Shown here one piece after another: positions 1-64,000 of a stretch of DNA of 64,000 nucleotides. Both the position numbers and the translations under genes were made by a program. The stretch is taken from NCBI GenBank assembly GCA_944474755.1, contig OX104115.1, forward strand, positions 54,750,648-54,814,647, given 5' to 3'. This DNA comes from Limnoperna fortunei (lineage: Eukaryota > Mollusca > Bivalvia > Mytilida > Modiolidae). The notes beneath the pieces are model-generated. The model saw nothing but the letters and a program-made list of their open reading frames with translations, had not been told where the DNA came from and searched no databases. How positions within the stretch are numbered: the first letter of the stretch is position 1; each line of letters begins with the position of its first letter.

Positions 1-770
1 TTTTACCCACATTTTGAACATTTGTTCAGGGATTAAATTTGTGTTTAATTATTTTTCAAAAACCATGTGTGAAGTGGGGACAGTTATTTAAATCTCAATC
101 ACCATTGGTTAATAGTTTAGCGTAAACAATGTCCTTAAAGGGTACATTGCTTACATATCCTACATATAAAATACAAACAACAGATACTTAAATTATACCC
201 ATAAAATGGGAAATGCAGCTAAAAAACGGTTAGCTTTTAAGAAAAGCTAAACTTGTAAATGTTATATCCTTCCTATCGTAGAAAAGATCGATTCGATTGT
301 ATCGAGAATACCTAAATATGCAGCACGTGTTGAAACGAGGAACGTGTATTAAGTATACTGCAAAACTATTATAGCCATTGACAATCAATACTCGCTCAAG
401 AAGATTTAATGCAAAATTATTTAATATGTTTTGTAAAATTGGTACGTCTTCTAATTTTCTACAACTTTTATTCTGAAATAAAACAGTAATGTGCGTAACG
501 GGTATTTTAAATGTGTAATTATTACACCGTTACTACAAATAAATATACATTTAAATATCAGACTTGTCATGTATCTGTATCACACACTATCTCTTGTCAA
601 TTTAATATATATTTTTATCAGTTCATTCATGATGAGATTCATGCATCCGTTACTTAAAATTAAGTTGAATTATTAAATTGCATCCATCTGTATCAATTGC
701 CTAGGGCGATTGAAAAGAGGAAGAGTCAACCCCAACTTCAACATTTAGGTGTGGTAGTCTTGTGATTAAA
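1..770. other. AT-rich flank, no gene seen
   Basis: No exon, repeat family or domain can be supported here. A 61-codon open frame at 491-676 has no recognisable composition or splice context. Confidence 0.5.
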
Positions 771-772
771 CT

Positions 773-778
773 TATAAA
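773..778 (+). promoter_or_regulatory. TATA box candidate of the mucin/TSP1 gene
   Basis: TATAAA lies 34 bases before the paired ATGs of the signal-peptide exon, so transcription would start near 803. Position and sequence fit a core promoter, but in AT-rich DNA this is weak evidence by itself. Confidence 0.35.
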
Positions 779-811
779 GAAATAAACAACTTGGATTTTC
801 TAAACATCACA

Positions 812-857
812 ATGATGTTATATAGATTTTTCGTAATATTTCTCATTTGCTGTCAGA
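812..857 (+). CDS. Exon 1, signal peptide of a secreted Thr-rich/TSP1 protein
   Basis: Two consecutive ATGs open a short exon whose 15 codons (MMLYRFFVIFLICCQ) form a typical hydrophobic secretion signal. It ends in phase 1 at a near-perfect donor, GTAAGTATT, at 858. The next exon starts at 2547 in the complementary phase, so the split codon A|CA gives Thr and continues directly into the Thr-rich region. This phase match is the main reason to join them. The exon is far too short for ORF finders. The peptide would direct the product to the ER and outside the cell. The assignment is inferred from sequence; transcript data were not available. Confidence 0.7.
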
Positions 858-2546
858 GTAAGTATTTTTTGTTTCTTTAAAATATGCTGCAATCTCCTTG
901 TGCAAATGTAAAAGTCTTCCTGAGGGGTAAACACATATAGATAATTGACATTTTCTATGGACTCGCGAAGACTGACTGTGTGCTTTTTAATAGTTTTATC
1001 CACCAGTTTGGTTATTCGAATAGTATTTATTGCAAATTGCAGCAATTTTTCATTTATATCATGGCGTACAGGTTTTATTAGGGGATGGAGTTGAAGCTGG
1101 AGTACAAGGTGAAAACACCGATGTTCTTAAGGAAAACTGACAATTCTTATCAGTTAAAATTTGAGTCGAGAACACCGTACAGGCCGTGCGAGTCAAAACT
1201 GCAACCTCAGTATTGACAAGCATGCCTATTCATCTTAACTACTCAGTCAACAAGGTACCTCTTCCAGTTTGAATTGCTAACACAATACCAGAAAGCAAGA
1301 TGTGATAAATTTATCAAGGAAACCAGGATCATACAGGCAACTAAACGTGTACAAAGCAAACTCAATTTTATTTCGAGAGTTAACTCAGGCTTCGGGCAAT
1401 TTAGTGGCTTCCTGTTAATAATAAAACAGCAACAATCAAAATATGTAAGAGCTAATTTGTGTTACAGAATAATTAATAACAAAATAAGGAATATTCTTTT
1501 TGTCTAGCATTAATTGAACTGTACAGTTTTCGATAAGACCATTACACTTAACTTAAATATTTTGAAGAATATTAGATGACTAATGCATTCAGTTCACATT
1601 TTAATGACAGGTAAAACACTTAATAGTATTCTGTTGTGCATCGGGTAATACATTCACAATGTCATGCTTGGTTTCATGTATACGTACATCCTAGTAAAGA
1701 CATGACATTCCCTGTTTAAGAAATAGACTTTTGCGAGAGGGCTCTGTGCAAATTAGCACATGGTCAGACATTATATTTGTCAATATTTTACACTGAGCAA
1801 TAGCGAGATATATAATGAAGACAAATATAAGGTCTGACCTTAATTCGAGTAGAGCCCATCTGCAAAAATCTATTTCGATTCTAATATGCCTAACCAATGT
1901 TTTTAAATATCGAATCGGCTCTAAGAGGATGCTTTCAATGGTTATGTTGTTATTTTTAAACTAATAAGATATATCCCAAAGCACTATGTTAAAACAAATA
2001 AAATTGACATAAACATATATGCTCGTCATTATATTGAATATACACACCTTTTAAGGAACAAAAATTGAAAAATTTGTATAAAATTGCATTGTTCCAGTTT
2101 GGAATTTTCAGATGAGCATATTATGACGTCGGAATTCGAAATATGACGTCACATCGGGCTCTCAAAGCGTATGATGGATGTCATATTAGAATACCTTACA
2201 CCTTTCGTTATAATGAGGCAGCAAATAAACAACACATTTTGATGAATAACAATAACTCAAATTTTAACATTTTTATATAGATTACGAATGAAATAAACAC
2301 AAGTAATGAGCAGAACTAAAACAACTACGTCATTGTGTTTTTTTTTAAAGATTTTCAACATTGCGTTACATATTTAATACACGATTTGTGCACAACACAG
2401 ACAAAACAAAGCCATATCTTTGTCACTGCTGACAATATTGCTTTGATTAAATTATGGTATTTTTATGGTATTTAGTATTCTTAGTATTCTTAGTATTTAG
2501 TATTCTTAGAAAGTTTTGAAATGAATTTGACATTTCAATCTTTCAG
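858..2546 (+). other. Intron 1 of the mucin/TSP1 gene
   Basis: AT-rich, no coding exon recognised. It carries a decayed minus-strand SINE copy at about 1064-1240, and ends in a pyrimidine-rich acceptor, ttcaatctttcag, at 2534-2546. Confidence 0.5.
1064..1240 (-). repeat. Decayed SINE copy
   Basis: Read on the minus strand this matches the body of the copy at 21,513-21,770: the segment around 'aattgacaaggattgcc', the 'gagtactcc' segment and the 'aacactgag' tRNA-side block are all recognisable but diverged. Confidence 0.55.
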
Positions 2547-3474
2547 CAACAACCCAACTAACTGTATCAACAGGTACTCAAACAACTCTCATAAAGGAAC
2601 ATACAACAGTTACTGAAACAACTGGAACAGCTGAAAGAACATCAACTACTCAAACAACGGAAGGTACAACAGTTACTGAAACAACTATAACAACAGGAAC
2701 AACTGGAACAACAGAAGGTACAACAGTTACTGAAACAACTGGAACAACTGGAGCAACAGTTACTGAACAACTGGAACAACTGGAGCAACAGTTACTGAAC
2801 AACTGGAACAACTGGAGCAACAGTTACTGAAACAACTGGAACAACTGGAGCAACAGTTACTGAACAACTGGAACAACTGGAGCAACAGTTACTGAAACAA
2901 CTGGAACAACTGGAGCAACAGTTACTGAACAACTGGAACAACTGGAGCAACAGTTACTGAAACAACTGGAACAGCTGAAAGAACATCAACTACTCAAACA
3001 ACGGAAGGTACAACTGTTACTGAAACAACTAGAAAAGCAGGAACAACTGGAACAACAGAAGGTGCAACAGTTTCTGAAACAACTGGAACAGCTGAAAGAA
3101 CATCAACTACTCAAACAACGGTAGTAACTGAATCAACAACTAGCCAAACAACATCTTCAACACAAAATTCAATTACAACATTTGAGGTAACTTCAGGAAC
3201 AACAGCTACTGAAACATCTCTAACAGGTAAATCAACTACTAGCCAACCAACCTCTAAAACAACAACTTCGTCTACAACTGACCTGTTTTCTACACAATAC
3301 ATACAGCTTTTTAATCGACTGCAGCAACAGAACCTACTTACTCTGGGCAGGCAAATGATAAATGGTACTCAACAACTACTAGGCTATCTTCAACAAATAA
3401 ACGAACTTTCCTTTGTTAAAGAAGTAGTCAACGGCGTTCAACAACTACTTGAGCAGCTTGTACAAACCTACCTG
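2547..3474 (+). CDS. Exon 2, Thr-rich mucin-like domain (frame broken in a VNTR)
   Basis: The exon encodes long runs of Thr/Ser/Gly/Glu such as TETTGTAERTSTTQTTEGTT, the composition of O-glycosylated mucin stalks, then a Gln/Leu-rich helical tail (QQLLGYLQQINELSF). Acceptor 2544-2546; donor GTAATG at 3475. The 33-bp repeat inside (2726-2952) has four units of 32 bp. In the exon's frame these run into a stop, yet the downstream half is open again in the Thr frame. The exon is 928 nt. With the four missing bases counted it would have exactly the length that joins phase 1 to phase 0. So either the copies are assembly homopolymer errors or the allele is broken. Family: secreted mucin-like; exact identity unknown. 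Confidence 0.65.
2726..2952 (+). repeat. VNTR of 32/33-bp units in the mucin exon
   Basis: Seven adjacent units begin 'gttactga' and end 'ggagcaaca'. Units 1, 4 and 6 are 33 bp (gaaacaac); units 2, 3, 5 and 7 are 32 bp (gaacaac), each missing one A of a three-A run. The total of 227 bp equals 3x33 + 4x32. Confidence 0.9.
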
Positions 3475-3771
3475 GTAATGTATAGAGAGAAAAACCTTGT
3501 ATCTTTAACCTAGAAATGGATACAATTTGGAATATGAAAATTACAATATTGTAGATAGGGGGTTGTGGTGAGAAGGGGAGGGGTCATTTTCAACGTGTTC
3601 ACATGTGACTTTCTGACGTCTGTTGAAATTCAATTCGTACCCTTGTATTCTTGTGAAATAGCAATTAAATTTCCTTCACAAACTACTCAAAGTTAATGGC
3701 AAAGACTGAAATAAAATATTTTTTCAGATGGGATCATTAAAAATGTAAAAAATTATTTTAATACATTTAAG

Positions 3772-3943
3772 TTCAATGGTAACTGGACAAGTTGGTCTGC
3801 ATGGAGTATGTGTAATTCTCCTTGTGGGGGTGGAACAACAACTAGGATAAGAACTTGTGATAATCCTGAGCCATCATTTGGTGCTTTGAATTGTACTGGT
3901 GGATCAACTGAAACGATATTTTGCATCACGGACTTGTGTCCAG
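3772..3943 (+). CDS. Exon 3, thrombospondin type 1 repeat
   Basis: Encodes a complete TSP1 repeat. The WxxWxxW-like start (NWTSWSAWSMCNSPCGGG) is followed by TTTRIRTCDNP, the basic/Cys strand, and ends in CITDLCPG. The six-Cys pattern and CGGG turn are diagnostic. TSP1 domains are extracellular adhesion modules that bind glycosaminoglycans and matrix proteins. The acceptor at 3770-3771 gives phase 0, matching the end of exon 2; a second AG at 3726-3727 also keeps the frame open and would lengthen the exon. It ends in phase 1 (CCA G|gtaaaa), the usual phase of shuffled extracellular domains, and joins exon 4 as G|TT = Val. Confidence 0.85.
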
Positions 3944-4137
3944 GTAAAAAATACAAAACAATTAATTTCGAAATGATCGCGCTACTATTACAAAGGTATA
4001 TTATATAATGTTAACCCTTTAAAATTACTTTAATTGCCATGCTAACTGCTGTAGGGTGACGGGAGGTTAGTTGATTAAAAGTTACCATTTAGCATTGAAC
4101 GATCTTAATTGTTAAAATCGGGCTTTAGAGATGATGT

Positions 4138-4255
4138 GAAACAATATCTTGTAACACAGACTCATGTCAGGTAAAAAACACATAACAGGGTGATCTAGTA
4201 CAAACTGTTTCGAAATGACCACATCACTATGATAAAGGTATATAGTATAATGATA
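4138..4255 (+). pseudogene. Decayed copy of the 3' end of TSP1 exon 3 and its donor
   Basis: 'acagactcatgtcaggtaaaaaa' aligns with 'acggacttgtgtccaggtaaaaaa' at the end of exon 3. The similarity continues into the intron: 'tttcgaaatgaccac' vs 'tttcgaaatgatcgc', then 'aaaggtatatagtataatg' vs 'aaaggtatattatataatg'. It marks an old local duplication of 3911-4010. No intact TSP1 frame remains. Confidence 0.6.
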
Positions 4256-5394
4256 TACGAATCAATCAAAACTACGGTAATTACTATGATCAATATCGTT
4301 GAGTAATATTACTCTAGTTGCTAATTAGTTCAAGGTTTAAGGTTCGAATGGGACAATATCAAAGACATGCAAGTTTAACGAGATCAACATTCTTATGTAA
4401 CTTCTAGTTCAAGATTCGATTTTTCAGTTCCTTGTCACATGTATTAGCCTAATTTTAGTAGTTTCTAGTACAATATTTAAAATGATTAGCTGCTCGTCAC
4501 AATCGTAAGGTTTCTAGTTCGCATTCGAATTTATAGCTCATGTTCATAGTGTTATAGTTTGTCAGAAATTAAAAGCGGGCTTCAGACATTCTTTGCAGAG
4601 GTGGCATGAATTAGATGTGGATACTGAATTATTCTAAAGATCTGTTTGATAATCTGCAGTCAAGGCAATTGTCGTCACGCATGAACGTTTAACCTTTTGA
4701 CTTTGCAACTCTTTACACTAATCCTTATAATAGGTTATATACAAGTTAAAAGAATCAACTAAACTTTACTTCATTACAAAGAATGGCAAACATAGATACA
4801 AATGTCTCGCTTTATGTCAAGACGAATAATATTTCGAAAGAGACACTCTAATCCAACAAAAAGAAAGTTCGCATTTAAATTCAAATCATTAGAATGGTTA
4901 CAAGTCAAGTTTGATGGATCTTCGGAATTCTTAAAACAAGTACAAAAGGCTAGATCTCTCCTTCAATTTCACGTTACGCTATATAGACGTGCTTTCATAA
5001 ACTAAATATTGATCGCATTTACCAATTAAACCTAAAATTAAGGACACAACAGAGACAACTAAGTCTGCAGTACCAACCTTGACCTATATTTAGAAAAACC
5101 ATAATTTCCGACAAAACGGATGATTTTCATATTCCTATTGAAAATGTCGTATGGTAACATGCCAGCAGCATCTGCATATGGAGTCTACCAAATCATCAGT
5201 TACTCAAAATATCCTGTATTTCCTATTCAGATTTCCTTATTAGAGGGTGTCTGCTGACAGAAAAGCTACTTAACCAGGGGTTTTTGGTGGTAAGACTGGA
5301 GTTATCAGAAAATTTTCTGACGTCATCATACTTTACCTTACATCATATATGCGTAACTAATGACCATTTATTTGTTTGATTTGTCGTGGGTACT

Positions 5395-5640
5395 TTCACT
5401 CCTTCTATTGGATTATGGCTACCCCGAACATGTCTTATTCTCGGATTTTAACGGTGTAACGCGTGGAGCAGGAGTTGCATACCCTTCCTGTTTACATGCA
5501 CCCAACGTCCGGTTTAAGTGGGTTTTGTGTTGTGTGTTTGTTTATTTTGTTGTTGTATCCTTTTTTGTTTAACCATGATTTTATCTTTTCTGGATGAATT
5601 ATCTAATGAGTACCCTTTGGCATCTTCAATTCTTTTTTCT
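5395..5640 (+). repeat. Fragment of a dispersed mollusc repeat (low confidence)
   Basis: The text around 'ttttgtgttgtgtgtttgtttattttgttg' followed by 'ccatgattttatcttttctgg' and 'tgagtaccctttggcatctt' resembles a repeat I associate with bivalve genomes. A related, reverse-oriented piece lies at about 39,345-39,500. Recognition is from memory and was not verified. The 70-codon frame at 5360-5572 is part of this repeat. Confidence 0.3.
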
Positions 5641-5824
5641 TGGAAAATAACACCTTTTGACCACCATAAATATTAGTCTCCATGTAGGATCAAATTAGTA
5701 TAGTCAATGACGATCAAGTACTTATAAGAAGATGTGGTCATTGCAATAGCAAATAGCAAACACAATCAAGACATCAACACTGAGAATAATAACTATCTAT
5801 TAATCACGATAATAACTTGCAGAA

Positions 5825-6175
5825 CTGCCTAGAGCGTCTCCATGTGACCGATAAGACATGCCTCTCGTTGGCGGGTTATATGTAATAATACGGAAAGCCT
5901 GACCGACGAACACAGTTATTAACGTGTTTGGAGAGCGCCACGCTACTTGTATCTTGAAGACCCTTTTTGTGGATGTAAATAAGGATAGGCGCGTTGCAGC
6001 CTGCTTCTACAAAAGGCTACATTTCCACCCCTATGCATACGCCAGTCAAAAATTTTACCGTTTAGTCCATATTTTGGGAATTAATTAATTGATTGTTAAC
6101 TTGTCCCGTCCTAAAATTATTGAGATACTGCTCACTGAACGTGAAGCAAACATCGAACCAATCAATCAATTAAAT
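5825..6175 (+). repeat. Dispersed retroelement copy 1 with (CAAT)n-type tail
   Basis: Shares ordered blocks with 40,010-40,412: 'taatacggaaagcctgacc', 'aacgtgttt.gagag', 'acaaaaggcta', 'tccacccctac/at' and a 3' tail ending 'ccaatcaatcaatc'. The oriented simple tail and the absence of an ORF suggest a non-autonomous retroelement. Confidence 0.6.
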
Positions 6176-6412
6176 CTGTTGTGAGTTAATGCTGCCCTGC
6201 ACGCAATATCTTAAAAACGTAGTTTCAGGATCCAGAAGATATCCATTAAAGTGTAAATAATTATGAAAAAAGGCCTTGCCTAGAATAAGATATCATATGT
6301 ATGCCAAATGACATGTATGTTAATAAATATGAGAAGTGATGAACTTATTCCGGCGTTTGCGAGAGTATTATCATCAATATTATTTGCAAAAAGATGTCCA
6401 AATTTTTGAAGT

Positions 6413-6545
6413 ATCCGGTAGCCAAGGTACGCTGAAAAACTCCATACCTGCTGTCCTTGTCAATTATAGTTGGAGTTCTAAAAATTTGACTTGAACTCGC
6501 AGCCTCAGTGTAGATAGGCACGTGATTAATAGTAAATGACTACTA
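6413..6545 (-). repeat. Decayed SINE copy
   Basis: Minus-strand match to the middle of the SINE family: the 'aattgacaagga' block and the 'cactgaggctgcgagttc' tRNA-side block. Truncated at both ends. Confidence 0.45.
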
Positions 6546-6795
6546 ATTTAAAAACTAGGTAACCAACGCCCAAACCAAAGTGTGAGCCGACAGAATGTGT
6601 TAGAACTCATTATGAATCAAATTTATTTGTGTCTGAATTTAAAATTACTTATTTGATAGACGATCATAGCATTTATTCTTGAAACATCAACATAACTTCA
6701 ATCGCTATCGACTGTAACTATCACCTCTTTAGATACTATAAAACGTAGATACAATTATCTAGTCCAATAATGAAATTTATTACATGCAATTACAG

Positions 6796-6965
6796 TTGAT
6801 GGAAATTGGGGTATGTGGAGTGAATGGGGACAGTGTTTTTTAACTCTGATGGAGGCATATCACAAAAAACAAGACAATGTGACAACCCTGAAGCAATGTT
6901 TGGTGGGAGACTTTGTGTTGGTCAAAGCGTATCTACACAAAACTGTGATGTACCACTCTGCAGAA
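6796..6965 (+). CDS. Exon 4, second TSP1 repeat with a 1-nt frameshift
   Basis: Starts after tacag at 6795 in the phase that completes exon 3 (Val), then reads DGNWGMWSEWGQC. After a six-T run (6836-6841) the TSP1 pattern continues one frame over: GISQKTRQCDNP, later QNCDVPLCR. It ends at GTAAG (6966) in phase 1. Its length is 170 nt, one short of the 171 needed for phase-1 symmetry, which independently puts the defect at one missing base, most simply in the T run. Either an assembly homopolymer error or a null allele. No further TSP1 exon or stop codon exon was recognised downstream, so the 3' end of the gene is unknown or lost. Confidence 0.75.
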
Positions 6966-7406
6966 GTAAGATAAATTTAAGTTACATTTAAAGAACTATT
7001 TTATCGACATTTCAAATACATTTAAAGATTACAGTATAAGCGATTAAAGATTAGAAGCGTTGTGTGCATTTATTATCGTCTGAAGACTTATTCATAGTGT
7101 AGTATACAATTCCAATGTTTTGTATACTTAATTATAATAAAGAAGTTAATCCGCTAGTAACATCTGCATTTATATTATACTCATTACGGTTTGTCAAAAT
7201 TGTGTGTCATATATGCTACCGATAACAAATGTTTAAATATGGTCTCTCAGCCATTGGCTAAGGTTAAACTATAACATTTATTGTCATAATCTATAAATAG
7301 TACACATAACAGTTTAACCTGTATCTTATCGTTTAGGTAAAGCTAAATTCAAAGTTGACATTTATTTATTATTTAACTGCTGCAGGAAACACAAACGTTA
7401 TTTTCC

Positions 7407-7497
7407 TGATCTTGAACTTTCTCGGATCACAGTTATTAGTCATTACACAATGGAGTACTGTACATATGTTAGTTGTATAAACCATCTAATCTTGAAT
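7407..7497 (+). repeat. Left arm of a ~90-bp inverted repeat
   Basis: 'tgatcttgaactttctcgg' ... 'atctaatcttga' is reverse-complemented, with no mismatch that I could see, at 7791-7881. The arms flank a Penelope-like coding fragment. Confidence 0.85.
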
Positions 7498-7505
7498 CAT
7501 AATAG

Positions 7506-7748
7506 TCCAAACAGCCATTCCACAAACGACTGAATGGTCATAGAAGTGACCTAACTAAGAAACAGTTTCTGCCCATAAGCCAACACTTCAGACTGCCCGA
7601 CCACACTCCACAGGATTTTGATCACATAAAAATCCTAATTATCGAGCAAAACTGCAAGTGGCGAGACTCTGAACGGGAGGCCCGAGAGAGATTCTGGATT
7701 AAAGAGCTCTGCTCAGTACACCCCAATGGAATAAACAAAAAACAATAA
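7506..7748 (+). pseudogene. Penelope-like retroelement fragment, GIY-YIG endonuclease C-terminus
   Basis: An 80-codon open stretch reads KRLNGHRSDL, then QHFRLPDHTPQDFDHI, then REARERFWIKELCSVHPNGI and a stop. This spacing (a conserved Arg, HFxLPxH, the catalytic Glu in RExxW and a final Asn in GxN) is the C-terminal half of the GIY-YIG endonuclease found at the end of Penelope-like element ORFs. The GIY/YIG strands and the reverse transcriptase are missing, so this is a 5'-truncated copy. Inverted or direct flanking repeats are characteristic of the family. The assignment is from family knowledge; a related LINE-encoded GIY-YIG cannot be fully excluded. Confidence 0.7.
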
Positions 7749-7790
7749 ATATTCTAAATATAAATAATAAATTTATGAAATATCAAGAAG

Positions 7791-7881
7791 CTCAAGATTA
7801 GATGGTTTATACAACTAACATATGTACAGTACTCCATTGTGTAATGACTAATAACTGTGATCCGAGAAAGTTCAAGATCAA
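7791..7881 (-). repeat. Right arm of the ~90-bp inverted repeat
   Basis: Reverse complement of 7407-7497. Just downstream (7960-7992) is 'cactgaagaaggccat...ttggtcgaaa', a motif I associate with the 3' ends of retroelements. A minus-strand relative lies at 8868-8905. Confidence 0.85.
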
Positions 7882-8070
7882 TAAAATCAGACCCGAATAC
7901 GTCAACACCGGATGCTGATGTACCAATAACCAAATTTTATCTTTTATTTATAGATTGATATTGACACTGAAGAAGGCCATCAGTTGGTCGAAAATTTTGT
8001 CGTATTTATTAATATATTTATTTTATAGTAGAAACATCTCTATATTTGTATCGTTGCATAATTCTCTAGA

Positions 8071-8072
<2 letters not shown>

Positions 8073-8132
<60 letters not shown>
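8073..8132. repeat. (TA)n microsatellite
   Basis: About 30 uninterrupted TA dinucleotides. Confidence 0.98.
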
Positions 8133-8134
<2 letters not shown>

Positions 8135-8357
8135 AACGTCTAAGTATTGTGACAACCATATAATATATCTATCCAGCGGATTTCTGAGACATCAGAAATA
8201 CAGGGTTAATATCAAATATTTATATATACGTCTACAAATTAAGCCCAATACTGTTTGAATTAGATTTTTAACACTGTCAAATTTTTGCTTTCCCTCAGCG
8301 GGATTCGAACTCACACCGTTGAGACACTGTGGCACCAATTCGCCTGCACTATGTCCA
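8131..8357. repeat. 227-bp direct repeat, copy 1
   Basis: From 'tacaaacgtctaag' to 'ctatgtcca', repeated at 8578-8804 with one difference noticed (aatactg vs aacactg). Both copies include part of a minus-strand tRNA-like sequence. Confidence 0.9.
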
Positions 8358-8386
8358 GCGGTCTAGACCCCTCGGCCAAATCCGCT
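8297..8386 (-). repeat. tRNA-like SINE head or tRNA pseudogene
   Basis: Minus strand: starts 'agcggatttggccgagggg' (A-box-like D arm) and ends with a canonical B box 'gagttcgaatcc' and 'cgct', so the two ends can pair as an acceptor stem. About 90 nt with an extended variable region, like Leu/Ser tRNAs. No CCA or clear anticodon stem was established, so it is called a tRNA-derived repeat rather than a tRNA gene. Confidence 0.5.
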
Positions 8387-8577
8387 ATATAAAAAATATA
8401 GCTTCATTAACCGGGGTGAATCTTAGACATAGACATAGTACATGTGTACTAGCGTGTGACGATGGAATTTTCGTAACCAATACGTATTAATCTGACAGTA
8501 ATCTAATTCAGCATTTTTGTATATATTATATAGGATGACAAAGTTACTTGTCATGCAGTCACAGTAAGTAAATTATA

Positions 8578-8804
8578 TACAAACGTCTAAGTATTGTGAC
8601 AACCATATAATATATCTATCCAGCGGATTTCTGAGACATCAGAAATACAGGGTTAATATCAAATATTTATATATACGTCTACAAATTAAGCCCAACACTG
8701 TTTGAATTAGATTTTTAACACTGTCAAATTTTTGCTTTCCCTCAGCGGGATTCGAACTCACACCGTTGAGACACTGTGGCACCAATTCGCCTGCACTATG
8801 TCCA
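8578..8804. repeat. 227-bp direct repeat, copy 2
   Basis: Second copy of 8131-8357. It stops at 'tgtcca', so its tRNA-like head is cut. The copies are 447 bp apart. Confidence 0.9.
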
Positions 8805-8867
8805 TTATATATATATAATCATAGTTTCTTAAAGAATAAATACAAGTCAAAAACTCTGTTTAATTTT

Positions 8868-8905
8868 CCGAACGTTTCAGTCTCACGGCCTTCCTCAGTG
8901 TAATT
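8868..8905 (-). repeat. Minus-strand retroelement 3'-end motif
   Basis: On the minus strand this reads 'cactgaggaaggccgtgaga' followed by 'ctgaaacgttcgg', closely related to the motif at 7960-7992 on the opposite strand. Confidence 0.4.
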
Positions 8906-9850
8906 TAATTGCATAATCTGTCAATTACTGAATTTGAGTAGCAGTTACGTATTAGACATCTTTTAAAATAAGTTGTCATCACTGAATTTGTTTAACTAAT
9001 TTCTCCTAAATACTAAATATGGAGCTTAGATTAAATAGACAAAGTTTTAGACAAAGATTACTGAAAGTGTCCTCATAGAAGGTGATCAAAACAACAGGCT
9101 GTAGAAACCATTGTAACATAACAGGCATGCTTACATACATGTACTAGTACCCCATGTTGAAATACTTTTTAGTCAGATGAAGTTGTGCTGACTAACTGTT
9201 TCATGTCTGTTTAAAGGAGAATAACTCCTAGAAAAAGATATGGAATAAACTTCTGATCTGTGGTTTCAGAGAAGTTGTGCTGCAATGGATTTATAAGTTC
9301 CTTTTTAACTACGAAATGTTATGAAATTCTGTTGTAAGATTTCAAAGAAGTTGCGCTGACAAGAACTCAACTGACAGACAAATGAACAGGTCAAAAATAT
9401 TATACTTGAACATGTACCCATTAACTTCATTGTCTGTGTTATGATAAGATGTCTACATGGAGACCATGTTTAAGCCCAATCAGCTGTAAATACTAAATCA
9501 TTTTTGGCAAACTTCAAATACATCATTGTTACCATGTTGCATTATGCATTTTGGAGATCAGATAACTGTTTAATAGACATTTATCAATACTTTGGTCAAA
9601 CAGTACAATGATATATCCGTATGTCTACAACTGAACTACTGTTTTACACTCATTAAGCTCTCAAAGGCCAGAAACAAACATTACTATGTCAATGTAAGAG
9701 TCCAACTGGAAAATAAATGTATAAGTATCTTAGTTAATGTATTGCTAGTAAATATCAGTGAGATGGTATCCATCTATTTGGACCTGCTGATCTTGAGGTC
9801 AAAGGTCATCAACCATCGTATGCAACACATCGAGGTATTTCGGTAAGAAT
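8906..9850. other. AT-rich spacer, no gene seen
   Basis: No domain or splice structure recognised. An 84-codon open frame at 9592-9846 abuts the Polinton edge and has no supportable function. Confidence 0.5.
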
Positions 9851-9915
9851 ACCGTTTGGAGTCCGGAGCTATGTCTGTCTTGTCGGTAGAGGTGTGAAAC
9901 GATCTCCTTCCATTT

Positions 9916-10323
9916 TTAGCTTCGGCTCGACTTGGGGGTCCGCGAGAGAACGGAGTTTCCTTGGTACATGGCACCCGAGGTATGGTCGGCTGCTGGAGTC
10001 ATGCTGAGCTGCAGATACTGAGTCGCCCGGGGGCCTAGGCGGGTGTCTTGAGGTGGTTCAATGGATAATGGACGGGCAAAATCGGTAGGGGGAGGTAGGG
10101 CAGGCACCGGCGCAGGTAGCTCCTCGATCGTTTTGGTGATCTGCGAGGCCGCTTCCTTTTGAGCTTCCACCACGGGCTTTAACATCCTGGCGAGGTCGCG
10201 GTCGAGTCCGATATTGTCGAGGCGATGCTGCATATTGCTAGTCTGAATGTTTCGCTTGAGATCCTGCAATTCTCTCGCGAGCGCCTCACGTTGCTTGGGG
10301 TCGGTGATCTTAATGAATGTCAT
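9916..10323 (-). CDS. Polinton coiled-coil protein, C-terminus truncated or shifted
   Basis: 135 codons. The N-terminal half is charged and helical (DPKQREALARELQDLKRNIQ) and predicted to coil; then a Pro-rich linker (ELPAPVPALPPPT), then TRLGPRATQYLQL. Related Polinton proteins I have seen continue with a globular C-terminal region. Here the frame ends after about 35 more residues, and an overlapping frame at 9774-9974 suggests a frameshift, so the C-terminus is probably lost at the element's left edge. Function unknown. It is the leftmost gene, read leftward like the ATPase and zinc-protein genes beside it. Confidence 0.5.
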   Translation of the reverse strand: MTFIKITDPKQREALARELQDLKRNIQTSNMQHRLDNIGLDRDLARMLKPVVEAQKEAASQITKTIEELPAPVPALPPPTDFARPLSIEPPQDTRLGPRATQYLQLSMTPAADHTSGAMYQGNSVLSRTPKSSRS

Positions 10324-10359
10324 TTATTTATAGCGTTGATCGCTGTTGAACGCTGCCGA

Positions 10360-10465
10360 GCGTTCGACTGAACGCCCCTAAGCGTTCGAGAGCGTTCGAC
10401 AGAACGCCCCTAAGCGTTCGAGAGCGTTTGACGGAACGCCCCTAAGCGTTCGAGAGCGTTTGATT
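10360..10465. repeat. ~32-bp minisatellite
   Basis: About three units of 'gcgttcgagagcgtt(c/t)ga...gaacgcccctaa' lie between two minus-strand genes. The repeat reaches into the 3' end of the zinc-protein frame. Confidence 0.85.
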
Positions 10466-10893
10466 ATCGACTGCCGGAGTGGAGGGAGTTGATAAAGACC
10501 GATCTTGGAGTTTCAAGTGCCTACTGCATTTATCGCTACCCGGCTGGCAAGGGAACGCGCATTGACGTCCACGGACCGTCTTGACCGAACATGGAGGTTG
10601 GGAGGATTTGGCACGTTTTCTTGATTGATCAGGGAGGAGCTTGACATGATTCCACACTTTATGCAGTAAGATGGCTTCGGCCCAAATTCCTTCACCATTT
10701 CATGATGGCATCTTTTCAGTTCGATCCGCCTCACCAAACATTCGTACTCCATCTCGAGCTCCTCTAGCTCGACGGCGGATGGAGATCCATTTAACTTTGA
10801 CTTAATCTGCTCGATCCGCTTCTCCAAAAATCGGTACTCCAGCTCGATCTGATTTAACAAAAATGCATGTTCCAGCTTGATCCGATTCATCAT
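10442..10893 (-). pseudogene. Polinton coiled-coil/zinc-cluster protein, frameshifted
   Basis: The first frame (10513-10893) starts MMNRIKLEHAFLLNQIELEY and is a coiled coil rich in Glu/Leu/Arg, then CIKCG. After about residue 80 the better protein continues in the overlapping frame (10442-10657): CSVKTVRGRQC, later DKCSRHL. That C-x(n)-G-x-C-x(n)-C-x2-H pattern resembles small zinc-binding modules of the DUF5763 type. The first frame has no such pattern after that point. This points to one frameshift in one original gene. Function unknown. Confidence 0.5.
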
Positions 10894-10928
10894 TTAACTT
10901 AGGCTAAATAGAACTCGTTTAATTTGTA

Positions 10929-11562
10929 TCAATATTTTCCAGCCGCCTTGGGACTCGTGAGGTCGATCGTCATGAATCCGTAAGGTTCGGACCAGCAGCG
11001 CTCGCAAAGAACGTCAAACTGCTCCTTGGTGAGGTCATTGCAGTGATCGCGACGGATGTGATCGCGGTTCTTAGCATCTTGCTCAAAGAGGCAGATGAAG
11101 TTGGCATTTTCACGGATCGATTGCCGCGGCAGCTTGAAATAGTTTTGACAGAGGTAGAAGCAGTCCACGTTGTTGTGACGACCTCGCACGTAGTAATCTT
11201 CACACTTACTCTGCTTGCTCATCATCAAGTCGTCGAAGATCATGAGATTCTTGCGGGTGGGATCGAGTTTGCGGGGGTCTGGCACATCGTCTCCATGCTC
11301 AAAGAAGAAGGCTTCGATACCACTAGGGTTAGGCGGTGGATTCAGCACTTCCACCGCATCGATCAACGAGTAGGGGCATCTATCCTTGATGGAGAGTATT
11401 TCTCGGATATCGTCCTTCGAGAATCCCCTTTCCAACGCCCGCCGCAGCAGTAGGTAGATGGGTTGGTGGAGCGATTTTCCGAAGACGTATCGTAGTCTAA
11501 CCACCCTTCGCGCAAGAAGAGGTCGAGGTAGACTCGTTATACGAAATATCTTCAACGTCCAT
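10929..11562 (-). pseudogene. Polinton packaging ATPase (HerA/FtsK-A32 type), P-loop missing
   Basis: The 208-codon frame contains YVFGKSLHQPIY, Walker B LMIFDDLMM, and the conserved RGRHNNVDCFYLCQNYF and QSIRENANFICLF segments of the A32-like genome-packaging ATPase, which pumps DNA into capsids. The Walker A loop, normally about 30 residues before YVFGKS, is absent. The only ATG (11560-11562) is in another frame that stops after about 20 codons. So the N-terminus has suffered a deletion plus frameshift, and the product could not bind ATP normally. It is divergent from the small zinc-ribbon gene at 11577, with only a 14-bp AT-rich gap that may hold a bidirectional promoter. Confidence 0.8.
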
Positions 11563-11576
11563 TTTTATATATATAA

Positions 11577-11735
11577 ATGGGAATGTACTGTTTGAAGTGC
11601 AAAACGAAGACACAGACGAATAGCCGCGGAGTGATCCCGACCAGCAACGGACGACGGAGGAAGGTAGGTATCTGCGCCGTATGCGGTTCTAGGAAATCTC
11701 AGTTCACCCGGTCCGGGGTGGGTGCCGGTTCGTGA
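11577..11735 (+). CDS. Small zinc-ribbon protein (DUF5679-like), 52 aa
   Basis: ATG at 11577 opens 52 codons: MGMYCLKCKTKTQ, a basic turn (NGRRRKVG), then CAVCGSRKSQF and a Ser/Gly-rich tail. Two CxxC knuckles with the KxxF ending are the hallmark of the tiny DUF5679-type zinc ribbons found in Polintons and related DNA viruses. Intact. It is below usual ORF length cut-offs. Its TGA overlaps the first bases of the next open frame, and it faces away from the ATPase gene. Confidence 0.65.
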   Translation: MGMYCLKCKTKTQTNSRGVIPTSNGRRRKVGICAVCGSRKSQFTRSGVGAGS

Positions 11736-12120
11736 ACAACCTGATCAACCGACTACCCGTAGAGATGCACCTTCCAGGTCACAATTTCACCGGACCTGGG
11801 ACCAATCTCGCCAAGCGACTGAACGTCGATGGTACCCCCAAGGATTGGTCAAAACCCATCAATCGAGTGGATGAGGACGCGTATCACCACGATCTCTGCT
11901 ACGCCAAGCATAAGGACACGGCCTCGCGCAACTCCCTCTGCGACGCGACCATGCTGGCCTCCCTCGATGCCATTTCCGACCCCACCGCACGCGAACGCCT
12001 GGACCGTAGCATCGTCAAGCCCATCATCGGTACCAAAGCGCGATTTGGATTCGGGGTTAAAAAAACCCTCGTTTGGTCGGACAAGCTAGCCGAGGAACTG
12101 CACAAGCCAGTCCGCCGCAA
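11732..12120 (+). CDS. PLA2-type domain protein of the Polinton, fused to integrase N-terminus
   Basis: HLPGHNFTGPGTNLAKRL, then VDEDAYHHDLCYAKHKD: the Ca-binding GPGT loop and the catalytic His-Asp pair of the parvovirus-VP1-like phospholipase A2 family, used by related viruses to breach endosomal membranes. Best start is the ATG at 11765. The usual basic C-terminal end (KARFGFGVKK) runs without a stop into LAEELHKPVRRKF, which belongs to Polinton integrases. So this frame is a PLA2-integrase fusion, perhaps by deletion of an intergenic stretch. No capsid gene remains for it to act with. Confidence 0.75.
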
Positions 12121-12993
12121 ATTTCAGAAGCGTCGCGTGGTGGTGGGTGGAGTAGATGCAACCTGGCCGATCTCGTGGATATGAGTGCCTTTTCCCGAGA
12201 CAACAAAGGCCATAAGTTCATCCTGAGCATCATCGATGTCTTCTCCAAGTACGGATGGCTAGTGCCGCTCAAGGATAAGAAGGGGACTACGGTGCGCGAT
12301 GCCTTCCAAGCGGTCTTCAAGTCTCGCATCCCCAAGAAGCTATTGACGGACAAAGGAACGGAATTCAACAACAAGGAGGTGAAGGCTCTTCTCCAGAAGC
12401 ATGACGTCGAGCTCTACTCCACCGAAAACGAAGAGAAGTCGAGCGTCGTGGAGCGTTGGAACCGTACCATGAAGGAGAAGATGTTCAAGTACTTTTCCGC
12501 CAACTCCACGCGAACCTATATCGATGTGCTAAGTGATCTAGTTCATCAGTATAATACCACCAAGCACCGCTCCATCAAGATGACTCCCACTGCCGCCAGT
12601 CAGAAGGAGAACGAAACCAAAGTCTTCTGTAACCTTTACGGAGATCTCCCTCCCATGCAACCACCGCGATTCAAGGTTGGCGACAAGGTCCGAATCACCA
12701 AGAAGAAGGGTGTGTTCGAGAAAGGATATACTCCACGCTGGACCGAAGAAGTCTTCACCGTATCCATGGTCTTAGGAACGCAACCACCCATTTATCGTCT
12801 CAAGGACCTCAACGACGAGGAGATTCATGGATCTTTCTACGAGCCTGAGCTCCAGAAGACCACCCAAGAACTCTTTCGCATCGAAAGGATCTTGCGGCGA
12901 CGCACCCGGCAAGGAGAACGGGAAGTCTACGTCAAATGGCGAGGCTATCCCAAGACATTCAATTCATGGGTAAAGGCTTCCGAGCTCCAATAG
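12085..12993 (+). pseudogene. Polinton DDE integrase with C-terminal chromodomain, frameshifted
   Basis: The core begins in the PLA2 frame (ELHKPVRRKFQKRRVVV, GVDATW) and shifts at about 12,160 to a second frame: ADLVDMSAFSRDNKGHKF (first Asp), LLTDKGTEFNN (second Asp), SVVERWNRTMKEKMF (catalytic Glu). An SH3-like segment (FKVGDKVRITKKKGVF) and a chromodomain (RIERILRRR...VYVKWRGYP...SW) follow. All three catalytic residues and the chromodomain are present. The N-terminal HHCC zinc domain is missing. The frame break falls exactly at the first catalytic strand. In Polintons this enzyme inserts the element, and the chromodomain may direct it to histone marks. Confidence 0.85.
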
Positions 12994-13043
12994 TCCTTCA
13001 ATTTTTCCAGTCCCTGGAGTGGGACTAGAGAAGCGAAGGAGGG

Positions 13044-13577
13044 TCAACCGATCCTTCCAGGGGTAGGGGACTTAAGCTTCACATACCTTTCAAGAGCTTC
13101 AATCTTTTCCTGGTTATCAGCCATCAGCTTTTCGAGGGTTTTACATTTAGATTCTGCAGCGTTTATCTTCTCCTGCATGGTTAAGGCCAAATCCTGCCAG
13201 TTCTTTGCATACCAGCCATTCGTCACGGGATCCTTGGCGTCGGCCCCCTCGGGAAGGTTGCGAATCGCATGGCCCTGCATATCTATCGCGCCAGTCATCT
13301 TACCACCGATCGTGGGCAGGCACTTTGCCACGTCTTTCTCGATGCCATTCAAGCGTTTCTCCTTATCCTCGAGCACTTTCAAGACCTTGTCGATCTTTGC
13401 CTCGAGCTCAGCGATATCCTTTTGACCCTCTTTCAATTGCAGATTGACCCAGTGTCTCGTCGCAGCGTCCGACCCCTCTCGCGGTGATCCCAGGCCGGTG
13501 ATGCGGTTGTCATTCATATCGAGGTCGTGGGACCAGACCAATGCGCGTTTTCTTGAGTGAGATCCGAATTTGTTCAT
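13044..13577 (-). CDS. Fibre-like coiled-coil protein
   Basis: 177 codons, intact. Two copies of a tail-fibre-type motif: LDMNDNRITGLGSP...DAATRHWVN near residue 20 and IDMQGHAIRNLPEG..DPVTNGWYA near residue 97. Each is followed by a long coiled coil (KDIAELEAKIDKVLKVLEDK and INAAESKCKTLEKLMADNQ). The pattern DMxxxxIxxL...DAxxxxW is common in trimeric phage and adenovirus-like fibres, so a receptor-binding spike or fibre shaft is the best guess. Only 4 bp downstream of the protease gene on the same strand, so they were probably co-transcribed. No homologue can be named with certainty. Confidence 0.55.
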   Translation of the reverse strand: MNKFGSHSRKRALVWSHDLDMNDNRITGLGSPREGSDAATRHWVNLQLKEGQKDIAELEAKIDKVLKVLEDKEKRLNGIEKDVAKCLPTIGGKMTGAIDMQGHAIRNLPEGADAKDPVTNGWYAKNWQDLALTMQEKINAAESKCKTLEKLMADNQEKIEALERYVKLKSPTPGRIG

Positions 13578-13581
13578 TTAG

Positions 13582-14010
13582 TTATAGCGAGAATATTACG
13601 TCGCCGAACGATCTACCCTCCGACATCATCTTCAGTACGTAGAGGCAAAAGTGGTCACACACCACGTCCCCGCGATGCTGCAGCTCATCGGTGTTGCATT
13701 GGATCTTCGGACGCAGATAGTCGACCATCTCGTCGGGCGGAGGCAGACCGTAAGAATCGAAGTAGACTTTGAGTCCTCCACGCTTGTGCCAGCAGGTCCA
13801 GTGCGTTCCGGGACCATGGAGGTCATCGTGGTTCAGGATGCCACATTCATTAGCTCGTGGCGCGGGTGGCAGGGCATCTCTCATGAATACCCCTCTGAAT
13901 CGATGTATCCCTAGGGCCGAGGCAGCTTCTTTAAGCTCTACATTTGAGAGGGGTTTGCGCGGGAGAGTTAAGTGGTAAACGCGTACGTATTTAGATTCGA
14001 TAGTTACCAT
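13582..14010 (-). CDS. Adenain-like cysteine protease (maturation protease)
   Basis: 142 codons with an apparently complete catalytic set in order: His in GPGTHWTCW, Asp in KVYFDSYGLPPP, and Cys in GDVVCDHFCLYVL. These match the C5/Ulp1-like protease that Polintons and adenoviruses use to process capsid proteins. ATG start at 14008-14010. No disabling lesion seen, unlike most neighbours. It lies between the polymerase gene and the fibre-like gene, all read leftward. Confidence 0.85.
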   Translation of the reverse strand: MVTIESKYVRVYHLTLPRKPLSNVELKEAASALGIHRFRGVFMRDALPPAPRANECGILNHDDLHGPGTHWTCWHKRGGLKVYFDSYGLPPPDEMVDYLRPKIQCNTDELQHRGDVVCDHFCLYVLKMMSEGRSFGDVIFSL

Positions 14011-14089
14011 GCGCGAGGGTGTGGACCCCGTCGGGCAGAATGTGTCGCTTATTATCGTCGGCTGAGAGAGATTTCTTGCAATATGCCAT
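13991..14089 (-). CDS. Small ORF between polymerase and protease
   Basis: 32 codons starting MAYCKKSLSADDNK, overlapping the protease start by 20 bp. Compact placement in the leftward gene series suggests it could be real. No domain recognised. Confidence 0.25.
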   Translation of the reverse strand: MAYCKKSLSADDNKRHILPDGVHTLAHGNYRI

Positions 14090-14128
14090 GGTGAATATCT
14101 GATGGAGCTGGCTTCGGATGAGGTTCAT

Positions 14129-15628
14129 CTAGCGGTACGTCTCCTTGCCGGTGTCTAGGCACTGCTTGTAGTCTGCGAAGGTCAGCTCGGACTCAACCAC
14201 ACTCTTCTTCACGCCTTTTGCTCTCTTATGCTCCTCAAGATCTACCTTGAATGCATTGGCCTTTGGCCGGATTCCCACGTACTCGGTCATCAGTCGGCCT
14301 GTGCATTCATCTTTGAACATGCCGATCACCTTCTTGTTCACGTCGGCCGGGATCCCGGAGGCATGGTCCGCAGCGTAGTTGGAGGTATCGAACCACTGAT
14401 GTACACTCTTCGCCATATCCTTGTACACGTCCGCCGTCTGAATGTCGCAGATCAAGCTGTCCGTGTCGGTGTAGCAGATGCTGGCCCGGTCACCGTACGT
14501 TGGCTTGAGGTAATCGTAGACGAAGTCGGTCATCAATGTCTTCGAAAGCTCGAGGATGGAGAATCCGAGGTAGATTGGTTTGTCGAAGACCAATTTCGTG
14601 CGATGTAGGTGCACTGCAGTCAGATCCACACTGAACACCGTCCTGCGCTTGAAGTTGGGTTTCTCGCTGTTGACTAGTCGCACGTCCACCCTGTTCCGAA
14701 TGTTCTCCATGGTTTTCCCGAACACGGCGTTGTTCATGAGTTTGAAGAACTCTTTCTCAAAGGTGGTGGCAGCAGCAGCCCGACACGCCGTATTCTTCTC
14801 GACGTACTTCTTCAACCATGGGCTCTGCGTGAACTGGATGGCTCGATGGATTTTCTTCAGCTTCATCCCCCTGGCGAGGTATTTCTTCAGATTCACATAG
14901 TGAACCACATATTTCTCCCTGTCGTGGAGGTTGGCCACCAGTTTTCTTACTCCATTGATCTCCACGGATTCCGGCGCCAGGGGGTAATCATTGTGATGGT
15001 CGTGGAGCTCCCTGGGATACTCGAGGTCCACTTCCAGGATGTAGCCTTGTGTGTCCTCCTCGCCGATCGTACTAAGATCTGGAACCTCCGAGGGATCCGT
15101 CCACTTGAAGTCTCCCGTCGGTAGGGTTCGACTCATCGCCCATCCGTAGAGGTTGTTCGCGTCCAGGTACATGAGATAATTGATCGGCTTACTTGGGTCG
15201 TGCCCCGCCACGTAGGGATTGTTCGCCCGGGCATATCTCTTTAATGCCATAGTGAGACCTCCTCGGATGCCTTTTTCGATCATGAGTAGCATATCAGGAT
15301 TGGTGATCAGATCTAGTTGGATGGCGCTGACCTTGAGTGCTGCTTCATAGGCAAGCCCTGGTGCGGTGTAGTAGTAATGTTTCAGGCGGATGTTGCGGAA
15401 GTTCTCGAAAACATCAGCGAGCAAGATCACGTCCGTCTTCAAGTATAGGTCGTGATACTCCCGCATGGTCGAGATTCCCCAATCTTTCCAGACCTTCTGA
15501 GCATGGGCATAATCGGCGTCACTGATATCTTCCTTCGTGAGCGCGCTATAGAAGTCCTTCTTCGTTGGTAGTTGGGGATCCTGGAGCCTCTAATACTTAT
15601 CCATGTAATCGTATGGATATACCCCTTA
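14129..15628 (-). pseudogene. Polinton protein-primed DNA polymerase B, C-terminal half
   Basis: Palm and thumb of a family B polymerase. After REYHDLYLKTDVILLADVF come motif A YLDANNLYGWAMS, motif B KLMNNAVFGKTMENIRNR and motif C YTDTDS, with the downstream KxY region replaced by ECTGRLMTEYVG. All catalytic Asp are kept. The main frame is open from 15466 and can be read back to about 15,590, where a TAG interrupts it. A 1-nt shift near 15,627 separates it from the next upstream segment. Polintons use this enzyme to copy themselves by protein priming. The 3' end at 14129 looks natural. Confidence 0.9.
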
Positions 15629-15659
15629 CGTAGCAGTAGATTCAGATCGCCGACCTTCT

Positions 15660-15945
15660 GCCTTTTCGCTGTGAGTGGGATGTCATATCCTTCATCCATC
15701 TCTTTGACTGTGAAGGTAATGTCCGCTCCAACGACCTGCTTCACCTTCTCGCTGCCGCCTTGGAGGATTTCAGTCAGTCTGGTGCGCGTCATCTCGTTCT
15801 TGTGAATCATCAATCCATCAAAAACGAGCGCCCCCACTTCGATTTTTTGTTCAGTTATTTAATCGAAGGCTGCCATCAAGGCCTTGTTTTCCAGGTAGCA
15901 CATGATGTAATTCACGGTGGTTCCTTTGACGTTGTAGTCCGTGTT
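15660..15945 (-). pseudogene. Unrelated coding fragment embedded in the polymerase gene
   Basis: Between the exonuclease I region and the KGVYPYDYMD region of the polymerase, about 90 codons read in one frame with one internal TAA: TTVNYIMCYLENKALMAAFD, stop, TEQKIEVGALVFDGLMI, then TFTVKEMDEGYDIP. None of this is polymerase B sequence. The conserved-looking FDGLM and KEMDEGYDIP strings suggest a catalytic or nucleotide-handling core of another replication protein. I recall similar strings in large-DNA-virus and plasmid replication proteins but cannot name the family. The polymerase segment normally found here (rest of the exonuclease domain) is absent, so it was replaced rather than simply interrupted. 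Confidence 0.55.
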
Positions 15946-17513
15946 CCGATGGTATGTGCTTCTGGAGGATTTTGGTAGCTTCACCGGCCGCGGGTTCCTC
16001 TTCCATATTCACCTTGGTTGTGAAGCACTCGAAATCGGCGTAGACCACGAATGGTACCTTCATCGACCGGGCATGGTTCTGGAAACTGACGCGGCTTCCT
16101 TCATCCGGCATCTCGCATTTTACTGCCTGCTTCTGGCTGCAGTATTCCATGTGGCGGTCCAGGAGATCTTGCCGGGTGAAATGGTTAAGGCATCGGCGGC
16201 AGAAGTAAGCTTCCCCATCATGATTGGTCACCTGCGCCGTCAAGAGTCGTGAGAGGTTCTTCACCCAGCTGTAGTGTTTTGTCTCCGCATTATCCAATAG
16301 CATGAGATCCACATGCTTCGCTCCGGTGTGCTCACTATTGGATATTCTCAGCGGGTAGACGCCTTCATTCTTCTTATCCTCGAACCCAAAGACATTCACC
16401 TTGATCCCTTCGTTAAGTTTCTCGAACTTATCAATCGCCCGGAGTGAGACTGGGAATTCTATCGTATCGAACCTAAGTTCATCCTTCCACCTAGCGTACT
16501 GGTTCACGCGGTGAGCACTCTTCTGATCCACCTCGTTGTGGTGAAGCGCCGAGAGGATTGCCCATCGGAAGCATTCCTGATCATTGTTCTGCACATTCAC
16601 GATTGCCTTTTTGTCTGCAAGCTTCTTGGGGAGGGGTATGTAAGAGCTGCCGACCAGTGGCTTGAATTCGTTAATTTGAATTTCCAGCTTCTCAATGTGC
16701 CCAAAGGTCCACCCACTTCCATTTTCCTGGAAATTCGCCATGCTCTCCTTGATCTTGTCCATCATCTGCGCTATCACCTGATCCAAATCTACCGACTCGG
16801 TGATAATGAACAAGGCAGACCGGAAATATGCGTCGTCGTACTCGTTCTCACCAGGATTCGTGGGGTTGATCTTCACCATCTCCACCTTGAGGACTAGTTC
16901 CACTTTCAACCCTCTCTTCTCTGCTAGACCCGCTGCAATCGTATTTCGAATGGGTTCCCAGCTCACTTGAATAAATGTCTCGACGTGGTGTTTCTTCAGA
17001 GGTTTGATAATCACTGTGCCGAACACTCCCCCAAGTGCCTCGCGCTTATCCTGCACATCAATCTCATACCTAGCATCTTCAAGGCTCTGTTTCACCCGCT
17101 CTACTAATTCATCCTTTCTCAGTTTCGAGTATTTGGTACGTAACCCCCCTTCGCCTAGCCATAGCCATGAGCTGCTTCTTGTTGAGCACCTCTTGACGAA
17201 AGAACCGACGACCTGTGGACGATTCAATGAGTCTCACCAAGGCAGTCTTATTCTTCCTACTGTACCCCCTCAACCCTTACTCTTTAGCAATTTCACGAAG
17301 CTTCCGGATGGTTTCAACTACTCGGAACTTACCACCAATCGGTTGATCATCTTCGTCTTGTTGTGGGGTGTTATGGGTATGTCTCCAGCAAAGACCATTC
17401 CTACCCGGTTTGCTTCTGCAGAACTGACCTTTCTTCCTTTTCAAGAGTGCTCCGCAGGTTCGTTGGACTCACCTCTCTGGCCTCTCAATGGTTTCAGTGT
17501 TCATGTTCATATC
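15946..17513 (-). pseudogene. Polinton polymerase B N-terminal half with SAP-like and zinc motifs
   Basis: From the 5' end: ATG at 17513 followed soon by a stop; a Cys/His cluster GQFCRSKPGRNGLCWRH; a SAP-like helix pair IRKLREIAKE/GLRGYSRKNKTALVRLI with an in-frame TAA between; a second SAP-like pair LNKKQLMAMARRRG/LRTKYSKLRKDELVERV split by a shift in a G run near 17,147. Then the usual Polinton N-terminal domain (NNDQECFRWAILSALHH), a C2H2 finger (YFCRRCLNHFTRQDLLDRH) and exonuclease motif I FVVYADFECFT. The longest open frame (15851-17227) begins out of frame with the SAP region. SAP motifs bind DNA. The gene is broken in several places. Confidence 0.75.
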
Positions 17514-17526
17514 TACCCTATCTTTC
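17511..17526 (-). promoter_or_regulatory. Repeated upstream motif, copy 1
   Basis: Minus strand GAAAGATAGGGTAGAT, preceded by a 'acctta(g/a)g' block, lies directly before the ATG at 17513. The same 16-base string occurs at 18115-18130 before the next gene. Candidate shared promoter of the Polinton. Confidence 0.45.
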
Positions 17527-17547
17527 GGGGTTCCTAAGGTAAAATTT

Positions 17548-17697
17548 TCAATTTTTGGCCGTCGATACCTCATATACCCTCTCCATCAATCCCTTCACAT
17601 GCGAGTTCGTTTGCACAACCCCAATTTTCCTTTCCGAATCCTCACTGATTGCCACCCCAGCCTTAGATACCTTTTTTCCGATGAGGAAATCCCCCAT
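17548..17697 (-). CDS. Small Polinton ORF, 49 aa
   Basis: Starts MGDFLIGKKVSKAGVAISED and ends VSTAKN, between the OB-like gene and the polymerase gene on the same strand, with short spacers on both sides. No domain recognised. Gene-dense context and similar GC make it plausible. Confidence 0.35.
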   Translation of the reverse strand: MGDFLIGKKVSKAGVAISEDSERKIGVVQTNSHVKGLMERVYEVSTAKN

Positions 17698-17723
17698 CGG
17701 AAAAAGTTTCTACCAACCTTTTG

Positions 17724-18035
17724 TTACCACACTTCAACGTCGAAGTACTCATATCCAGTCTTCATCGACCTCTTCATACCTTTGTTGTCAATCTTGAGGG
17801 TGTTCCACCTTTCCCGTCGTATTCCCTCCAGCTCCCGTATCATCCTCGTGCACGCCCAGACCTTGGTTGTCTCACCCTTGTTCTCCAATGTCAGGATCAT
17901 GCTAGGTCCATAGGCACCTTTTACCTCCCAGGCATCTACCACTTTGAATGTCTTCCATGGTAGTTCTCGCCACTTCAGGACTGCTGGTTTGCGCTTTACC
18001 TCTTCCTCCTTTTCTTTCTTGGCGGCTTCATGCAC
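17724..18035 (-). CDS. Putative OB-fold (ssDNA-binding-like) Polinton protein
   Basis: About 103 codons: a Lys/Glu-rich N-terminus, then KWRELPWKTFKVVDAWEVKG and a Tyr/Gly turn (AYGPSMILTL), then a C-terminal YEYFDVEVW. The 'ELP.k.f.V....v...yG..m.l.L' pattern resembles short OB-like proteins often present in Polintons and adintoviruses. The start is unresolved: the frame is open upstream without an ATG, while the ATG at 18080 is in another frame, so a frameshift near the N-terminus is possible. First gene of the leftward series. Confidence 0.45.
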   Translation of the reverse strand: MHEAAKKEKEEEVKRKPAVLKWRELPWKTFKVVDAWEVKGAYGPSMILTLENKGETTKVWACTRMIRELEGIRRERWNTLKIDNKGMKRSMKTGYEYFDVEVW

Positions 18036-18113
18036 TCGCTGGCCAATCCCTTCGCGTGTGGGGTGTAGAAGTCGGACATGTCTGTCCGCGTTGATTGTTT
18101 TTGTGTTTATTTG

Positions 18114-18130
18114 TATCTACCCTATCTTTC
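18114..18130 (-). promoter_or_regulatory. Repeated upstream motif, copy 2
   Basis: Minus strand GAAAGATAGGGTAGATA, preceded by 'accttagaaag', 34-50 bases upstream of the ATG at 18080. Matches copy 1 at 17511-17526. Confidence 0.45.
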
Positions 18131-18269
18131 CTTCTTTCTAAGGTGTTATTTCCGGATTCTGATTCATGTATCAAGTTTATTGGCTTTTGATCCGTTTGCA
18201 CAAAACCTTGATTTTTCCTGATTTCAAGCAGACTTTTCCCTTGTGAGGCAGAACTGTCATTTCACTACT

Positions 18270-18445
18270 ACTTCAAGTCTCATTGCGGGCAGGGTGCGCT
18301 CGACTCCAATCTAAATTCAACAGGATAGCTAGCTTTCTTTCGGACGTTTGGGCTTCTCTCCGAGTACTACCGGCTTCCTCCCCCAACAAAAACTGGACGC
18401 AATGATATAGCTGAAACATTGCTGAAAGTTAAACAATATTTAAAC
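18270..18445 (+). repeat. SINE copy, head truncated
   Basis: Begins at the 'gcgggcagggtgcgctcgac' segment and keeps the body and the 3' end ('ggcttcctccccc', 'aaaactggacgcaatgatat', 'gttaaacaa'). Confidence 0.7.
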
Positions 18446-19089
18446 AAACAAACATCCTTTACAACTAGAGTACTTGGTGTAAAGCTCCGTAGTGCGTTTT
18501 TATAGCATGGTGGTAATACATTATGATTTTTTATAACTTAAGATTTGCGACGACGATAAAACAAATACTTAAAATGCAAACGATCGACCCACACAATCTA
18601 GAATACAAAAGCGAGCAAGTTACTAAAGGTTTGTTGTGTACAAATTCGTATTTTTAAAAACATTTTCAAGTTATATATCGCCCGACTAATTGCGTCACCA
18701 TCAGAAGCCGGAAAGACTAGTTATCTACGTTATCATTTCAGCTTGTGAGTGGAGTTTTTCGCACAACGTTGGCCAATATGAATTATATTATATTAAAAGA
18801 AAATAAATAAAATAAACGATAAAAGATACACATAACAATCAATGAACGTTTTTTCCTCAACAAATGGAAACAAGATAGAAAACGTCCGGTGCAGAAACTT
18901 TCAACCATATTCAGGTCGATCCTAATATAAGACTGAAATGGGTTATTAGCATTTGTTGAAAGACTTTATAATTCCCGTTTAATTTAGTCGAGCTCCTATA
19001 AAATCAATATACACATTATTTCGATTCCGAACTAATTCTCATCCACTCCTTTAATTGTGGAGTATCCTTGAATGGGGATTAAGGCCAAT

Positions 19090-19265
19090 TTCAGCAATTT
19101 ATCTGCTATATCATGTCATCCACTTTTTATTGGGGACCGGACTACCTGCATGACGAAAAGCACCGACTTACTGCTGGAAAGGTGGTGTCGATCGCATCCT
19201 GCCACAAGTAAGCCAGTGATCAATAGCAGATGACTTACTACCTTAACCACATGGCCACCGGGTGT
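19090..19265 (-). repeat. Decayed SINE copy
   Basis: Minus-strand match around the tRNA-like head: 'accttaaccacatggccacc' corresponds to the reverse of the 'ggtggcagagtggttaagg' head. Confidence 0.5.
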
Positions 19266-20574
19266 CATTAGGAATGTCGAATAGCAATCTAATTAGTTTC
19301 ACCGGACCGAGGATACACACGCAAACGTTTTGAAAGTACTCAAGGCCATCATGTTTAACTTTTTTGTAGTTCTATGGGAAGAAAGAACTGAAAGAACGGT
19401 CGTCTATTAATCTCTCCAAAATACGTTAATCGTTGATACCGATACAATTGTACAAGCAAAAGAATAAAGTGAATTTCTTTTACATTTAGCTTGTACGTTG
19501 CTATTAAGAATTTTAAATGTTGGAAAACTTTTGTGATTAAAGATGTGTGTTTCTGCGTTTTCGCTAAATTTTTGTTAAAGCAACTTCAGAGAGGAGTAGC
19601 TTGCTCCTACCAATTTGTAAATTATTTTTATGAAAAAAATGAAATTATTGCAAGGTCTAAACTGGCTCTTATTTAAAATTATCCTCATCTGTTTCTATGT
19701 TTTCTGCTACATCAGTTTTAGGAGCTAACCTCCGGAAAAATAAGCGCGTGTCCTGGTGGTAAACAGAGTATCCGCTGCTCTTTTTGCAAGTTGTAAGTAA
19801 AAAAAGGAAAGCCACGCTTCTTGAATATAAATGCCCATTTGGTAGATTTAAAAAAGCAATAAAGTCATTGTTCCTAGTACAAATGACACAATAGTATGTC
19901 TTCATACATCTCACTTATTATTTCTATTATTTATCATATGATATGATTTTCCAAAATATGTATATGTTTTGGTGTATCTGAAACAATTACTGCAGTTGCA
20001 AAGCCATATTGAAATATCGTATGACTTAGGTGCATATGTTGGAAATTGCGTCGTGTTTTTACTATAGGTCTATATAAAAAGTCCCACTTTTCTTAATCTC
20101 TGTTACGGAAGCTTCTACAATTATACTTTGGATTATTTATTTTTGGCAACATGCCATTGTTCAATTAACTGTTGTTTCTATATTGATGCATTGCTGCTAA
20201 TACTTTGTGTGTGCACAGAACAGTAAGTTATTATGGACAGTGAAATACACAACGGGAAGTCAATGAAATACCAGACTTGTCCTGTACTGTTGGTCTACAC
20301 GGCACGCTTAGCAATTCAATTGGTCTGTTAGTCTACATTCTACATATTTGTATTACCCATTCACTAGAGAACAATCGTCCTGAAGTCTCCAAACGTTTGA
20401 AAAACCACAATTATCAAATATATTCTTTATAAACATTAACCATTTGTATTCATTCAACACCGTTATTAACAAAATTCGCAGAAAGTAATTTATAAAGTAT
20501 TGATTAAATTTTTATTCTCATCTCCATTCACTAAGCGACACCAGAACTTTAAATATTCGAACTTTTACTGTTAA

Positions 20575-21110
20575 AGATATTCAGAAGTTTCCTAATTCGC
20601 CATCAATAATACTATAATTTTGCAGAATCTTAAATGCACTTTTTCTAATATGTCAAGATATTCAAAACCCCAGATTTCTAAGCCACTAATATTGGCAAGA
20701 TAACGTGATTGGCATCGATTGATAAATTGTTCGTTCTATATTTACACCTAGATATTCCAATTTCTGCGTTATTAAAATAATAGTTTTCATTTCTTGATAT
20801 TGTGCCCATTAAAATATAAGAATTTTGGTTTTATCAATGTTAACATTAAGTTCCCAATCGTCACAGTATTTTCCAAATTTATTCATTATACGCTTCAAAT
20901 CTTCGCTAGATTCCTAAAATAATATTGTATCGTCTGCATATAGAAACAACACAATTTTGACCAAAATCATTAATTCATCTTCAGCATCAACTAATAGCTT
21001 TTACAACTTTTACATTATTGTGTTTCAGATTGTAAATCATTTAAATACGAAGAAAATAATACTGGGGGGAGGTTTTTTCTCTGTCTAACTCCTTATTCAC
21101 ATTTAAAATA
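20575..21110 (-). pseudogene. Decayed LINE reverse transcriptase
   Basis: Minus strand, several frames: GVRQRKNLPP, FSSYLNDLQ, then LYADDTI (20929-20943), later WELNVNIDKTKILIF, KLEYLGVN and a degenerate relative of the YGSEIWGF/KVHLKFCK thumb region ending IDGELGNF. This order is that of Jockey/CR1-like non-LTR elements. Many stops and shifts; no target-site signals seen. Confidence 0.7.
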
Positions 21111-21512
21111 CCCAGAACATTTTAGTTGTTTGAATATTTTCTAGTCTCCTTTTTCACATTCATACAGTATCATATTATTACATAGCATCTATTATAAGAT
21201 TTTCAGAACAAATAGCGCACGGGTCCCGTGATAGTTTATCAGTTAGAACTTACTGAATTAAAATCTGCAAGATTAGTACGCGTGCAAATATATCAAATGT
21301 TATATATACACGCCTGGTGCACATGAAAATTTTATTATTGAAAAATACACAATTATTTTTGTCCAATCAAATAACAATATTTCATCAATTTGTATTCATT
21401 ATTAAGGTATATAACATTTCAGGTCGGATTCAGCTCCAACGTCTCTCAAAAAGGTCAGAAAATGGGCCATAGACCAGTAAAAAGAAAGTTATATTTACTT
21501 CACTTAAATAAT

Positions 21513-21770
21513 CGACGGAGCCTCGGTGGCAGAGTGGTTAAGGTAGTTCATCTACTATTGATCACGTGGTATGTCAACACTGAGATTGCGGGTTCGAGTC
21601 TCACTGGCAGGGTGTACTCGATTGCAATCTTAATTGACAAGGATTGCCAGTTTTCCTAGCGGAGGTCTGGGGATTTCACCGAGTACTCCGGCTTCATCCA
21701 TCAATTAAAACTGGACGTCATAATATAGCTGAATAATTGCTGAAAATGACGTTAAACAAACAATAAATAA
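21513..21770 (+). repeat. Full-length tRNA-derived SINE
   Basis: tRNA-like head with A box 'tggcagagtggttaagg' and B box 'gggttcgagtctc', an unrelated body ('aattgacaaggattgccag', 'ccgagtactccggcttc') and a 3' end 'gacgttaaacaaacaa'. Best preserved copy in the window and a useful reference for the family. Confidence 0.85.
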
Positions 21771-22049
21771 TTGCATGTTTTTTTCTGTTTTACACGACCG
21801 GAGACCAGTATAAGAAACATTCACAAGTGTTAATATTAATCACGGTTTGTTGTCGGCCTCTTTACTACAATAATTATTCTTCGCGCTTGCGTTTATTAAA
21901 CAAACAATGACACTAGTTATAGTTTGGCTCCGGCAATACGTCATTTACGGAACCTTTAAAATTGGCCTATTAATAAAATGTTTATCGAGTATCGATAAAT
22001 ATTCCGCCTAAATTTAGGACGAGAACAAGTTAAAGCTAGTAATACTCTG

Positions 22050-22450
22050 TTGGGATGTCACCCAAAAGTAGCCCAAAATCCCAAAGGACAGTATATTTTT
22101 TAAATCAGTACACTTAAATATGCCAACTGTAACATTGAACCATTTTTCATTGAAATCACTCTAGCCATCGCAGAGATCTGAGAAATGCACTATTATTTTC
22201 AATGGAGGCCATTTTGAAAACGGTTGCCATATTGAAAATTTTAAAAGTTGGTGGCACTTCAGATCAGCCCCAACATACTTACAAAGTTTTATGTTGATCA
22301 GACATCTCATCTATCAGAAAATGAGCGGAAAAGACTGATGGGTAAAGAAAAGAGGAGAAAAGAGAAAAATTAATAAGAAGAAGTAGAAACCGTATAGGAA
22401 CAATAAATCGCCCAAACATTGTAGCGATTACAATGAGTATTCTCTTTTAT
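22050..22450. repeat. Probable dispersed repeat fragment
   Basis: Contains 'aatggaggccattttgaaaa' and a purine-rich tail (22,330-22,400) typical of dispersed bivalve repeats by memory. No coding frame. Not verified. Confidence 0.3.
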
Positions 22451-22602
22451 TTTAGGAAATCTAACAAAGGGATCTTTATCGTGCCTTTTAAAAAAGCTTC
22501 TAGTGCTGCAATGAAAAGCCATTGAGGCATGCATATATATGCATAATCATTGAATACTGGTTAGTACAGACCCTTACATCTGACAAAGTTTACAATCAAA
22601 TA

Positions 22603-22852
22603 TATCCAGTTTCATATTTTTTGTTCGTTCACAACAGATAATTTGAAATTATTTTAGCGCATGATAAATATGAATTAAAGCTTTGTCGATTTCAACAGGT
22701 GCTTTAGAGAAAATAAAAGGGTTATCGTATCCAGTTTCATATTTTTTGTTCGTTCACAACAGATAATTTGAAATTATTTTAGCGCATGATAAATATGAAT
22801 TAAAGCTTTGTCGATTTCAACAGGTGCTTTAGAGAAAATAAAAGGGTTATAA
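22603..22852. repeat. 125-bp tandem duplication
   Basis: 22603-22727 and 22728-22852 appear identical, from 'tatccagtttcat' to 'aaaagggttat'. Zero spacer and no visible divergence indicate a recent event or assembly artefact. Confidence 0.9.
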
Positions 22853-24039
22853 TGTTGTAGAACAGAAATGACGTTCAGCTAGTTCTGGTTATCGATTTAG
22901 GAAATAACTGTAATGTAGTTGAAGATTTGCCTGCATTAAATGATGATTTAATGGTCGGAAATGGCGTTTATTGGCTAATTGATGCCGGAAAATCTTAAAT
23001 GCATAATGGTTATCTTCATTCAAATGCTACGGCAATCAAAAACTAAAATAACTGACTAAAATGTGGATTTTGTATTTTCCGGTTACGTCTGTTCTTTCTG
23101 CGGCATCATTTTGTATAGATCTCAAAAGGCAAAATTTCTCAATCGATTGTGAACTCCGTTTTATACTCCAGTCTATAACAAACGTATCACGGTATACAAA
23201 TGTCCGTCCGCCGTCGTCCAAATGCATCTTATTATGATGTTTTTCTTATGCCCTGTATACTTTTAAAATAAATTTCTTATTTTCATGGTGAAATGGGATT
23301 TTGTTTTTTTTCATATTGGAGGGTTAGTTTTCAGACTCGAAAACGTTTCATCAATTGTCTTGAAATTTGAGAAATTGTTTACTTTGATAGATTCGTTTTT
23401 GGTAAAATTCTTATTTTTCGTTATAGAATAATAGGAATGTGTTCATGAAACTAATGGCAAGGGAGGTCGCAGCTTCGCGGTTTATTAGGCGTAAACAGAC
23501 CCAAGCCAGGTTATAGTGTATAACATATTCAGAACGTTGAAATATTTTTTTAACTACTTACGAGACAGAGCTCTACAACCGTTTTCATAATTGCTGAACC
23601 AACATAAAAGTAAACGCGTCAACGGGTAGCGCATAAGGGTATAATCTTGTTGGATGTTGGAGATGTTAACTTATTCACGGACCAATACTAAAGTTATTGT
23701 ATACGTCCATAAAAAACTATTTCTTCGTGTTTTTCTTTAATATGTCAGATTCCTTGCCCAATTGATCTAATTTCCCTAATTGCTCATTGTTCATTAACTA
23801 GTTTATGTCCTGACAAAAAGCTGTCGTTATCGAACAATAAAATCAATTAATTAGCCGATCAGTCTGCATACAGAGAATCAAGAGATTTTCAAGAATTAAA
23901 AAAATCTCAAAAATCTCTGTACAAATCCAAAATGTGATCTACACATTATCATTACTCTCGTCGAATTCATGCTACTGTTTTGCTTTAACATAATATGTAC
24001 TTATTTAAGCATTTTTATGTGAGCAATTATCATCACTTG

Positions 24040-24640
24040 GCGTCAGTCGTTTGTCGTCGTCGTCGTTAACTTTTCTTTAAAAATCTTCCCCTTCAAAACC
24101 ACCAAAAGGATTGCTTTGACACTTTGCACAAATCATCAGTAAAATGTCTTCTACCAAGTTTGCACAAATCATAGCCTCAGACCAATCAACATGGTTGCCT
24201 CGGCTTAAAAGAGAACAAGGGGGTCAAAATATAGTTTTTGCCTTACATTAAAAAAGTATAACAGATACAGGGAAGCCAAGGAGACTCTCCTTCTCCAGCA
24301 TCAAAAGCTCTACAAAACTCTCCTTTCAGTTGAAGTTGTACGACCACCCCATTGTAGGAGTTATTGCCCCTTAATCGTCAAAATTGATGATGTGTGCTAT
24401 TTTTTCCTAAAAATGTTGAAAATTATTAGAACTAGAAAACATGTTAGCATTGCTTAATTGTTCAACACTATGACAGCTACAAAAATGACTTATGTTTCAA
24501 GATTGTCCGATGAACCGTTTAGGAGTTATTCTCCTTGAACTTTTTTTTATTGAATTTTTTTGATTTTTAAAAATCTTCTCCTAAACCAATGAAAGGGCTG
24601 TTTTGAAACATTGCACACCACACACAGTCAAAATCAACCC
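24040..24640. repeat. Dispersed repeat with two imperfect internal units
   Basis: 'aaaaatcttccccttcaaaacc'/'aaaaatcttctcctaaacc' and 'aggagttattgcccctt'/'aggagttattctccttg' recur in order about 460 bp and 165 bp apart. I recognise this type of text from mollusc repeats, unverified. Confidence 0.4.
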
Positions 24641-24784
24641 CCCTTTTTTCTAGTTTACTCAAGCGTGAAGTATTGGGTTCATCCTTACAGACAGTTTGTC
24701 AGTTAGGATAGGTTGGATTAATAACGGTTGAACGTACAAAAACTCTCTAATGTCCCGAACGTTTGTTCCCAATCTTTACGGCAT

Positions 24785-25062
24785 TTGTTAGGGGCCTCGG
24801 GTACGAGTGGTTTAGGTAGTTTGTCTTTTACAATTGATAACGTACCTTGTCAACACTGAGGTTGCGAGTTCGAACCTTACTGCAGACATGATTTGCTCCA
24901 CTTCAGACTTAATTGGCAAGGATTGCCAGTTTCCATGGCAAAGGTGGGGGTTTTCAGCAGGTACTCCGGCTTCCTCCCCATACCCCCCAAAAAACTGAAC
25001 GCCATGCTTTAGGTGAACAATCGCTGAAATTGGCGTTAAACTCTATTCAAACAAATAAAGGC
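24785..25062 (+). repeat. SINE copy
   Basis: Head 'gcctcgggtacgagtggttt', B box 'gcgagttcgaacc', body 'aattggcaaggattgccag' and 3' end 'ggcgttaaac'. Same family as 21,513. Confidence 0.75.
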
Positions 25063-27677
25063 CAAATAAGTAATTAACTCCTAATTATTGGTAACAAAAT
25101 ACTTACTACTTCACCGCTCATTACCTTTTGACCCAATAACCTGACACCTAAATTACTTACATTTATAACATTTTTTGAATTAAACTAAAATTGACGTAAC
25201 CAAGCAAGTAAAATATTTGTCGTCACTTCACCTAAAAGATAAGCTTCTCTCCGTATGTTATTATTTTTTTATTTTTATAGCTGGCATATTACTTCAATAA
25301 ATAGCTTTATATTATTAAGCAAAATTAATCAGGCATGATGTTGGTTGCAAAAAATATATAAATTATTTTTATTCAGTATTTCACGTTTACATGGTATTTT
25401 TCATTTATTTGACATATTTTTGCCTTTAAATGCAATTATTTCATTACATTAATAACATTTACCACATAGTTGCTTTATTATCCATTCAGATGGCATAGTT
25501 TTTATTCCTTTGGAATATTTTTGCATTCTGTTGGAATATTTTTTCATTTTTATTCTATCTTTCATTAGCATGCAACACAATTTTGTCAATTTGGTATAAT
25601 TTTTAATTAATATTACTGATAAGCTATAATTGCATGATGGAAAATACTGTTGACGTCACTGGGTTAAATTAGTCACAGTTTGTGACTACGTTTAAGCTCA
25701 AAGATATTCTGCGCAGAATACAGTACGACTAAAGCGCCTATTAATGTAGCACAACATCGTTTCAAATTTTGACTCAGTGTCTACAGCATATGTATCGCAT
25801 ATAAATGAAAAATTATACAAATTGAATCAACTTTATTGGATTTAAATGATATATATTGCAGATACACAGAAACAAACTATATTAATTCAATACAAAAACC
25901 GACAGTTTCGAAGTCTCTTACGATGCAAGGACAGATACAAAACGTTGAATTTTTTATATCAGTCAGATATTTCCAAAGTCAAAATTTGATCAGTGGTCTT
26001 ATCGGATACTTGTTAAAGGGCAGATTGTGTGGTCAGTTAGTTAATTTGAGTCATCGTTCTTCTGTCGGAATTTGTATGTTGTAAAATATTATGTTTAGTT
26101 CCACAACACAGAGACGTGATTTACTGAAGCCCAAAAAAATATTCAAGTTTTCTATTCCCCATCCAAATATGAGCTAGATCCTTAGATGGTGAACGGCAGA
26201 CCAGTTGTATATGTACATGTATTCAACAAAACGTTGATGCAATATCAAAACGTTTTTATTTCGAACACCTGCCGTCCACAGTGAGTGAATTTTATCGTAC
26301 TTGTTACGGGTGCCAGGAAATTAAAATGCCTAAAACACGCAGCAAGTCTAAGATAGTTGTATACCGAAAACTTGGCAAATATTTTTTGGACCCTTTCAAA
26401 TAGCTAAAAAGTGTAACATTTAACCCTCGACCCATATCTGCCCTCGGGCCTAAAGGCCCTCAGGTAGATATGGAGTTCTGAGGTTGATAAGGGATGTAAT
26501 ATGGATATTGCTATATAATGACCTCTCTTTATTGGTTTACATCCGATCAGCTGAATACAAGATAAAAAGACAATTGGTACATTCTTTTGGTATGGACTGC
26601 TAACTATTTGTCAATATTGGAAAATCAGACCGCTCAATACTAGAAAATTTGTCAAGCTTTAACTTTCTTTATGCAATAAACACAATAGTAAGAGAAACCG
26701 ATATCAATACCACAACACTTGATAAACCCCTGGTTATGGTATAGACCACTAAAAACTTATTAGACCTCGCACTCTCCAACCATCATACCAACCAATCTCC
26801 AATTGTCGTGATACGTGATTTTCTTGCGTTTCTATTTAATTAAAAACTGTTAGCTCTATAAACAATACATGTAAACAAATAGACGACAACTCTGGTTTAA
26901 TAAAGTTTTCCCAAATTTCATGCTACTTTATTTGCCAGTATTTGAACTGATTGATTACATACTTGTTTTAAGTCGAGCGAGCGATATTTCTGCTCTATTC
27001 CGGATGTGGAAATGTTAACAAACACTACATTAACTGAGAAACGGAAAAAAACAACATAATCAAAATTATTAACGGACAGTGGAAAAGTATGGAGTATATG
27101 ATATGATCGGAAAAATTAATCTTTTGTATCTACTTCAATTGCATTCAAATACTTGTGTGACAATTGTGAACCGAACTGATGCCTAGAGATCGTAATCGGG
27201 CTAATAAACATTTATTTAAAAAAGTAGTTGTTTTTAAAAAAAGTGTTGTTGATATACTGAATAAAAACGCTTAATTATATATTGTTTGCTTAGTTTTCGG
27301 TCGCGATAAACTGTCTTTTTGAAATTATGGTATTCTTATTTAAAAGATAGTACACGATACATTTAATCCGCAGAACCATATATTTTTACCAACAAAAAGG
27401 GGGAGGGGTGAAATTTACAATTTGTGTATTGATCTTCGTTGAACTTCTCATTCCTGATGCACACGTTAGTTAAAGACAACTTAATGCTCATAGAAAACAT
27501 TTTATTTTTTTAAGTAGCAGAAGACATCGTAACTAAGGTTGAGAAAGTTGTGACCCTCTACTTTTAAAAATTTAAATACTATCCTTTTGTTATGTTGCAT
27601 GAAAATATTAAACTTGGAATGAAGAAAATCTAAACGCTGATTTCAGATGAAATTTATTTAGAGCCAACTACTTCTTG
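25063..27677. other. AT-rich intergenic DNA
   Basis: No gene recognised. An 82-codon frame at 25836-26084 has no domain. The only structure noted is the hairpin at 26,421-26,487. Confidence 0.5.
26421..26487. repeat. Imperfect palindrome
   Basis: 'taaccctcgacccatatctg'-'ccctcgggcc' pairs, with a few mismatches, with 'ggccctcaggtagatatgg'-'agttctgaggttga' across a 4-base loop. Stem about 30 bp. Confidence 0.6.
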
Positions 27678-27681
27678 CTAT

Positions 27682-28965
27682 TGTAGCAAAATGGATTTTA
27701 TATTGTATTTTTCTGTATATGTACTTTAGATTATGTATTCCGTAATTAAAATCTAGAAGTTTCTAATTGTTTGCTTATTCGTAGTAAACAGTATTTCAGT
27801 ACTTTTATTTTATCTTGTATTGCGTTTTATTAATTATTTGCCTTAGGCTATACCTATTGTTAAGTTAGTAAATTTAGCTTGGATTGGTTAGATTAGGTCA
27901 TATGAATGTTTTGGAGGGAAATTTCTTGATCTTTCTTTGTTCTTATTCAGTTATAGAAAAGATATTGAACAGCCATGTTTGGTTTTGTTCGTCGCTGTTG
28001 AAAGCTTCGTTTAAATATATTATTTATGCATTTCGGACTATGCCAATTGCTTTGGAAAAACACTCTTAGCTTTATGTTTGTGAATATTCTTATTAAGGTC
28101 AGTTTATTTCATCTTTTATACTAATTATATTTAATATTAAGTTTCATAACATTTTGGCTTTGACTGACAGCTTAACCGTTTAATAAAACTGATAAAAATA
28201 CTAAACTGCTTCAGTATATTAATAATACTAAATAATATTAAATGTAGTAGTAAATATATTTGTTTCTTATAAACAGTTTATTTAATAAACAAAAGTAAAC
28301 AACAGATAACAGAATAACTGTTGATATAATCAATATATACTTTATTTTAAATAATTACGGTAACCTTTAGGCATCACTTAATTTGTCAAAAGTACATTTG
28401 ACTTATTACGTTAATATTTTATTATACAGGTTGCATGTACCTATAATTGTACAACGGTAGTTGCGATTGACCCTTACACCTCATGTGAGGTAAGCTATAG
28501 TATTTGTGTATGCTTATATTAATTATTGTTCAAATCAGATTAACATGTTTATGCATTTCATTTTTATTTTAATTTTGATGTAATATGTTAGATTGTTTTG
28601 CTTTAAGCATACTTTCTATATTTTGAAAGGATAGAATGAATCTTTTGCTTATGTGTATTAATATACTCAAAAGATTTGATATCTTGGTAGTATGTATCAA
28701 GAATACATGTATATTTTCGTCGTATATAAAAATAATAATGTAATTGTCTGAAATAGCTTTTATACAAATATGGTGCTATATTATAATATAATATATTTGT
28801 ATGCCAAATAGTTTTCTCTTGCACCATGTTTAATGCAATGTTATTTTATATTTGTAGGGTTTTGATTGTTATAGTAATTATTAAAATCTCAACACAAAAT
28901 AAAGAATCTACAACCTGAGAACGTTTATGTTTATTTTGTCGACAGTGAAAATCTGCTTTACTACA
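27682..28965 (+). repeat. 5' LTR
   Basis: TGTAGCA...CTACA, 1,284 bp. Near its end it holds AATAAA (28,899-28,904), the likely polyadenylation signal. Short open frames inside it (27884-28069, 28603-28827) recur in the 3' LTR and are not genes. Confidence 0.95.
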
Positions 28966-28983
28966 ATGGCGCCCAACGTCTGG
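28966..28983 (+). other. Primer-binding site
   Basis: 'aTGGCGCCCAACGTCTGG' follows the LTR end by one base. TGGCGCC is complementary to a tRNA 3' end (GGCGCCA), a common retroelement primer site. The exact tRNA was not determined. Confidence 0.8.
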
Positions 28984-30501
28984 ATTTTGTGATTTTAGAG
29001 AATTCTTAAGCTGTACACTACCGGCCGGACATTATTTGGTGTTATTCACAACATACATGACATATTGACTGTAGTTTACTGTAATTACATCAACAGCGTG
29101 CATTGCTAAAGAAACAGAAGCTGCCAGCATTAGTTCAAGTGTTTGACAGACGTAAAGAAATTAAATACTATTTTGTTCATTCTGTATTTGTATATTTATT
29201 AAATATTTACAGATTAAAAAATAAAATCGGAAACATATACTGTAATGTTTTGAAGCTGTTACTATGCTATACATGTGTATTAATGTTATAAGGTAATCTA
29301 GTGTATTGTTCAATATATTTTTTTAATTATTTTTTTTGTTGAAATTTTATAGGTACTGTAAACTTAACATAAAAGTTTGACCCCCCCTTTTTATGTAAAG
29401 ATCAAGGTCAGTTTGAAACAGGAAGTGAAACCACACCCACTTTATTTATAATTAAACACTGTTTGTGGTATTTATTTATTTTTGACAATTTTTTTTTTTG
29501 TTTATAATACATACACATTTAAAGTTTAATTGTAGAACTTTTTGCATGCTCTTTGATAACTGAACAAAGACCCTTTTATTCATTTAATTTTTTTCTTTAA
29601 TATTATTTGAATAAGATTTCTAAGAAATTATATAACCAAACAATACACAGATTGTATTTCATCAGTATTTGTAGTGTACATATATGTGTGTGTTGTATTG
29701 TGACTTTGTTTATTGTTTATGTACATGTGTAATATTGTTTATATGTGAATGGTGATGTACATCATGTTCTTATTGTGAATTGTGAACTGTTAATTATTAA
29801 TGTGTGTTGACATTTGATTTAAAAAAAAAACCCAAACTTTAAACTTAAAACGTGGACGAATAATTAATTAAACTTCACTTGTGCATAAATAGGCATAAAT
29901 AAATTTAAAATTAAGTTAAATTAAGTTAAATTTAAATAAAGTTAAGGTAAACTTTTAAAGTAACGTGTGTGATTAAGTGTATCCTTTGCATGCATACCTT
30001 TTACTAACGTCATCTATAACCAAGCTTCATTAGCACTTAAGGTCTTTGTACTTCAAAGTCTTCTACTCAGGTGTGACTCATTAGAATTTAACTTTCTTCT
30101 TTGGTAGTTCATTTTTAATCGGTGGTACTTGAGGGTTGTCCAATTTTGATATTTGTAATCAAGGTTAAATTTTAGTTATAATTTAGATTTGAAAGATATA
30201 TCTTAATTTAAAAACCGAGATTATTAATCCTCTCTCCCGATTAGAATAATTATAGGTATTTTCAGGTTGCAGTAGTTTACAGTTACAGTTGGTACGTATT
30301 GCATGTTTTATTTTATTTGTGTATAATATATTTAATTTACAGTATTTTATATTCAACTTCCGAGATATTGTGAGTGTCGATTGACATACATAATCAACAA
30401 ACAAATATCTATTAATACAGATATATATTATTTTACTCATCGATTTTGTTCGTGTGTTTGATTGATTGAACAACTTGAATTTACTGGCACATTAATCAAA
30501 C
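28984..30501 (+). other. Retrotransposon untranslated leader
   Basis: About 1.5 kb of AT-rich sequence without a conserved ORF (a 62-codon frame at 29103-29291 and a minus frame at 30183-30473 look accidental). It would hold packaging and translation signals; none can be identified. Confidence 0.6.
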
Positions 30502-31731
30502 ATGGCATTTAGTAATACAAAAGAGGAAGTGACTGAAAACCCTACTAATCCAGGATTTATATCAATGGATGATGATGACATTAATTTATTAAAAGCAATA
30601 AAGGCTATGGGTATTAAATCAAAGACAGACAACCCTGAGGAATTAGAAGAACGGTTAAAGGAGTACTTTGCACAAAAAGATGGCGGAGAAAAGAAACCTT
30701 TATTTCACTCGTTGACTTTACCATCATCTTATGGAGGAGCTAAACCAAAAGAGAAACCGAAGATTATTTCATCACAACCACCCAAGGTCAATGTTTTCTC
30801 CGGATCGGGAAATAAATCGGAGTCCACTTTTGAACTTTGGAGATATGATGTACAGTGCCTTCTTCAGGACAAAACATATGATAAGGATATGGTAAACACG
30901 GCTGTAAGAAGATCATTGAGAGGTCAAGCAGGCGTCATAGCTATGAGACTTGGACCACAAGCTACAATAGAGGAAATACTGCACAAGATGGATAGTATAT
31001 ATGGAAATGTTGTTAATAAAGAAGAAATATTGAAAGAGTTCTACAGTGCAAGGCAACAAGATGATGAAGACGTAACCACTTGGAGTTGTCGCCTAGAAGA
31101 TATAATGGGACGTGCAAAGGAAAAGGGAGCCGTACATGAATCTGAAGCAAACAGGATGCTGCATACTATGTTATGGACCGGATTACGAAAGGACTTAAAG
31201 GATATCAGTGGTCATAAGTATGACAGCATCATGGACTTTGATGTTTTGAGAGTAGCTCTACGTCAGATCGAGAGCGACCACAAACCCGAAGTACAGCCAA
31301 ATGAGAAAGACAAGAAGTCAAAACCAAATACAGCCAAAGCCACCAAGGCTACACAACCAGGACCTGTTGAAAAGTCGGACATTGATGAGTTGAAAGGAAT
31401 TGTTCAACAACTAGTCCAGGACTTTGATACCTTTAAACAACAAGGATATCAAAAGAGAGGATCGTTTAGGGGTAAATATGGAAATCGGTATAGAGATTCG
31501 GGTAGACCTTCGAGACAAAACTATCAGAGTCGACAAATGCCATCACAACAGCAACCTACATCACACCCACAGCAACAAGAGTTGTTACCAACACAACAAC
31601 CATTGATATATGATGAACCACAGTGTTATAGATGTGGCCAGTATGGACATTATAAAAGAGGATGTGCTGTTAGATTAGACCACACTAAGAGAGGTTTAAA
31701 CTGGAAGAAGCCTATGACACGGGGCCAGTAG
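30502..31731 (+). CDS. Gag polyprotein
   Basis: 409 codons from ATG to TAG. A capsid-like region around residues 85-260 contains FSGSGNKSESTFELWRYDVQ and a following LRGQAGVIAMRL; this layout resembles the PNMA/Ty3-type capsid. A basic Gln-rich stretch leads to one CCHC knuckle CYRCGQYGHYKRGC near residue 375, which binds RNA. The end overlaps pol: the slippery heptamer lies 28 bases before the stop. Intact, young copy; capsid assembly is presumed from the family. Confidence 0.9.
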   Translation: MAFSNTKEEVTENPTNPGFISMDDDDINLLKAIKAMGIKSKTDNPEELEERLKEYFAQKDGGEKKPLFHSLTLPSSYGGAKPKEKPKIISSQPPKVNVFSGSGNKSESTFELWRYDVQCLLQDKTYDKDMVNTAVRRSLRGQAGVIAMRLGPQATIEEILHKMDSIYGNVVNKEEILKEFYSARQQDDEDVTTWSCRLEDIMGRAKEKGAVHESEANRMLHTMLWTGLRKDLKDISGHKYDSIMDFDVLRVALRQIESDHKPEVQPNEKDKKSKPNTAKATKATQPGPVEKSDIDELKGIVQQLVQDFDTFKQQGYQKRGSFRGKYGNRYRDSGRPSRQNYQSRQMPSQQQPTSHPQQQELLPTQQPLIYDEPQCYRCGQYGHYKRGCAVRLDHTKRGLNWKKPMTRGQ

Positions 31732-31760
31732 TAGGCTTGAGTAAGAGAGTTAATGGTCCC
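31695..31760 (+). promoter_or_regulatory. -1 ribosomal frameshift signal with H-type pseudoknot
   Basis: T TTA AAC (31695-31701) lies in the gag frame as X XXY YYZ. Six bases later, stem 1 is AAGCCTA (31708-31714) with TAGGCTT (31732-31738). The loop string GGGGCC (31721-31726) pairs with GGTCCC (31755-31760, one G-U) as stem 2. Slipping back one base enters exactly the pol frame, which is open from 31,689. Spacer length and pseudoknot topology are those of known -1 frameshift sites. Confidence 0.85.
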
Positions 31761-34700
31761 TGTATTAAGAATAATTTAGCCAAAAGATCACCACCAGGAT
31801 TATTTGGAAAGCCCACAGAAGCTTTAGTAATTTTAGAAGGAAAGGAAACACCGAGTTTGCTAGATACAGGTTCTACAGTCTCGACTATTAGTGAATCCTA
31901 TTACCAAGAACATCTTGCCTGTAATATACCACTTAATACCATATATGATATTTTAGACATTGAATGTGCTGGAGGAACACAACTTCCATACTCAGGTTAC
32001 ATTGAAGTTCAAATTACCACACCTGGCAACACTATACATCACACATACCCCATGTTGGTTGTACCTGACAGCAACTATAATCAACATATTCCTCTTCTTA
32101 TTGGTACAAATATTTTGAATACAATGCTTCAAGACCTTCATCAACAATATGCAGAGAATTTTTTACAGAAGGCCAATATTTCGACACCATGGTACCTTAC
32201 ATTTAGGAGTATTACACTGCAGGAGAGAGAACTTAGAAAGAATATGAATCGACTAGCTATAGTTAGGAATGCAGAGCCATCAAATGTTACTATATTACCG
32301 AATACTTCTGTTGAAATAGAAGGTTACTGTGATAAACAGATACCTTATCGCACTACTCCAGTTATACATCAAACATCAGAATTAGCTTTTGAACCGGAAG
32401 ATTTAGATGTGGAACCGAGACTTCATGAGTACAAATATAAACGTAACAAGACAGTCATAGTACAGTTGTCTAATGTTACTACCAGGACTATCACTATACC
32501 ACCTAAAGGCATAATATGTGAACTTCAACCAGTAACTATTCAATCAACACCTAATAGTATCAATTGTCATCCTAAAGAACCATCCCTTTTGGACAAGGTT
32601 GAAATAACTCAAAGTGATTTATCTGACACACAACTTCAAGAAGGAAAAGACCTTATATTGGAATATCATGACATCTTTTCTCGAGACGACAATGACCTAG
32701 GCAACACCGATTTAGTCCAGCACAGAATAGATCTGTTAGAAGATAAGCCTTTCAAACAACGGTATAGAAGGATACCACCTGCCATGTATGAGGAAGTGCG
32801 AGACCATTTGCGTCAACTATTAGATGCAGGAATTATTCGACCGTCACATTCTCCATGGGCATCAAATGTGGTATTGGTTAAGAAAAAAGATAATAGTTTA
32901 AGGATGTGTGTGGATTATAGAATGCTTAATAAAATATCCAAAAAAGATAGCTACGCCTTGCCTCGTATAGAAGAATTGCTTGATTGTCTAGCAGGAAACC
33001 GTTTCTTTTCAATAATTGACATGAAATCAGGATATCATCAGGTGGAAATTTTTGAAGATCACAAAGAACGAACAGCCTTTTCAGTTGGACGGTTAGGATT
33101 TTATGAGTTTAATCGTATGCCTTTTGGACTGACTAATTCACCCGCGACATACCAGCGTCTTATGGAAAATGTTTTGGCAGATCTCAATTTAAAAATTTGC
33201 TGTGTATTTATAGATGACGTAATTATATTTGGGAAAACATATGAAGATCATCTTCGAAACCTGCAACTTGTTTTTGAAAGAATGAGGCAAGCTAACCTTA
33301 AACTATCGCCAAAGAAATGTGAATTTTTCAAACGAAAGGTGAAATTTGTTGGTCACATTGTATCCGAACAAGGAATTGAGATTGACCCATCAAAGACTGA
33401 ACGAGTTATTAACTGGCCAAAGCCACAGACACCGGAAGATGTTCGTAGGTTTCTTGGATTCGTTGGTTATTACAGACGTTTTATCCAAAATTTCAGTCAA
33501 GTTAGCAGACCATTAACAGATCTCATACCAACGCCTGTAAAGAAACATCAGAAAGGGAAATCAAAGACATCTGCAAAGAAAGTATGGACTTGGGGAAAAC
33601 CACAAGAGGAAGCCTTTAAAGAGCTAAAGGAAAAACTTGTTACATCTCCCATCTTAGGTTATGCCGACTATTCTCTGCCATATGAACTTCATACGAATGC
33701 CTCTGGTGAAGCACTAGGAGCAGTCTTGTATCAGGAACAACAGGGTATAAAAAGAGTTATCAGCTATGGGAGTCGTGGATTGAACAGAGCTGAGAGGAAT
33801 TATCCCCCACATAAGCGAGAGTTTCTAGCTCTTAAATGGGCTATATGCGACAAGTATAAGGATTACTTATATGGACAAAAGTTTACAGTATTTACAGATA
33901 ACAATCCTGTTACATATGTATTGACCTCTGCCAAACTTGATGCGACAGGACACAGATGGCTTGCAGCTTTATCCGCTTTTAATTTTGACATTAAGTATAG
34001 ACCAGGCAAAAGCAACATGGATGCCGATGCACTTAGCCGTCTTCCAATCGATCAAGATTCGGATAAATGCACAATATCTAGTGAGTCTGTGCAAGCGATT
34101 TGTGACTCCATTGTACAGCAGTCATATGTGGAAAGTCTAGCCGTCTCTCCTCGTGTAGTTGATGAGGAACAGGATTTATCGGCAACTAACATCGGAGATA
34201 TGGTTGATTGGGCTAAAGCTCAAGCTCAGGACAAAAACATCAGACAGTGTACAGAGTTCATAAAGTCAAACACGAAACCACCAAAGAAAGACTCCAGTCA
34301 AAACTCTCTTTTCAAAGAATATAACCGCTTGAAGATCATTAATGGAGTATTATACAGAATAACAACTATAGAGAATGAGGAACGTAAACAATTGGTGTTA
34401 CCTTCTGAGCATATAACAACAGTTTTACAAGCCCTCCACAATGACATGGGACATCCAGGAAAGGACAGAACTCTATCCCTACTCCGAGATCGTTTTTATT
34501 GGCCTGGAATGTATCGAGATACCGAAGCATGGATTGAACAGTGTGGACGATGCTTAAGAAGAAAAACACCAACTAATCAGAGAGCTCCTATGGTACCCAT
34601 TGCAACTTCTTCACCATTAGAATTGGTCTGCATGGATTATTTAACTTTGGAGAGATCCAAAGGTGGATATCAGCATATTTTGGTAATCACTGACCATTTT

Positions 34701-36122
34701 ACAAGATATGCTCAGGCCATTCCCACAAGAAACCAGTTAGCAAAGACAACAGCAGAAGCATTCTTTCATAACTTTATTGTTCATTATGGGATACCGGAAC
34801 GGATTCATTCTGATCAAGGCACCAATTTTGAAAGTAAAGTCATAAAAGAACTCTGCCTATTGACTGGAATGAAGAAGTCAAGAACAACAAGTTACCACCC
34901 AATGGGTAACGGGATGTGTGAAAGGTTCAATAGAACACTGCTGAACATGCTGGGATCGCTAGAACCACACCAGAAACAGAACTGGAAAGCATACCTTGGA
35001 CCCATGGTGCATGCTTACAACTGCACTAGACACGAGTCAACTGGACAAACGCCGTATCTATTAATGTTTGGACGCAATCCAAGACTGCCAATAGATGTGA
35101 CATTAGGACTACGTATCGATGAACAACAACCAAGTTCCAAGTGTATTGCCGAGTTGAGAGACCATCTCTCACAAGCTTACCAATTAGCCACGGAAGCAGC
35201 CGAAAAGGCCAGACAAAAACAAAAAGAGGGTTATGATGTAAAGATCAGAGGAGCTGTCATCAAACCAGGAGACCGTGTATTAGTGAAAACAGTAGTGTTT
35301 GACGGAAAACATAAATTGGCAGATAAATGGGAACCAGAAACCTACCTTGTCGTAAGTCAACCTAACGATGATATACCAGTGTACACAGTACGCAAGGAAA
35401 ACGGTGAAGGACGAACAAGAACGCTTCATCGTAACCTACTGTTACCGATTGGCTACGTCGTTGACACCCCTACACCTATTCCAAGGGAAAAGCAGCATGT
35501 TGTAAATACTCCAACACCTGCTCCCAGAAGAAAACGTGAACAGCCAATACCTGCGAAAAGAAGATCGTTGCAGAAACAAGAAGAACAGGAACAACCACAG
35601 ACTGACAACTTAGATGACAGTTCATCAGATGAATCAGATGATGGTTATTTGATAATTAGTCAGGAACCAGTGTACAGTGATTCATCCATCACTGAAGACT
35701 CACTTGTTCAGCCGACTGAAGATACATTTAATGCAGATGATGGGGACGCCTATCCTTCTACTGACACTGATGGCAGTGTCTCTGAAGATCATTCTGCAGA
35801 CAGAAGCGCTTCGCCACTTACTTTACCTGAGATTAGACAGGAAGACACACCTGACAGTGAATCATCTCAGAGTGATGTTGAAGATAATGAAGAGACCCAA
35901 CTTCCTGTTCGTCGCTCTACCAGAGAACGAAGACCACCTTCTTGGTTCACATCTGGTGATTACGATACCTCTAAATCAGCCGTTACCAGCAAAGCTGATT
36001 GGGAGAAACGAGTAAACTGTATCATCTCCCTTGCAACAGAATCAGATTTGTTAAAAAATCTACAGAATGAAGCAGGTCATACGATACTGGACATTTTAAG
36101 AGCACCACTAACTAACTCCTGA
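31701..36122 (+). CDS. Pol polyprotein: protease, RT, RNase H, integrase
   Basis: Reached by -1 frameshift from gag; the frame is open to the stop at 36122. In order: aspartic protease LLDTGSTVSTI (Asp near 31863); reverse transcriptase with MCVDYRMLNK, FSIIDMKSGYHQ and catalytic CVFIDDVIIFG (33213-33218); RNase H with TNASGEALGAVLYQ, REFLALKWAI, FTDNN and DADALSR; integrase zinc domain HNDMGHPGKDR...CGRCLRRK; DDE core CMDYLTLE, IHSDQGTNFES and GNGMCERFNRTL. The C-terminal tail is acidic then basic (RRSTRERRPPSWF); no chromodomain. The RNase H motif normally reads TDAS; here the codon at 33696-33698 is AAT (Asn), removing a metal-binding Asp. Otherwise no lesion seen. Confidence 0.93.
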   Translation: MEEAYDTGPVVGLSKRVNGPCIKNNLAKRSPPGLFGKPTEALVILEGKETPSLLDTGSTVSTISESYYQEHLACNIPLNTIYDILDIECAGGTQLPYSGYIEVQITTPGNTIHHTYPMLVVPDSNYNQHIPLLIGTNILNTMLQDLHQQYAENFLQKANISTPWYLTFRSITLQERELRKNMNRLAIVRNAEPSNVTILPNTSVEIEGYCDKQIPYRTTPVIHQTSELAFEPEDLDVEPRLHEYKYKRNKTVIVQLSNVTTRTITIPPKGIICELQPVTIQSTPNSINCHPKEPSLLDKVEITQSDLSDTQLQEGKDLILEYHDIFSRDDNDLGNTDLVQHRIDLLEDKPFKQRYRRIPPAMYEEVRDHLRQLLDAGIIRPSHSPWASNVVLVKKKDNSLRMCVDYRMLNKISKKDSYALPRIEELLDCLAGNRFFSIIDMKSGYHQVEIFEDHKERTAFSVGRLGFYEFNRMPFGLTNSPATYQRLMENVLADLNLKICCVFIDDVIIFGKTYEDHLRNLQLVFERMRQANLKLSPKKCEFFKRKVKFVGHIVSEQGIEIDPSKTERVINWPKPQTPEDVRRFLGFVGYYRRFIQNFSQVSRPLTDLIPTPVKKHQKGKSKTSAKKVWTWGKPQEEAFKELKEKLVTSPILGYADYSLPYELHTNASGEALGAVLYQEQQGIKRVISYGSRGLNRAERNYPPHKREFLALKWAICDKYKDYLYGQKFTVFTDNNPVTYVLTSAKLDATGHRWLAALSAFNFDIKYRPGKSNMDADALSRLPIDQDSDKCTISSESVQAICDSIVQQSYVESLAVSPRVVDEEQDLSATNIGDMVDWAKAQAQDKNIRQCTEFIKSNTKPPKKDSSQNSLFKEYNRLKIINGVLYRITTIENEERKQLVLPSEHITTVLQALHNDMGHPGKDRTLSLLRDRFYWPGMYRDTEAWIEQCGRCLRRKTPTNQRAPMVPIATSSPLELVCMDYLTLERSKGGYQHILVITDHFTRYAQAIPTRNQLAKTTAEAFFHNFIVHYGIPERIHSDQGTNFESKVIKELCLLTGMKKSRTTSYHPMGNGMCERFNRTLLNMLGSLEPHQKQNWKAYLGPMVHAYNCTRHESTGQTPYLLMFGRNPRLPIDVTLGLRIDEQQPSSKCIAELRDHLSQAYQLATEAAEKARQKQKEGYDVKIRGAVIKPGDRVLVKTVVFDGKHKLADKWEPETYLVVSQPNDDIPVYTVRKENGEGRTRTLHRNLLLPIGYVVDTPTPIPREKQHVVNTPTPAPRRKREQPIPAKRRSLQKQEEQEQPQTDNLDDSSSDESDDGYLIISQEPVYSDSSITEDSLVQPTEDTFNADDGDAYPSTDTDGSVSEDHSADRSASPLTLPEIRQEDTPDSESSQSDVEDNEETQLPVRRSTRERRPPSWFTSGDYDTSKSAVTSKADWEKRVNCIISLATESDLLKNLQNEAGHTILDILRAPLTNS

Positions 36123-36150
36123 GGCAGTATGCCGAGGACGGCATTTTCCG

Positions 36151-36163
36151 GCCAGGGGGAGTA
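36151..36163 (+). other. Polypurine tract
   Basis: 'gccagggggagta' directly before the 3' LTR. The short G-rich purine run is the expected plus-strand primer. Confidence 0.7.
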
Positions 36164-37447
36164 TGTAGCACAGTGGATTTTATATTGTATTTTTCTGTAT
36201 ATGTACTTTAGATTATGTATTCCGTAATTAAAATCTAGAAGTTTCTAATTGTTTGCTTATTCGTAGTAAACAGTATTTCAGTACTTTTATTTTATCTTGT
36301 ATTGCGTTTTATTAATTATTTGCCTTAGGCTATACCTATTGTTAAGTTAGTAAATTTAGCTTGGATTGGTTAGATTAGGTCATATAAATGTTTTGGAGGG
36401 AAATTTCTTGATCTTTCTTTGTTCTTATTCAGTTATAGAAAAGATATTGAACAGCCATGTTTGGTTTTGTTCGTCGCTGTTGAAAGCTTCGTTTAAATAT
36501 ATTATTTATGCATTTCGGACTATGCCAATTGCTTTGGAAAAACACTCTTAGCTTTATGTTTGTGAATATTCTTATTAAGGTCAGTTTATTTCATCTTTTA
36601 TACTAATTATATTTAATATTAAGTTTCATAACATTTTGGCTTTGACTGACAGCTTAACCGTTTAATAAAACTGATAAAAATACTAAACTGCTTCAGTATA
36701 TTAATAATACTAAATAATATTAAATGTAGTAGTAAATATATTTGTTTCTTATAAACAGTTTATTTAATAAACAAAAGTAAACAGCAGATAACAGAATAAC
36801 TGTTGATATAATCAATATATACTTTATTTTAAATAATTACGGTAACCTTTAGGCATCACTTAATTTGTCAAAAGTACATTTGACTTATTACGTTAATATT
36901 TTATTATACAGGTTGCATGTACCTATAATTGTACAACGGTAGTTGCGATTGACCCTTACACCTCATGTGAGGTAAGCTATAGTATTTGTGTATGCTTATA
37001 TTAATTATTGTTCAAATCAGATTAACATGTTTATGCATTTCATTTTTATTTTAATTTTGATGTAATATGTTAGATTGTTTTGCTTTAAGCATACTTTCTA
37101 TATTTTGAAAGGATAGAATGAATCTTTTGCTTATGTGTATTAATATACTCAAAAGATTTGATATCTTGGTAGTATGTATCAAGAATACATGTATATTTTC
37201 GTCGTATATAAAAATAATAATGTAATTGTCTGAAATAGCTTTTATACAAATATGGTGCTATATTATAATATAATATATTTGTATGCCAAATAGTTTTCTC
37301 TTGCACCATGTTTAATGCAATGTTATTTTATATTTGTAGGGTTTTGATTGTTATAGTAATTATTAAAATCTCAACACAAAATAAAGAATCTACAACCTGA
37401 GAACGTTTATGTTTATTTTGTCGACAGTGAAAATCTGCTTTACTACA
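36164..37447 (+). repeat. 3' LTR
   Basis: Same length as the 5' LTR. Noted differences: 'gcacagtgg' for 'gcaaaatgg', 'catataaatg' for 'catatgaatg', 'aacagcag' for 'aacaacag'. Confidence 0.95.
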
Positions 37448-40009
37448 CTATACTTTTGTAAAGCGTGCTGAGTGTAAAAACAGCAAGAAGCTGTTACATG
37501 TCTTTTTGCCTAATGCACTTCATGCAAACCTGCTTTTAACTCGCGATATACTGACAGAGGTAAAAAATGGTTAGAATGGATTGTTATATTTTGAAAATTG
37601 CATTTTAAAGAGTTGCCTCCGATAAACAGTTATTTTAAATGAGTTTTTTCATTAATCAATATACATGTACATGTATAACACTAGAAGACATATGTATAGG
37701 GTCTTACTTTGGTTTAAAGAATACAGTATAAAAGTGACAGTCAATAATTAGTAGATTACATTATTTGATAACAAAGATTTCCTTTTCTAGTTTGTAAAAA
37801 GGAAAATGGAGCATAACAGCTGCAAGAAACTAAATATTCTGTCCCTACCCAATTGTAAATATTTTAACATTGCCCGACCTTTGATTCAACTTATTCCTCG
37901 ATTTATATAGTGTATGTTAACATAACCTTTGCTTGAATAGAAGAAATATATAAATTGCTCTCGCTAGTCTTTTAATCAATGGTAATTATTAATACAATTG
38001 GTTGGTCATAATCCAGTAAGCAGGAGAAAAAGTAAATATAAGAAACAAAACAAACAAACGGTCATTTTGGGATACAGATACACTGTCAAGCTCAACAAAG
38101 TCATAATGACAACCGTATGTGATGAATTCAATCTTGTCACCGTAAACCGTGGATTTGTAGCTTTTCCGAAATTTAAACAGTTTAAACATACACATTACAG
38201 CGTACACGGCACGTCTTTTCATTTTTAAGTATACACGCAAGCAGTGAATAGTTTAATAAACTTTGGTTGAATGTCGAACTGTGGATAATTTAAATACCAC
38301 ATATTCAAACCAAATTACAATGTTGTAATGTCGGGTGACAGTTTATTGAAATGTTCAGACAAATCTATTATATTCTTTCTGTTGGCTTGATATATTTCAA
38401 CGTAATTTGTAATACAATGTGTATTAAAAGTACGAAAGGTTAAGGTTATTCACGAGAAGATAAATGTCAGCGATTGGGATTTTATCTAAATTTGCTGGTT
38501 TAACCAAAGATCATTAGATAAGTCGTTCTTCGATAAATGTGTGCCTCTTTGCAGGAACATGGCTACTCAAGAACCAATGATGTATATAAGTAAAGCCCTA
38601 CCTTAGGGCATGTATTTATGTTTATGAAAAAAACATATTCTAGCAATAAAGATAAAGTTGAATATGTTCTTTGGCCTGCTCCTCTTTTGCCTAGACTGAT
38701 CTTATATATACAAAGATGTTGTACAATCCTACAAGTAATTGTTCTCGGTTTCAGAGCGTAGCTTTTCCAAAAACACTTAAAATGCACCAATAAGTTATTT
38801 CTTAAGTTTCTAAAAATAACCCCAGTGTTTGTTCCTCAAATGCATTATGTACTAGTAAATTAACACTGAGTGTTGGTTTAAAAATTAGCAGTGTCCCTAA
38901 AAAGATATTCTGTGTTTCTACTAAATAAAATTTAACTTAAATTATAAATATATTGTTATTCATTATCTGACTGAATTACATTTTGTTCATTAAACATTTA
39001 CTTAAGTGTCTTGATTACGCTAAACAACTTGGTCTAGTCCGTAAAATAATCCGCTCTTGTAGATTACGTCACATGAACATATATACTTGTCAACACATAT
39101 TTTACACTTAAGCCTTAAAAATGAAAATGCATTGTATTTTTTTTTCATTTCATAATATATCATAAAGAATTTGTTTATATTTTATATGTACAATTAATGA
39201 ACTTTGTTTTTTTACTGATAGTAATCAACGACATGATCGATGCATGAAATATGGAGATTCAACGCTGTTACAACGCGTAGATATGAAAAAATTTAAGTGT
39301 GTTATTTGCGTAGTATTGATCCGTTGTTAGACTTCTACTTGATTGTAAAATGTTCTTAAGAAAAATAGCAAGAAAACCGACCGAACAACAAAAGCCAAAA
39401 GTCAAGGGACAGTAACAAATCCGCATATAGACAAACGCAACAAAAAAACCAAAACACAAACACAGAAAGAGAGTAATCCGAACCCAATAAAAAACCATGA
39501 GTGCACTCAGGTGCTCGAATCTATCTTAATGTAGTAGATAATACAAACAAGTAAATGTGAAAAATAGATTAAATATATCTACATTCGCAACTGTAATTGT
39601 GTACAACTGGATATAATAGTCCAGTGTAGTTTATGATAAATCTCTTATACTCGTACATAAATTTCAATCTACATGGGTTGGTCTGGCAACGCGTATAGAA
39701 ATCTAGCACGAGTCCAGTCACGGTTATTAATTTACCTTACGAATGTTCTTTCGTAAGCATTATTTCTAGTATGGATTATTTACCGTGTACATCGTGAGAG
39801 ACAAGTGTCGCATGTGCATCCCTTGTAAAAATTCATTTTATTTGCACAAAATTTAAACATTTTGAATAAATAGCTAGTTAACATCAAAGATAAGAAATAT
39901 TATTTCTTGCATGTTTAAAAATGGAAATGAAACATGAATCCATTGCAGGAAATGTCTCTTTTACTTATTAAAGTGGGGTGAAATTAATCGACTGGGACCA
40001 TACTGGGAG
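37448..40009. other. AT-rich intergenic DNA
   Basis: No gene recognised. Open frames at 37989-38240, 38563-38790 and 39268-39498 lack domains; the last overlaps a dispersed repeat fragment (about 39,345-39,500, minus) related to 5395-5640. Confidence 0.45.
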
Positions 40010-40412
40010 AGTTCCCAGTGGTCGACCCACAGAGAAGCCTAGCGCGTCCCCGGGTGGCGGATAGGGGAGACCCTCTCGCTGGGGGGTTGTCAGGTCATAA
40101 TACGGAAAGCCTGACCGCGGACCGTAGGGGGTAACGTGTTTAGAGAGTACAACGCTCCTTGCACGATAAAGACCCATTTTGTAAATTCCGAAATCAGTAG
40201 GCTCGTTGTAGCCGCTACAAAAGGCTAAATTTTCCACCCCTACCAAAAACGCCATACTTTTCCAGTGGCAATCAAAATTGTATTCCTGTGACCCATCCCA
40301 CCCCCATTTTCCGTTGATTAATTGTTTGTTAAATTGTTCCCGTCCTGTCTATAGCAGAAATACTGTTCGCTAGACGTTAAGCAGACATCCAATCAATCAA
40401 TCGATCTATGAA
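40010..40412 (+). repeat. Dispersed retroelement copy 2 with (CAAT)n-type tail
   Basis: Longer partner of 5825-6175, ending 'cgttaagcagacatccaatcaatcaatc'-like tail. The 95-codon minus frame (39968-40255) is inside this repeat and is not considered a gene. Confidence 0.65.
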
Positions 40413-41065
40413 ATTAATCGAACAGTATACATACATGTAAAGTTAAGTACAGAAAAAGAGCATCAGTGTGTTTGTAATACAGTACTATTTAAGAATATGT
40501 CAATACAAGTGCACTGCACTAAATTTATTTGGAAAGCTTTCAACTTGCATTAACCAGTTTTTCTTTTACATAACAGAATACAATATAACCACAACTTATG
40601 GAATTTTCGAAAAGGCATTGTCACATTATCGTGTTGTGGCATCTGTTCCAGCTACTGCTAAATCCAATCAAAAATGTCATTTGCAGTTCAGAACTGCGGT
40701 CACCACAAGCAATTAATAAGAATTGATCATCAATGCCACATATTTTACAAAAAAAAACTAACAAAAGCATTAATGTGTTCCCATCTAATATTTACATAAT
40801 GCGTTCAACTCATTGACGAGCAAAAACAGTATTTAATATGAAACAGTTGTTGTCACCCTAAAATAACTTTTGCCTTAAAGATGCTTGAAGACTTCGTAAG
40901 TGAGTATTAATCTTGCCTGTACAATTTCAAATCACGTAGGTCATGGACAAGAGATAACGTTTTTATCAATATGTAACGTTTGTTTGTTTACTTTTTGAAT
41001 AAGGTCAATACACGTTAGTTTAAATATGTGTGCTGCAATTTAATCCACTTCCCGTTTGATTTAAA
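40413..41065. other. Upstream region of the B-box/Mieap gene
   Basis: No other gene seen. No convincing TATA box; the sequence just before the ATG is 'gatttaaaATGG', a good Kozak context. Confidence 0.4.
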
Positions 41066-41859
41066 ATGGCGCAGTTACCGTCTTGTAAATGTAGTTATTG
41101 TGAAAACAAAATTGGAAACACGTATTGCTATCAATGTAAGTTCTTCCTATGTGATCCATGCAAATTAGGACATGACAAATTTCCAGCTACGAAGAAACAT
41201 AGCGTCACCGACGCAAACAACGTAGACCGATTTACTTTAAGTTTTAATGTCGATTGTGATAAACACAACATGGAATTTGTTCACTATTGTCTAACCTGTG
41301 ATTGTTTTATTTGTACAATCTGTGTTACATCGGACCATAAAGAACATACATTTTCTGGAATAGGAGAAAAATCATTAGAAATTCGAAAAAGTGTCGATGA
41401 AAATATTGCGTCTCTGGAAATGACAGAAAAGACCTTATTAGATTCAATTTCACAGACAAAATTGGCGATTGACAAAATCAGAAATGAACGTGACCGTTAT
41501 CTTAAAGATGCATTTAAAACTTCGAAGGATATTATTGCTATTGTTGAATCGGTTACAACTGAAAAAAGCGATCACGTTTGCAAAATATATAGTGAAGAGA
41601 ATGAAACAATAGCATATGTCATATCACAACTACAACGTGCCAAAGAAGAACGTTCTTTACTTTGTTCTAAACTGAAACATGCCCGTTTAAAGAAATATGA
41701 TTTAGAGTTTTTATTTCATCATAAACAAATTACAAACGACTTAGAACATCTTGACGATGACATTCCAGGTCTATACAGTCGAAGTACAATAGATGATTTT
41801 GATGGAGATGACTTTGTTGATCTTGTTGTGAAAAAAACTGGACAAAAATATAACCTACG
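41066..41859 (+). CDS. Tandem B-box/coiled-coil exon (TRIM-like, no RING)
   Basis: ATG in good context. B-box 1: CSYCENKIGNTYCYQCKFFL...CDPCKLGH. B-box 2: CDKHNMEFVHYCLTCDCFIC...CVTSDHKEH. Both keep the Cys/His zinc pattern, then a coiled coil (ASLEMTEKTLLDSISQTKLA) as in TRIM proteins. There is no RING upstream, so ubiquitin ligase activity is not expected; scaffold or sensor roles are typical. The frame can run to a TAA at 41890, giving a 274-residue protein, but a donor GTTTGT at 41860 ends the exon in phase 2 and splits an Arg codon (CG|A), exactly compatible with the exon at 43439. Both a short single-exon form and a fused long form are possible. Confidence 0.85.
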
Positions 41860-42064
41860 GTTTGTATCATTACATATGAAATCTTTATAAAGTGTATTTT
41901 AACAAGATTAAAATATTTAAAATTGTTATAGGTTTATAAAAACAAAAACATTAGTAATTTCTTATAACAGTTTATATAGCATTTGTTATTATTGTATTAA
42001 AACCGATTTCATTCTCTTGCAGAGCAAACAATATTTATAAGGGGAAGTGTTGCAGCATATTTGC

Positions 42065-42300
42065 CAATTTCATTATTCACTGTTGATTTTTTAACACTTT
42101 ATACAAATCTTTATTATATTGAACAACGATATCTGAACAGGCAGATAAATAAACATATAGTAAATTACGAACACTTAATAATATCCGAACCCCATTAGTT
42201 AAATGTTGATTCCGGTTTATAAAAATTCGTGATTTGCTAAACAGTGAATTTTGCAGTGCAATCATTTTTCAAACCCTAGATTTATTGAATTATAGATTAC
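42065..42300. repeat. Inverted duplicate, arm 1
   Basis: With 41,940-42,065 this segment reappears reverse-complemented at 44,462-44,720, e.g. 'aatggggttcgga' and 'tctgcaagagaatgaaatcg'. Confidence 0.75.
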
Positions 42301-43438
42301 AGTATTGAGTAGTGTGTAAGTAATCAAATAAGTAATAAGTGATTAAATAATAAGCAGTCTCATTTGACGTGGAATTGTCTGTATGAAACAGATAAAGAGG
42401 TCATACACATGTATAATGCAACAAAATAGGTGCTGGGTATATACAATATTTAAATATCAGCTTAGAAAGATAAAATCAAATTCTGCAACATACTAACCTT
42501 GACCTTGTTTATATTTAATAAAATCTATGCCAACAAACATATTTATTAAAGGTTTGCTAAAGATAAGTTTTAAATTGTCATTCGTTTATTACTATATGTT
42601 AAGACTTATATGAGCTTTTCAATCGTATAAAGTTTTGGTTCCAGTCCATTATTGTTATAAACAAAAGATAAGCATACAAAGTTCAGCATAACCTTGACGT
42701 TTGATCGAATCGCGTTTTTCAAGGTTTAGTTTAATAATGACAATTAATGAGCATTTTAGGTATCCACGCTTTAGTGATTAATAAGTGATAATGGTTAAAT
42801 ATAGGAAAACAAATTTAAAATATCTTTAATAAGTAGTCGGCCTGGTCTTGCGCTAGATAGGTAACAAAATGAAGTTTGGCGAGCCAATGTCAACTATTTA
42901 AAGTTTTTGTCTAACATTTCCATGATATATAATGTCATTACGACAATTCGTGGAACACACTTTATAATTAAGATAAACATAATGTAGATATTACTTAAAA
43001 TAGAAACAAATAGTGAAGCATCATGACCTGGACTATACTTCCTAAAACTATGATTGGATGCGAATCGTGCTCTTCCTAGCTGACCTGTTTCTGTACTTAT
43101 ATAATGATTTGCTACTGTAATGATAGAGGGCTACATATGTCCAAAAAAAAACAAACACTGACCATACCTTTAATTTCATATTTCGCTGTGATGATATTTG
43201 TCACTGAACAAAGACAAGTTGGTGGTTATTAGCATGAAATCACCACTAATGAGCTTAAACAAAAAGACAATTTGAGGACCAGAGTAACAACCAACTGACA
43301 AAACTAATAATAAAAATTGAAACTAAGTTTTTCATATTTTAGGCAAGACAATGCTCGCCACAAATACTGTACTGATGGTAGATATTTTGACCAATGGAAA
43401 ATGTATTAAACCAACTAAATATTTTGTTAATTTACCAG
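42301..43438 (+). other. Intron of the B-box/Mieap gene
   Basis: AT-rich. Contains a 45-bp string at 43,057-43,101 ('gatgcgaatcgtgctcttcc') repeated at 44,826-44,870. No exon recognised. Confidence 0.4.
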
Positions 43439-43543
43439 ACTGGTGGAACAAGACGAACGTTTTAAGAAAATTCTAGCTGAGAAAGATGAACTCGAAATGA
43501 GGCTGAGGACACAAGAACGTGCATATAAGGAGTCACAAGAAAA
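43439..43543 (+). CDS. Coiled-coil exon a (35 codons)
   Basis: Acceptor ttaccag at 43438, donor GTAAGTC at 43544. Reads LVEQDERFKKILAEKDELEM, a charged coiled coil. Starts and ends in phase 2 (AA|G/A = Lys at the end), so it can be included or skipped without changing frame. Confidence 0.75.
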
Positions 43544-44262
43544 GTAAGTCTATTTTTTAAGACGATATTATGATTATATTTCTACATGAATCGACTGATA
43601 GCCGTCCACGTGTCTAACTTTTAGTTTTGATGCATTTTTGATAAAAATTGTTCCTCATATTTGATATGATTTTTAAAAGATTTTACTGATTAACAATTGC
43701 TTAATGCATTTTATTTCTTTTATGGCTTTCCCACATTTTTCTGTTTCATAACAACTGAATTGAGTTATATCGAGATCACTTGGAATATTATTTCTGGTCG
43801 CTGAATAGTACTAACATTACTTTGTTCGGTTGAAAGGAAACGTCAGGCATGGGTGGGTAACAAATGAAGTGCATCTTTTTTCTAAGCAATCTTGCCGGAT
43901 AAAATAAGTAAATACAAAATAAACCGTTTTAAAGAAAGCCGCTAGAAAAACAAAATAACACTTTATAATTCCTTGCAGCACAGATGTAATAAGCCGTAAC
44001 AAATCTCCACGTAACACTTGTTACATGCATTAGGCATATTGAGACATTTGAAATCTTTAAGACATTATACTAAATACAAACGGCTTTATATTAAAGTTAT
44101 TATTAAGTTTGCACAATCAATATTGCTCACGTCTCAATTGTTTAACTTATTGTTTGTCTTTAAAAGTTAAGTGAAAGTAGCGTAGACATTACACATCAAA
44201 TAAAAACCGACAAAACAGCACAAGCAGCAGTGCATTTTCAAATGCAAATACATATGTACATT

Positions 44263-44412
44263 GGTAAAAAAGCGATTACGTTTTCAAAATATATAGTGAA
44301 AAGAATGAAGCAATAGAATCTAGCATGTCACAACTACAACGTGCCAAAAAAGAACATTTCTTTACTTTTTTTAAAATGAAACATGTGCCTTTAAAGCAAT
44401 TTGATTGCTTAA
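44263..44412 (+). pseudogene. Decayed copy of part of the B-box exon
   Basis: Matches 41,558-41,705: 'aaatatatagtgaa', 'gtcacaactacaacgtgcca' and 'ctttaaagcaatttgat' correspond to the coiled-coil part of the B-box exon. Several indels and stops. Confidence 0.75.
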
Positions 44413-44461
44413 TTTGATTACATACACGCTACTCAATATTGAAATCTATGATTAAAAAAAA

Positions 44462-44720
44462 ACCTAGAGTTTGAAAAATGACTGCATTCTATAACTAACT
44501 GTTTTGCAAATCCCGAATTTTAATAGACCGTAATAAATATTCAATTAATGGGGTTCGGAGGATACTTAGTTTTCGTAATTTACTATAGGTTTATTTATCG
44601 TCAAATATGATGCAATACTTCACCTTATAAAGTATTGTTTGTTCTGCAAGAGAATGAAATCGCTTTTAATACAATAATAACACACGCCATATATACTGTT
44701 ATAAGCAAATACTAATTTAT
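44462..44720 (-). repeat. Inverted duplicate, arm 2
   Basis: Reverse complement of 41,940-42,290 with moderate divergence, directly following the same-orientation fragment at 44,263-44,412. Together they copy both sides of the B-box exon end in opposite orientations. Confidence 0.75.
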
Positions 44721-44870
44721 TGTGTTTTTTTAAAACTATAGCGATTTCAAATGTTTTCATCTTGTTGTAATAAACTTTGTAAAGATTTGATATGTAATGA
44801 TACAAACCCTAGGTTATATTTTTGTTGGATGCGAATCGTGCTCTTCCTAGCCGACCTATTTCTGTACTTA

Positions 44871-46471
44871 GTACGAAATGTTATGACAAGGGTAGATATG
44901 GTTAAGATTCAGCCCAAATCAAATGAAGGCTAGGTTTATATTACACATTTTTATATATTTTGGAGTTTATTTGGTCCATTTCAAAGCCTGGTTACTAAAT
45001 ACATGTACATTTTCCGAACAAAATACTAAATTTATCAGTATGGTTTTTTAACAAGAAGCTCGAGGTGAGGCTATTTTCCGTTGCTGCGGATTCCAAAAAC
45101 ATTATTTTTTTGAAAATGTACAAGCAATTTTTGCGTTACCTTTTCTTTCAAAATAATGTACATAGTTGGTCAATCGTTTTTTCCTCATTTTATAACCGGA
45201 AGAAATTATTCTAAAACTATAATATTATATTTATATTATATTTGTTCTGTTGATCTTAAGGACAATGCATGCAAAGCATATCAAAACACAAGTTTGAGTC
45301 TCTAAATTCAACTCCAATCTTAGGTTAAGGTATCTGTTTATATATACGTTTATGAACGAAAAACCTCTTTATTTGAAACAAAATGCCAATTGTTCGCAGA
45401 CTTAATGCTGAATGAAATTTATATAACTAACTTTTTGATTTATAGGTTAATGCTGCTTCTATTGAATCATTTTTGTGAGCCAACTTAAAAAATACACGTA
45501 TAATGGATATCATGTTTTAAATGTCTCTCATAGTGCTATACTTAAAAAAGATATGTTGGCTGTACCGCTTAAGCGGTGCAATTGGTAGCATGCTCGCCTA
45601 AAAATATTGAGGTTTGGCAGGACATGCAACAAGCAATAGGAAGAACAAATTCTGGTTGGAGACAAGACAATGTGTAGATGTCTAATTGCGAGAGGTTACT
45701 CCAGAATGTTTGAACTGTAAAACATCCCATCGTCGTGCAAAATACATAACAAACGCATGCATGTTTAATGCAAAACTTGTCACACTGGCCAATAAATTGC
45801 CAACTTGGCTTGTGTACAACATATATGCTCACACTCTCATATAATGCTTAGTTTGATTTGGGGCAGGGTGTGCACGATTCTAGTATTTATTAAAAAGGAT
45901 TGCTAGTTTTCATACCAAAGGCGCGGGTTTTAGACGAGTACTATAATCACCCCTCCCCAATAAAACATGGAGGCTACGATACAGCTGACTGTAGACGATC
46001 CATGAATTTTCGTAAAGGGGGGGGGCCACTTTTCTTATGAAAGGGTCGCTTTGGAGACATTTTATTTTATTACACGGTATTTACATGTATTTATTATTTA
46101 CTTTTAAAAGTGATATCTAATTCTCCTGTTGTCTCATTTGTTTTTGTTGTTGTTATAAATATAAAATATTGACCTGTAATATTTGGATCATTCCAAAGAC
46201 ATGTAAGTACATTATTATGATGTTACACCCATAAAGCATCAAGGTTTTTTTTCTAATGAAGTGTGTCTTGTGTTCTCTTTTGTTTTGACCTTACAATGAT
46301 TTTCATATCATACATCTTGTTATTCTTTTCAAACAAAATGAAAGTTCCATTTAAGATATTATTTTATTTTCTATAACATATATGTGGGTAACACTATTTA
46401 ATTTATACAAGAAACTGGACTGAACTAGAACTCAGATGATATTAATGTTGTTATAAATAAAATTTAATTAA
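44871..46471 (+). other. Intronic AT-rich DNA with a split SINE remnant
   Basis: SINE-like pieces at about 45,567-45,625 (tRNA-like text) and 45,850-45,990 (body, 'caaaggcgcgggttttagac'). No exon recognised. Confidence 0.4.
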
Positions 46472-46636
46472 GAAATAATTCATGGCTGCTCCAATTTTAT
46501 GGATTATTTAAATATGGGTAGGCATTATATTCATGAATATTTTACCATGAGCGTTAGCGAGTGGTAAAATATCATGAATATAATGCCTACCCATATTTCA
46601 ATAGTCCATAAAATTGGGGCAGCCATGAATTATTTC
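46472..46636. repeat. 165-bp near-perfect hairpin (foldback MITE-like)
   Basis: Arms of about 75 bp, 46472-46547 and 46562-46636, with loop 'tgagcgttagcgag'. Three mismatches and one 1-nt bulge seen. Both arms begin 'gaaataattcatggctgc'. Confidence 0.95.
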
Positions 46637-47854
46637 GATTCTGATGTGAAAATACAGAAATTTTACATTTCGCGACTACACAGATAAAGGTTTATTTTGC
46701 CTGTTCCAATTTCCGAGATCCTCCCTTGTTACGAAATTATTATATTTCTCGTATAAAACTTGATAGCAAAAACGAAGAAATATAAATAAAAAAAAACAAA
46801 CTTACATATTTATTAACATTAACAATAAAATGAAACAATCAGAACAAAGAACGACAAAATTGAATGTTTTCATTACATCAGTCACCGTGTGACGTATCTG
46901 TGATTGTTGCTGAGTTTGCGTGACAAATGAAAACTGCTTACCGCATTTGGACGATCTTGTGCTCTTGTTTTAGATCCACAATGGTGCTAATTTAAATCAA
47001 CAGTTATTTTCCACAATTAATCAACATTTTGAAATTCGGTTGCGTTTTCATTTTGATACGGTAAATTCGTTTGCGTTGGGGGCGGGAAAAGTCTCGCGAT
47101 TTGCATTGAAAGTCATTGTAAACAACGCAACGTCCCTTGAAAACACAACGTACCAAAAGTCAAGGAAGACTTGTAACATGTAAACAATAAAGGCATATAA
47201 TAGAAAATGGACGTGATATCGTGAAAACATGTTTTCTATTGGATTTTCGTACAAAGGTACAATATAAAAAAAAATTTTAAGCAAAAACATCAACACACGG
47301 GGGTTTTTGAAATGGCTGGAACAGCCAGATTTTGTTGAATATTTAAATAGAGGTTTGTTTAAAGCGTTTGAAGGACGTCATATTAGAATATGGAGTAGGC
47401 ATTGCCAAAACGAAAGCACAGACAATAAAGTCCTTTATTATTTATATATAATGTGCATTTCATAGACGTTACTTCTGAACATCCTTAAAGTGCCTGTAAA
47501 TTCCAGTGATTACGTGACGTCTTTCTTTGTAATGGTCAGATAAAATGTCATATGATTGTCAGTTTTTAAAGATTGATTAAGAGATTGCAGAAAAATAGTA
47601 TGAAATTTTGTTGTTATTTTTAAATATAACATTTATTTTTTATTCATGTCAACTTCATTTTAAGTCATTCTTTAAAATTAATTTTAGTGCCTTTCGTCAT
47701 TCGCTTTGTTACAGTTTTTTTTAGCGATATCAACTTCTGGACGAAAAAAATCAATATCAGCATTAAGCAAATTTTTATTTCATTTTGATCACATGACACG
47801 TAATTGCCGTTTAGCTCTCCGCTCTTCACGGGCAGCTTTGATGTCCATTGGGAG

Positions 47855-47948
47855 CTATGTTCGCTATAACGGATTAATTGATACATTATCAAAATTTAAA
47901 GCAACAAATTGGTATTTTGGAAAAAGAAAATAGAGAAATTCTGAGCAG
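47855..47948 (+). CDS. Possible coiled-coil exon b, frame-disturbed
   Basis: The 3' part reads NLKQQIGILEKENREILS with donor GTAAAG at 47949, and splits an Arg codon like its neighbours. The only nearby AG (47853-47854) gives 94 nt, one more than a multiple of three, and the upstream half is open only in the neighbouring frame. Either the acceptor is wrong, the exon is dead, or there is one extra base in an A run. Confidence 0.35.
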
Positions 47949-48545
47949 GTAAAGTCATCTAGCTTTTTCACTATTGAAAGAAGAAAACATTGTCAGAAAT
48001 ATGAGAAAATATTGTTTACGTTGAGTCGCCGCATGAGTATATCTGCAAAATGTATTACCCATCAACTAATCATGCAATCAGTAATATGTAATCGTTTACG
48101 AATCTTAAACACAATGCTACGAATCAAAAACCAACATTAACAAGCATTTCTTCTAAAGATTACATGTCTTAAGCATGCGAATCTTTAATACATTTCCATT
48201 ACTAATGTTATATGTTATAAGCGGCATTTACAAACATGTTATATTCAATGATAATGAAAATGTTAAAATGGTTTAAATACAAAACCCATTACACAGTGTA
48301 AATGTTGGATTTTAATTTTGCCTCCTTTTCCCCGTCTAAAACAGTATTTAAGATTGCTTTCAAACGAAATATAATGGTTGTATTTATTTTATTTGACTTT
48401 TCCGATGATAATAACACCCGTTTCGTGATCCAACTACTAGTGGACATAGATTTTTATTGTAAATTCTAATAGGTTTCATTACTGCAGATCAAGAAGTTTT
48501 TTCTTTTATTTAGTTTACTGCACTCATTGTATGTAGTTCTTGTAG

Positions 48546-48715
48546 AAACACAAATCGAAATGAAAAGACGGAAAATGAAAGTGAAATTCAAGCAGTTAAA
48601 ATTGAGAACGAATCGCATACAAAATTAAGAGACGAGTTGGAAGAAAGACTAAGGAATTTACAGAACATATTCTAAGCTCGGAAATAGACAAGGAAAATAC
48701 AGAACTACGATACAG
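48546..48715 (+). pseudogene. Decayed duplicate of coiled-coil exon c
   Basis: Starts 'agAAACACAAA' like exon c and reads NTNRNEKTENESEIQAVKIE, then loses frame at 'cagaacatattctaag'. The donor position reads 'cagATAGAT' where exon c has 'cagGTAGAT', and the following intron sequences also align ('tatgccttattttta'). Splicing out of this exon is no longer possible. Confidence 0.8.
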
Positions 48716-49376
48716 ATAGATAAAAGCATCCTTTCATAATAATATGCCTTATTTTTAAATATCAATTATGTAAAATTTCAGAAAATGCGCAATCTGGGCA
48801 TTTGTTAATAGAAAGATCATGATATAAAACGAACGTATATAGATATTAGAGAAAGGAAAGACAGATGTCGAGTAATATTTTGTCAAAAGAAAAATTAAAG
48901 CACGACAAATGGAAGCATAACGATCACATTGGTACTTTTGTTAAATAACATAAACAAAAACAGATCAGGCATATGTCATATTCCAAAACGGTTATACCTG
49001 GCAACGGATGATAGTTGGTAGTGTGCGTTTTGATTGCCAAGGTAGCAGTACAATAAACCTAGTTCTAGTTCTGTCGAAAAACGTAGGCAATTTTTCCTTC
49101 GTCTTTCCTCTTTATTGGGCAGACAAAGATTCAATGGTCCAGCTCATTTTCCTGATTGATGTATGGTTTAGTAACTTGTTCTCAAGCCGAAATGATGATC
49201 CTTGGACTTATTCATTCAATCAATAAATATAAATATCGCAGTTGGCTTTCAAATACATCTATGAAGTACAACATAAGAATTATTTGTGTACGAGGTTTAA
49301 TTATTGAGATCAGAATAAAAGTCTTATTTTTCCTTAAATATATGTTTACTATAATTAATAGATTTAGTTATTACAG

Positions 49377-49544
49377 AAACACAAATGGAGATGAACAATC
49401 GTTAAATGAAAATGTTAAAGCAATAAAGCTTGAGAACGAATCACTGACAAAACATAATAAGGAGTTGAAGGAAAATATTAAGCAACTAACAGAACAAATA
49501 CAAATGTTAAAAAGGGAACATGAAAGTACAGAAAGGCAGAACAG
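49377..49544 (+). CDS. Coiled-coil exon c (56 codons)
   Basis: Acceptor ttacag, donor GTAGAT at 49545. Reads NTNGDEQSLNENVKAIKLEN through LKENIKQLTEQIQMLKREHE, strongly heptad-like. Phase 2 at both ends, splitting Arg (AG|G). Confidence 0.8.
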
Positions 49545-49749
49545 GTAGATTAAGGCCTTCTTTAATAATGTTAATGCCTTATATTTAAAATGTAAAAAAT
49601 GCATCGGGGTTATAAGTAGTGTTAATACCTCCAAAATCTAGTAATTTAATGTATGGCTCATTTACATGGGTTATGAATTAATGACACTATTATTTAATAT
49701 TGTGTGATTTTTTTTTAAAGTATTTTAGTGTACTAATTTGCTTTTTTAG

Positions 49750-50025
49750 GCTGTACTATTTGAAGGAAAAGGCAGATGCAGTTACATGTCTACAACTTCA
49801 GAATGACTCGCTGAAAAAGATAATTGATAACCTTGAACAACGGGAAAGAGACAATAATATGATTTTCACCAAACGTATACAAAAGCTCGAAAAAGAAAAG
49901 GCAACAGATGCAGAGTCTATGACAAGTCAAAGGGACAAATTAGAACAGAAAGCAAAGGACGACATACGGAAATTAAACGATCTCATAGGTACTCTGCAAC
50001 AAGAAATAAAAGAACATAAAATCAG
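49750..50025 (+). CDS. Coiled-coil exon d (92 codons)
   Basis: Acceptor cttttttag at 49749, donor GTTTAG at 50026. Reads LYYLKEKADAVTCLQLQNDS, later RIQKLEKEKATDAESM and LIGTLQQEIKEHKI. Phase 2 at both ends, splitting Arg. The longest coil segment of the gene. Confidence 0.8.
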
Positions 50026-50771
50026 GTTTAGTATATTTTAACCACGGTCAAATTTTTTTTTTATTGTAGGGAATTAAATTTATTTTGTTATTGTGGGTTC
50101 ATTAAATATAACAAAGGGATCAACACATGTTATGTGGTACATATGCGGGCATGTGTGGTCTTTCCGATATATTGGTCGATGTTTCTGAAAGTAGAGCGTT
50201 ATTATACAAGACATATTGCAGGCAGTTGGGCGTAAAATTTATGTTTAAGTATAGGTACTTACTTTACCGTGTTTCATAAGTGGGAGTAGTATGAAATAAT
50301 GGGAAGTTTACGATTTGAAATAAAAGTTTGCATAAACTTTATAAATTTTAAATTTGTACCGAGTAACTTTGCAGCTGATAAGCTGAAATCAATACCTCTC
50401 ACAAAATTGTTAAAAACCACTCCAAAACGTTTGGTTTCTTTTGTAAAAGATATTTAATTTATTTTTTATCAAATATTGTTCATATATCTATAACAGGTAT
50501 AACGGATAAAATTTGTATTTGACATGATTATCATATAGGGTGGTAATAAGTTAAAACATGATAAAAATAATTAATATGGTTACGTGATTTTCAAAACGTT
50601 TACTGTAATGTTTTTTGTTTTTCTATATTTATCACGACACGCTTCTCAGAAATTATGTACCCAGTTTTAAAATTATGCGACATAATGCATTTTCATGACT
50701 TTTGCTCACATTTATTTTTAATACAACGCACAATATTTTTGTCACAGATTTTTCAGTAATTATATTTAGTG

Positions 50772-50975
50772 AGAGAGCCTCGATGGCATTGGTCTATGTA
50801 GTTAGATAGCTAACAATAACGGTGGATCACGTTTCACCACTGGGAAATAGTATTCTGAGGTAAACAAATGGTCAAATAAAACATATTTAAATGACGAGCA
50901 TTGACAGTATTTTGTCTGCCGAAATTCAGCTCTCCTTACCGGCTACTCCGAGTTTCAATAAAACTAGACTCCATT
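50772..50975 (+). repeat. Decayed SINE copy in intron
   Basis: 'gagcctcgatggca' head and 'ccggctactccgag'/'aaaactagactccat' body of the SINE family. Confidence 0.5.
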
Positions 50976-51575
50976 TATTTTAAGCTTATGTGTAAATTGT
51001 TAAAAAATGAGTTGTATTTTCGTTTACGTTAGTTCGTGGAATAATGGCTGCAAACATTAGTGGGCTAACAAGCAAACCCTCTATGAAACTTAGTGGGATG
51101 AAACTTTAAACACCCAAAGAACACATGAAAGATACTTGTCAATAAAAGTGGGATTTTAGTGCCTATTCCTCAATCCACTTTGATATAAACTACATAGTGG
51201 CCAGGGGAATACATAAGAACACATTCCAAACAGCTGAAATATAAGATAAAAACAACATGGATTTGATTTTATTGAGAAGGACAGTTTACGTAACGTGTTG
51301 TACTAGGTCAAAGAAAATAACAATGTAGAATATTTAATACAGAATACGATATCTCTTATAATTTTGTTTCAATATTTACGTGAGTTTCTTTTTATATTGT
51401 ATTATAGGTTTAAAAATCGATTTATAATGTTAGTGTTTCTGGTATTATGTATAAGAGAAAAACAAGGAGACAAACTGTACAAAAACACCTCAATATGGTA
51501 AGCTGACGAACATACAAAATCATATAAATACCTTAATTATTTAATGTCTACAATATTGTTAAACCTATTTAAAAG

Positions 51576-51713
51576 GTTATACGCAAGTGTTTCAAACACG
51601 AAACATCAGCTAGATGAACATGAAAAACGCGGAAAGAAATTATTAGCTGAATTAAAAGACAAAGATAAAGCCCTTGCTGACTTAAGAACAGAAAAGAACG
51701 GTCTGATAAATAG
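51576..51713 (+). CDS. Coiled-coil exon e1 (46 codons)
   Basis: Reads LYASVSNTKHQLDEHEKRGK through KALADLRTEKNGLIN. Acceptor aaaag at 51575, donor GTGATT at 51714. Tandem paralogue of exon e2, phase 2 on both sides. Confidence 0.8.
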
Positions 51714-52338
51714 GTGATTAATATGTAGCCACATGTATTTAAACATATACACAGATTTTTATGTACATGTAGACTTTTCACAACTATATGCTATATATGG
51801 CTGCAATCATTATTGTGCTAAAAAGCAAACAAACCCTCTATAAAACTAAGTGGGATGAAAATTTTAAACACTGGTAGAACACGTGAAAGATACTTGTCAA
51901 TAAAAGTGGGATTTTAGTGCCTATTCCTCAGTCCACTTTGATATAAACTATATAGTGGCCAGGGGAATACATAAGAATACATTCCAAACAGCTGAAATAT
52001 AAGATAAAAACAACATGGATTCGGTTTTATTTAGAAGGACTGTTTACGTAACGTGTTGTACTAGGTCAAAGACGATAACAAATTAATGTAGAATATTTAA
52101 TACAGAATAGTATATCTCTCATAATTTTGTTTCAACATTTACATGAGTTTGTTTTTATACTGTATAATAGGTTTTAAAATCAATCTATATTGTTAGTGTT
52201 TCTGGTATTATGTATAAGAGAAAAACAAGGAGACAAAATGTACAAAAACACCTCAATATGGTAAGCTGACGAACATACAAAATCATAAAAATACCATAAT
52301 TATTTACTGTCTACAATATTGTAAAACCTATTTAAAAG

Positions 52339-52476
52339 GTTAGACGCAAGTGTTTCAAGCATGAAACATCAGCTAGATGAACATGAAAAACGATTAAAGA
52401 AATTATCAGCTGTATTAAAAGACAAAGAAAAAGCCCTTGCTGACTTAAGAACAGAAAAGAACGGTCTGATAAATAG
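52339..52476 (+). CDS. Coiled-coil exon e2 (46 codons)
   Basis: Reads LDASVSSMKHQLDEHEKRLK and KALADLRTEKNGLIN, differing from e1 at about nine residues (e.g. LDAS for LYAS, RLKK for RGKK). Same splice sites. The duplication includes about 500 bp of upstream intron. Confidence 0.8.
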
Positions 52477-52479
52477 GTG

Positions 52480-54209
52480 ATTAATGTGTAACCACACGTA
52501 TTTAAACATGTACGCAGAGTTGTATGTACATGTAGACTTTTCACACCTATATGCTTTATGTATGGTTCTATTTACTTCATTGAAATAAAGTGATATCGCT
52601 TGCAAATATTCTGATTCCTCCTTGTTCAAACAATATAATTTGCGTTTTAATAGAATCGTGTATACAATATACATAAATTTGGAACAAGGACCAATAATAC
52701 AACTAAAAAATCAAACTGCTTTTTTACTAACAGTATTAGTAGTTTTTATCCAATTTTTCAGTTTAAACTAGCGCAGCTGTTAGACCTGCATTTCCTTCTC
52801 AAGCCTTCTTTTGAAATGATGCTATACCATTTCTATGTAATTACTGTATAAGATATTAATGAAATTTGATGGTTATCTTTATGATTGTTGGCAATTATAG
52901 TCGCAAATGTTTAATCTGCTTTGTATTTGTTAAGTTGTATGTAGTCAACGACGTTCTACAAGGTGTATTTCTTCTAATCCTGTCAACCGTAACTTTAAGT
53001 TAATTGCTAAAAATTGCATAACTATTGAAGTTGACAGTAATTGAAAAGGAAGATATGGTATTTTAACGAATTACCATGTCTTTCTTCCAGAATTAAATCC
53101 GAGTGCAATGTTATACCTGACAAACTGCTGAATGTTGGTTTAAACACCGTATTTATTCCTAACTAGAAGTATCCCATTCATTTTATCTTTGTTTAACGCC
53201 TTCCTGTATTAAGCAACTATCAGCCATGTTTTTCGTCCCCGTTTTACGGAGAAATCCTGTGGAAAACAAACTTGCAATCGAAAAGCCGTTAACAAATAAA
53301 TAAACCCAGTCTGTTGAAAAGGAAAATGTTAGATCCTCAAGCTTTTAGAAGCAAAGGTAAGATCGCTTTATAACTGTGAACAGTCGTCAATACCAACAAT
53401 CGGTTTGGAAATGGCCATGTTTCTCTCAAAACATTGTGTTTGTTATGTTGCTAGCCATTTTGTTTTCAAAAAGTGAAGTAATCAGACCACAATAAACATT
53501 CGGCATAGAACGTTTGGTTAAAATATCTTTAGAACCGGTACATAGGATATTTCAATCGCTGTATGAGGAAAAAATTGATCAGTGGTAATATAATAGTCTA
53601 TTCCTGATTGTGGATTTTGTATTTTTAATGAAAAGAAATGTAAGAAATTACAGCTTACTTTATTAAATAAAACAAGAGATATACAAATCACAGTTTCGCC
53701 AGCTGCAAGAAAATAAGAATAATAGCCAGATCGCCCTTTAAATAAGTACATTTCAAAAACTATATTTTCTGAACACTTTATAAATATTTTTGTTCTGTTA
53801 AATATTTTCAAAAACAAAACTACGATTGAAAGGTAACAACGTTTATTACATAATACTTCAAAAACTTATGCAATCATTAGCCTTTTATTTTTACTATATA
53901 CATCAGAACAAAGACATAAAACACTTTTAGAGTACTTACAACTACACAAAGATAAAATTAATGTGTTACTATTGTCAAAAGAAATTGAAAATATAAATTA
54001 ACAGGTGCAGTTTGTGGGAGCTGATGCCGATTTGACTATTTCGCTCGCGGTGCGATTCGACTTTTTCTTTCGGTTCCGCTTTCACTTTAAGCAAAAATAC
54101 ATGGCTTTTTGAACTGACAAAAAATTTTAACCGCAGTATAAAGATCACCCTGTCTTATGTGACCTTGTTTACATCATCCAGGTTAAGGTCGCTTATACAT
54201 TAATTACAG
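52480..54209 (+). other. Intron, AT-rich
   Basis: No exon or repeat family recognised. Confidence 0.4.
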
Positions 54210-54338
54210 ACACGACGCCTACATTAAAAAGATTCAACAAAAGGCAGAAAATGAGAGGCATGTTTTGTTATCTACAATTCAAGAGAGGGATGATGCTCTT
54301 ACTGCACTAAGAAAAGAAAAAGATGATCTCCAAAACAG
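54210..54338 (+). CDS. Coiled-coil exon f (43 codons)
   Basis: Acceptor taattacag, donor GTAAAG at 54339. Reads HDAYIKKIQQKAENERHVLL and DALTALRKEKDDLQN, similar in its end to exons e1/e2 (ALADLRTEKNGLIN). Phase 2, splitting Arg at both ends. Confidence 0.8.
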
Positions 54339-54809
54339 GTAAAGTACGCAACAAGCATATGCGGTAGTTTTGAAGATATTATTTGACTTTTCCGTTAAAC
54401 GTGAAAAATTCTAGGAAAACGTTAAAACTGACAATCACCAATGTAGTAAGGCTATCACAATTATTATCCACAATTATACATTAAAATGCATAATGTCTTT
54501 TATAATGTATTGTTTTGATGGTTTAGACTATTTATAACGTTACCTGTTAACATACTAAGAAAGTTGGTATGTCGCCAAAACTCGGCAAACGCTTAACAAT
54601 ACATTTGTTGTGAGGTTAGAATAAAAATATATTGATCGAGTCTTTATAATGGACCCCAAAAATCCGTAATGTATATTTTTATATGACATTAAACAAGTTC
54701 AACAGTAATACAACTGCAAAATATAAATAAAGTCACTTTTAATAATCATTGTTACATATATTTTTTGTAAAAATGAATGACAACAGATTTTCGTTATTGT
54801 TTTTCTAAG

Positions 54810-55029
54810 ACTTAGAAGTATTGCCGTTGAAAAATTAACAAAGGGAAATCCAGCAATAACAGATCTGGGAGATCCTAATCGTCCAATGAAGATTGGCGGA
54901 AAGTATGGCGAATTGTATGATAATGAATGGACAGATGCTATGGAATGTACAGGATATCTACAGCAACTGCATACTGAATTGACGGCATCAGAGGTTGAAG
55001 AGATAGTCATACATCATCTATATAGGATA
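54810..55029 (+). CDS. Mieap domain exon 1
   Basis: Acceptor ttttctaag. Reads LRSIAVEKLTKGNPAITDLG, then DPNRPMKIGGKYGELYDNEW and TDAMECTGYL. 'DPNRP.K...KYGELYDNEWTDA' is the signature start of the Mieap (mitochondria-eating protein/SPATA18) C-terminal domain. Phase 2 in, phase 0 out at GTAACC (55030). That donor is weak but phase-consistent. The frame could instead read on to a TAA at 55149. Confidence 0.8.
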
Positions 55030-55269
55030 GTAACCGTAGGTGTTTTAATGTTAACACTTAAAACCAAAGCTATGACAAACATTCCTTTAATGTCAACATT
55101 GAGGGGCTATTTTAATCGGTCTGTCGAACGAATATTATTTAAATGTTAAAGCAAAATCTTCATTATCTTTGTTTTTTGCCTTAATTACACTCAAATATGT
55201 GTTTGTGATTTGTTTTGTTGTTTGTACATGTTTGTATGATAGTTAAATCAGCATTTAGAAAGCTTAAAG

Positions 55270-55445
55270 GTATATCGTGGCGTCTAGTTTTATATTGCGG
55301 AGAAAGCCGAAATACCATAACAAATCCCTTTGGTAGGAACACTGGCATTACTTGTCAATTAGAATTTGAGTCGTTTAAACTCGGCATGCAGTGAGACTTA
55401 AACTCACATTTTAAGTGCTGGCAGATAACTTAATCAATAGTTCTA
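55270..55445 (-). repeat. Decayed SINE copy in intron
   Basis: Minus-strand body and part of head: 'cgtggcgtctagttttat', 'ttgtcaattagaatttgagtc', 'agtgctggcaga'. Confidence 0.6.
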
Positions 55446-56802
55446 TTCAACATTACTATTTCGATTCAACATTACTTTTACAAGGGTTGTCTGATTACTA
55501 CTCGATATACTTTTTCAAACATCAGACAACCATTCTGGTTATATACATATTTTAATAACATTTTCACTACGTGAAAGTATGACAAAACAAGTCTTTAAAA
55601 GAACAAACAGTTCTTGAATAAACTCGTTGTGGTCGCTTAGAGTTTTTTTTATTTTGTTAACTAATACAAAATGTAGTGAAACTAATAGTCCTCCTGTTAT
55701 ACTCCACCCTTCCGACAAAATATTAGAACTAATATTATTTAGTTTTAAAGCCTTTTCTGTTTAGAAGCCTTATTTGTTTATCTATAAATAAATTATTTTC
55801 AAAAACTATTTCTTTTGATTTCACTTAAAGAGTAAATAGACTGGTGGCGTCGTTTATTCAAACTGTATTTACTTATTTTCAAGTCGCTGATTAAGGATAG
55901 ACCGGACTGCCCTAGAAGTGTTAGATGAAATTATTAATATCAAGTAAAGCAATTCAATATAACATTATAACTGCGTTAAGGTACCTTACTTACAATGCTT
56001 TGTGATCGACAAGATGTTCCTTTCATAAATTTATGACATGAAAGTCAAATTTCGCAAATTGTTATACGTTTGTCTGTCTGTGGATTATATGAACAACCTA
56101 TCTTGTTATTAATGGAAGAATCGTTTATAGTACTAGTACTTAGATAGGCGTACTTTATTAAATTGTAAAATATTTAATATGTTTTATCAATTTTACAAGC
56201 AATTGTATAAAGCCTTTCTCTTAATCTTTATCACTGATACGTTCGTTGTTCATAACTAATTTTTGAATTGCCACTTACATGACTTGACTGCTGTATTGCT
56301 AAACAATGTTTAGGTCTTCTTTATATTCTTAAATTCTTCTTTTCATTAAAATGGAAAAAATTTACGTACATATATTTCTTTTTGTTGTTTCTTATTATTA
56401 TTTACAAGATTTGTCTGCAATATCTCTAAACATTTAGTAAATATTTTCCTTAGATTTATTAACTCCATCTTTCTCTTCTAAAAATAAGTATTTTCCTCAA
56501 TCATATTTTCTTTTATGTATTGATAAGTGCACACCGGATTGTATATATTGATTTCACTGAGATGTGTTAACTTCTTGATACAAGACGTACATGCTAACAA
56601 AATTCAATTAATTATAATATAGAGAAACATGATTAAGTACGTTTTGTCAAACACACTAAATGTGTGGTATATTTGTTTTTGTTTCATTGGTCTGTCTAGG
56701 TATCATAACAGCTAAATTCATGTGCTTGTGCACTTCAACAAAACGTTATCTGATCTTTGACTATACCTTATTTTTAATTATTTGGTTATATTATATTTTT
56801 AG
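55446..56802 (+). other. Intron, AT-rich
   Basis: No exon recognised; pyrimidine-rich acceptor ttatatttttag ends it. Confidence 0.4.
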
Positions 56803-56883
56803 CAATGCTATCAGGAATGTTTGAAATTGGCAAACGACCAACTTGTGAGCATTGCACAGATGTTGCAACTCGACACTAGTAAA
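56803..56883 (+). CDS. Mieap domain exon 2 (27 codons)
   Basis: QCYQECLKLANDQLVSIAQM then LQLDTSK, donor GTAAGT. Phase 0 on both sides. Matches the Cys-rich helix of Mieap domains. Confidence 0.8.
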
Positions 56884-57629
56884 GTAAGTAAATAGAAATG
56901 AGCTATTCAAAACAGTGATCATTAGTCTGCAAAATTGATTCATTTAAAAATAACATATATTTTGTTCTCAACATTTTGGAATCTAGTAACAAGTAGTCAG
57001 AACAACATATTCCTTGAGACAATATAATTATCTCACGTGGACAATAAATGCACGAATGAAGTATGTACTATCTTTAACGATATATTTTAATGACTTCTTT
57101 AGTTTACATGGTGTAGTACCTCAATAATAAACAAACTAAAAATATAAATATGATACACTGAAACTCGCGTTATTGAAAAGAAGTTACTATACTGATATGT
57201 ATGTGACAAACGAACATCATAGCTGGAACACTGAAATTCTAAGGACATTACCATACACTTTTCTGGAGTTGTATGTAAAAATAGCGTGCATTAAAACAAT
57301 CAATTTAAAATCACCTAAGCTAAATCTATGTAAAATGGCTTTGATACTAACATATTTTGCACCGAAAATCTCTACTCCGATTTCCTTACTCATTTCTCAA
57401 AAGATGAGTTCCACTCCATTTGGTCAACCAAACATTTTTTTGTTCCATTGTAACATGTGACATTCGAGATATAAGAAATTTGTTGGTACATGTAATTGGG
57501 TGTAAATTTAATTGCGCAGTTATTAATTGGCTCATTAATTGTTTTGTCTGTTAACGAAATTAGTCTAACAGGAGTGAAAATCAAACGTAATTAATTACAG
57601 TTTAAACTTTGTTCTTGTGAATTCATTAG

Positions 57630-57728
57630 ATTGCCACAGACATAGAAAGTTTACCTGGATGTAAAGAAATAGCAGTTATCAGAAGGCAAAATGCTGAAAA
57701 AGTTGCAACAGTATTGTATCAAACGAAG
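57630..57728 (+). CDS. Mieap domain exon 3 (33 codons)
   Basis: IATDIESLPGCKEIAVIRRQ then NAEKVATVLYQTK, donor GTAAAA. Phase 0 on both sides. Confidence 0.8.
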
Positions 57729-58287
57729 GTAAAAATGATTTCGAGAGTAGTTATTCATGCTCCAATTAACGAACATTCTCTTATTTAAATACGATGACAT
57801 CACGAATTAACAGGTTCACTGCAGAATGTATACGTTTAAGTAACGGTATTTTAGTAAGTATAAAGCATAATCTCCGTAAATTGATAAAATCATTTTTGAG
57901 TTTAGAAAAATATTAGCAAAATACGGAGACACCATCCCAGTAAAGTAAAAAATAAAGTCATCAGTAAATTGCATTTATGATAAGTGATTAAGACACCTAG
58001 CACGAAAACCAATAAAATACATGAGCGAAAGTCGGGAAAGAGTGCAAATCCGGATTCAGAGAAACCAAAACAACAGGAAAAAGATACCCAAATCAAATAT
58101 TAACAGCAAGTGGGTTATATGAATCAATTAAAACATGTGGAATTAGGCGCTGGTCATTTTTCCGTCTACCATATTTTAATTACTGAAAACAAGAAAACAA
58201 TATAACAGTTACTGTAGTTTTAAGTACATGTATACTGAATATGTTCTGGTAGACAAATTTATATTAACATGTACTGTATATAAATAG

Positions 58288-58590
58288 GTTCTGGTCGACA
58301 AAATTGTCAACTCTGATTGGCAATATCATTGGAAATCAGAGGAATTGACAAGAAGAATCATGGAAACTCCGTTTTATGAAAAATGTGTTCATATCTGCTG
58401 GAGTATGGCAATACAGAATCCCGCGATGGTACTGAGTGACGCCCTCCTACCTGGTACAGTTTATGATAAAAACTTGTACAGAGAATTCGTTCAGAGTGGA
58501 GATAAAGTAAAATATGTTATATGGCCAGCTTTGTTCTTACACAAGGACGGTCCGCTATTATTCAAAGGTGTCGTGCAGCCATATAAATGA
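58288..58590 (+). CDS. Mieap domain last exon
   Basis: 100 codons plus TGA. FYEKCVHICWSMAIQNPAMV then VKYVIWPALFLHKDGPLLFK: the ECxxLCWxMxxQxPP and YVVWPALxLHxxGPLLxKG strings are the hallmark of the Mieap C-terminus. In vertebrates Mieap controls mitochondrial quality (degradation of damaged mitochondrial proteins). In bivalves this domain occurs in multiple proteins of unknown role. With the B-box and coil exons the chain is 816 codons without a stop. Whether the B-box exon is really spliced here is inferred from phase only. Confidence 0.88.
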   Translation, partial: VLVDKIVNSDWQYHWKSEELTRRIMETPFYEKCVHICWSMAIQNPAMVLSDALLPGTVYDKNLYREFVQSGDKVKYVIWPALFLHKDGPLLFKGVVQPYK

Positions 58591-58659
58591 AATGCTTGCA
58601 TGCCAGCAGAAAGTCATTGAAACTTAATGTTGTGTATAAATTATTATTGTGATGTTATA

Positions 58660-58665
58660 ATTAAA
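58660..58665 (+). terminator. Polyadenylation signal candidate
   Basis: ATTAAA about 70 bases after the stop of the Mieap exon, followed by T-rich sequence. Confidence 0.5.
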
Positions 58666-59025
58666 CATTTTCCTTTGCTTTACAAGATATAATTTTTTGT
58701 ACCGATAGTCAGATAGTGTCCGATAACTAATAGTTTCTTCATTTGCTTTCATATTGGATATACTTAATGTCAGTGGTATTTTATTTTCTGTATAGCATTA
58801 CGACCACTAATAGCTCATTATACTTCATAGCAATATCATATTTATTTTAAATTGTACCACACATGCAGTTATTTAACATTGTTCATGTTTAAAATATGTA
58901 ATGACAATCAAATGTGCTGAAATTCCTTTTATGAACACATAACTTGCACAAGTTTTTTCTTTGGTTTAAAAGACAAAAGAAATAACAAAATATACTTATA
59001 AACTAAACTTCTTTAGTTTGATAGC

Positions 59026-59940
59026 CATATTGTTATAGTTCCTTATTTGATAGTAATCCATCAAATATTTCTCTGCAGACAACATACCGTATAACAATAG
59101 TTAAGTCGCGATTTTACATACATGTGTTGTATTACCTTAATTTCACATTGCTGTTTAATTCAATTTTAGTTGTGCGTTTTTCTTATAGTTCCTTATTTTA
59201 TAGTAATCCATCAAATATTTCTCTGCAGACAAAATACAGTATACATGTAACAATAGTTAAGTCGCGATTTTACATACATATGTTGTATAACTTTAATTTC
59301 ACATTGCTGTTTAATTCAATTTTAGTTGTGCGTTTTTCTCATAGTTCCTTATTTTATAGTAATCCATCAAATATTTCTCTGCAGACAAAATACCGTATAA
59401 CAATAGTTAAGTCGCGATTTTACATACATATGTTGTATAACTTTAATTTCACATTGCTGTTTAATTCAATTTTAGTTGTGCTTTTTTCTTATAGTTCCTT
59501 ATTTTATAGTAATCCATCAAATATTTCTCTGCAGACAAAATACCGTATAACAATAGTTAAGTCGCGATTTTACATACATGTGTTGTATAACTTTAATTTC
59601 ACATTGCTGTTTAATTCAATTTTAGTTGTGCGTTTTTCTTATAGTTCCTTATTTTATAGTAATCCATCAAATATTTCTCTGCAGACAAAATACAGTATAC
59701 ATGTAACAATAGTTAAGTCGCGATTTTACATACATATGTTGTATAACTTTAATTTCACATTGCCGTTTAATTCAATTTTAGTTGTGCGTTTTTCTTATAG
59801 TTCCTTATTTTATAGTAATCCATCAAACATTTCTCTGCAGACAACATACCGTATAACAATAGTTACAGTAAGTCATATGTTGTATTACCTTAATTTCACA
59901 TTGCTGTTTTTTCACTTTTAGTTGTGCGTTTTTCTTAGAT
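59026..59940 (+). repeat. Tandem array of 150/156-bp units
   Basis: Six 'ctctgcagac' anchors at 59071, 59221, 59377, 59527, 59677 and 59833 give periods of 150, 156, 150, 150 and 156. The longer units carry six extra bases ('catgta' type). All periods are multiples of three, so a 265-codon hydrophobic frame (59124-59921) stays open across the array. It is treated as a satellite, not a gene. Confidence 0.9.
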
Positions 59941-61689
59941 CGGAACGATTGAGAAATATGTTTGTATTAGGTGAGATTTCACTAATTTATGTTTTGAAAA
60001 TTGGGTAATGATTCAATGATATCTAATATATTTGTATAGTACAAAATTCACATAATTATGTAAACTCCAGAAATGTAGATATTATATTTTTCTGAGCGTA
60101 CTTATACACTTCTATACATTAAAATTGGAAAACGAATTTACTGTACCTTTGTTTACTTCGTCTGTTACTGCATCCGGTGTCCTTAATTATATAGGTTTGC
60201 AAGTTTTGCCTTTTGTATAAAAGTCCTTTTACCTTCAGTTGTTAAATTAAAAAATTTATCATTGAATTTACGTCATTTGGGTTTATTAGATTCCAGAGCA
60301 CAACATAAAACTAGTGTAAATGTTCTTTTAGGGACAATTAATGATGCTTTTGTAATAGAACAGTAACATTTGCCATTTTTATGTTTTGAAGCTTATTAAA
60401 ACACAATTAGAGCACGATTTATAACTTTACACACATTAATAAAGCTTAAATTACTTTACTAAAATTCTCTTTCTTTTTTATTTATAATTCCACTTACTTA
60501 CAACATGCTCTTGTGGAACACAAACTGTGATATTGGAAGTGCCAAATGATTGATGAGGACTCATAATGTTGTTTACAGATTTGTTTACCATCTTATCGGT
60601 TTTAAATTCTATTTTGTTGGACACATCAGCATTTTCCGTCATATACAATACATATTATATTTGTGTGTTTGTTTGAATATTGTTTAACGTGGCGTGCAGG
60701 TTTTATCGGGAAGGAAGCCAGTGTACCCCCGACCTTCGGTAGGAAATCGGGCAATCCTTGTCAATTAAGATTTAAGTCGAGTAAACATTGTCTGCAGTGG
60801 GAATTGAACCCCCAATCTCAGTGCTGACAGACCACGAAATCAATAGTAGACGAACTACCTTGACCACGGCCGCCGAGTCCTCTTATACATATTATACACT
60901 GTACTATGTTCAGTTATACTTATCTTTTTGAAAAACACAATTGTTTATTATGTTACATATCTCTTGTATTTTCATTTTTTTTTATCTTTTTTTTGTAAGT
61001 TATTGGGGTTATAAGTTATAGTTTATTCCTTGTGTGACTTGTAGTTGTATGTGTCTTAGTAAAAATGAAAGCGTTGCACAAAGATTTAGGCCATAACATT
61101 ACATGATATTGTATTATTATGTTAAATGTTTTCCTTTTTAAGATTATAATTATTTTCTTACTGAATTGTTCATTTATTATTGTTGGACGTCGGCCCTAGC
61201 TGTTACTTTTCAGAAAAGCTCCATTTGGAAGTGCAAAGTTAAATAACAATTTAGTTACATAATGGGAACTGCGAAAGGTTTAAGGAAACGACTGACAGAG
61301 CTCTTCATCATGTATCTGAGACCACCAACTCTTTCCGCGGTTATAAAGTTTAAATATATAAAAACAGACCGCGAAACATTATGTGTAACTCGTTTGAAGT
61401 TCATCGCGTTTCTTGTGAATAACACTCATTTTTGGTCTCAGAATAGTGGGTTCCATCTGTATCTATAATTTTACTAAACAACGTCAAAACAAACACGAAA
61501 ATTAAGGTCCTATTATTTTATTATTTTGAATATTGCTTGTTCTGGTCATGAAAACGGTAAAATTATAGTTAGCTGTCATTAAGCAAACTTTCAATCAATC
61601 AGTACTTATGTTATGAACCTCACTTCCCATTTAATGATTTTAGCATCCATTTAGTAATTTGATAAATGAGTAATAGTACTTGAAACCAA
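59941..61689. other. Intergenic DNA with a SINE
   Basis: Only the SINE at 60,680-60,890 is recognised. A 68-codon frame at 61262-61468 has no known domain. Confidence 0.45.
60680..60890 (-). repeat. SINE copy, nearly full length
   Basis: Minus strand: tRNA-like head ('accttgaccacggccgcc' reversed), B box 'gggttcaattcc' and body 'aattgacaaggattgcc'. Same family as 21,513. Confidence 0.8.
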
Positions 61690-62115
61690 CACTGTAAAAA
61701 TTTATTTAGGGCCTAAACACTTTTCTAAACACATTTCATGTTATAGATTTTGAGACACGTTTAGGTTCTTAACATGTCTTAAATCTAAACATGTTTAACA
61801 ACATGTTCAAATTCTAAACATGTTTCTTTTTTATGTGTTTAGAATGAAGATATATTTAGATTGTATGTTTTTAGGGATATACTCTGAATATGGCAGTTGA
61901 ACACATACAATTGAGAAAAATATCCCTTCAATACTTTTCAAAATTGTCTTCCAATGGTATATCAAAATTGTTTAGAAACTACAGCAAATCGAATTAATCA
62001 AATGAAACAATGTTAATTTCAACATAGTTTATTAGAACTTAATCATATTGATCAAACACATTACATATTGAAAACAAACAAACATTATAGGCAACACAGA
62101 GTTTGTTTTCTGTCT

Positions 62116-62293
62116 TTAAAATAAACTGTAACTGGTATTCTTTGGGATTTGATAAATTCCAAACATAGTCGTAGGACTGCTTCGTCTCCTAATCAACTTA
62201 ATTCCTTCGCCGAACACAAAGCGTGTGTTAATTGTTCTAGCATCAATTTTTACCATATAGGCGCCTTTTTCTTTGAGTAAAATTTCAAGCTGT
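62116..62293 (-). CDS. Last exon of an unrecognised minus-strand gene
   Basis: Acceptor tttttagtaag|A gives phase 2. Reads QLEILLKEKGAYMVKIDART then NTRFVFGEGIKLIRRRSSPT and TMFGIYQIPKNTSYSLF with a TAA at 62116-62118. Good codon structure and matching phase with the next exon. I do not recognise the family. Confidence 0.55.
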
Positions 62294-62582
62294 CTTACTA
62301 AAAAAGAAATTTAATAAGTGTTAAAAATTAAAGCATTAGTAAAACCAAATAATTGCATTGCATACTTAACACAAAATAAAGGTCAGAATTCTTAAATATG
62401 TACTAATCAATCCGTACCAAACTATGTTTGTTGTATTTAGTGTTTTCAATCTTCGAAAACATGTTAAAGGTTGTAAAAAAAATTGTTCATGCAAATTGAC
62501 CCTAAGACTTACAATTTATGCATCTATCTAAGATAACGAGATATTTGAATCCAATTATGTTAAAAAAAACATAGGTACTCAC

Positions 62583-62683
62583 ATTGCTATCAATAACTTC
62601 ACAATTTCGGCCCCTGCTCTAAACTTTGTTTCGTACATGTGGTCAAGACATGAAATAAGATCGGCTTCTGTAGTTTCTGAAAC
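62583..62683 (-). CDS. Internal exon of the same minus-strand gene
   Basis: Acceptor tcgtttag, donor GTGAGTACC. Reads VSETTEADLISCLDHMYETK then FRAGAEIVKLLIA, 33 codons plus 2 nt. Phase 0 in, phase 2 out. Confidence 0.6.
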
Positions 62684-63292
62684 CTAAACGACAAATATAT
62701 TGTTAGTAACACATTAAAACACTGTAGTTACAATAAATTAGCATGAACACATTTGCTCAAGCTTGAATGGGGCAAGGACATTTGCCCCCACCCCCCACCC
62801 CCCCCCCTTAAACCCCCAACCGCGAAAAAAACCCGTATAGCTTAATTTATCTTTCATTAGTAAAAAAAAATTGCGACTCAAATAAAAAACATCATCTGTG
62901 TAAGCTTGCGCATTTCGCTTTGTCTATTTAACTTTTTAGTCTTTGCATCTATAACAATTATTAAAAGATATATGGATTGTTATTTTAGTTTTTTTGTAAA
63001 TTGCGGGCTGCCATGTTACAGATCATGTGAGTCAGTCACGTTATTATGTTTATAATAAACATTTTTTTTATTTACAAATTACGAATTTCATAAATGATTT
63101 CGGCATTAAATTAAAAGGAAAAATAATTAATAATACACACACACACAACAGCAAAGAAAATAATACATCGTAGTAGATCATGCAACCGACTCAGCGTGCA
63201 TCTCCAAATGGCATACATGTATGGACATAAACGTATGCATGTATTTTAAAATAAAAATAAATATCAATAATATATCTTATAAAATATCTTAC

Positions 63293-63319
63293 CGTGATAT
63301 TAATTCTTTTTCTGGCTTC
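63293..63319 (-). CDS. 27-nt microexon of the same gene
   Basis: Nine codons EARKRINIT between a strong acceptor (ttttaaaaacag) and donor GTAAGA, phase 0 on both sides and matching the next exon. Upstream exons are not seen; the 5' part lies beyond the window or was missed. Confidence 0.5.
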
Positions 63320-63643
63320 CTGTTTTTAAAATTAAGATGAAAGTTAGTAGATCTCTAAAGATGTGTAATACACGTCCTTTGTTTTGAATAATAAGCATAT
63401 CTTAGCGTCTGGCGGGAAACATGTGGACACTCTTATCTCAGTATCTACAACCCGCAGCGTCATTAAATGTTGAGGCTTTAAGCACTACATAGATTACATA
63501 TTTAATTTCTAAACATGTTTACAATGACGATGCTACTAAACTACATATGCTTAGCTTCTAAACATTTTCCTACAATATGTTTAGAGTAAACATGTTTAAG
63601 ATATGTTTAGGATCTAAGCACAATTTTTAGAGTGAATGCAATG

Positions 63644-63660
63644 TTATTTATTTATTTATT

Positions 63661-63715
<55 letters not shown>

Positions 63716-63748
63716 TTTTTTATTTATTTATTTATTTATTTATTTATT
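63644..63748. repeat. (TTTA)n microsatellite
   Basis: About 26 tetranucleotide units with two interruptions. Confidence 0.97.
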
Positions 63749-64000
63749 AAAAGTAATTACTTTTTGTAAGTTTAAAATTAATTATAATTATCAATATCTA
63801 TAAATTCACAATATAAAGATTAAAAATAATGTAATGTGATTGATTAGTTGAATGTTTGCGAGAACAGGTAACCATACAAAACATTATCGGATCATCCTTT
63901 TGACTGGTACATGTATGTATGAAGCATCAGACGGGGAGGGAGAATTTATCGTTATGTAGCCGGTACATTTTGCCAAAAGTAACTTATACTTCAAGAAGTG

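Follow-up and report, generated by a model that had tools for sequence, protein, structure and literature searches.

TRIM proteins such as TRIM5, TRIM28 and TRIM72 end in SPRY, NHL or PHD-bromo domains. In human Mieap/SPATA18, a coil is followed by a C-terminal Mieap domain (PF16026), and no B-box is known in this protein. Human Mieap binds cardiolipin and forms mitochondrial condensates (PMC10845071). In bivalves the family is greatly expanded: orthogroup OG24 comprises 807 genes and averages 53.1 in each bivalve species compared with 0.6 in other species, an expansion linked to mitochondrial damage control as an untested proposal (PMC8382680); the same paper lists Mieap and B-box orthogroups apart, and its main text does not mention a fusion.

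A locus in the golden mussel Limnoperna fortunei very probably joins the two architectures. In its gene model, read from a 64,000-nt stretch of genomic DNA (the window), B-box, coil and MIEAP follow one another in a single predicted protein. Like human Mieap, this protein carries a coil and then PF16026 (65.3 bits vs a cut-off of 27, residues 611-813 of the 816-residue join). It differs from TRIM5, TRIM28 and TRIM72 in lacking a RING and in ending with a Mieap domain; two B-boxes and a TRIM-coil-like helix, as in these TRIMs, recur in the predicted model of the Mytilus protein P0020. Like the bivalves of the OG24 study, the genome holds an expanded set of Mieap genes (105 exon-level PF16026 matches, 99 of them on one contig). 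The best PF16026 match lies at a separate locus, C6:21.07 Mb, where pieces, one with stops, cover the profile; judged by this match, it is probably the SPATA18 orthologue, and the window gene, a member of an array, is a different locus.

An eleven-exon reading frame

Conceptual splicing of 11 plus-strand exons (Table 1) gives 2451 nt, i.e., 816 codons and a TGA, confirming the open frame that the first-pass annotation had drawn through a B-box exon, six coil exons and four Mieap exons. All six coil exons are, as claimed there, divisible by 3, and each is phase 2-2. That annotation ended the first Mieap exon at 55029; the end most likely lies 6 nt downstream, at 55035, which gives an 818-residue protein with no gap against its relatives: the resulting junction (HLYRIVT/QCYQEC) aligns gap-free, and five downstream genes have an in-frame Val (GTN) at this site, as expected of a phase-0 GT donor. 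The split Arg codons to which it drew attention were counted correctly (6 of the 7 junctions from the B-box to the first Mieap exon; the seventh, 43543/49377, splits Lys) but are no separate signal, because the splice consensus AG/G or AG/A in phase 2 spells AGG or AGA.

Table 1. Exons of the window gene and related sequences (positions in the window)
Feature	Position	Strand	Details
Exon 1: start codon, B-box1 (C6H2 pattern), B-box2 (CHC3H2 pattern), TRIM-like coil	41066..41859	+	264 codons + 2 nt; open frame; PF00643 E 1.8e-9
Intron 1 read-through up to in-frame TAA	41860..41890	+	homologous site is a phase-2 GTNNGT donor in 7/7 relatives read
Coil exon c1	43439..43543	+	105 nt, phase 2-2; found by strict coil-exon search
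Coil exon c3	49377..49544	+	168 nt, phase 2-2; found by strict search
Coil exon c4	49750..50025	+	276 nt, phase 2-2; weak donor CAG/GTTTAG; below strict-search threshold
Coil exon c5a	51576..51713	+	138 nt, phase 2-2; below strict-search threshold
Coil exon c5b, tandem duplicate of c5a	52339..52476	+	138 nt; below strict-search threshold
Coil exon c6	54210..54338	+	129 nt, phase 2-2; found by strict search
Mieap exon m1, DPNRPMKIGGKYGELYDNEWTDAM core	54810..55035	+	phase 2 in, 0 out; E 5.4e-39 with an HMM built from the window gene and homologues, the gene itself being in the training set
Mieap exon m2	56803..56883	+	phase 0-0; HMM
Mieap exon m3	57630..57728	+	phase 0-0; HMM
Mieap exon m4 incl. 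stop codon	58288..58590	+	PF16026 E 8.4e-14, 52.5 bits vs cut-off 27
Decayed coil-exon-like duplicate of c3	about 48546-48700	+	in-frame stops; left out of gene model
Rearranged decayed copies of 3' part of exon 1 and downstream flank	44266..44825		inside intron c1/c3; self-BLAST 82-88% identity
Decayed last Mieap exon	38436..38735	+	tblastn 32% identity, E 3.5e-6; 4 in-frame stops; HMM piece E 4.5e-8

Both B-box zinc-ligand patterns are complete, and no Pfam RING match was found in the protein. An in-frame TGA (41057-41059) precedes the ATG of exon 1 without an AG acceptor between them, so no upstream exon can add a RING to this start; the protein is thus not a full TRIM, and the TRIM-type sensor or scaffold coupled to a mitochondrial effector of the first reading is conjectural.

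Does exon 1 splice to the coil, or does the B-box protein simply stop? The frame runs intact up to the TAA at 41890, and the phase-2 donor (ACG/GTTTGT at 41860) is weak (PWM -0.9), as would suit a short B-box gene ending there, co-duplicated with a separate coil/Mieap gene whose 5' exon has gone unseen; an in-frame Met inside c1 could start a shorter protein. The 7 relatives that were read, however, all have a donor at this position, which makes the read-through segment probably intronic, and each of the 6 downstream B-box frames runs precisely up to a GTAAGT donor in phase 2. In these 6 frames, and in 3 of the 7 relatives, the in-frame stop at the end of exon 1 is the TAA of the donor itself. 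On the other side of the intron, an in-frame TAA at 43428 lies just before c1, and no ATG separates the two. Two separate genes are therefore very improbable, a judgement to which the joined Mytilus proteins described below also contribute.

A tandem array with variable coils

In the window and the 200 kb downstream, B-box exons alternate with Mieap modules on one strand in six consecutive genes (g1, the window gene, to g6), an order obtained after dropping two 34-35-residue fragments and adding the window exon and g6; no B-box exon was detected directly before 5 of the 19 Mieap exons of the cluster. Both B-box ligand patterns are present in g1, g2, g4, g5 and g6, and B-box2 alone in g3, which has a stop within its last exon. 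Across the six B-box-to-Mieap intervals, a strict search for phase-2 coil exons chained 34 exons on the plus strand, with 21 belonging to a single gene, vs 0 candidates on the minus strand, and the coil exons are thus not chance; the search is conservative in that only 3 of the 6 window coil exons reach its threshold. Coil length does vary through symmetric exons, as had been proposed: the window gene has six coil exons vs 21 found in the next gene, and a neighbour carries a 93-nt coil exon in 17 copies.

The same plan recurs, in part, on another chromosome. Behind the closest relative, on C6 (40.09 Mb), lie a coil-like exon and, 4.9 kb downstream, a first Mieap exon, with phases as in the window gene; m2-m4 were not found in the approximately 2.8 kb read past this exon, where no PF16026 match is listed either. 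Other window-type relatives lie at C5:38.3-38.6 and on C8, C4, C3 and C12. B-box relatives in the genome amount to 142 matches, and for the majority the lists show no PF16026 match shortly downstream (lists compared by eye, unscored), which would favor two independent genes; but the PF16026 search overlooked the C6 m1 exon, and because of this its silence behind B-box relatives is weak evidence.

The window also holds signs of decay. Fragments of exon 1 lie within the c1/c3 intron (44266-44406 direct, 44404-44825 inverted), a coil exon (c3) has a decayed copy, and the broken Mieap exon upstream of the gene is probably the remnant of a former neighbor. The tandem unit that contains c5a and c5b (753/763 bp, 91% identity) has diverged about as much in the exon (6.5%) as in its flanks (7.6%), and 7 of the 8 codons that differ change the amino acid. 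Together with the weak exon 1 donor and the stop in g3, these features would fit a real family whose window copy is losing function. Against this, 818/818 codons are open, the zinc patterns are complete and the Mieap part is intact and conserved, with an m1 dN/dS of about 0.15 vs g5 and g6 at saturated dS (other g1 comparisons of m1 and m4 gave no dS). A decaying copy is accordingly rather unlikely; still, the window copy may splice poorly or end in part at the TAA at 41890, because the donors of exon 1, c4 and m1 are weak or off consensus.

Mytilus proteins and the history of the pairing

Proteins with both domains, which the first-pass annotation had suggested looking for in bivalve proteomes, do exist in databases. 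Among 31 mostly Mytilus entries, Pfam matches a B-box in 23 and MIEAP in 27; no B-box was found by Pfam in the other 8, and no RING family is in the family list for the 31. Of the 49 remaining proteins, nine more are from Mytilus, and the families listed for these include no B-box. Unreviewed proteins with PF00643 and PF16026 (e.g., P0002, P0004, P0005, P0020 and P0026) share domain order and variable coil with the window gene, and in these five the Mieap part is 48-54% identical to its own. Between the B-box exon of the window gene and those with which it was compared, identity does not exceed 23%, a protein search with the B-box part alone returned no relative at E<=0.001, and P0020 and P0026 appear without coil exons. 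These fusions bear automatic names only, some of them "B box-type domain-containing protein". The view of the fusion as undescribed thus holds for papers, none describing it being found in the literature searched, but not for databases, where Mytilus entries carry both Pfam domains.

Could prediction programs have merged adjacent families, here and in Mytilus? The automatic look of most Mytilus names invites this reading; yet the entries come from several species and assemblies, with one short-contig source (P0007), and the phase rules and donors in L. fortunei were found without a prediction program, making such an artefact scarcely credible.

On the whole, distances between B-boxes match those between Mieap parts (Mantel r 0.71, 0/2000 permutations); the trees omit g3 and use 19 of the 31 Mytilus-group proteins. 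The window gene is discordant: its B-box groups, on long branches, with Mytilus P0002, P0020 and P0026, and its Mieap portion with the other genes of the array, and the pairing is therefore not one of simple joint descent. Selection on the two halves was compared in two pairs: in g2/g4, the closest, the B-box exon has a dN/dS of 0.85 vs 0.11 for Mieap m1+m4 (Fisher 7.8e-9), and in g5/g6 there is no difference (0.22 vs 0.20, p 0.92).

A proposed RING-less scaffold with a Mieap end

The tandem array, the conserved donors, the Mytilus proteins and the partial repeat of the order on a second chromosome all support the fusion. The locus is probably a single gene made up of B-box1, B-box2 and coil, then six symmetric coil exons, then a four-exon Mieap domain, and it probably belongs to a mytilid family of RING-less TRIM-like/Mieap proteins that has expanded in tandem. 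Its product would act as a scaffold, TRIM-like but RING-less, that carries a Mieap effector: dimers and higher-order assemblies would form through the tandem B-boxes and the TRIM-like coil, the variable coil would determine their spacing and avidity, and the Mieap domain, which is conserved, would bring them to mitochondrial membrane rich in cardiolipin or make a Mieap-type condensate there, under stress or infection. Phase-2 exons would allow B-box and coil exons to be duplicated or swapped with the frame intact.

Cardiolipin is present in both mitochondria and bacteria. In a more far-reaching reading, which we regard as distinctly unlikely, these proteins are diversifying intracellular sensors of mussels, in which a fast-changing B-box picks partners or targets, coil number sets reach, and Mieap coats or condenses on cardiolipin. 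The g2/g4 contrast is a hint in this direction, and g5/g6 lacks it. If true, one protein could seal both damaged mitochondria and intracellular bacteria, and the expansion of Mieap in bivalves would have a reason.

The array is a clean case of how duplication of symmetric exons draws very different coil lengths from one gene plan. Because a subset of Mieap proteins is fused to TRIM-like N-termini and encoded in a tandem array whose B-box and coil exons can be swapped, it becomes testable whether this is a family of immune or stress receptors with a mitochondrial output.

The window gene and its donor

Judged from its sequence, the window gene reads as one frame that would encode two B-boxes, a coil and a Mieap domain, a design repeated as a family; the B-box/Mieap fusion is very probably real. 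The gene lies on a contig of 100.98 Mb in a genome of 1.335 Gb. Rejoining the eleven exons proposed by the first-pass annotation again yields 816 codons, with AG at every acceptor and GT at every donor, and its symmetric coil exons are confirmed, each being divisible by three with phase 2-2. A better end for the first Mieap exon (m1) lies at 55035 (HLYRIVT/QCYQEC); it yields 818 codons and matches both the relatives and the reading frames of the five genes downstream. Pfam places zf-B_box and MIEAP on the joined protein, each above cut-off, and zinc-ligand patterns are present in both B-box1 and B-box2; a domain search found no RING domain in the product.

What of the weak-looking donor (GTTTGT) of the window B-box exon? 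This exon differs in type from those of the downstream array, and the exons most similar to it sit on other contigs or at 38 Mb of the same contig (C5); among 142 matches, the best non-self one, on contig C6, reaches 49%. All seven relatives whose DNA was read carry a phase-2 donor at the homologous site (GTATGT in one, GTAAGT in three, GTTAGT in three), so the window donor reads as the conserved donor of the family. Behind the closest relative, the one on C6 and the single relative read that far, an m1 exon follows at 4.9 kb on the same strand (HMM E 2.8e-23), with the phases of the window m1 and with one phase-2 coil candidate in between, versus none on the other strand. This m1 exon is absent from the PF16026 search listing; m2-m4 were not seen in the ~2.8 kb past it, so the C6 gene may be only partial or may contain a long intron.

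Order of B-box and Mieap modules

The neighbourhood is the strongest evidence for the join. Scanned with profiles for both parts, the window and the 200 kb downstream of it give, on the + strand, the order B M B M B B M B M B M B M. This makes six genes, of which one has its B-box exon doubled, and a B-box exon precedes every Mieap module; the count excludes a decayed last Mieap exon at 38.4-38.7 kb, which no clear B-box precedes. The downstream B-box frames, two of which are identical copies, end in six of six cases exactly at a phase-2 GTAAGT, the stop being the TAA of the donor. Between B-box and Mieap, 34 phase-2 coil exons (21 of them in one gene) chain on the gene strand, versus 0 candidates on the opposite strand. 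In the third gene, the doubled, short B-box exon lies at C5:54883497 and C5:54894431, 10.9 kb apart, and a stop falls within the last Mieap exon.

Used as a genome query, the B-box exon of the fourth array gene finds 17 matches, and 15 fall at 53.58-55.15 Mb of C5, within a Mieap cluster. There a B-box exon directly precedes 14 of 19 Mieap last exons (shuffled order: mean 8.4, at least 14 in 6 of 100000), a figure that is descriptive only, since tandem duplicates do not count as independent cases. In other clusters, on DNA pieces L029, L030 and L031, the open frame of the last Mieap exon runs on for at least 216-464 residues more, taking the form of a TQSGKSNMTGTQ-like repeat at L029; the 10 kb read at L029 and the 7.5 kb read at L030 yielded no convincing B-box. 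Near the window gene, a Gypsy-like element adjoining the decayed upstream Mieap exon is a very recent insertion, given its near-identical LTRs; a tandem repeat is probably satellite-like, and an inverted repeat is perhaps a small mobile element.

Features in and around the B-box/Mieap array and in other Mieap clusters (window positions unless a contig or piece is named)
Feature	Position	Details
93-nt coil exon array, next gene	C5 ~54.839-54.848 Mb (88051-96945 continued from window; L011-L012)	phase 2-2, 31 residues
Gypsy-like LTR element	27682-37447	gag/pol-like frames; LTRs 1284 nt, 99.7% identical
~150-nt tandem repeat, about six copies	59030-59937	just past window gene; one frame open 298 codons
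165-nt inverted repeat, 89% self-complementary	46472-46636	in intron of window gene
Last Mieap exons with extended frame, other clusters	L029:8337-9998, L030:6219-7499, L031:7329-8297	

Homologues and earlier descriptions

A protein search with the Mieap part returned 80 proteins, those with a species name being bivalve; the closest to the window gene are from Mytilus, which makes a mytilid bivalve the probable source of the window. Proteins with both domains, suggested earlier as a check, do occur: in a set of 31 (the 28 best matches plus three additional Mytilus proteins; 30 named Mytilus, one unnamed), PF00643 is present in 23 and PF16026 in 27. The remaining 49, nine Mytilus among them, all carry PF16026, with no B-box among the 25 families listed of 27 matched. 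A ligand-pattern scan finds B-box and Mieap core together in 19 of the 80. One database protein, P0007, derives from a 2713-nt contig that is probably a transcript. In two others, P0020 and P0026, the B-box exon seemingly joins Mieap directly, and the missing coil step fits cassette-like coil exons.

Is the fusion new? That Mieap genes have expanded in bivalves is already published (PMC8382680), in a main text that lists B-box and Mieap families separately and leaves the fusion unmentioned. The Mieap domain is reported as over-represented among Mytilisepta virgata gill genes (PMC5549309); for Dreissena, a change in a mitochondria-eating protein under cadmium is described in passages that mention no B-box (PMC11036304). 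The first-pass view that the fusion may be undescribed holds in that no description was found in the literature searched, but such proteins already stand in databases under automatic names.

Evolution of the parts and a possible role

Distances between B-boxes correlate with those between Mieap parts (r 0.71; 0 of 2000 permutations). The window gene's B-box groups with Mytilus P0002, P0020 and P0026 (99/99, long branches) and its Mieap part with its own array (88/87), a discordance that would reflect either exchange of the B-box exon or homogenisation of Mieap within the array. In the closest paralogue pair, the second and fourth array genes, dN/dS is 0.85 for the B-box exon and 0.11 for the Mieap exons; a second, older pair (fifth and sixth) has no such difference. 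Coil exons duplicate in place: the window gene holds the pair c5a/c5b and a decayed copy of c3, and in the gene that follows it, a 93-nt coil exon occurs in 17 full copies among 19 matches (67-97% identity to the query), of two types in alternation and mostly spaced alternately ~380-400 and ~580-620 nt. These copies could make up a single very long coil or serve as an array for alternative splicing.

How might such a protein act? For one homologue, P0020, modelling supports a TRIM-like B-box/coil shape. Human Mieap is described as forming condensates within mitochondria via its C-terminal region and as binding cardiolipin (PMC10845071). With confidence that is evenly balanced, we propose that the TRIM-like part would assemble the fusion protein and that the Mieap part would carry the assembly to cardiolipin membranes.
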